DNA of 32,271 nt from Opitutaceae bacterium. GTDB lineage: Bacteria > Verrucomicrobiota > Verrucomicrobiia > Opitutales > Opitutaceae. A model generated the notes under the pieces. That model worked only from the letters and a program-made list of their open reading frames with translations, did not search any database and was not told the origin of the DNA. The stretch covers positions 1 to 32,271 of the forward strand of contig JACSRI010000152.1 of NCBI GenBank assembly GCA_014879845.1, read 5' to 3'. This document shows, in pieces, positions 1 through 32,271 of this stretch; within the stretch, counting starts at the first letter, position 1; every line of letters begins with the position of its first letter. The position numbers and the translations under genes were made by a program.

Positions 1-98
1 CCGCCACCGCCTCCTCCTGAGCACCTCGAGTGTCGCCGGTCCCTGCACCGCGGCCCGATCCAGGTTCGAGGAACAAATCCCTTTACTTCACATCATCA

Positions 99-116
99 CA
101 TCCGAATATCTTGATG
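99..116 (+). promoter_or_regulatory. Candidate operator (imperfect palindrome) in the metF leader
   Basis: The sequence CATCCGAATATCTTGATG is an imperfect dyad with CATC/GATG outer arms and an AATATCTT centre; 6 of 9 position pairs are complementary. It lies 4 bases before the GTG start of metF, inside an AT-richer island in a GC-rich genome. A repressor bound here would block metF transcription. ArsR-type regulators of methionine genes bind short AT-centred palindromes, but assigning one here is inference. Confidence 0.3.
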
Positions 117-120
117 CATT

Positions 121-999
121 GTGAAAACTGATCCGCGCATCGACACCCTCCTCGCCGCCGGCCGCCCGCTTCGCTCTCTCGAGTTCTTTCCTCCCAAGGA
201 TGACGCTGGCGTGGAGGCGCTCCGCCAGACGGCAGCCGCGCTGCAGGCGATCGATCCGGCGTTCGTCTCGGTCACCTACGGCGCCGGCGGCAGCACCCGC
301 GAGCGCACGACCCAGGTGAGTTCCATCCTGCGCGAGGCATTTGGCTACGCCGTGATGCCCCACCTCACCTGCGTAAATCACACCCGCGAGGAGGTCCTCG
401 CCATCGCCCGAGCCCATCGCGATGCCGGCATCCGCAATATCATGGCGCTGCGCGGCGACGTGCCGAAAGGCGTGGAACCGAGTGCCGCCTTCAAGGAAGG
501 CCTGCGTTACGGCTCCGACATCGTGGCCCTCCTGCACGAGCATCTTCCTGAACTGTGCCTGGGCGTGGGTGGATATCCCGAAAAGCACCCGGAGGCGTCG
601 ACGCCCCTGGCCGACATCGACGCGCTCAAGCGCAAGGTCGATGCGGGTGCCTCGTTCATCACGACGCAGCTGTTTTTCGAGAACGACATTTACCACCGCT
701 TCGTCGACCGCTGCCAGCTGCACGGCATTACGATCCCGATCGTCCCGGGCATCATGCCGGTGCTTTCGCTCAAGCAGGCACAGCGCATGACCAGCCTGTG
801 CGGCTCCACCCTTCCGGTGAAACTCGCGCGTCGTCTCGAAGTGGCGGGCGAATCGGCCGAGGCCGTGGAATTCGTCGGCCTCGAGTGGGCCATCGGCCAG
901 ATCCGCGAGCTCCTCGCCCGCGGCGCGCCGGGTTATCACCTCTATATCCTCAACCGCGCGAAAAGCGCCCTGGCGCTCGCGGCCGGGTTGGCGGCCTGA
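121..999 (+). CDS. metF: 5,10-methylenetetrahydrofolate reductase (MetF)
   Basis: Reduces 5,10-methylene-THF to 5-methyl-THF, the methyl donor for methionine synthesis; a cytosolic FAD enzyme. The 292-residue length fits the bacterial single-domain TIM-barrel form. Visible family motifs are EFFPPK (residues 21-26, with the catalytic Glu), SVTYGAGGSTR (50-60), HLTC (81-84), ALRGD (109-113, with the conserved Asp near the flavin) and FITTQLFF (179-186). The start is GTG with no clear Shine-Dalgarno sequence. An ATG seven bases upstream is out of frame and quickly hits a stop. A possible operator palindrome sits immediately upstream. The gene stands alone on the plus strand and converges with the Nudix-like gene 30 bases downstream. 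Confidence 0.95.
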   Translation: MKTDPRIDTLLAAGRPLRSLEFFPPKDDAGVEALRQTAAALQAIDPAFVSVTYGAGGSTRERTTQVSSILREAFGYAVMPHLTCVNHTREEVLAIARAHRDAGIRNIMALRGDVPKGVEPSAAFKEGLRYGSDIVALLHEHLPELCLGVGGYPEKHPEASTPLADIDALKRKVDAGASFITTQLFFENDIYHRFVDRCQLHGITIPIVPGIMPVLSLKQAQRMTSLCGSTLPVKLARRLEVAGESAEAVEFVGLEWAIGQIRELLARGAPGYHLYILNRAKSALALAAGLAA

Positions 1000-1029
1000 G
1001 CCGGGCACCGACGGCGGCCGCGGCCACGG

Positions 1030-1464
1030 CTACATCGACGGGTGCGTGATCGCCTGCGCGTGCAGCTGAGCCTGGGCCTGCGCTTGCTGCTGTTGCTGCG
1101 CCTGCTGCTGCACCAGCGCCACGGCCATGCGCACCGACGGGTCGATCTGCGCCGGCAACGTGGTCGGCAGAACCCACTGCACGGCTTCCACGCGACCGCG
1201 CGCGGCAGCCCGGGCCTTCGGCACTTGATCGACCCCGAAGGCGATGCGCTTGCCTCCCAGGGTGAACTCCGTGAACCGGCACGCGAACTCGGGCGACACG
1301 CCGACCTGACGCTGACAATACGTCGTCAGCATCTCGTCGATCTGGCACGGACCCCGCAGTTCGCCGCCAGGCAGACTCCAGAGCAAGGAGCCGCGGCGAC
1401 GGATCAGCAGAATCATGCCCGCCTGATCGCTCAGCAGGGCGAAAACAGCATTCGGATGCGACAT
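1030..1464 (-). CDS. Degenerate Nudix-like protein with Gln/Ala-rich tail
   Basis: This 144-residue protein begins like a Nudix hydrolase: the core ILLIRRRGSLLWSLPGGEL (residues 18-36) has the usual LIRR..G.W.LPGGE pattern. The Nudix box should follow as G-x5-E-x7-REUxEExGU. Here the segment GPCQIDEMLTTYCQRQVGV (38-56) keeps the final GV but has no RE or EE acids, so the metal site appears lost. The C-terminus (about 118-138) is a low-complexity run of Gln and Ala. Binding without catalysis, or gene decay, are both possible. It has an ATG start and no strong ribosome site. Upstream lies an AT-richer stretch (about 1500-1575) that may hold its promoter. Confidence 0.6.
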   Translation of the reverse strand: MSHPNAVFALLSDQAGMILLIRRRGSLLWSLPGGELRGPCQIDEMLTTYCQRQVGVSPEFACRFTEFTLGGKRIAFGVDQVPKARAAARGRVEAVQWVLPTTLPAQIDPSVRMAVALVQQQAQQQQQAQAQAQLHAQAITHPSM

Positions 1465-1611
1465 GGTTGGGACCTGCCCCTGTATCGGCCTCCGACACGA
1501 AAGGCTTACGAAAGTCCCGGAAATTCTTAAGTTTTACAGGGACACTCCCCAGGAGACCCTAAGCTAAAATCCCTGATCCCACCTCGGGCGCATGGCGCCG
1601 CGGAGTCGCAC

Positions 1612-1659
1612 ACAAAAACGCGCGACCCGCGGCGCGTCGTGAAACGCCAGCCGCGGGTC
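1612..1659 (-). terminator. Rho-independent terminator of the small exported-protein gene
   Basis: GACCCGCGGC (1624-1633) pairs perfectly over 10 bases with GCCGCGGGTC (1650-1659), with an extra GCG/CGC pairing inside the loop. Read on the minus strand, the stem is followed by GCGCG and then five T (1614-1618). It lies about 30 bases after the stop of the exported-protein gene. Confidence 0.8.
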
Positions 1660-1687
1660 GACATCAGAGGGTGTGCTGGAAAAGTGG

Positions 1688-2083
1688 TTACTGCGCCGGT
1701 GCGCGCGCGGCCTTCCACTCCATCTTGCGCACGCCGCCATCGCGGTCGGGACGCTCGACGGTTCCGGTGATGGTGTCGCCCTCGAGTTTGCCGTCGTACT
1801 TCATGGAGAAACTCCGCTCGCCCCAGGTCATCGCGACGGTGAACTTCACCGCGTCGTCGGCAAACGAGGCATCGCTGATCGGCAGCTCCTGTCCGCCGCG
1901 GCCCGTGACGGTGCCGCTCAATTTGCCGTCGGCGAGCGTGAGCTTGAGCACGCTCTCGCGCGGCTGGCCGTCGCGGCCAGGCACGCTCCACTTCCAGGTG
2001 CCTGAGGGGTCGCCGGCGAAAGCGCTGGCGACAGTGAGAAAAGCGGCCGCTGCGACCGCGAACAGGGTGCGAGGGATCTTCAT
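1688..2083 (-). CDS. Small exported protein of unknown function
   Basis: A 131-residue protein from an ATG at 2083. A longer in-frame start at 2173 would add 30 unlike residues and hide the signal peptide, so the inner start is preferred. Residues 1-23 form a classic signal peptide (MKIPR, then an Ala-rich hydrophobic core, with cleavage after AFA). The mature part (about 108 residues) has the pattern GTWKWS...G....LKLTLADGKLSGTVTGRGG...I.DA...GD.I.GTVERPDRDGG, a small beta-rich repeat layout. Proteins of this look are common in Verrucomicrobia and Planctomycetes and are thought periplasmic. No enzyme motif is visible. It is a single-gene unit with its own terminator. Confidence 0.8.
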   Translation of the reverse strand: MKIPRTLFAVAAAAFLTVASAFAGDPSGTWKWSVPGRDGQPRESVLKLTLADGKLSGTVTGRGGQELPISDASFADDAVKFTVAMTWGERSFSMKYDGKLEGDTITGTVERPDRDGGVRKMEWKAARAPAQ

Positions 2084-2253
2084 GGTGTGAACCTGCGTTT
2101 GGGTAACTCGACGAGGAAAGAGACGGCACGCCATCGGTGAAGTTACCGGGCGGCCCGGTGCGGCCGGATGCACACGACCCAGGCCGGATCGCGCGGAAAC
2201 TTCTTCGCCTACCCCGTGCCCCCTGGAATACTGCCCGCCAACACCACACCGGC

Positions 2254-3291
2254 ATGCGATACGACTACGCGAGCGACAACACCTCGGGCGTCTGCCCCGA
2301 GGCCTGGGCGGCGATGGAGGCGGCCAACCGCGGCCGCGTCCCTTCTTACGGCGACGACGCGTGGACGACGCGCGCGGCCGACATGATCCGCGCGACCTTC
2401 GAGACCGACTGCGAGGTCTTCTTTGTCTTCAACGGCACGGCCGCCAACTCACTCTCCCTCGCTTCGCTCTGCCAGAGCTACCACAGCGTGATCTGCCATG
2501 ACCAGGCTCACGTGGAGCGCGACGAGTGCGGCGCGCCGGAGTTCTTCTCCAACGGCACCAAGATCCTCCTCGCCGGCGGGCCGCAGGGCAAACTCGACCC
2601 CGCCGAGGTGGAGTCGGTCGTGACGCGGCGCAGCGACATCCATTTTCCCAAACCACGCGTGATCACGCTCACGCAGGCGACGGAACTTGGCACGGTCTAC
2701 ACACCCGCCGAGGTGCACGCGCTCAGCGACGTGGCGCGGCGACACGGACTCGCCGTGCACATGGACGGAGCGCGCTTCGCCAATGCCGTGGCTTCGCTCG
2801 GGCTTCCGCCCAAGGCGCTGACCTGGCAGGCCGGCGTCGATGTCCTCAGCCTCGGCGGCACGAAGAACGGCATGGCCGTGGGCGACGCCGTGGTCTTCTT
2901 CCGCCGCGAGTTCGCGCGCGAGTTCGACTACCGCTGCAAGCAGGCCGGCCAGCTTTGCTCGAAGATGCGTTTCCTCGCCGCGCCGTGGGTCGGCTTGCTC
3001 GAGGGCGGCGCGTGGCTGCGCCACGCCGCCCAGGCCAATGCCATGGCCCGCCGCCTCGCCGCGCGCCTTGAGAGGATCCACGACGTGCAGCTGATCGCGC
3101 CGGTCGAGGCCAACGGCGTGTTCGTCGAGATGCCCAAGTCCCTCGCCGATGCGCTCATGGCGCGCGGCTGGAAGTTCTACAACTTCATCGGCGAGCGCGG
3201 CTACCGCCTCATGTGCTCGTGGGAGACCACCGACGCCGTGGTCGACGAGTTTGCCGCCGAGGCCGAGGCCTGCGCCCGGGCGCTCGCGTAG
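2254..3291 (+). CDS. ltaE: Low-specificity L-threonine aldolase
   Basis: A PLP enzyme that cleaves L-threonine or allo-threonine to glycine and acetaldehyde; cytosolic. The 345-residue length is typical. Visible parts are the RYDYASDNTSGVCPEAW opening, FNGTAANSLSLASL (59-72) for phosphate and cofactor contact, VHMDGARFANA (168-178) with the Asp that contacts the PLP nitrogen, and SLGGTKNGMAVGD (199-211) with Lys204 as the Schiff-base lysine. The start at 2254 places the conserved RYDYASDN sequence at the N-terminus. An upstream in-frame ATG at 2137 would add 39 residues unlike the family. It is divergent from the exported-protein gene (170-base gap) and ends 9 bases from the converging glycosyltransferase. 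Confidence 0.92.
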   Translation: MRYDYASDNTSGVCPEAWAAMEAANRGRVPSYGDDAWTTRAADMIRATFETDCEVFFVFNGTAANSLSLASLCQSYHSVICHDQAHVERDECGAPEFFSNGTKILLAGGPQGKLDPAEVESVVTRRSDIHFPKPRVITLTQATELGTVYTPAEVHALSDVARRHGLAVHMDGARFANAVASLGLPPKALTWQAGVDVLSLGGTKNGMAVGDAVVFFRREFAREFDYRCKQAGQLCSKMRFLAAPWVGLLEGGAWLRHAAQANAMARRLAARLERIHDVQLIAPVEANGVFVEMPKSLADALMARGWKFYNFIGERGYRLMCSWETTDAVVDEFAAEAEACARALA

Positions 3292-3300
3292 CCGGCGGCG

Positions 3301-4077
3301 TCACCGAACACCCGATACACGCCGGGCGACCTGCGCCCGGCGCGCGTCGGGCCAGCGCCAGAGCAGCTGGACGAGCAGCCGCGCGTGCAGCCAGACCATG
3401 CGGACATTGTCCCGCACGTAGTGAAAGTGCGAGATGCCGCCCTCCTCCGCCGCGCGGTAGCGGCACGCCGCCGGGAGGTTGATCGTCGGCACACCCGCCC
3501 AGACGAGCCGCACGGCCATCTCAGGATCGAAGTCGTAATGGCGCGCACCGCGCGTCCGCAGCATCGCCGCTACGAGCGCCATGAGCGGATAGACGCGAAA
3601 CCCGAACAGCGGATCGTCGATCCCCGGGCCGAGAATCTCCCACCGCACGAGCCCGACGCTCAGCTTGCGTCCCTGGAGCCGCACGAGCGGCGCCTCGGGC
3701 CCGAAGACAGGCCGGCCGAGCACGAGGGCGCGCGGCGACTCGAGCGAGGCCCGCATGAACGCCGCGATCCGGTCTGCCGGGTGTTGCCCATCGGCGTCCA
3801 TCACGAGCGCATGGGTGAATCCCGCGGCGAGCGCGGCTTGCGCGCCCGTGAGCACGGCGGCGCCCTTTCCGCCGTTGCGCGGCCGGATGATCACGCGAAG
3901 GTGGGCTTCGGTGCGCGCCAGCTCCAGCACGGCCCGCTCGCTGCCGTCGACGCTTCCGTCGATCACGACCCAGACCGGCCGCCATTGCGCGAGCGCGGCG
4001 CGAACGGTTTCAAGCAGCAGCCGGCCCGAGTTGTAGCTCGGGACCAGCACAAGGTGCGTGCGGGCCGCGTCGCTCAC
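3301..4077 (-). CDS. Family 2 glycosyltransferase
   Basis: A 258-residue GT-A fold transferase. It opens with LVLVPSYNSGRLLLETV (9-25), then VVIDGSVDGS (37-46), RPRNGGKGAAVLTG (66-78) and LVMDADGQHP (91-100), which holds the metal-binding DxD (Asp94, Asp96). There are no clear membrane helices, so it is likely soluble or peripheral. The start is GTG at 4077, overlapping the stop of the acyltransferase gene as GTGA, which implies translational coupling. The pairing with a PlsC-type acyltransferase suggests sugar and acyl addition to a shared envelope lipid. Such pairs occur in aryl-polyene and flexirubin loci, but no polyene ketosynthases are here, so the substrate is unknown. Confidence 0.85.
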   Translation of the reverse strand: MSDAARTHLVLVPSYNSGRLLLETVRAALAQWRPVWVVIDGSVDGSERAVLELARTEAHLRVIIRPRNGGKGAAVLTGAQAALAAGFTHALVMDADGQHPADRIAAFMRASLESPRALVLGRPVFGPEAPLVRLQGRKLSVGLVRWEILGPGIDDPLFGFRVYPLMALVAAMLRTRGARHYDFDPEMAVRLVWAGVPTINLPAACRYRAAEEGGISHFHYVRDNVRMVWLHARLLVQLLWRWPDARRAQVARRVSGVR

Positions 4078-4802
4078 GACAACACCTCCCGCAGGTGCGC
4101 CTCCAGGCGCGCGGCGAACTGCTGCGCATGGCACGAGCGGTCGACCTCCCAGCGACGATCCAGGGTCACGTCGACGCAGGCGGGCAGCGACTCCGGGAAC
4201 TTCCACCAGGGCCGGCCGCGGGCCACGAGCCCGGGCGTGGCCCGGATGATCACCGCCTGCACCGGCGCCCGCCCGTGGGCCGCGATCACGGCGAAGCCGG
4301 CCTTGAGCGGCCCCAGAACCGCACCGGTGGCCGTGCGCGTGCCCTCGGGAAAGATCAGCAGCGAACGTCCGGCCGCCACCTTGCGCGCGACCGCCCGCAC
4401 CGTATCCACCCCACCGGCACCGGAAGTGTACCCGGCGAGCAACGCCGCCGGTCCGACGAACGGGTTGCGCATGAGCGCCCGCTTGAAGATGCAGGTGGCA
4501 TCGGGCATGCGCGCGAGCAGCACCGGGGCATCGATGAGCGTGGGATGGTTCGCCACCACGACCACGCCGCCCTCGATCGGCCGGTCAAACCCGTGGTAGC
4601 GCACGCGCACGATGCCGCAGGCATTGAGCCACTTCACCCACCAGGCAAAGAGCCAGCGCACAACACGGCGCACCCGCGGGCCGAGTCGCTCACGGCGCGG
4701 GATGAGAAGGAGCGGCAGGCACACGAGATTGAGCCCGAGCCCCACGAGACCGAAGAGCAGGAACGACAGGTAATACGCGACGATGTAGTAGGCCCGTCTC
4801 AT
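4074..4802 (-). CDS. PlsC-type lysophospholipid or glycolipid acyltransferase
   Basis: A 242-residue membrane-associated acyltransferase. A hydrophobic N-terminal segment (about residues 5-34) is followed by the LPLAT core: NHPTLID (85-91, the HX4D catalytic pair His86/Asp91), a basic middle region CIFKRALMRNPFVG (104-117), and FPEGTRTATG (151-160) for acceptor binding. The ATG at 4802 follows a GGAGG-like site. A much longer upstream ORF extension lacks family character. The gene is 187 bases downstream of the DUF4105 gene and overlaps the GT2 gene by 4 bases. It probably acylates a lipid or glycolipid in the inner membrane. Whether it is the housekeeping 1-acyl-glycerol-3-phosphate acyltransferase cannot be told; the GT2 coupling argues for a special substrate. 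Confidence 0.85.
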   Translation of the reverse strand: MRRAYYIVAYYLSFLLFGLVGLGLNLVCLPLLLIPRRERLGPRVRRVVRWLFAWWVKWLNACGIVRVRYHGFDRPIEGGVVVVANHPTLIDAPVLLARMPDATCIFKRALMRNPFVGPAALLAGYTSGAGGVDTVRAVARKVAAGRSLLIFPEGTRTATGAVLGPLKAGFAVIAAHGRAPVQAVIIRATPGLVARGRPWWKFPESLPACVDVTLDRRWEVDRSCHAQQFAARLEAHLREVLS

Positions 4803-4989
4803 CGCTCCTCCCTCTCGTCTCGCACCCACTCCGGCCGGCGGGAACGCGAGCGAGTCCCGGCGACCCGGGAAGTTGGCAACAAGACGTGGACGTGGACCAT
4901 GACCGGACGCGGCGATCCGCCAGTCAGCGGCCATGCCCGCGCTCCCGCAAGCATCGACGCCACGCACGTCGCTGAATCGCAGCCACGCC

Positions 4990-6003
4990 TCACGGCAGCC
5001 CGACGCGGATTCGCTCGGAAAAATCGGGACCGTCACCGGCCGCCAGCGCCCGCGCGTTGACCAGGCTCCGCTCCTTGAGTTCGGCAAACGGCAGGGTCTG
5101 GTCGAGCGTTCCACGCTCGTAGGCCATCTCGTCGATCCGGCCGTTGATCAGCATGCGCCAGTCGAACCGGCTGTCCCTGGCGTAGGGCTTGGTGTGGCCG
5201 CGGATCATGGTGGTGCAGTTCGCCGTTACGACGTTGTACCACTCCGGTCGTTCGCGCAGGCGGCTGGCCTGCGCGAGGTAGTCAAGGAACACCTGCCGCG
5301 CCACGTCCATGTCCGTGCGAAGTCGATACACGTAAACCTGCTCGCCGCGGAAGTTCGTGCGCAGACGCACGAGGTCGCGCTCATCGGCGATCACGTAGGT
5401 CAGCTCGAACTGCCGGAAGAATCCCTTGATCGCCGAGTACCCCTCGCCGATCTCCTTGCGCGTCTCGATCGAGATGCACACATAGCTCCCGTCCGCGAAG
5501 CCGAAGCTCATCATGGTGTGGGCGATCGACGGGGCGCCCCAGGTGACGACCATGAAATCGACCGAGCGCAGCGTCGCCAGGTCGAGGGTGCGGTCTTCAT
5601 GTCGCACGGTATAGTCGCCCTCGCTGCGGTAGTCGCAGTGTCGGATGTTGTGGATGGTGACGCGGTCCCCGGTGATCTCCGCCCAGGGCAGCACGGCGAC
5701 ATCGGGCTGCCACGCGCGATCGTTCGAGGGTGCGTCGAGCAGGAACCACACGATCACCGCCGCACACGCCCCGAGGTGAATGCGCCGCGCCAGCCGATGC
5801 GGTCGCACGAAGATGGCGACCGCGACCAGTCCGCCGACAAAGACCGCCGTCAGGACGCTCCGCCACGCCGCGGACTCGATGTCCGCGTAGTAGACGGCGC
5901 CCGCGCACCACAGGCCGAGTGCGCCGAGGACCAGGATGCCCGCGATCGAGACCGCGCCCCTCACGACGCGTCGGAACGGGGATACGTCGACCCGCTCGCT
6001 CAT
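4990..6003 (-). CDS. DUF4105 membrane protein
   Basis: A 337-residue protein with three predicted membrane helices at the N-terminus (about 16-38, 50-68, 76-90), then a soluble DUF4105 domain, probably outside the inner membrane. Recognised stretches are HNIRHCDYRSEGDY (118-131), VDFMVVTWGAPSIAHTMMSFGF (148-169), SIETRKE (178-184), GFFRQFELTYVIADERDLVRLRT (194-216), and EWYNVVTANCTTMIRGH (254-270). The conserved His162 and the NCTT motif (262-265) look like a Cys/His catalytic or binding centre; the family is related to the N-terminal domain of Lnb, a lipoprotein-acyl transfer factor. The ATG overlaps the stop of the upstream lipase gene (ATGA). No assayed function can be assigned from sequence. 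Confidence 0.85.
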   Translation of the reverse strand: MSERVDVSPFRRVVRGAVSIAGILVLGALGLWCAGAVYYADIESAAWRSVLTAVFVGGLVAVAIFVRPHRLARRIHLGACAAVIVWFLLDAPSNDRAWQPDVAVLPWAEITGDRVTIHNIRHCDYRSEGDYTVRHEDRTLDLATLRSVDFMVVTWGAPSIAHTMMSFGFADGSYVCISIETRKEIGEGYSAIKGFFRQFELTYVIADERDLVRLRTNFRGEQVYVYRLRTDMDVARQVFLDYLAQASRLRERPEWYNVVTANCTTMIRGHTKPYARDSRFDWRMLINGRIDEMAYERGTLDQTLPFAELKERSLVNARALAAGDGPDFSERIRVGLP

Positions 6004-7946
6004 GATCCCGGCGCCTCCCGCGCACCGTCGATCGAGCGGATATGTTCACGCAGGATCCTCAGGACCTCCTCGATTGTCGGGGGTTTGTCCTGACACGAGT
6101 GGCCGCTGCGCACGATGTACTCCGACTCGACGCAATCGAGGTGGGCGCTCGGGTAGGCCACCAGCCCATCCTTGCCCTCCTTCGGGTCGCCGTCGCCGCG
6201 CACCGCGATGATCGAGTGTCCCGCCACACCGGGCGCCAGCGGGATCTCGGCGAGCGCGAGCAGCGCGGGATTGTCCGGCCGCATGCTGTCCAGGCTCGTC
6301 GGCGAGGACCGCACCTCGCGCGGCAGATCGAGGACCTCGCTCTTGCCGGCCAACTCGCGTGTGGTGTCGGCGAACCGCTCCGGCAGCGCCACGACCTTGT
6401 GGGCGAGCGTCTGCACGAAGCGGTTGGCGACGTAGCTCCCGCGATGCGGCGTGCTGATGAAAACCACGCGCCGCACGAACGGCAGCGCCTCGAAGACGCC
6501 GTAGCGCCGGATAAACTGCTCCTGCTCAGGCGCGAGGTCGAGCGAGGCCAGCTGCCCGGGCGTGAGCACCGCATGCAGGAGCCGGTCCCCGGTGTTGGTC
6601 GCAGTCAGCTTGGTCAGCAACCCGCCCTGGCTGTGCCCCACCACGACCATCTGGCGCAGGGCTGCATCGGTGCCGCCGGGATCGAGCTCGGCGAGCTTGC
6701 GCCGGAGGGACTCGCGCAACTCCACCGCCGAGTACATGACGGGGTTGCCGCTGTTGTAGATGAAATACCAGAACTGGCACCGCCGGCTCAGGACCGGATC
6801 CGAGCCCAGCGCGTTGGCCATCTCGGCCCACCACACCGGGCTGCTGAAGGTTCCATGCACGAACACGATCGGGATGCGTCCCGGTCGGTAGGGTTGCGTC
6901 AGATACACATCGGTCGGGATGCGTTCCTCCGAGGACAGGAACTGGAGCATGCCCAGCTTCCACACGTAAGCCTGGTTGAGCACGTAGGCGGTCGGGACCG
7001 TGGTGTCGGTCTCGAGTGGCGCGACCCGGCCGGCCATCTCGACCGTCGACTGGTCAAACGGCGAGTGCAGTTCGAGCGAGCCCCGCAGCGTGCCGGCGGC
7101 CACATCATCGACCCGGCTATCCAATCGCAGCACGACCGTGCACGGCACGGCGCGCGCGAAACCGGTCGCGTCGTCGACGCGGGTGAGGCCGACGAGCGTC
7201 GCACCGATGCCGGACTGGCGGTTGCGCGCCGTCAGGCCGCGCACGAGGAGCTGGTCGGCGACGGCGAAGTGGTCGAACTCTCCCAGGGGCCATGGAAAAC
7301 CCGGTTGGCCGAACTCGAGCGTGATGCGCCCGCCCGGGATCCGGCGCTCCCCGCCCGCGAGCCGGGCGCGGGCTGAGACGTCACCGCGGTCGTTGAGCGC
7401 GCGTCCGAGGCCGTAGTTGTAGATATCACACGCGACGCGGAACCGGTGGTCGAACGCGCCGGGCGGCGCCTCGTCCATCTCCGGCGACGCGTCGAAGAGG
7501 AACAACCAGGCGTAGACCGCGGCCGCGAGGTAGTAGTCGCGCGCGTCGTGCTCCCGGGCGGCAGGGTCCCTGGCCCGCAGACGCTCGCCGATGAGGAAGT
7601 TGAGTTCGGCCAGCGCGAAGAGGAGGCCGCGCTCGTGATTTTCGCCGACCTCGCGCCGCAACAGCGCCAGGGCGGTATCCGGTGATTTGCGAAACTCCTC
7701 CTGCTGCTCGAAGCGGTGGAGGGCCGATCGCGTCTCGCGGCTCGGTTCGCCGGCGAGGACGGAGTTGTCGTGGATCTGCTTGTAGACGTCCTCGAACTTC
7801 GCCTGCTCGGTCCCGATCGGTGCCGAACACCCGGCCAGGACGGCGAACGCCCCCGCCGCGATGAGCAGTCTCGGCGATGTCGCGCCCAGGCCTGACTGCA
7901 GCGCAGACGAGAGCCAGGCGGTTCGTGGAGAGGGCGTGCCGGGCAT
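6000..7946 (-). CDS. Lipoprotein alpha/beta hydrolase (lipase-like)
   Basis: A 648-residue protein. A hydrophobic segment ends in the lipobox LAGC (37-40), so it is a likely lipoprotein. The N-terminal half (about 45-300) is rich in helices and resembles no enzyme I know. The C-terminal half is an alpha/beta hydrolase: IVFVHGTFSSPVWW (360-373) gives the oxyanion HG, and VVVGHSQGG (434-442) holds the nucleophile Ser439. Later acidic and His residues (for example SAHLDCVESEY) could complete the triad. The start is ATG at 7946. An earlier codon at 8033 adds residues that spoil the signal region. The gene overlaps DUF4105 by 4 bases. The context suggests turnover of envelope lipids or esters. Confidence 0.8.
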   Translation of the reverse strand: MPGTPSPRTAWLSSALQSGLGATSPRLLIAAGAFAVLAGCSAPIGTEQAKFEDVYKQIHDNSVLAGEPSRETRSALHRFEQQEEFRKSPDTALALLRREVGENHERGLLFALAELNFLIGERLRARDPAAREHDARDYYLAAAVYAWLFLFDASPEMDEAPPGAFDHRFRVACDIYNYGLGRALNDRGDVSARARLAGGERRIPGGRITLEFGQPGFPWPLGEFDHFAVADQLLVRGLTARNRQSGIGATLVGLTRVDDATGFARAVPCTVVLRLDSRVDDVAAGTLRGSLELHSPFDQSTVEMAGRVAPLETDTTVPTAYVLNQAYVWKLGMLQFLSSEERIPTDVYLTQPYRPGRIPIVFVHGTFSSPVWWAEMANALGSDPVLSRRCQFWYFIYNSGNPVMYSAVELRESLRRKLAELDPGGTDAALRQMVVVGHSQGGLLTKLTATNTGDRLLHAVLTPGQLASLDLAPEQEQFIRRYGVFEALPFVRRVVFISTPHRGSYVANRFVQTLAHKVVALPERFADTTRELAGKSEVLDLPREVRSSPTSLDSMRPDNPALLALAEIPLAPGVAGHSIIAVRGDGDPKEGKDGLVAYPSAHLDCVESEYIVRSGHSCQDKPPTIEEVLRILREHIRSIDGAREAPGS

Positions 7947-8074
7947 GGTGGAATCGTGGCCCGCAACGTCCCCCCGACTCCGCGGGGTCGCAATGGCATT
8001 CTCGCATACCTTGGTGCAGGCGATCTTCGGCATTGTCGCGAACTGCCGGGCGGATCAGGCTGCGATCCACCGAG

Positions 8075-8641
8075 ATGCAAGACGCCACCGCCACCACGCC
8101 CTCCGCGCCCGCTCCCGCCCGTTTCGCGCTCCATGCGCTGACCTACGGTGGCATCGCCGGCGTGCTCGGCGGCGGCCTCATGATCGGCGAGTATGCGCTC
8201 GCGCAGAGCGCGGAGCACGCCGAGATCGTGCGCTGGACCTTCATCGCGGCGATGATCATCCCGATCTCCGCCGTCATCCTGGGCATGACGTCCTGGCGTA
8301 ACCGCTACCTGGGCGGCCGCATCCGGTTCGTCCAGGCCTTTGGCATGGCTCTCGCCATCGGCCTCGCCTTCTCCCTCGTCGTGGCCGGCGCCGCCTGGGT
8401 GCATGCGACGAAGATCCATCCCGACCTGATCGAGAAGTCCATCGACCAGTGGGCCATCCTGGCCGCCCAGCAACCCGAGGCGCGCCCCGACGACATCGCC
8501 AAGCAGGCCGAGGAATACAGGCAGACCACCACGCCGGTGGTTTACGCCCAGGACCGATTCTCGCGCTCGCTCATGCTCTCGTTCTTCATCGGCCTGATTG
8601 CGTCGATCACGGTGCCGAAGAAACGCCCCGGGCTCGAGTGA
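8075..8641 (+). CDS. DUF4199 membrane protein
   Basis: A 188-residue protein with four membrane helices (about 20-40, 53-72, 86-108, 165-182) and a soluble loop (109-160) between helices three and four. The layout and the segments GGIAGVLGGGLMIGEY, FIAAMIIPISAVILGM and GMALAIGLAFSLVVAGAAWV fit the DUF4199 family of unknown role, common in Bacteroidetes and Verrucomicrobia. The ATG at 8075 begins the family-like part; an ORF open further upstream gives 66 residues of unlikely composition. It is divergent from the lipase gene (128-base gap) and converges with the ferredoxin-HyfI gene, 48 bases away. No link to either neighbour is evident. Confidence 0.75.
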   Translation: MQDATATTPSAPAPARFALHALTYGGIAGVLGGGLMIGEYALAQSAEHAEIVRWTFIAAMIIPISAVILGMTSWRNRYLGGRIRFVQAFGMALAIGLAFSLVVAGAAWVHATKIHPDLIEKSIDQWAILAAQQPEARPDDIAKQAEEYRQTTTPVVYAQDRFSRSLMLSFFIGLIASITVPKKRPGLE

Positions 8642-8689
8642 GCCACCGTCAACCGCCGCCCCGCCCCGACCGAACCCGCGCCGTCCGGC

Positions 8690-9484
8690 TCATTTCGCCG
8701 CACCGAGCCGGTCGATCACGCGCAGCAGTCCGTCGAGGATGGTGAGTGGATGCGGCGGGCAGCCCGGGATGTAGAGATCGATCGGGATGACCTCGTCGGC
8801 CCCGTGGTGCACCTCGGGATGGTCGACGAACGGGCCGCCCGCGATGGCGCACGCGCCGACGGCGATCGCGATCTTCGGACCGGGCACCGCCTCCCAGGTC
8901 TTCTTCAGCGCAAGCTCCATGTTGCGCGAGACGGGGCCCGTGATGAGCACGCCGTCGGCGTGGCGAGGTGAAGCCACGAACTGGATACCAAAGCGTCCGA
9001 GATCCCAGCCGATCGTGCCCAGCACGTTGGTGTCGGCCTCGCAGGCGTTGCATCCGCCGGCGCTGACCTGGCGCAGGCGCAGCGAACGTCCGAGAAGCCG
9101 GCGCAGCTTTTCGTCGAGCGCGGCGGCGAGGCGGAGCTGCTCGCGCCCCGGCCCGCCCAGCACGAGATCGCCCCGGGTGCGCACGGCCATGCGATGGTCA
9201 CCCGTCTTCGTCACGGCCTGCGTCGGGCACACGTCCACGCACGCGGAGCAGAAGAGACACCGCCCGAGGTCGAGCGCCGTGGCGCCCGCCCCGCCAGCCG
9301 GTCGCGTGATCGCCGTCGTCGGGCACACCGGTACGCACGCGGTGCATCCGCTCGCACATCTCGCCGCGTCGAGCCGCAGCGCGCCGCCATGGCGATCGGG
9401 CAGCGCCGGCGCCGGCCCGTCCGGATACGCCATGGTCTCGCAGCCGCGTTTCAGTCGATGGAGCAGAGTGTCGAGGACGAACAT
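8690..9484 (-). CDS. Ferredoxin-HyfI (NuoB-type) fusion subunit of the Ehr complex
   Basis: A 264-residue electron-transfer subunit of the soluble arm. Residues 38-92 form a 2x[4Fe-4S] ferredoxin domain: Cys43, 47, 50, 54 (C-x3-C-x2-C-x3-C) and Cys76, 79, 82, 86 (C-x2-C-x2-C-x3-C). Residues 135-260 are the HycG/HyfI/NuoB domain with the four ligands of the proximal cluster: Cys145 and Cys148 in GGCNACE, Cys212 in GACAIAGG and Cys242 in PGCPPHP. All twelve cysteines are present, so the electron wire appears intact. In E. coli hyf these are two proteins (HyfH and HyfI); here they are fused. It is the last gene of the operon, separated from the large subunit by a 137-base gap holding an inverted repeat. 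Confidence 0.88.
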   Translation of the reverse strand: MFVLDTLLHRLKRGCETMAYPDGPAPALPDRHGGALRLDAARCASGCTACVPVCPTTAITRPAGGAGATALDLGRCLFCSACVDVCPTQAVTKTGDHRMAVRTRGDLVLGGPGREQLRLAAALDEKLRRLLGRSLRLRQVSAGGCNACEADTNVLGTIGWDLGRFGIQFVASPRHADGVLITGPVSRNMELALKKTWEAVPGPKIAIAVGACAIAGGPFVDHPEVHHGADEVIPIDLYIPGCPPHPLTILDGLLRVIDRLGAAK

Positions 9485-9488
9485 GGCA

Positions 9489-9615
9489 TTACGAAGTGCG
9501 AAGCGTGGAATGCGGATTTCGGACGGATCGGAGTGAGACTCGCGCGAATACGGATCGCGCCGCGGCGTTCACGTGCAACGCCAGCGTCACTCCGCAGTCC
9601 GCAATCCGCGCTCCG
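9489..9615. repeat. Imperfect inverted-repeat element between the large- and small-subunit genes
   Basis: The left arm (about 9489-9536, containing GCGTGGAATGCGGATTTCGG) and the right arm (about 9582-9615, containing TCCGCAATCCGCGCTCCGCA) are related inverted copies. Reverse-complemented, the right arm reads CTGCGGAGCGCGGATTGCGG and then CGGAGTGAC, matching the left arm with gaps. It fills nearly the whole 137-base gap. Read on the minus strand it would fold into a long hairpin between two subunit genes of one complex. I see no coding potential. Confidence 0.7.
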
Positions 9616-9621
9616 CAGTAT

Positions 9622-11112
9622 TCAAAGGTCATGGCCGCAGTACGAGAGGTTGAAGCTCTTGTTGCAGAGCGGGAAATCCGAGATGGCCGTGCCGCGCAAC
9701 GCGAGGGCGAGGCCGGTCCAGTTATGGAAGGACGGATCGGTGACCTTGTAGCTGGCGAAACGTCCGTTCGCGTCGGTCAGGGCCACGTGACAGACCTCGC
9801 CGCGCCAGCCCTCGGTCAGGGCGACGGCAATCGAACCGGGCGCGGGCGGTGCGATTTCGTCGAGCACCCCACCCTCCGGCGCTGAGCCGAGTTGCTCGCG
9901 GATGAACTGCCCCGAGCGTTGGATCTCGAGGTCGCGCACGCGCGCACGCGCGAAGACGTCGCCGCCCGGCCACACCGCCACCGGTGCCTGGGCAAACCGG
10001 TGCCAACCGGCCGGGTGGTCGTAACGCACGTCGCGCACGAGGCCGCAGGCGCGCGCTGCCGGGCCCACGAGGCCCACCTCGGCGGCCTGAGTCGCGTGCA
10101 CGGTGCCCGTATTCTCAAAGCGGGCACGTACCGAGGCCGCGTCCCAGAGCCACTCCGTCGCCCTCGTGACCTCGCCCATCGCGGCCTCGAGCCGCTCTCC
10201 GAGTTTCGCGAGGCGGTCGGCGTCCAGATCGTGCCGCACGCCGCCCGGCCGCACGAGGGCGCGTCCGAAGCGGTTGCCGCAGACCAGCGCCGTGATGTTG
10301 AGGAAGTCGCCGCGGACCTTGCCGCAGGCGGCCGAGGTCGGCAGGAACGCGACATCGTTGGCCAACGCGCCCATGTCGCCGGTGTGGTTCGCGAGGCGCT
10401 CCAGCTCCAGCGCGACGGCGCGCAGCCACTGCGCGCGCAGCGGCGCCTCCGTTCCCGCGAGCGCCTCGAGGATCGAGGCATACGCCGTGGTGTGGGCGAT
10501 CGTGGTGTCCCCGGCGATCGTCTCCATCTGCGCGACCGTCGCGCGATGCGGGCCGGCCGCGAGCGCGCGCTCGATGCCGCGATGCTGGTAGCCGAGCGCG
10601 ATTTCCAGATGCAGCACCTCCTCGCCCGCGCACTGGAAACGGAAGTGCCCCGGCTCGATGATGCCGGCGTGCACGGGACCGACCGCGACCTCGTGCACTT
10701 CGCGCCCGTCGACGCGGAAGAACTCGCCGTTGGCCGGGGCGTCGCCCTCCGGGCGGCTGCGCCGCACGGGCTTGAGCCAGGGGTGTCCCTCAGGCGTGAC
10801 GCCGTGCTGCTCCCGGACCTCGCGCTCGAAGAGGTGGGCCTGCGCGTGCGTGACAGTGAGCGACGGATACGCTCCGCTGAAGGGTTCGGAGCGCGCCACG
10901 GCCAGCGTGTTGTCGGCGTCGAAGGCCAGCACGGCGACGAGGCGGACGGCTCCCGCCGGAGCCGGCGTGCCGAACCACGAGCACAGCCGCGCGCCGCGGT
11001 CGAGTTCGCCCGCCGTTCGGCGCACCAGATCCGCCACGGGCAGTTCGGTCACCTCCGCGAGGGGCAGGCACGAGGTGTTGGCCAGGAGCGTGAATGGCGT
11101 CGTGGAACTCAT
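9622..11112 (-). CDS. HyfG/HycE-like large subunit lacking [NiFe] ligands (Ehr-type)
   Basis: A 496-residue protein joining a NuoC-like N-terminal domain (about 20-135, with FEREVREQHGVTPEGHPWLKP) to a NuoD/HycE-like domain (about 140-496, with IIEPGHFRFQ, LHLEIALGYQHRGIERAL and RAQWLRAVALELERLANHTGDMG). In hydrogenases two CxxC pairs hold the [NiFe] site. The first (RVCGIC) is here TIAGDT, with Ala200 and Thr203 in place of the cysteines. The last (DPCxxC) is replaced by a tail ending LCNKSFNLSYCGHDL, where Cys483 and Cys492 are nine apart and not a CxxC. So hydrogen chemistry at a NiFe centre is not expected. The protein resembles complex I and Ehr large subunits; its electron partner is unknown. 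The ATG overlaps the hyfF stop (ATGA). Confidence 0.88.
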   Translation of the reverse strand: MSSTTPFTLLANTSCLPLAEVTELPVADLVRRTAGELDRGARLCSWFGTPAPAGAVRLVAVLAFDADNTLAVARSEPFSGAYPSLTVTHAQAHLFEREVREQHGVTPEGHPWLKPVRRSRPEGDAPANGEFFRVDGREVHEVAVGPVHAGIIEPGHFRFQCAGEEVLHLEIALGYQHRGIERALAAGPHRATVAQMETIAGDTTIAHTTAYASILEALAGTEAPLRAQWLRAVALELERLANHTGDMGALANDVAFLPTSAACGKVRGDFLNITALVCGNRFGRALVRPGGVRHDLDADRLAKLGERLEAAMGEVTRATEWLWDAASVRARFENTGTVHATQAAEVGLVGPAARACGLVRDVRYDHPAGWHRFAQAPVAVWPGGDVFARARVRDLEIQRSGQFIREQLGSAPEGGVLDEIAPPAPGSIAVALTEGWRGEVCHVALTDANGRFASYKVTDPSFHNWTGLALALRGTAISDFPLCNKSFNLSYCGHDL

Positions 11113-12551
11113 GGGACCGGGAAGAGTTGGATCACCGCCGCGTCCCAAGCCTCGATCAGGACCGAGGGCGTGGCGAGACCGAGCAAGAGCGAGAAGCCGA
11201 GCAGCGCAACCGCCGGCAGGATCACGCCCATCGTCTCCGGAAAGCGCTCGCGGACCTTGCGCGCCGCGGTGCGCGGCCGGCCGTCGACGATGCCGAAGAC
11301 CACGCGCGTGAGCCCGAAGAAAACGAAGAGCAAGCTGCCGAGAAACACCGCGGCCGCGATGCCGTTGCCCGTCGCGAAGGCCGCGCGCAGGATCCGCAGT
11401 TCGCTGAAGAACGGCCCGAAGGGCGGACACGCCGTGACGGCGAACATCCCCGTGACAAAGATCGCGGCCGAGCGCGGCGTGATCGCCGCCATGCCGCCCA
11501 CCTCGTCCATCGTGCGCGCGCCGGCCGCGCGCCGGATGTTGCCCGCGCTGAGGAAGAGCGCGCCCTTGGTCAGGCTGTTGTTCCACACGTGGAAGAGTGC
11601 CGCCCACACGCCCGCGCCGCCGAGCGCGGCGCCGATGGCGAGGATGCCCATGTGCTCCACGCTCGAGTAGGCCAGCATGCGCTTGAAGTCGCGTGTCCCG
11701 AGGAGAAAGAGTGCCGCCACGACCATGGAAAACAGGCCGATCACGAGCAGCGTGCGATCGACGACCGGGCCGACCCCCGCCGCCGCCACCACGGCTCGGA
11801 TACGCAGGAGCGCGACAAACGCCACCGTGGTGACGCCGCCCGCGAGCACCGCGCCGACGATGGCCGGCGCCTCGCCGTAGGCGTCGGGTTTCCACGTATG
11901 CATGGGCGCGAGGCCCATCTTCGTGCCGTAGCCGGCGAGCAGCAGCACCCAGGCCGCGAGCACCCACGGCCGCGAAAGCCCCGCGCCCTGGGCGGCGAGT
12001 GCATGGAAGGTGAGATCGCCGGACCCGCCGCCATGAATCGATGCGTATCCAAGACAGAACGACCCCAGCAGCGAGAGCGCGATGCCCGTGCCGCCGACCA
12101 GCAGGTATTTCCAGGTCGCCTCATAGGCGCGCGGCGTACCGTTGAAGTGCAGGAGCGGCACGGCCGCGAGTGTCACGCCCTCGACCGCGATCCAGAGCAG
12201 GCCGAGGTGACGCGCCATGTGCCCGGCGCTGAGCAGCCCGAGCACGGCGAGCAGACAGGCGACGAAGATGCGGTTCGGCCGCTCCGTGCGCAGCCGAAGG
12301 TAGTTCAGGCCGTAGACTGCGCAGCAGAGAAAGAGGATCGAGACGGCCGGCAGCATCGCCCGCGCGAGTGGATCGAAGCCAAGCCACGCCGCGTCGGACA
12401 CCGCGGGAGGCGCGATCAGCATCCACACGCTCAGCACGACGTGCGCCGCGCCTGTGATCGGCAACAACCACGGCCGTGTGCGGTCGCCGGGCCACAACGC
12501 CGCGAGCGCCGCCGCAGCCATCGGCACGATGATGAGGAGATACGCGTTCAT
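11109..12551 (-). CDS. HyfF-like antiporter subunit (NuoM/N family)
   Basis: A 480-residue, about 14-helix proton- or sodium-translocating subunit of the membrane arm. Antiporter key residues are present: Glu124 in LLWIAVEGVTLAA, Lys148 in ATWKYLLVGG, Lys211 in LLAGYGTKMGLAPMHTWKPDAYGEAPA (with His218), the LAYSSVEHMGI helix, and HVWNNSLTKGALFLSAGN with a further Lys. The motif TKMGLAPMHTWKPDAYGEAP is characteristic of HyfF. The length is a little below E. coli HyfF (about 526). The start ATG and the end each overlap a neighbour by 4 bases, so it is translated from one polycistron with hyfE and the large subunit. Confidence 0.9.
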   Translation of the reverse strand: MNAYLLIIVPMAAAALAALWPGDRTRPWLLPITGAAHVVLSVWMLIAPPAVSDAAWLGFDPLARAMLPAVSILFLCCAVYGLNYLRLRTERPNRIFVACLLAVLGLLSAGHMARHLGLLWIAVEGVTLAAVPLLHFNGTPRAYEATWKYLLVGGTGIALSLLGSFCLGYASIHGGGSGDLTFHALAAQGAGLSRPWVLAAWVLLLAGYGTKMGLAPMHTWKPDAYGEAPAIVGAVLAGGVTTVAFVALLRIRAVVAAAGVGPVVDRTLLVIGLFSMVVAALFLLGTRDFKRMLAYSSVEHMGILAIGAALGGAGVWAALFHVWNNSLTKGALFLSAGNIRRAAGARTMDEVGGMAAITPRSAAIFVTGMFAVTACPPFGPFFSELRILRAAFATGNGIAAAVFLGSLLFVFFGLTRVVFGIVDGRPRTAARKVRERFPETMGVILPAVALLGFSLLLGLATPSVLIEAWDAAVIQLFPVP

Positions 12552-13186
12552 TCGCGAAGGACCGTGAGTTTGCGGGTGTCGAGCGTGTCGAAGGCGCGCT
12601 GGATGCGGTCGACGATGATGCCGATGACGAACACGCCCACGGTGAGGTCGAGGAGGATGCCCGCCTCCACCAGCAGCGGCGTGGCGTGGATGAGGAGCAG
12701 GCCGAACAGGAAGATGCCGTTCTCGAGGATGAGGTAGCCGCAGACCTGCGAGATCGCCTTGGTGCGGCCGATGAGAAGCACAAAGCCCGTCAGCACCGAC
12801 GCGAGCGAGCCCGGCACGAGCAGCGTGCCCGCATGTTCAGGCAACAGCGGCAACGCCTGCGCCAGGGCCACCGCGGCGATCGTGCCGCCGGCCCCGAGCA
12901 GCAGCGAGGGCACGAAGCCGATGAACGGGTCGATCTCGCGCTCGATGTTGGCCGCGCGCATGGCCCGGCGCAGGAGCGTGGGGATGACCAGACCCTTGCC
13001 CGCGACCGTCGCGATGGCGACGAGCGTCACGCGCCAGTCCATCGCGTGCATCAGCACGGGCATGACACCGAGCACCGCGCCCTGCAGCGCGACCGCGCGG
13101 ATGAGGCCCGGCAGGCGGCTGCTCCCCAGCGCGACGAGGTTGAGGCCCATGGCAAGGCCGACCAGCACGTTGAGCGTCGCGGTCAT
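12548..13186 (-). CDS. HyfE-like membrane subunit (NuoK-related)
   Basis: A 212-residue, six-helix membrane protein matching hydrogenase-4 component E (about 216 residues in E. coli). The C-terminal half carries the NuoK-like helices ISQVCGYLILENGIFLFGLLL (with Glu155) and LLVEAGILLDLTVGVFVIGII (with Glu174); these glutamates line the proton path in complex I. The start chosen is the ATG at 13186, which overlaps the hyfC stop as ATGA. The open frame runs further upstream but only as a shadow of hyfC. Confidence 0.88.
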   Translation of the reverse strand: MTATLNVLVGLAMGLNLVALGSSRLPGLIRAVALQGAVLGVMPVLMHAMDWRVTLVAIATVAGKGLVIPTLLRRAMRAANIEREIDPFIGFVPSLLLGAGGTIAAVALAQALPLLPEHAGTLLVPGSLASVLTGFVLLIGRTKAISQVCGYLILENGIFLFGLLLIHATPLLVEAGILLDLTVGVFVIGIIVDRIQRAFDTLDTRKLTVLRE

Positions 13187-14091
13187 GCCGCACCGCCCTT
13201 CCAAGCCATCAACAGAGCGAAGAGGCACATGAGAAACGCCGTGGTGAGCAGAAGCGGCACCGAGCGGAAGGCGAAGCGGGCCAGCAGCGACTCGACCAGC
13301 CCGACGCCGATGGTCACGACGAACACACCCGCGGCGATGATCGCCAGCGCCACCGGTGCCGAGACTCCGCCGAGGGGCAGCACCGCCTCGACCAGCAGGA
13401 GCGAGAAGAGCAGGAGTTTCACCGCCGCGCCATGCAGGATGACGGCGAGCGGCGGCCCGCTGTGGTCCAGCGCCATGACCTCGTGGATCATCGTGAGCTC
13501 GAGATGTGTGTTGGGATCGTCGAACGGCACGCGGCAATTCTCCGCCAGCAGGACCGTGAACAACCCCGCCGCCAGCAACACCGCGCCAGCGCCCGGTGCC
13601 GGCGCGAGCATCGCCGAGAGCGATACGCTGCCGGTCTGCACGCTGAGCGAAAGCACCGCCGCGATGATCGCCGCCTCCGCGATCACGGCGTAACTGACCT
13701 CACGCGCCACGCCCATGCCCTCAAAGGCCGACCCGGTCTCCATCGCGGCCCACGTCGTGCCGAAGCGGGCCAGGGCCAGCAGGTAGATCATGAGCAGCAC
13801 GTCACCGCGAAACGCAAACGGCGCCTCAGCCGGCCCGAGCGGCAGCAGCACGATCGCCGCCACCACGGCGACCCACGCGACCGCCGGCCCGGCGATGAAT
13901 CCCGGCGACGCGAGCGTGCTCATCACCACGCCCTTCCGCCACAGCCGGGCGAGATCGTAGTAGAGCTGCAGCACCGGAGGGCCGCGCCGGCCGCCGACCC
14001 AGGCTTTCACTTTGTTGATGATGCCCGGAAGCAACGGCGCGAGGCCGAGCAGCACGACGAGCCGGAGTGGGACTTCGAGGTAGGGTGTCAT
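13183..14091 (-). CDS. HyfC-like membrane subunit (NuoH family)
   Basis: A 302-residue, eight-helix protein that links the soluble arm to the antiporter subunits. NuoH/HyfC signatures are PGIINKVKAWVGGRRGPPVLQLYYDLARLWRKG (22-54), METGSAFEGMGVAREVSYAV (117-136) and LLAENCRVPFDDPNTHLELTMIHEVM (181-206). These contain the conserved Glu and Arg residues at the junction with the large and small subunits. E. coli HyfC is of similar length. Both ends overlap neighbours by four bases. Confidence 0.92.
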   Translation of the reverse strand: MTPYLEVPLRLVVLLGLAPLLPGIINKVKAWVGGRRGPPVLQLYYDLARLWRKGVVMSTLASPGFIAGPAVAWVAVVAAIVLLPLGPAEAPFAFRGDVLLMIYLLALARFGTTWAAMETGSAFEGMGVAREVSYAVIAEAAIIAAVLSLSVQTGSVSLSAMLAPAPGAGAVLLAAGLFTVLLAENCRVPFDDPNTHLELTMIHEVMALDHSGPPLAVILHGAAVKLLLFSLLLVEAVLPLGGVSAPVALAIIAAGVFVVTIGVGLVESLLARFAFRSVPLLLTTAFLMCLFALLMAWKGGAA

Positions 14092-16043
14092 TGGCTGCCT
14101 CCCAGCAGGACCATGAGTGCGAGCACGGCGATGCCCGCGACCAGATAGACGATATAGGACTGCAACCGCCCGTGTTGCAGCCGCCGCACGGCGGTCGAGA
14201 CGTGGAGCACGCCCGTGCTCGCCGGACGCAGGACGCGATCGAGCATGGTCTCCGGGTGCCTGTCCACCAGCACGGCGCCGTCCGGCAGCGGTCCGCGCGG
14301 ACGCCGCAGGCGTCGCTCAGGCCGGAGTATCCAGCGAAACCAACGCGCCGCCAGGTCGCCGAACGAGCCGCTCGTGTATTGCATGCGCGCACCCGGCGTC
14401 GCGTACCCACAATCCCAGGTCACCGACCGGTTCAGGCCGTTGCGCCGGACGTGCGCGAAGACGAGGACCACGCCGACCGCAAGCGCCATAGCCACCGCGA
14501 GGGACGCCGTCCCGAGCGGCACGAGTGGCGCCCCTGGGTCGACCCCGCCCCAGGCCGGATGCCATGCCGCGGTCGCCCGGAGAAGGATCGGTCGCAGCAG
14601 CTGCGGCGCGAGGCCGAGTCCGAGGCAGATCGCGGCCAGGCCGCACATCGCCCCGCGCATGAGTACACCGCATTCGTGCGCGTGCGCGGGGCGCCTCGTG
14701 CGGGCCGCGCCCATGAAGACAATCGTCCCCGCCTTGATGAACGTCGCCAGCGCCAGCGCCCCGGCCACGCCGAGCACGATCGCCGCCGGCACGGCCACCG
14801 CAGCCGCCGGGCCCTGTGTCGTCACCGCATCGAAGAGTCCGAGATAGATCAGCCACTCGCTGACAAAGCCGTTGAGCGGCGGCAGCGCCGCCACCGCCAC
14901 GGACCCGAGCGCAAACGCACCCGCGGTCCACGGCATCGCGCGCCAGAGCCCGCCGAGGCGGCTCATCTCACGCGTGCCCGTCGCGTGCAGGACCGAGCCG
15001 GCGGAGAAGAAGAGCAGCGCCTTGAACGCGCCGTGATTCCAGACATGCAGCAGCGCGCCCGCGAGCGCGAGCCGCCCCCACTGCAGCCCGTTCCCACCGT
15101 GCGCCGCACCAAGCATCGCCGCGCCCAGGCCGATCAGGATCACGCCGATGTTCTCCACCGAGCAGTAGGCGAGCAGCCGCTTGAGGTCGTCCTGCGCGAG
15201 CGCGAAGGCGATGCCGAGCACCGCGCTCACCATGCCCGCCACGATGACAACCCACCCCGCGGCCGCCGGCACGGGTAGCCAGCCGGAAAACCGCACGAGC
15301 CCGTAGACGCCCATCTTGATCGCGACGCCGGAGAGGATCGCCGAGACGTGGCTCGGCGCATTCGCGTGCGCGGACGGCAGCCAGACATGCAGCGGAAAGA
15401 GTCCCGCCTTCACCCCGAAGCCCGCGAGCACGAGCCAGAAGAGCGGCGCGAGTTCCACGTGCTCGCGCATCGGACCGAGTTCCCAGCTGCCGACGCTGTG
15501 CGCGAGCAGCGCGAAGAACGCGAAGAGGCACACCGTGCCCGCGTGCGAGGCTGCCAGATACAGCCACCCCGCACGCCGCACGGCCTTCATCCTCCCGTCG
15601 AGGGTGACGAGGAAAAACGCGCAGACCGTGAACGCCTCCCAGCCGAGGAGAAAATGCAGGCCGTTGGCGGAGAGCAGGACCCAGCCCATGCTGGCCATCA
15701 GTCCACTCCACCACCTCCGACCGCGGCCGGCGGAGCGCCGTTGCTCGCGATCCGACCAATACTCCCGCGAGTAGACGGCGCCCGCGCCGCCGACGACGCT
15801 CATCAGCGCCAGGAAGACCGCGCTCACGCCGTCGAGGCGGAGGTGGATCACCTCGCCGCCGACGGGGAGCGCGCTGCGCCACACCCAGTCCGCGCCACCC
15901 GCGAGCAGCACCAGCGCGGCGCCGAGTCCGCCTGTGGCAGCCATCAGCGTCAACGCCAGCCACACGCGCGGCCAGCGGCGTCCGCCGACGATGCCGCCCG
16001 CGAGCCCGAGCGCGGCCAGCGCGATGCAGGGACCGACGATCAT
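14088..16043 (-). CDS. HyfB-like antiporter subunit, second copy
   Basis: A 651-residue NuoL-like antiporter with about 16 helices. Ion-path residues are Glu136 in FLLGWEAFTVCAFF, Lys212 and His219 in GFGVKAGLFPLHVWLPSAHANAPSHVSAILSG, the Lys of QDDLKRLLAYCSVENIGV, and HVWNHGAFKALLFFSAGS. The C-terminus has the HyfB signature TWDCGYATPGARMQYTSGSF and ends RLQHGRLQSYIVYLVAG. It is closely paralogous to the copy at 16802-18751: the two align without gaps over at least the first 230 residues and share Glu136 and Lys212 numbering. It overlaps the EIIA gene upstream (ATGA) and hyfC downstream (ATGA). Confidence 0.9.
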   Translation of the reverse strand: MIVGPCIALAALGLAGGIVGGRRWPRVWLALTLMAATGGLGAALVLLAGGADWVWRSALPVGGEVIHLRLDGVSAVFLALMSVVGGAGAVYSREYWSDREQRRSAGRGRRWWSGLMASMGWVLLSANGLHFLLGWEAFTVCAFFLVTLDGRMKAVRRAGWLYLAASHAGTVCLFAFFALLAHSVGSWELGPMREHVELAPLFWLVLAGFGVKAGLFPLHVWLPSAHANAPSHVSAILSGVAIKMGVYGLVRFSGWLPVPAAAGWVVIVAGMVSAVLGIAFALAQDDLKRLLAYCSVENIGVILIGLGAAMLGAAHGGNGLQWGRLALAGALLHVWNHGAFKALLFFSAGSVLHATGTREMSRLGGLWRAMPWTAGAFALGSVAVAALPPLNGFVSEWLIYLGLFDAVTTQGPAAAVAVPAAIVLGVAGALALATFIKAGTIVFMGAARTRRPAHAHECGVLMRGAMCGLAAICLGLGLAPQLLRPILLRATAAWHPAWGGVDPGAPLVPLGTASLAVAMALAVGVVLVFAHVRRNGLNRSVTWDCGYATPGARMQYTSGSFGDLAARWFRWILRPERRLRRPRGPLPDGAVLVDRHPETMLDRVLRPASTGVLHVSTAVRRLQHGRLQSYIVYLVAGIAVLALMVLLGGSQ

Positions 16044-16747
16044 GCCCGCGCCTCCGGGTTGCCGGCGCCGGACGCCGCCACATCGGCCGCGGCCACGGCA
16101 CCAAGGATCTCCTCATCGGCCGCACCGCGCACGAGCAGCTCGCGCAACGGCCCGCGCGTGAGCAGGCGGCTGAGCCGGCCGAGCAGGTCGAGATGCGCGC
16201 GCGGCGACGGCGCGATGAAGAAGATCAGGCGCTTCACCGCCTCGCCATCCGGCGGCGGCTCATCGAGCGGCAGCGCGTCGCGCAGGAGCACGAGCGCGAT
16301 CGTGCCAGCATCGCGCCCGAGCGCCACGCGCACCGCCGGGTGCGGCAGGGCGAAGCCGCCGCCGACCGGCGCCCAGGTGACTCCTCCCCGGGCGCGCAGC
16401 CTCTGCGAGAGCATCTGCCGGACCGGGGGCGTCACGCCGGGCAGCGAGCTCACGGCCTTGACGAACACGTCCGCGACCTCCGCGCCCGCCACGTCGCGCC
16501 AGATGCCGCCCGCGCGCAGCAGCGGCTCGAGCCGAGCGGTGCCGCTCAACGCCGGGGTTTCGGTGGCAAGGAAGCCGACTTTCGCGGCCAGTCCTCGGGC
16601 GGCGGCCCACTGCGTCACCTGCCCGCGATCGAAGAGGAGGCGACCGCGATCGACCGTGTGCGGCATTCCCTCGTTGTGGATCCAATCGTCCACGACCTTC
16701 TCGGATACACCAAACGACTCGGCGATCTGGATGAGGTTCAGATACAT
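16040..16747 (-). CDS. HTH-EIIA(Ntr-type) PTS protein inside the Ehr operon
   Basis: A 235-residue two-domain protein. Residues 1-50 look like an excisionase/MerR-type helix-turn-helix: MYLNLIQIAESFGVSEKVVDDWI, then a wing-like segment GMPHTVDRGRLLFDRGQVTQW. Residues about 75-222 match the PTS EIIA fructose/nitrogen (PtsN) domain: the phospho-His is in GGFALPHPAVRVAL (His136), followed by IALVLLRDALPLD, VKRLIFFIAPSPRAHLDLLGRLSRLL and an LRELLVRGAADEEIL end. EIIA(Ntr) proteins take phosphate from NPr and control transporters and regulators by docking. It lies between the two HyfB copies and is translationally coupled to the second. It may sense PTS state and adjust the pump or its expression; this is inference. 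Confidence 0.8.
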   Translation of the reverse strand: MYLNLIQIAESFGVSEKVVDDWIHNEGMPHTVDRGRLLFDRGQVTQWAAARGLAAKVGFLATETPALSGTARLEPLLRAGGIWRDVAGAEVADVFVKAVSSLPGVTPPVRQMLSQRLRARGGVTWAPVGGGFALPHPAVRVALGRDAGTIALVLLRDALPLDEPPPDGEAVKRLIFFIAPSPRAHLDLLGRLSRLLTRGPLRELLVRGAADEEILGAVAAADVAASGAGNPEARA

Positions 16748-16801
16748 GGTGCGCGCATCAGGCTGACGCAGGATGGGTGGCGGGGAAAGGGGGTTTCGCG
16801 G

Positions 16802-18751
16802 TCAAGGTGGAGTCCCGGCCGCCACCACCGCCACGAGCGCGACGATGCCGGCGACCAGATAGAGGATGTAGCTTTGCACGCGTCCGTGCTGGAGTCGGCG
16901 AACCGCGCCGGAGAGCCGCATGACCAGTCGGCCCGCGGGCTCGACGACCTGATCGAGCACGGTCTCCGGCGTATGACTGGCATGACGGCCCGCGCGCGGC
17001 AGGACGCCCGCATCGACCTCGCGGTGCACGGCTGGACGAAGGATCCAGCCAAACCACTCCGTGAGAATCCCGGCAAACGACCCGGCCGAGTACTGCATGC
17101 GCGCCGTCGGTGCCACGTACCCACAGTCCCACGTCACAGCCCGGACCATGCCGGCACGGCTGGCTTTTCGCGCCAGAGCCCACACCGCGGCTCCGGCGAG
17201 CAGCGCGAGCACGACGTGGGCCGCGCCAAGCGCGGTCAGTGACTCGGGCCGGGCCACCACGAGTTCCCCGGGACGCCAGGCGTCCGCGGCGCGCGCCACC
17301 GCCGGCCAGACCAGCGCCGGGCCCAGGCCGATGCCTGCGCAGGCCGACGCCAGCACGAGCATCGCACCGCGCATCGCGGGACCACACTCGTGCGCATGCT
17401 CCGCCGCCGGTGAGCGCGGTGCACCGAGGAAGACGACACCGCAGACCTTCACGAAACACGCGAGCGCCAGCGCCCCGGTCACGCCGAGCAGGATCGCCGC
17501 GGGCATCGCGCCCCAGGCCATCGGGCCGCGCGATCCCGCGGCATCGAAGAGCCCGAGAAACACAAGCCATTCGCTCACGAAACCATTGAGCGGCGGCAAC
17601 CCCGAGATCGCCGCGGCGCCGAGCGCGAAGAGCGACGCCGTCCACGGCATCGCGCGCCACAACCCGCCGAGCCGGCTCATCTCGCGCGTCCCGGTCGCAT
17701 GCAGCACCGAACCCGCGCCGAGGAAGAGCAGCGCCTTGAAGAGCCCGTGGTTCCACACGTGGAGGAGACCTCCCGCGAGTGCCACCCCGCCCCACGCCGC
17801 GCCGCCATGGCCGAGCGCCACGAGCCCGAAACCGACGCCGATGAGGATGATCCCGATGTTCTCGACGCTGTGATAGGCGAGCAATCGCTTGAGATCGTGC
17901 TGCCCGAGTGCGAACGCCACGCCGAGCACCGCGCTGATCACCCCGAGCGCGACCACCACCCAACCGGCCGACGCCGGCACCGGCAGCCAGCCGGTGAACC
18001 GTACGAGCCCGTAGATCCCGAGCTTGATCGTCACGCCGGACAGCACGGCCGAGACGTGGCTCGGTGCATTCGCGTGCGCAGACGGCAGCCAGATGTGGAG
18101 TGGAAACACACCGGCCTTCAGCCCGAATCCGATCAACGCGAGCCAGAAGAGCGGCGCGAGTTCGTCGTGCCCGAGCATCGGCCCGAGCTTCCACGAACCG
18201 GTCCTCTCGGAAAGCAGCACGAAAAACGCAAACAAGCACAGCGTCGCGACGTGGGATGCCGCCAGGTAGAGCCAACCGGCGCGCCGCACTTCGCTCCGCT
18301 GCCGATCGAGCGTGACGAGGAAGAACGCCGCCAGCGTGAACACCTCCCACCCAAGGAGAAAGTGCACGCCATCGCGCGCCAGCAGCACGAGGTCGAGCGA
18401 GAGCAGCAGCACGCTCCACCACAGCCGCCCGAGCCGCGCCGTGCGCGGATGCGCGCTCTCGCTCCAGTATCCGGAACCGTAGACGGCCCCGACCCCGCCC
18501 ACGACCGCGACGAGCACGAGGAAAAACGCGCTGAGCGCGTCGACCTCGAAGACCAACCGCTGGCCGCAGAACGAACCCGTTCCCGCAAACACCCACGTGC
18601 CGGCGCTCGTGAGCACGAGCACGGCGCCGAGGAGTTGCGCGAAAAGGCCACCGACGACAGTCACGCACCAAGCGCGTCGTGCCCACGTCGCGCAGATCAG
18701 GCTCGCGACGAGGAAGACGGCCGAGACGGCGATGGACAGCGCGGTGTTCAT
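16802..18751 (-). CDS. HyfB-like antiporter subunit, first copy
   Basis: A 649-residue NuoL-like ion-translocating subunit. Key residues are Glu136 in FLLGWEVFTLAAFF, Lys212 and His219 in GFGLKAGVFPLHIWLPSAHANAPSHVSAVLSG, QHDLKRLLAYHSVENIGI, and HVWNHGLFKALLFLGAGS. The HyfB C-terminal signature VTWDCGYVAPTARMQYSAGSF is present. The start is the ATG at 18751; a longer open frame to 19078 runs back into SulP and is not coding. It is separated from SulP by 175 bases and from the EIIA gene by 54 bases, the loosest junctions of the operon apart from the repeat gap before the ferredoxin fusion. Its close likeness to the copy at 14088-16043 points to an old tandem duplication. Confidence 0.9.
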   Translation of the reverse strand: MNTALSIAVSAVFLVASLICATWARRAWCVTVVGGLFAQLLGAVLVLTSAGTWVFAGTGSFCGQRLVFEVDALSAFFLVLVAVVGGVGAVYGSGYWSESAHPRTARLGRLWWSVLLLSLDLVLLARDGVHFLLGWEVFTLAAFFLVTLDRQRSEVRRAGWLYLAASHVATLCLFAFFVLLSERTGSWKLGPMLGHDELAPLFWLALIGFGLKAGVFPLHIWLPSAHANAPSHVSAVLSGVTIKLGIYGLVRFTGWLPVPASAGWVVVALGVISAVLGVAFALGQHDLKRLLAYHSVENIGIILIGVGFGLVALGHGGAAWGGVALAGGLLHVWNHGLFKALLFLGAGSVLHATGTREMSRLGGLWRAMPWTASLFALGAAAISGLPPLNGFVSEWLVFLGLFDAAGSRGPMAWGAMPAAILLGVTGALALACFVKVCGVVFLGAPRSPAAEHAHECGPAMRGAMLVLASACAGIGLGPALVWPAVARAADAWRPGELVVARPESLTALGAAHVVLALLAGAAVWALARKASRAGMVRAVTWDCGYVAPTARMQYSAGSFAGILTEWFGWILRPAVHREVDAGVLPRAGRHASHTPETVLDQVVEPAGRLVMRLSGAVRRLQHGRVQSYILYLVAGIVALVAVVAAGTPP

Positions 18752-18870
18752 CGCGCGCAGCCTCCCATTCGAGGTAGGGCGAGTTCTCCGAGCCTGCCGC
18801 GAACGACCACCGACACACGCGGCGCGCCCGGAGTTCGCGCCCTGCCACGATCCGCCACACCCCCGGCGGG

Positions 18871-18896
18871 CGACCCGTCTCCTTCGAGGCGGGTCG
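18871..18896. other. GC-rich hairpin between sulP and hyfB
   Basis: CGACCCGTCTC (18871-18881) pairs with GAGGCGGGTCG (18886-18896) over 11 positions with one G-U, leaving a 4-base CTTC loop. No T-run follows on either strand, so it is not a standard terminator. It sits in the 175-base gap after sulP and could stop RNA decay or tune the ratio of SulP to pump subunits. The rest of the gap shows nothing recognisable. Confidence 0.45.
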
Positions 18897-18926
18897 TGCG
18901 GCGGGCGGGTGGTAGCGGCCGGCGTT

Positions 18927-20777
18927 TCACGCTTTGTCGTGGTTTGGGTCGCGCCCGGCGTGCGCCGGTCTGTCGAGGATGCGGTCCGCACGCCGCAGGG
19001 CCTCGCGCAATTCCCGCCGCGCGGCCTCGAGTTCCTGGCGCTGCGTCGCGATGACCTCGTGCGGCTCCTGGGGCTCACTCACGGGCGGCAGGCCGAGGAT
19101 CTCGCGCGCCCGCGCGAGCGCCGCGGTGATGTGCGGGCAGACGTTTTCGCGGCCGATGCGGTCGATGAAGCCCGCGTTCTCCATCACGGCGAGCGGCTGC
19201 GTGTGGGGCGCGCTCAGGACGAGATGCTTGCCCTTGGCGCGGAGTTTCGCGTGCAGGTCCTCGAGCGCCTGCAGGCCGGTCGCGTCGATCGCGAGCACCT
19301 TGCGCACGCGCAGGATGAGCACGTCGGGCTCGCGCTTCGCGCGCTTGAGCTCGTCATCGAGCTTATCCACCACGCCGAAGAAAAACGCGCCGAAGACGCG
19401 GAAGATGAGCACGCCGTCCGGCACCTCCTTGCCGACGAGCGAGTGCTGCGAGCCCTCGGTCTCGGTCGACTCATCGACCGCCGTGATCTGAGAGGTCTCG
19501 GAGATGCGCTTCACCATGAGCAGCGCCGCGAGCACCACGCCGACCTCGACCGCGAGCGTGAGGTTCGTCAGCACGGTGAGCGCGAACGTCGCGACAAACA
19601 CCGAGGAGTCGCTCAGCGGCCAGCGGCCGAGGCGGAGAAACTCCTTGAACGAAATCATGCGCCACGCCGCGACGACCAGCACCGCGCTCAGCGCGGCGAG
19701 CGGCACGTGCACGATGAGCGGTGCCGCGGCGACGAGCAGCACGAGCAGCAGGGCGGAGTGCACCAACCCGGCCACGGGCGTGCGCGCGCCGGAACGGACA
19801 TTGACGACCGAGCGCGCCACGGCGCCCGTGGTCGGCACGCAACCGAAGAGCGAGCCCACCATGTTGGCCAGCCCCTGCCCGATCAGCTCCTGGTTCGAGT
19901 CGTGTTTCTGATCGAGGAGGCCATCGGTCACGACGGCGCAGAGCAGCGCCTGCATCGCCACGAGCATCGCGATGGTGAAGGCCGGCTGCACGAGATCGCT
20001 CACCAGCGCCCACGTCGGCTCCGGCATCTGGAAGGATGGCAGCGCGCTGGAGAACGACCCGAAGGCCGAACCGATCGTCGCAATGCCCAGGCTCGACTCG
20101 AAGCCGAAGATCCATGCCGCGGCCGTCGCGAGTAGCAAGCCGACCATCGCACCCGGCACATAGCGCGAGAGCTTCACCGGCCAGAAGCCGATGACCGCGA
20201 CCGTGACGGCTCCCAGGGCGACGGTCGGGCCATGCAGGGCGCCGCCCTGCGTGGCGAGCACCTGGAGTTTCCCGACAAAGTCCACCGGCATCGCGTCGAC
20301 CTGCAGGCCGAAGAAGTTTTTGATCTGCGAGCTGATGATGAGCACCGCGATGCCCTTGGTGAAGGCTCGGGAAACTGGATACGGGATGAAGCGGATGATC
20401 GAGCCGACCTTGGCCAGCCCCATCACGCAGAGCATCACGCCCGCCATGAACGTGCACAGCAGCAGGCCGCCGAGCCCGTGCGACGCGAGCAGCCCGTAGT
20501 TGATGATGACAAACGCGCCCGTCGGCCCGGCGATCTGCACGCGCGAGCCGCCGAACACGGCCACGATCGCACCGCCGATGATCGCGGTCCACAGGCCCTG
20601 CTCCGGCGTCGCGCCGGACGCGATGGCAAAGGCCATCGAGAGCGGGAACGCGAGCGTCATGACATTGAGCCCGGCCAGCGCATCGCGCCGGCACTGCGCC
20701 AGCGAACACCCGGCAAACACCGCCGGCAGCCGCAACTTCGGCAGCCCGGGAACGGTCATCGCGCGCGGAGCACTCAC
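18927..20777 (-). CDS. SulP-family anion transporter with STAS domain
   Basis: A 616-residue SLC26/SulP transporter in the inner membrane. It begins RRDALAGLNVMTLAFPLSMAFAIASG (30-55) and carries GGSRVQIAGPTGAFVIINYG (76-95), the SulP anion-site segment. Then come about 12-14 helices, including GSLFGCVPTTGAVARSVVNVRSGARTPVAG. A STAS domain follows (VPDGVLIFRVFGAFFFGVVDKLD..., ILRVRKVLAIDATGLQALEDL). The C-terminus ends in a charged helix rich in Arg and Glu. SulP proteins carry sulfate, bicarbonate or carboxylates. No sulfate-assimilation gene is near, and linkage to an ion pump favours bicarbonate or another Na+/H+-coupled anion; this is inference. The start is GTG at 20777, overlapping the upstream stop as GTGA; an ATG at 20759 is the alternative. 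Confidence 0.9.
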   Translation of the reverse strand: MSAPRAMTVPGLPKLRLPAVFAGCSLAQCRRDALAGLNVMTLAFPLSMAFAIASGATPEQGLWTAIIGGAIVAVFGGSRVQIAGPTGAFVIINYGLLASHGLGGLLLCTFMAGVMLCVMGLAKVGSIIRFIPYPVSRAFTKGIAVLIISSQIKNFFGLQVDAMPVDFVGKLQVLATQGGALHGPTVALGAVTVAVIGFWPVKLSRYVPGAMVGLLLATAAAWIFGFESSLGIATIGSAFGSFSSALPSFQMPEPTWALVSDLVQPAFTIAMLVAMQALLCAVVTDGLLDQKHDSNQELIGQGLANMVGSLFGCVPTTGAVARSVVNVRSGARTPVAGLVHSALLLVLLVAAAPLIVHVPLAALSAVLVVAAWRMISFKEFLRLGRWPLSDSSVFVATFALTVLTNLTLAVEVGVVLAALLMVKRISETSQITAVDESTETEGSQHSLVGKEVPDGVLIFRVFGAFFFGVVDKLDDELKRAKREPDVLILRVRKVLAIDATGLQALEDLHAKLRAKGKHLVLSAPHTQPLAVMENAGFIDRIGRENVCPHITAALARAREILGLPPVSEPQEPHEVIATQRQELEAARRELREALRRADRILDRPAHAGRDPNHDKA

Positions 20778-21121
20778 GCCTGGGACTCCGCCGGTTCGGC
20801 CGCGGAATTGAAGAGAAACACGCCGCAATGCGGGCACACGCCGATGCGGCCGGGTTGGTTGATTTCCGCGAGTTGTCCGACCGGGAGTTTGAGGTGACAG
20901 GCGCCGCAGGACATGCCGATCACCGGTGCCACGCTCTCGCGGCCCTGCTTCGCCATGCGGTCGTGATGGCTGAGCAACGCAGTCGGGAGCTTGGCGCGCA
21001 GTTCCGATATCCGCCGCTCGAGGACCTCGCGGTGCGGCGCCTCCGGCTGGCGGAGGTGCCGGAGCTCGACCTCCAGCGCGTTGAGCGCGCGAAGGTGCTC
21101 GAGGAGTTCGCGATTGATCAT
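20774..21121 (-). CDS. C4 zinc-ribbon coiled-coil protein (CdsZ/DUF-type regulator)
   Basis: A 115-residue protein. The N-terminal half (1-60) is a helical, Leu/Arg/Glu-rich coiled coil starting MINRELLEHLRALNALEVELRHLRQ. The C-terminus holds a zinc ribbon: Cys72 and Cys75 in SCGACHLKLP, Cys96 and Cys99 in VCPHCGVFLF. This matches the zf-RING_7/C4-type zinc-ribbon family found in many bacteria, whose role may be regulatory or RNA/DNA-related. It is the first gene of the long operon, translationally coupled to sulP and divergent from the sigma-54 activator. Whether it functions with the complex or merely leads the transcript is not clear. Confidence 0.8.
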   Translation of the reverse strand: MINRELLEHLRALNALEVELRHLRQPEAPHREVLERRISELRAKLPTALLSHHDRMAKQGRESVAPVIGMSCGACHLKLPVGQLAEINQPGRIGVCPHCGVFLFNSAAEPAESQA

Positions 21122-21132
21122 GGCGGATGTAT

Positions 21133-21148
21133 GGCAGCTTCCCTGCCA
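21133..21148 (-). promoter_or_regulatory. Candidate sigma-54 promoter or operator before the zinc-ribbon gene
   Basis: On the minus strand TGGCAGGGAAGCTGCC has the sigma-54 GG-N10-GC spacing and a good -24 half (TGGCA), but the -12 half is CTGC, not TTGC. It is also a dyad (GGCAG-N5-CTGCC), so it may be a binding site instead. The implied transcript start falls at the ATG of the zinc-ribbon gene, which would make it leaderless; this weakens the promoter reading. Confidence 0.3.
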
Positions 21149-21249
21149 GCACCACCGCTCCTGCGCCAAGTCACTGATAGAGAACGGCAAAATCCACATA
21201 CACGGCCCGGCGCGGGCAGATCGGAACACGGTCACGACGGGAAAAGGAG

Positions 21250-21286
21250 TGCAGAGTCTGCATCTCGCGGGCAGTGTTTGCACTGC
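21250..21286. promoter_or_regulatory. Two perfect palindromes upstream of the sigma-54 activator
   Basis: TGCAGAGTCTGCA (21250-21262) is a 13-base palindrome with 6-base arms. GCAGTGTTTGCACTGC (21271-21286) has 6-base arms around TTTG and ends 6 bases before the ATG of the activator gene. Both share a GCAG/CTGC outer sequence. They could be activator or autoregulatory sites in the shared 171-base divergent region, or the second could form an RNA hairpin hiding the start. Confidence 0.45.
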
Positions 21287-21292
21287 TCGACC

Positions 21293-22657
<1,365 letters not shown>

Positions 22658-22667
22658 TCTCGATCCA

Positions 22668-22818
22668 GGTCACAGAGTCCACCTAGAGGTACGGACGTCA
22701 CGGAGCAGTCCATTGGATACGCAGAGGATTCAATCCGGCGGACACCTCATCGTCAGGGGCTCCCAAGCCCACCGAGGTGCTCTGTGAACCCTGTGGCACC
22801 TCCGTGCCCTCTGTGACC
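22668..22818. repeat. Inverted repeat, CACAGAG family, copy 1
   Basis: The left arm begins GGTCACAGAGTCCACCTAGA (22668) and the right arm, reverse-complemented, reads GGGTCACAGAGGGCACGGAG (ending 22818). Both arms are made of CACAGAG/CACGGAG units. The element fills most of the 174-base gap between the converging activator and oleB genes. A second copy of the family lies at 26517-26714. It may act as a two-way transcript end; no coding signal is present. Confidence 0.75.
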
Positions 22819-22831
22819 CGGTTCCGTTCGG

Positions 22832-23737
22832 CTATCGCAGAAACGTCGTGACTTCGCGCGCCACCGTCTCGGGCTCGTCCTCGAGCAGCCAGTGCCCGGC
22901 GCCGGCAAGGCGACGCACCTGCGCGCCTGGCAGGCGGCGTTTGAACTCCTCAAGGAAGATATCGTCGAAGCACCAGTCCTTGCCGCCCCAGACGATGAGC
23001 GTCGGGGTGCTGCGTGTCCGCAAGTCCTCCAGGCTCGCGGCGATCGACACCATTTCCGCCTGCGTGCGGTGGCCGGGCCCGAGCGGGATGTCGCGCACGA
23101 ACTCGCACACGGCGATCCGATCCGCCCACGTGCGGTGCGGCCAGAGGTAAGCCTCGCGCGCACCGCAGGAGAGAGCTTTCTCCACCGCCATCGACACGGC
23201 GGCGCCGGAAAAGCCATTCAGCCCGCGCACGAGCAGCGCACCGAGCCACGGCAGACGACAGAGGGCGATGCGCTTCGGGATGTGCGTCGACGGAAAAGCC
23301 CCGGTATTGAACAGGATGAGACGATCGATGAACCCCGGCCGCCGCCGCGCCACGCCCAGCCCGATCGGCCCACCCCAGTCGTGCACGGCGAGGTGCGCGC
23401 GGGTGATGCCGAGGTGATCGACGAGCGCGCCGAGATTCTCGATGTGCGCGCCGAGGTGGTAGTCGAAGTCCTGCGGTTTGTCGGAAACCCCGCAGCCGAG
23501 ATGATCCGGCACGATGCAGCGAAACCGGTCACGCAGCGCGAGGACGAGCGAGCGGTAGAGAAACGACCACGAGGGATTGCCGTGCACCATGAGCACGACG
23601 GGCGCCCCGCGCGGTCCCTCGTCGAGATAGCTCATGCGTGCCCCGCACGGCAGTGTGAACGTGCGCGGAGAAAACGGATACAGCTCACGCACGGACGGCG
23701 GCAAGGCGGACGCGGGATCGGGCTCGGAGGGACTCAC
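22832..23737 (-). CDS. oleB: OleB-like alpha/beta hydrolase (haloalkane-dehalogenase fold)
   Basis: A 301-residue hydrolase. HGNPSWSFLYR (52-62) is the oxyanion segment and VPDHLGCGVSDKP (76-88) is typical. AVHDWGGPIGLG (117-128) has Asp120 as nucleophile rather than Ser, as in haloalkane dehalogenases and OleB. Later WGGKDWC and GAGHWLLEDEPE supply acid and His. In olefin synthesis OleB removes CO2 from a cis-beta-lactone to give a cis-alkene. The assignment rests on sequence plus position right after oleA on the same strand; without that context it could be a haloalkane dehalogenase. The start is GTG at 23737 with no clear ribosome site, and a 211-base gap with nested inverted repeats lies between it and oleA. 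Confidence 0.8.
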   Translation of the reverse strand: MSPSEPDPASALPPSVRELYPFSPRTFTLPCGARMSYLDEGPRGAPVVLMVHGNPSWSFLYRSLVLALRDRFRCIVPDHLGCGVSDKPQDFDYHLGAHIENLGALVDHLGITRAHLAVHDWGGPIGLGVARRRPGFIDRLILFNTGAFPSTHIPKRIALCRLPWLGALLVRGLNGFSGAAVSMAVEKALSCGAREAYLWPHRTWADRIAVCEFVRDIPLGPGHRTQAEMVSIAASLEDLRTRSTPTLIVWGGKDWCFDDIFLEEFKRRLPGAQVRRLAGAGHWLLEDEPETVAREVTTFLR

Positions 23738-23742
23738 AGGAA

Positions 23743-23940
23743 GTTAACCACGGATGGACACGGATGAACACGGATCCCGAGGGAGGGAACCGCTGATCTG
23801 CGCTGATTGGCGCTGATGTCCAAACCCGATCATGGAAGAGCGGAAGAGCCTGCTTGAATTAGCGCTCATCAGCGTCGATAAGCGGTTTCCTCCCTGACTT
23901 GGCTCGAATCGGAGTCCATCCGTGTCCATTCGTGGTTAAC
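23743..23940. repeat. Nested double inverted-repeat element between oleA and oleB
   Basis: The outer arms, beginning GTTAACCACGGATGGACACG (23743-23766) and its inverted partner (23917-23940), match at 23 of 24 bases. A second, inner pair (23780-23817 and 23857-23894) begins GGGAGGGAACCGCTGATC and is an imperfect inverted match with several mismatches, built on GCTGAT-type units. The centre (about 23818-23856) is unique. The element is almost exactly the gap between the two genes. It looks like one repeat inserted within another of a different family. Confidence 0.85.
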
Positions 23941-23948
23941 TCGTCTCC

Positions 23949-24980
23949 TCACCACTCCAGCGCGAGCATGAGGGAGTTGATGCCGCTGCCGATGCCGAGG
24001 ATGGCGACGGGGTCGCCGGTCTTGATCGCACCGGCCTCGACGGCGCGGGCGAGCGTGATGGGCGCGGCGGCGCTGCCGGTGTTGCCCAGGTATTCGAAGG
24101 TCGAGAAGTCGCGCGTGATATCCAGACCGAGCGTTTCGTAGAGCGCGCGGCGGTGCATGGTGCCGACCTGATGGCAGATGAAGCGCGCGGGCGTGGCCTC
24201 GGTCCAACCGGTCTCGGCCTTGAAGGCCTGCCAGGTGTCCTTGGCGAGTTGCACGCCGGCGACGAGCAGTTGCTCGGAGTCGGTCTGCATGGCGAGGCCG
24301 TGCGCACCGGCGCGGTCGCCCTGGCAAAGGTGACTGTGCTGCGTCGCCGCGCGCCCCACCCCGCCGAGCAGGCGGTGACCCTGCGGCGCGAGATCGCGGT
24401 GGCAGACCACGGCGGCGACGGCGGCGCTGCCGATCGTGAGGTTGGCGAAGAAGGACTTGATCGAGTGGCGCGTGTGCTCGGGCGCGAGCATCGCCTGGAT
24501 GGTCTGCTCGACGAGCGGGCGGCCGTCCTCACCCACCGTCACGAGGCCGCACCGGATCTGCCCGCTCTCGATCATGCTCCCGAGGAGCGTGAGCGCATTC
24601 AAAAAGCCGAGACACGCGTTCGAGAGGTCAAAGACCTGCACGGTCGGCGGCAGGCCGAGCGTATTGTGCACGAAGCTCGCGGTCGCGGGCTCGAGCATGT
24701 CGCGGCAGACGGCGGCGTGCACGAGCACCTCGACCTGGTCCGGCCGGATACCGCTGGCGGCGAGTGCGCGCTGGCCGGCCATCGCGCTGGCCTCCGAGGC
24801 GCGCATCGCGCGCGGCCAGAAGCGGCGCTCGCGGATGCCGGTCATCAGCTCGAGGCGGCCGACCGGGAGCTTCAGGCGCTCGTAGAGCGGCGCGAGTTTC
24901 TCCTCGATCGCAGCCGACGGCCAGACCTCGGGCGGCAGTTCGTAGGCGAGCGACTCGATGACGACGTTCTGGAACTTCAT
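23949..24980 (-). CDS. oleA: OleA-like beta-ketoacyl synthase III family enzyme
   Basis: A 343-residue thiolase-fold protein. OleA joins two fatty acyl-CoAs head to head, giving a beta-keto acid. Catalytic Cys123 is in DLSNACLGFLN, His270 in FICHQVGTMHRRALYETLG, and Asn300 in FEYLGNTGSAAAP. Glu97 in CRDMLEPATASFVHNTLGL matches the glutamate OleA uses from the partner subunit (Glu117 in the Xanthomonas enzyme as I recall), which separates OleA from FabH. The start is ATG at 24980. It lies upstream of oleB and downstream of the FabI-like gene on the same strand. OleC (beta-lactone synthetase) and OleD (reductase) are not in the window and would need to be elsewhere. Confidence 0.87.
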   Translation of the reverse strand: MKFQNVVIESLAYELPPEVWPSAAIEEKLAPLYERLKLPVGRLELMTGIRERRFWPRAMRASEASAMAGQRALAASGIRPDQVEVLVHAAVCRDMLEPATASFVHNTLGLPPTVQVFDLSNACLGFLNALTLLGSMIESGQIRCGLVTVGEDGRPLVEQTIQAMLAPEHTRHSIKSFFANLTIGSAAVAAVVCHRDLAPQGHRLLGGVGRAATQHSHLCQGDRAGAHGLAMQTDSEQLLVAGVQLAKDTWQAFKAETGWTEATPARFICHQVGTMHRRALYETLGLDITRDFSTFEYLGNTGSAAAPITLARAVEAGAIKTGDPVAILGIGSGINSLMLALEW

Positions 24981-24994
24981 GGATCAGACGAATG

Positions 24995-25061
24995 GCCGCA
25001 AAGAGGCGCGGAAGGCGCAAAAACAAAGGCTCCGCATTTGCGCATTTTGCGCCTCTCCGCG
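24995..25061. repeat. Inverted repeat, GCAAAGAGGCGC family
   Basis: The left arm CCGCAAAGAGGCGCGGAAGG (from 24997, with flank at 24995) and the inverted right arm (TCGCGGAGAGGCGCAAAATG read backward from 25061) are imperfect complements around a short centre of about 10 bases. It ends directly at the stop codon of the FabI-like gene (25063) and fills the gap before oleA. Read on the minus strand it would form a strong hairpin after the FabI-like gene. Confidence 0.75.
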
Positions 25062-25062
25062 A

Positions 25063-25902
25063 CTATCTTCCGGGCTCGGGATTCGCCGGCCCGCGTTCCG
25101 GCCGCATCGCCAGCCGGATGATCTCCTTGTCGAAGTAGTTTTCGCCGAGGCCGGCATCGATCACGAGCGTCGCGCCGTTGAAGCCGCTCGAGCGCGGGCT
25201 GAGCAGGAAGACCGCGGCGTTGGCCACCTCCTGCGTCTCGAGCGCGCGTTTGCGGAAGGTCATCTTCTCCGCGTAGAGATAACTCTCGAGATACCCGGGG
25301 ATGCCGGCCGAGGCGCTCGTCTTGAGCGGGCCGGAGCCGACGACGTTGAACCGCACTTGCGAGTCGGCGCTGAACGATTTCGCGAGGAAGCGGTTGGCCG
25401 AATCGAGCGCGGCCTTGATCGGGCCCATGTAGCCGTAGTTGTCGGGCGTGACGACGAGCGAGGAGATGCCGATCGTCACAACCGACGCGTCAGGTGCGAA
25501 GTGCGGCTTGAAGGCGCGCGCCAGTTCCACGAGCGAGAAGGCCGAGATCGCGGTGGCCTGGAGAAAGTCCTTCCGCTTGGTCTCGTGGAAGGCCTTGAAG
25601 CCCTCGGAGAAATTCGCGAACGCGATCGAGTGCACCAGCCCGTGGATCGGCCCAAAACCCGCGGCCGCGATCTCGCCGGCAAGACGATCCGCCGCGCCGT
25701 CTTCTTCGACGTCGCAGATGAAAACCGGCCGGTCGCCTAGAAACGGCGCCACGGTCTGGCGCCGGCGCTCCGAGCGGATGCTGAAGACGACGCGCGCGCC
25801 CTGCTCCTCGAGCGTCTTCGCCACGGCCCAGGCCACGCTTTTGCGGTTGGCCAGGCCGGTGACGACGATGGTTTTGCCTTCGAGGTTGAGGAAGCTGCTC
25901 AT
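25063..25902 (-). CDS. fabI: FabI-like enoyl-ACP reductase
   Basis: A 279-residue short-chain dehydrogenase family protein. The nucleotide site is VVTGLANRKSVAWAVAKTL (13-31), with FabI-type features rather than the usual TGxxxGIG. The active-site YGYMGPIKAAL (156-166) matches the FabI YxxMGxxKA pattern, with Tyr156 and Lys163 at the E. coli positions, and FNVVGSGPLKTSASAGI (185-201) matches the loop that follows. However, E. coli Tyr146, the other active-site tyrosine, is Ile146 here in an ungapped count. It probably reduces an enoyl-acyl group with NADH or NADPH, but substrate and chemistry may differ from housekeeping FabI. The start is ATG at 25902; an earlier start at 25926 adds 8 residues. 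Its neighbours are a FabZ-like dehydratase and OleA. Confidence 0.82.
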   Translation of the reverse strand: MSSFLNLEGKTIVVTGLANRKSVAWAVAKTLEEQGARVVFSIRSERRRQTVAPFLGDRPVFICDVEEDGAADRLAGEIAAAGFGPIHGLVHSIAFANFSEGFKAFHETKRKDFLQATAISAFSLVELARAFKPHFAPDASVVTIGISSLVVTPDNYGYMGPIKAALDSANRFLAKSFSADSQVRFNVVGSGPLKTSASAGIPGYLESYLYAEKMTFRKRALETQEVANAAVFLLSPRSSGFNGATLVIDAGLGENYFDKEIIRLAMRPERGPANPEPGR

Positions 25903-25932
25903 GCGCGGGCTCCAGTGTGGTCGCATGCTCCC

Positions 25933-26004
25933 TGGAGGGCGCGGCTCCCGCCGCGCCGCGCCAACACAACGACCCTCGCGGCCCGGCAGGAGCCGGGCCC
26001 TCCA
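25933..26004. repeat. Inverted repeat, TGGAGGGC family, copy 1
   Basis: TGGAGGGCGCGGCTCCCGCC (25933-) and its inverted partner ending at 26004 (reverse complement TGGAGGGCCCGGCTCCTGCC) match in about 25 of 28 bases (arms 25933-25960 and 25977-26004). A 16-base AT-richer loop lies between. It sits in the 138-base gap between the FabZ-like and FabI-like genes. A degenerate relative is at 30750-30814. Confidence 0.85.
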
Positions 26005-26040
26005 TCTTCAGCCAGCATCATGGGAACTCGCATCATGCGC

Positions 26041-26487
26041 TCACCCAGTCGTGCCGTCGGCGGTCGCGTTGGCGACGCAGAAATCGACGCTCATCACGCG
26101 GCGGTCGCCGCATTTGACCGAGCCGGTCATGAAGGTGAAGGACGACTCCCGCGACTTGAGCTTGGCCGTGATAGTGAGTTCGTCCCCGGGACGAACGACC
26201 GAGCGGAAGCGCGCGTTCTCGATGCGCACGAGCACGGGCGTGCCGCCTTTGTCCCCGGCACCGGCGCGCTGCATGATCTTCGTCATGAGGATCGAGCCGG
26301 CCTGGAAAACGGCCTCGGAGATGAGCACACCGGGCATGATCGGATTGCCGGGATAGTGCCCCTTGAAGAAGTCGAACTCAGGACGGACCTTCAGCCGGGT
26401 GGTGATCGAGTCATCGGTCTCGGCGACGATCTCGTCGGCAAAGAGAAACGGCGGGCGGTGCGGGAGGTAGTGGGTGATGTCGCTCAC
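26041..26487 (-). CDS. fabZ: FabZ-type 3-hydroxyacyl-ACP dehydratase
   Basis: A 148-residue hot-dog fold protein. The opening MSDITHYLPHRPPFLFADEI (1-20) and FFKGHYPGNPIMPGVLISEAVFQAG (40-64) are FabZ hallmarks, with catalytic His44 and Glu58. It dehydrates 3-hydroxyacyl-ACP to trans-2-enoyl-ACP. The start is GTG at 26487. The housekeeping FabZ is usually beside lpxD/lpxA, so this copy, between a CrtI-like gene and a FabI-like gene, is likely pathway-specific. Together with the FabI-like gene it could supply unusual acyl chains to OleA. Confidence 0.88.
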   Translation of the reverse strand: MSDITHYLPHRPPFLFADEIVAETDDSITTRLKVRPEFDFFKGHYPGNPIMPGVLISEAVFQAGSILMTKIMQRAGAGDKGGTPVLVRIENARFRSVVRPGDELTITAKLKSRESSFTFMTGSVKCGDRRVMSVDFCVANATADGTTG

Positions 26488-26516
26488 GGGAGATACAGGT
26501 GAGAAAACCGGAGTTG

Positions 26517-26714
26517 GGTCACAGAGGACACCGAGGTGGCACAGAGGTCACGGAGAAAGGCTGGTTGCACACGAGATCGCAGAGGTAACGGAGGAGGCCT
26601 CGGAGGCGGGCATTTGCATCCCTCTGCTTTCTCCGCGGCCTCCTGTGAAGATCCCTCCTCCGCACACAGATATCGCTCTGTGACCTCTGTGTCTCCTCTG
26701 TGATCTCTGTGACC
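26517..26714. repeat. Inverted repeat, CACAGAG family, copy 2
   Basis: The left arm (26517-26562) starts GGTCACAGAGGACACCGAGG; the right arm (26676-26714), read inverted, starts GGTCACAGAGATCACAGAGG. Inside, GGAGGCC and GGCCTCC sequences offer further pairing. The element spans nearly the entire 237-base gap between the CrtI-like and FabZ-like genes. It is the same family as 22668-22818 and about 50 bases longer. Confidence 0.8.
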
Positions 26715-26724
26715 GGCTTGGACG

Positions 26725-28185
26725 TCAGGACGCAGACGCTGCGGTCGCGCTCGCGCTCTGCCGCTGCTTTTCGAAGAGGTGCTTGTCGATGTTGTTCGCG
26801 ACGATGACGCCGTAGTTCATCGAGCCGAGCCAGCCGGACATGATGATGCCGACCGAGCCGGCGTGATAGGCGCCGCGGAGGTTGTTCGAGAGTTCCATCG
26901 AGCAGCGAAGGCCCTCGAACTTGGTGCCGAACGACGACGGGTGCCGCGTGAAGTGTTCGATCGTGCGCGGCGTCGCGGCCTCCATGTGGTCGATCTTGGC
27001 GCGGATGCCCGGCACGAATTCCTCGAGCGCGTCGAGCGATTCGTCGATCAGGCGCTGCTTGTGCTTCTCGTACTCCTCGTCCGACATGGCCTTCCAGTCC
27101 TCGTAGCGCGCGTTGAGCGAGCAGACGACGGTGTAGCGGTCGGAGCCGGGGCGCGTATCCGGATAATAGAACGAGAACGTGCGACTGCGCGTGTTCACGT
27201 CGATGAGCTCCTCGGAGGAGAACTTCTCCGCCTTCGAGGTGAAGATGAGATCGCCCACGTTCGGGATGCTCTCACCCTTCCGGATGCCGAAGTAGACCTG
27301 GCACGAGCTGGTGTTGATGCGCACCTTGTCGAGCTCGGCCACGTAGCTGGCGGGCAGGTTTTCCCGGCCGATCAGGCCGAGCGCGGTGCCCTTGATGCCG
27401 GCGTTGGAGAGCACGGCCTTGCAGCGGATGTGCCGGCCGTTGACGACAACACCGGTCACCTGCTTCACGCCGTCCACCTCGTCGACGACGATCTTCTCGA
27501 CCAGCGCGCACTTGCGCAGGTCCACGCCGTTGCGCGTGAGTTCCTCGGTCATCTGCCTGATGAGCAGGTCGGTGCCGCCGCGGAAGGTGAACACGCCCTT
27601 GCTCATGAAGTTCGAGAAGACGATGCCGTAGGTGATGGCGGGATCGTTCCAGGTGGAGCCGTTGGCGTAGGCGATCGGCTCCATGAGCAGGCGCACGACA
27701 TCGTCGCGGCCGGGGAAGAACTCCTCGAAGAGCTGCTTCGTCGTGCGCGTGTCGTTGTCGTAGAAATTCATCGCGCGCAGGTGCGTGTAGAACGCCTCCA
27801 CCCGCTCGGCCGGGACCTTGAACTGCTCGGTGATGATGCGCGTGAAGTCCGTGCGGTCGAAGGTCGTGTCGACGGTGAACTGCGGATTGACGAAACGCAC
27901 GCCCTTGAGCTGCACGATCGAGTCGGCGATCTCCTTCGTCCAATACTTGCGGCACGACTTGATCATTCCGATGGGGAAACCGTGCAGCGAGATGTCGAAG
28001 ATGTGGCCGCCCGACCGCTTGAACCACGTCGCGAGGCCGCCGAACTGGTAGTGGTGTTCGAGGAGGAGGACGGAGCGACCGCACTTCGCCAGGCAGTTGG
28101 CGCCGGTCAGGCCGGCCAGACCGCTGCCGATGACGACGACGTCGTACTCATCCTTCACTCCTTCGAGCCAGTCCTTCTTGGGCAT
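26725..28185 (-). CDS. CrtI/phytoene-desaturase-like FAD oxidoreductase
   Basis: A 486-residue flavoprotein. The FAD dinucleotide fold is [23 protein letters not shown] (14-36), followed by [18 protein letters not shown] and [10 protein letters not shown]-terminal [24 protein letters not shown] segment closes the FAD site. The layout matches the CrtI/CrtISO family, which desaturates or isomerises polyenes. It lacks carotenoid neighbours such as crtB. Beside FabZ-, FabI- and OleA-like genes, it more probably acts on an acyl or hydrocarbon chain. I recall that similar desaturase-FabZ-FabF sets were proposed for ladderane lipids in anammox bacteria; that is only an analogy. The start is ATG at 28185; an in-frame GTG is four codons upstream. 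It is the first gene of the five-gene lipid set. Confidence 0.82.
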
Positions 28186-28286
28186 TTGCGCCCGCACAAA
28201 AGGGCCGGTCGGGCAAAAGACAACCCGTAAAAACCCGCGGACAACGGAGGCTCATCCGCCTCTCTTCCGCCGCTCCAAGACACTCC

Positions 28287-28772
28287 TCAGGAGTGCCCGC
28301 CGCCGGCATCTTCCGTCCAGACGACCACCCAACCGCTGGACTCGTCGACCGTGATCACGGGCGCCGCATCCGCCGCATCGACCTGGACAAACTGCGCCCA
28401 CGAAGCGGCCGTGGATTCGGCCTCGACCGGCCGGGGTCGGCCGAGAAAAACCGTGAGCGCAACAGCCGCGACGCCCGCCACCGGCAGGCCCACACGGAGC
28501 GCGCGCAGCCACCACCCCGCCCCGGCCCGCGTCTCATAATCGCGCCCGCGGCGGATCTCGCGTCGGATATCCATCCAGGCGCGCTCCACGTCGGGCGTCG
28601 CCACGTGCTGGTCCGCCGACTTCCACGCCGTCGCCGCCGCCGCCAGGGACGCGCGGGCCCGGGTGCACTCGGGGCACCCGGCCACGTGCGCCTCGAGCGA
28701 GGCACGCTCCCGGGAGGAGAGCGCACCATCGCGTTCGGCGGAGATCAGGCGCTGGGCGGCGCGGCAGTTCAT
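28287..28772 (-). CDS. Anti-sigma-factor-like zinc-finger membrane protein
   Basis: A 161-residue protein. Residues 1-40 form a zf-HC2/ZAS-type fold: MNCRAAQRLISAERDGALSSRERASLEAHVAGCPECTRA, with His29, Cys33 and Cys36 as metal ligands. One membrane helix (about 93-110, VGLPVAGVAAVALTVFLG) leads to a short acidic outer part. This is the build of anti-sigma factors that hold an ECF sigma factor in the cytosol. No sigma factor gene is adjacent: the upstream neighbour is an exported protein 41 bases away. The start is the ATG at 28772, which places the zinc motif properly; a longer frame to 28862 is not convincing. Confidence 0.75.
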   Translation of the reverse strand: MNCRAAQRLISAERDGALSSRERASLEAHVAGCPECTRARASLAAAATAWKSADQHVATPDVERAWMDIRREIRRGRDYETRAGAGWWLRALRVGLPVAGVAAVALTVFLGRPRPVEAESTAASWAQFVQVDAADAAPVITVDESSGWVVVWTEDAGGGHS

Positions 28773-28813
28773 GGCGTGGCGGAATTCAACCAGGTTTTCA
28801 GAACTTGTCGATC

Positions 28814-29221
28814 TTAGCGGCAGCCACGCTCGCAGCGGTGATCGTGGTGGTGGGAGACCCACACGCGCTCGCGCCGGCGGTCATGGTATCCCTCGATCCA
28901 GACCCGACGTGGGCGACCGCAGTCGCGATCCACATAGGCCCAGCGCCCCGGCACCCAGACGCGCACGGTGCGCCACTCCCAGTGGCCGTGGCGGCCCCCA
29001 TGGTTGCCATACGAGACCTCGACGCGGGCCGACGGCGGAGGCGGCGGTGCCCCGTTGGTGATGGCTGAACCCACGATCACGCCCCCGATGAACCCACCGA
29101 TTGCGGCGATGACTTCATCATCGTCGTGGTCGTGGTGGTGGTGCCCGGCGAAGGCCGGGGCGGGCGAAGCGATGAGGGCGGTTGCAAGGGCGGCGATGGA
29201 TGCGAAAGAGATCTTGTTCAT
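28814..29221 (-). CDS. His-rich exported protein with glycine-zipper segment
   Basis: A 135-residue protein. Residues 1-25 are a signal peptide (cleavage after AFA). The mature N-terminus is HHHHDHDDDE (27-36), a likely metal-binding cluster. Next comes a Gly-rich hydrophobic segment AAIGGFIGGVIVGSAI (39-54) of glycine-zipper type. The remainder is rich in aromatic and basic residues with a WVPGRW motif (89-94) and ends HHHDHRCERGCR. The start ATG has a good GGAGG site. It could bind metal or peptidoglycan at the envelope; no enzyme motif is seen. It lies between the metallo-hydrolase and the anti-sigma-like gene, all on the minus strand. Confidence 0.75.
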   Translation of the reverse strand: MNKISFASIAALATALIASPAPAFAGHHHHDHDDDEVIAAIGGFIGGVIVGSAITNGAPPPPPSARVEVSYGNHGGRHGHWEWRTVRVWVPGRWAYVDRDCGRPRRVWIEGYHDRRRERVWVSHHHDHRCERGCR

Positions 29222-29336
29222 AGAACCTCCAGTTTTGGTTTCGCACCTTGGGACGACGCCGTCTCGGCGCTTATTCAATCCCTGCACCAAGACGCCTGGC
29301 CTCCCCCGTCCTGGGGCCCGTGGCCGGCCAAAGTCA

Positions 29337-30119
29337 TCAAAGCGTGAGACGCATTCCATCCCAGGCGAGACGGACCGACTCCGGGAGGTCCAGCTCGGCC
29401 ACCGCGTGGTCGACGGCGTGGGTCAGGTGCGTGAGGTAGGTCGTGGGCGCACCGATCTGCCGCGCCACCTCGACCGCCTCGCCGATCGACATGTGCGTGG
29501 GGTGCACCTCCGGCCGCAACCCGTCGAGCACGACGACTTGCGCGCCTGCCGCGAGGGCACGGGCCTCGGCGCCCACGTCCTTGCAGTCCGTGTAGTAGGC
29601 GAATTTCGCGCCGGTCTCCCGCTCCTCGAAGACCAGGCCGAGCACACGCATCTCGCCGTGCGGCAGGAGCGTTGCCGTGATCGTTCCGACGCCGAGATCG
29701 AGCACCGTCGGCATCTCCCGCAGGATGAAGGCCGGATATCCGCGAAACACCGGCTTCTCGCCGATCGCGTAGGGAAATATCTCCCGAACGCGCCCGAGGC
29801 CCTCCGGGGTCGAATAAACAGGGATGCCCGAAAAACCGCGCAGGTCGCAGAAGCGCCGGAGATCGTCCATCCCCAGCACGTGGTCGGCGTGGGCATGCGT
29901 GAGGATGAACGCGTCGACACGCCGGACCCCGCACCGCAGGCACTGCTCGCGAAACTCCGGTGATGCGTCGACCTGCACGTGCACGTCGCCCATGACCACG
30001 TGCACGCTCGTGCGCGTGCGCCGATTGCGCGGGTCCGGCGACCGGCAGACCGCGCACTCACAGGCGATCATGGGAACGCCTTGCGAAGTGCCTGTGCCGA
30101 GGAAATGGACCTCCATCAT
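29337..30119 (-). CDS. PhnP-like MBL-fold metallo-hydrolase
   Basis: A 260-residue metallo-beta-lactamase fold hydrolase. It opens VHFLGTGTSQGVPMIACECAVC with a Cys20-x-Cys22-x2-Cys25 cluster, as in PhnP where cysteines bind a structural zinc. The di-metal site is THAHADH (74-80), with further ligands expected in YYTDCKD and THLTHAVDH. PhnP opens cyclic ribose phosphates from phosphonate breakdown, but no phn genes are near, so the substrate is probably another cyclic phosphodiester. Two ATG codons in a row (30119 and 30116) can serve as start. It is divergent from the acetyltransferase gene. Confidence 0.82.
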   Translation of the reverse strand: MMEVHFLGTGTSQGVPMIACECAVCRSPDPRNRRTRTSVHVVMGDVHVQVDASPEFREQCLRCGVRRVDAFILTHAHADHVLGMDDLRRFCDLRGFSGIPVYSTPEGLGRVREIFPYAIGEKPVFRGYPAFILREMPTVLDLGVGTITATLLPHGEMRVLGLVFEERETGAKFAYYTDCKDVGAEARALAAGAQVVVLDGLRPEVHPTHMSIGEAVEVARQIGAPTTYLTHLTHAVDHAVAELDLPESVRLAWDGMRLTL

Positions 30120-30250
30120 CCCAACATCGAGGCGCGCACCGGCCGCTGCCAAGTCGCATTTGCGCGACACCAGGCGGGGGATCCACCTCATGCGAGCGGG
30201 ATTGCCTCCCCGCGGGCTTGCGGCAGGCTGCACCCCACTCCCCGACACGT

Positions 30251-30697
30251 ATGCAACTGCGTCCTGGCACAGCCGATGATTTCGCCGCGATCGTCCGCCT
30301 GCTCGAGGCTGCCTCGCTCAACGCCAGCGACCTCAATCCCGCGCAGACCTCCGCGTTCCTCCTGCTCTGCGACGCGGACACCGTGCTGGCCTGCGGCGCG
30401 GTCGAACCGTTCGCCGACGGCGCGGGACTGGTGCGCTCGGTAGCCGTCCATCCCGCCCATCGCGGCAAGGGTCACGCCACGCGCATCATGCGCTCGCTCG
30501 AGAAGCATGCACGCCACCGCGGCATCCAGCAGCTCTACCTGCTCACGCAGACGGCCGCAGGTTTTTTCTCCCGCCTGCACTACGAGCGCTGCGAGCGCAC
30601 GCTCGCGCCGGCGGCGATGCAGAAGTCGCCGCAATTCGCCAGCCTGTGTCCCAGCACGGCCGTGTGCATGCGCAAGGAACTGCGCGCCGAAGCCTAG
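30251..30697 (+). CDS. ArsN2-like GNAT acetyltransferase
   Basis: A 148-residue GNAT protein. The acetyl-CoA site is VRSVAVHPAHRGKGHATRIM (61-80), with RGKGHA. The later LYLLTQTAAGFFSRLHYER (96-114) and the end FASLCPSTAVCMRKEL match ArsN2, an enzyme found in arsenic resistance islands that acetylates an arsenical. No arsenic genes are here, so the substrate is uncertain. The start is ATG at 30251; the frame is open further upstream to 30218, but the extra 11 residues are not family-like. It is a single gene on the plus strand, divergent from the metallo-hydrolase. Confidence 0.82.
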   Translation: MQLRPGTADDFAAIVRLLEAASLNASDLNPAQTSAFLLLCDADTVLACGAVEPFADGAGLVRSVAVHPAHRGKGHATRIMRSLEKHARHRGIQQLYLLTQTAAGFFSRLHYERCERTLAPAAMQKSPQFASLCPSTAVCMRKELRAEA

Positions 30698-30749
30698 TGG
30701 ACTGACACGCGAAACAGCTCGGGTGGATCCGACGATCGCCTGCGCGGAC

Positions 30750-30814
30750 CTGGAGGGTCAGCTTGCGGCCTGGCCTCGCTCTCAACCGGGACGGGCCGGC
30801 GGTTGTCCCTCCAG
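30750..30814. repeat. Inverted repeat, TGGAGGGC family, degenerate copy 2
   Basis: CTGGAGGGTCAGCTTGCGGC (from 30750) and its inverted partner ending at 30814 (reverse complement CTGGAGGGACAACCGCCGGC) pair imperfectly around a GC-rich centre. The termini TGGAGGG and CCCTCCA match the element at 25933-26004. It lies between the acetyltransferase gene and the groEL terminator. Confidence 0.6.
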
Positions 30815-30821
30815 CCGACAA

Positions 30822-30855
30822 ACAAAAAAGCGGCGCGCCTTTCGGGCGCGCCGCT
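30822..30855 (-). terminator. Rho-independent terminator of groEL
   Basis: AGCGGCGCGCC (30829-30839) pairs perfectly with GGCGCGCCGCT (30845-30855) around TTTCG. On the minus strand the stem is followed by a run of T (30824-30829). It lies about 50 bases beyond the groEL stop. Confidence 0.93.
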
Positions 30856-30902
30856 CGTGATTGGGAACTGTATCCGGTGCCTTACGACACTGAGCGTCCG
30901 GC

Positions 30903-32271
<1,369 letters not shown>

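Follow-up and report, generated by a model that had tools for sequence, protein, structure and literature searches.

Ehr (Ech hydrogenase-related) complexes are described as widespread and, in the available text of PMC6349859, are suspected of coupling the translocation of ions to a redox reaction in the cytoplasm. The Geobacter Ehr, like the locus analyzed here, combines a Hyf-like membrane arm with a large subunit devoid of NiFe ligands; the available part of one recent paper calls it nonfunctional because those ligands are gone (PMC13194489). Among the matches listed, Geobacter and Geomonas homologs are 54 to 57% identical to the large subunit of our locus. FHL/hydrogenase-4 (Hyc/Hyf, group 4 [NiFe]) provides the nearest solved large subunit and HyfB-type subunits, and complex I has homologous core subunits. 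For the accessory genes, PtsN/EIIA(Ntr) has the same EIIA fold and phospho-His as the HTH-EIIA protein described below, and the BicA/SulP/SLC26 carriers share the SulP and STAS domains. Finally, DAB (DabA-DabB) joins a NuoL-like subunit to a partner protein, as does our locus (available text of PMC13144422).

The locus lies on contig JACSRI010000152.1 of assembly GCA_014879845.1 from an Opitutaceae bacterium, within a stretch of 32,271 nt that was analyzed as a whole and is referred to as the window. Ten genes of the families given in the initial annotation, all on the minus strand, occupy positions 8690 to 21121:

20774..21121, minus strand: C4 zinc-ribbon protein (PF02591, domain assignment), the first gene of the operon
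18927..20777, minus strand: SulP anion transporter carrying a STAS domain and starting with GTG; the helix-8 coupling-site positions hold Gln and Cys
16802..18751, minus strand: HyfB1, antiporter-like subunit
16040..16747, minus strand: HTH-EIIA protein, phospho-His136
14088..16043, minus strand: HyfB2, antiporter-like subunit
13183..14091, minus strand: HyfC (NuoH-like)
12548..13186, minus strand: HyfE (NuoK-like region)
11109..12551, minus strand: HyfF, antiporter-like subunit
9622..11112, minus strand: Ehr large subunit (NuoCD/HycE-like), without NiFe cysteines
8690..9484, minus strand: small subunit (NuoB/HycG-like) with a 2x[4Fe-4S] region fused at its N terminus; Cys145, Cys148, Cys212, and Cys242 present

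Six of the nine junctions are 4-base start/stop overlaps, namely, GTGA between the zinc-ribbon and SulP genes and ATGA at EIIA-HyfB2, HyfB2-HyfC, HyfC-HyfE, HyfE-HyfF, and HyfF-large subunit. The initial count of at least seven is too high because the remaining three junctions are open, with 175, 54, and 137 nt between the genes. Judging from the sequence, SulP most likely starts at the GTG at 20777, with GGAG upstream, and HyfB1 at the ATG at 18751; the family assignment and residue comparison of HyfB1 were run on a sequence that lacked its first residues. The zinc-ribbon gene is also the first gene in loci L021, L119, L120, L027, and L028. The fusion of the 2x[4Fe-4S] region to the small subunit in the last gene corrects the initial gene list.

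The intergenic region upstream of the operon is shared with a divergent regulator gene that was absent from that list:

21134..21148, minus strand: candidate sigma-54-type -24/-12 element TGGCAGGGAAGCTGC (GG-N10-GC, pattern match), just upstream of the zinc-ribbon start
21250-21262 and 21268-21289, no strand: two short inverted repeats, possible activator sites
21293..22657, plus strand: sigma-54-dependent, response-regulator-type activator

The GG-N10-GC pattern near the start, together with the AAA+ activator, suggests that the operon may be sigma-54 dependent. The pattern itself is common in the window (14 matches versus 7.8 expected), and from the candidate element transcription would begin almost at the annotated ATG of the zinc-ribbon gene. 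Sigma-54 control as a general feature of Ehr is not supported: the standard pattern occurs in 1 of 57 loci drawn from the best 80 of at least 545 and the strict pattern in none, where the averages expected at random are 3.6 and 1.4, respectively.

The operon encodes an Ehr complex, in agreement with its original identification, that is, a Hyf/FHL-like (Hyf/Ech-like) membrane arm plus NuoD- and NuoB-like soluble subunits, with no NiFe cysteines in the large subunit. Among solved chains, the large subunit is nearest to HycE of FHL (E = 1.5e-42), and the MBS/Mbx chain 6u8y_L is weaker by score (E = 4.2e-20). The four-Cys NiFe ligand set of group 4 [NiFe] hydrogenases is missing from the large subunit of the window, where the two CxxC pairs are replaced by A200-GDT203 and S490-YCG493. 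The quartet is likewise absent from all 92 large-subunit homologs, in which the neighboring residues are invariant, as are dozens of residues across the same 92 rows. The quinone-site His and Tyr of complex I, which we take to be His38 and Tyr87 of Thermus thermophilus NuoD, are not kept either in an alignment read by eye. In contrast, the proximal-cluster and 2x[4Fe-4S] cysteines of the small subunit are all intact, and HyfB1, HyfB2, and HyfF retain aligned Glu and Lys residues, presumably the pump residues of NuoL. Among the best 80 of at least 545 Ehr loci, the core-subunit reading frames are long across records labeled with many phyla.

The locus also differs from the described systems. 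Unlike FHL/hydrogenase-4, the window lacks all four NiFe cysteines, and its ten genes include no formate dehydrogenase. Compared with complex I, there is no NuoE, NuoF, or NuoG among the ten genes, and the small subunit carries a CxxC motif where that of complex I has a tandem Cys pair. Compared with DAB, DabA (PF10070) is missing from the ten genes and a full redox arm is present. HTH-EIIA, SulP, the zinc ribbon, and the sigma-54 activator go without mention in the available portions of the literature on Geobacter-type Ehr, and the open-licence PMC literature yielded no relevant paper on an Ehr-EIIA or Ehr-SulP link.

HTH-EIIA differs from PtsN by an N-terminal helix-turn-helix and by its fixed place beside Ehr genes. 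Among family genomes, which are not phylogenetically independent and were scored by the top candidates per genome for the large subunit, SulP, and EIIA, an EIIA ortholog was found in 35 of 37 with a close Ehr large subunit and in none of the 215 others (kinship ignored, as in the tests of SulP, KorA, and RuBisCO below); it is missing from the six family genomes that have only type-2 Ehr. In a wider set consisting of the best 80 of at least 545 Ehr loci, 56 could be scored for an upstream EIIA, the other 24 having no HyfB or less than 1 kb of sequence upstream of the first one. EIIA adjoins HyfB in 40 of these 56, including 32 of the 48 scorable loci with 49 to 62% large-subunit identity, and 4 of the 24 unscorable loci still show it, for 44 of the 80. 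About a dozen of the wide loci belong to kin of the family because the set is the best 80 of at least 545, and the phylum labels of L033, L035, and L041 may be binning errors. In locus L072, EIIA adjoins the large subunit instead of HyfB. HTH-EIIA is a genuine partner of Ehr; the proviso of the initial annotation, that relatives regularly lacking EIIA would make it a chance neighbor, is contradicted by the 35/37 versus 0/215 family genomes and by 40 of the 56 scorable loci from the best 80 of at least 545, and chance neighborhood is rejected.

Of 56 sequences compared, 54 retain the phospho-His136 of HTH-EIIA, the predicted structure (pLDDT 91) has PtsN as its top PDB match, and the same genome encodes the HPr and EI families, with two matches each. 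A dedicated EIIA with a conserved phospho-His, found beside Ehr genes under many phylum labels, indicates that Ehr is regulated and tied to PTS signaling.

We give about even chances to a ferredoxin-linked Ehr ion pump that is gated by PTS phosphorylation and has SulP as an accessory. The two [4Fe-4S] motifs of the small-subunit fusion would take up low-potential electrons, probably from ferredoxin, and hand them on through the proximal cluster to the large subunit, whose conserved non-NiFe pocket would be the site at which a partner reacts; this reaction would drive H+ or Na+ translocation along a path formed by the antiporter-like HyfB1, HyfB2, and HyfF plus HyfC/HyfE. PTS phosphorylation of His136 would gate the pump or its transcription, and in the lineage of the window the sigma-54 activator may also turn the operon on. 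In part of the lineage, SulP would act as an accessory anion carrier that balances charge or pH and probably does not use the usual site for H+ or Na+ symport. The POR-domain and KorA matches given in the next paragraph speak for the ferredoxin link. Several observations stand against this explanation: the complex I quinone residues are not kept in the large subunit either; EIIA is not adjacent in 16 of the 56 scorable loci from the best 80 of at least 545; and, among the 37 Ehr family genomes, KorA is missing in 6 and SulP in 18. Furthermore, six small subunits have lost proximal-cluster ligands although their operons are retained, which is difficult to reconcile with an electron route that the complex cannot do without.

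The complex might instead run in reverse, with the membrane potential powering an uphill reduction of ferredoxin to supply reductive reactions, which we regard as unlikely. The anatomy allows both directions, and ferredoxin-dependent oxidoreductases are present: the genome of the window has three POR-domain matches, and a KorA homolog occurs in 31 of the 37 Ehr family genomes versus 114 of the 215 others (kinship ignored). In addition, korA and SulP lie in divergent orientation in G010, G075, and G076; however, this arrangement is confined to one genus, and neither a donor nor a reductive pathway was found. It is doubtful, too, that the pump partners a formate dehydrogenase encoded elsewhere. 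An FDH-Ehr combination has been proposed in other bacteria and there is a proteomic hint in Geobacter (available text of PMC6349859 and PMC7894505), but the neighbor clusters of 86 loci contain no formate dehydrogenase-like family. Apart from SulP, the yield of this clustering was limited to regulators of the sensor/activator type, apparent antisense ORFs, and groups that span no more than 4 loci.

Comparably doubtful is an Ehr with no need for redox chemistry, that is, a DAB-like ion machine that is driven by the membrane potential or serves in regulation. The six related small subunits that have lost proximal-cluster cysteines come from at least two lineages, one clade of the family and a planctomycete, according to a quick tree that included the columns of the trait itself and from which rows of 200 residues or fewer had been dropped beforehand. 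Cys242 is replaced by Trp in all six, and Cys145, Cys148, and Cys212 by other residues in four of them; three of these genomes have no second small subunit above 38% identity. (L034, L038, and L040 were equated with G210, G103, and G123 by matching contig coordinates.) Against this alternative, Cys242 is kept in 90 of 96 small subunits, including the intact one of the window, and even the six loci retain both outer [4Fe-4S] motifs. These loci also keep HyfC, HyfE, HyfF, the large subunit, and at least one HyfB. By a distant parallel with DAB, type-1 Ehr could be a PTS-gated ion machine in which redox is optional, cluster-less forms running on the membrane potential and SulP, whose type-1 clade has no coupling carboxylate, serving as an Ehr-energized anion partner, an idea that we likewise hold to be improbable. 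The cluster-less small subunits and the Glu-to-Gln change in SulP each give rise to a further prediction at the sequence level.

That change bears on the proposal of the initial annotation that the Na+ or H+ gradient of the pump feeds bicarbonate import by SulP, the whole acting as a PTS-controlled means of concentrating CO2. The operon does contain SulP, whose clade occurs in 19 of the 37 Ehr family genomes versus 4 of the 215 others (kinship ignored), two of these four carriers being in type-2 Ehr loci. It was seen adjacent in 2 of the best 80 of at least 545 loci, a minimum given the 24 loci that lack HyfB or have under 1 kb ahead of the first one, and in several SulP genomes the linkage to Ehr comes from coordinates alone. 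The refuting condition of the initial annotation, that relatives regularly lack SulP, largely applies outside a sub-lineage; within the family, SulP is a nonrandom, lineage-restricted accessory. In genomes G094 and G122, which have a SulP of this clade, the top candidates include no Ehr large subunit.

At the helix-8 carboxylate position, which aligns with the coupling-site glutamate of SLC26Dg and aspartate of BicA, all 17 members of the type-1 SulP clade have Gln (the site was unreadable in 2 of 38 SulP rows, and the clade is from a quick tree). The Na+-site Asp and Thr of BicA, presumably D258 and T262, are replaced by Gln and Cys in the SulP of the window, which scores 446 bits with the DauA profile versus 254 bits with that of BicA. 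The Gln in 17/17 speaks against Na+- or H+-coupled bicarbonate import. RuBisCO-family matches of any form are more common in Ehr family genomes (15/37 versus 30/215, kinship ignored), but the only match in the genome of the window looks like a form-IV RuBisCO-like protein, its form judged by eye from known motifs in this genome only. With the SulP site, the sporadic SulP, and the form-IV-like homolog all weakening it, a CO2-concentrating role is very unlikely. Least credible of all is a dead hydrogenase relic, for which the lost NiFe ligands speak, the ground on which the available text of PMC13194489 calls Geobacter Ehr nonfunctional, and against which stand the invariant large-subunit residues and the long reading frames in the best 80 of at least 545 loci.

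SulP and HyfB1 do not form a strict sub-module: G265 has SulP without HyfB1, the type-1 part of G003 has a single HyfB, and G033, G021, and G006 carry HyfB1 without SulP. In G076, the SulP-HyfB1 pair stands apart from the remaining Ehr genes, hinting at a sub-module.

The ten genes for a hydrogenase-related, putatively ion-pumping complex (Ehr; type 1, with a Hyf-like membrane arm), a SulP transporter, and an HTH-EIIA protein, proposed in the initial annotation to form one operon, indeed lie on one strand, as listed below together with other genes of the window.

21121-8690, minus strand: zinc ribbon, SulP, HyfB1, HTH-EIIA, HyfB2, HyfC, HyfE, HyfF, Ehr large subunit, and small subunit, in this order
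Start at 21293, plus strand: sigma-54 activator, divergent from the operon
121-999: methylenetetrahydrofolate reductase
2137-3291: beta-eliminating lyase
7877-8641: DUF4199 protein
30903-32270: Cpn60 chaperonin

The last gene of the operon is a small subunit fused with two [4Fe-4S] motifs. Four-base overlaps occur at six of the nine junctions, fewer than the at least seven originally claimed, and the other three junctions are gaps of 175, 54, and 137 nt. OleB- and OleA-like (olefin synthesis) genes were also found in the window (22832-23737 and 23949-24980; translations judged by eye).

The proposed association of EIIA with Ehr holds and reaches wider than could be known from a single operon. 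Orthologues of the EIIA gene were detected in 35 of the 37 family genomes with a type-1 (close) large subunit versus 0 of the other 215 (252 genomes in total); the two type-1 genomes without one, G176 and G182, consist of 330 and 830 contigs, respectively. A wide scan of genome contigs with many phylum labels was then considered, comprising the best 80 of at least 545 relatives, the closest of which are labelled Opitutaceae, Opitutia, and Lacunisphaera, among others. EIIA adjoins HyfB in 44 of these 80 loci. Of the 56 whose sequence extends 1 kb or more upstream of the first HyfB, 40 have it there, including 32 of the 48 with 49-62% large-subunit identity. Two isolates, Geomonas limicola (L076) and Rectinema subterraneum (L095), are among those with this arrangement; among the 16 without it, the locus of Geobacter argillaceus (L090) has EIIA and HyfB as an inverted pair. 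The phosphorylatable His is present in 54 of 56 EIIA sequences and is Cys in the remaining two. The structure model (pLDDT 91) combines an HTH-like N-terminal part with an EIIA part, its top fold match is PtsN, and the window's own genome contains two matches each for the EI and HPr families. Term searches of PMC2700814 and PMC8691401 found no PTS partner, and the main text of PMC2700814 has no match to "ehr." Lower-ranked fold matches of the EIIA model (window 16040-16747) include the cytoplasmic domains of anion exchangers of the SLC4 family, which parallels the pairing of an EIIA-type domain with an anion carrier. The same genome encodes a second HTH-EIIA protein (PF12728 and PF00359; L136 2693-3433, contig G000:C9), located between cysteine-synthase-like and ABC-transporter-like genes (neighbors judged by eye).

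SulP is an accessory restricted to a lineage. Within the family, the close SulP clade is present in 19 of the 37 type-1 genomes. In the wide scan, SulP is seen adjacent in 2 of the 80 best loci (L039 and L044), the first of which closely resembles family genome G093. In all, 23 of the 252 family genomes carry this clade, including two with type-2 Ehr only (G016 and G009) and two in which no Ehr large subunit was found (G094 and G122). In 16 of the 19 type-1 genomes, SulP is part of the type-1 locus or borders it (judged by coordinates in most cases), in the order SulP, HyfB-sized gap, EIIA in 11 loci, adjoining EIIA in four, and downstream and convergent in one. SulP adjoins HyfB1 at a contig end in G176, accompanies HyfB1 away from the remaining Ehr genes in G076, and stands alone in G075.

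In a SulP tree of 38 rows, two of which are unreadable at the helix-8 site, the type-1 clade comprises 17 rows (support, 100). All 17 have Gln at this position versus Glu in all 19 other readable rows; three of the 17 (L113, L114, and L115) are SulP genes located outside Ehr loci. The aligned residues are Glu in SLC26Dg and Asp in BicA, which we take to couple H+ or Na+. The type-1 clade therefore appears, from the alignment, to have lost the usual coupling site. The initial model, in which SulP uses the Ehr gradient for bicarbonate under PTS control, is unlikely given this Gln and the restricted distribution of SulP. Passages of PMC6656431 describe SLC26Dg as a fumarate-proton symporter.

The large subunit of the window aligns with FHL HycE (E value, 1.5e-42) and also with complex I NuoD. 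The two CxxC pairs of HycE align with Ala200-Gly-Asp-Thr203 and Ser490-Tyr-Cys-Gly493, and the NiFe cysteine quartet was found in none of the 92 large subunits from the window and related loci, among which Gly201, Asp202, His207, Ser490, and Gly493 are invariant. Nor does the window's large subunit retain the expected quinone residues of complex I (alignment judged by eye). Because the NiFe cysteines and the quinone residues are both missing, the predicted pocket is neither a NiFe site nor a canonical quinone site, despite its strong conservation. Glu and Lys are retained in HyfB1, HyfB2, and HyfF at positions that align with pump residues of NuoL. The large subunit of G010 contains an extra repeated peptide stretch (L025 5365-6909) that its relatives lack.

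The cluster ligands of the window's own small subunit are intact. Of 96 small subunits, six have Trp in place of Cys242, at the following loci.

L026 (family genome G003), 16749-17606
L038, 11563
L040, 5179
L034, 11394
L050, 11549
L123 (family genome G131), 10452

All four proximal cysteines are lost in L026, L038, L050, and L123; one is retained in L040 and two in L034. Both outer [4Fe-4S] motifs are kept in all six. Five of the six form one supported group in the small-subunit tree; the remaining one carries a Planctomycetales label and falls outside that group, and the tree requires at least two changes. Family genomes G003 and G131, like the genome with L034, also encode an intact type-2 small subunit; for L038, L050, and L040, the genome yielded no further small subunit exceeding 38% identity.

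This second Ehr (type 2), whose large subunit is 35-42% identical, is found without type 1 in six family genomes and together with it in four. In G003, the type-2 set is nested in the type-1 operon, in the interval between HyfF and the large subunit (L026 1353-17606), and the same nesting is seen in G131 as far as the contig extends (L123 36-11261). The type-2 loci L027 and L028 include the zinc ribbon and SulP without EIIA, and a sigma-54 activator also lies upstream in L028.

A candidate sigma-54 element, TGGCAGGGAAGCTGC (GG-N10-GC), is located upstream of the zinc-ribbon gene in the window. Seven loci were examined for such an element shortly before the start of the zinc-ribbon gene: the window, L021, and L119 have an exact one, L120, L027, and L028 have one with a single mismatch, and L038 has none at this position. 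The pattern is common in the GC-rich window (14 matches versus 7.8 expected), and the case for the element therefore rests on position and recurrence. As a general Ehr trait it was rejected, the pattern being present in 1 of 57 wide loci.

In published work, Ehr is suspected of coupling redox reactions to charge translocation (PMC6349859), and one paper calls it nonfunctional (PMC13194489). Its subunits were abundant in Geobacter on formate, in a study stating that the role had never been investigated in that species (PMC7894505). A KorA homologue is present in 31 of the 37 type-1 genomes and in 114 of the other 215, and the window's own genome has three POR-domain matches; these data favor ferredoxin as the electron donor but are not decisive. 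Three genomes of a single genus (G010, G075, and G076) have korA in divergent orientation to SulP; the KorA-like (2-oxoacid:ferredoxin oxidoreductase) genes so placed, judged by eye, are as follows.

L115, 5637-7466
L116, 8585-10399
L025, 18560-19999
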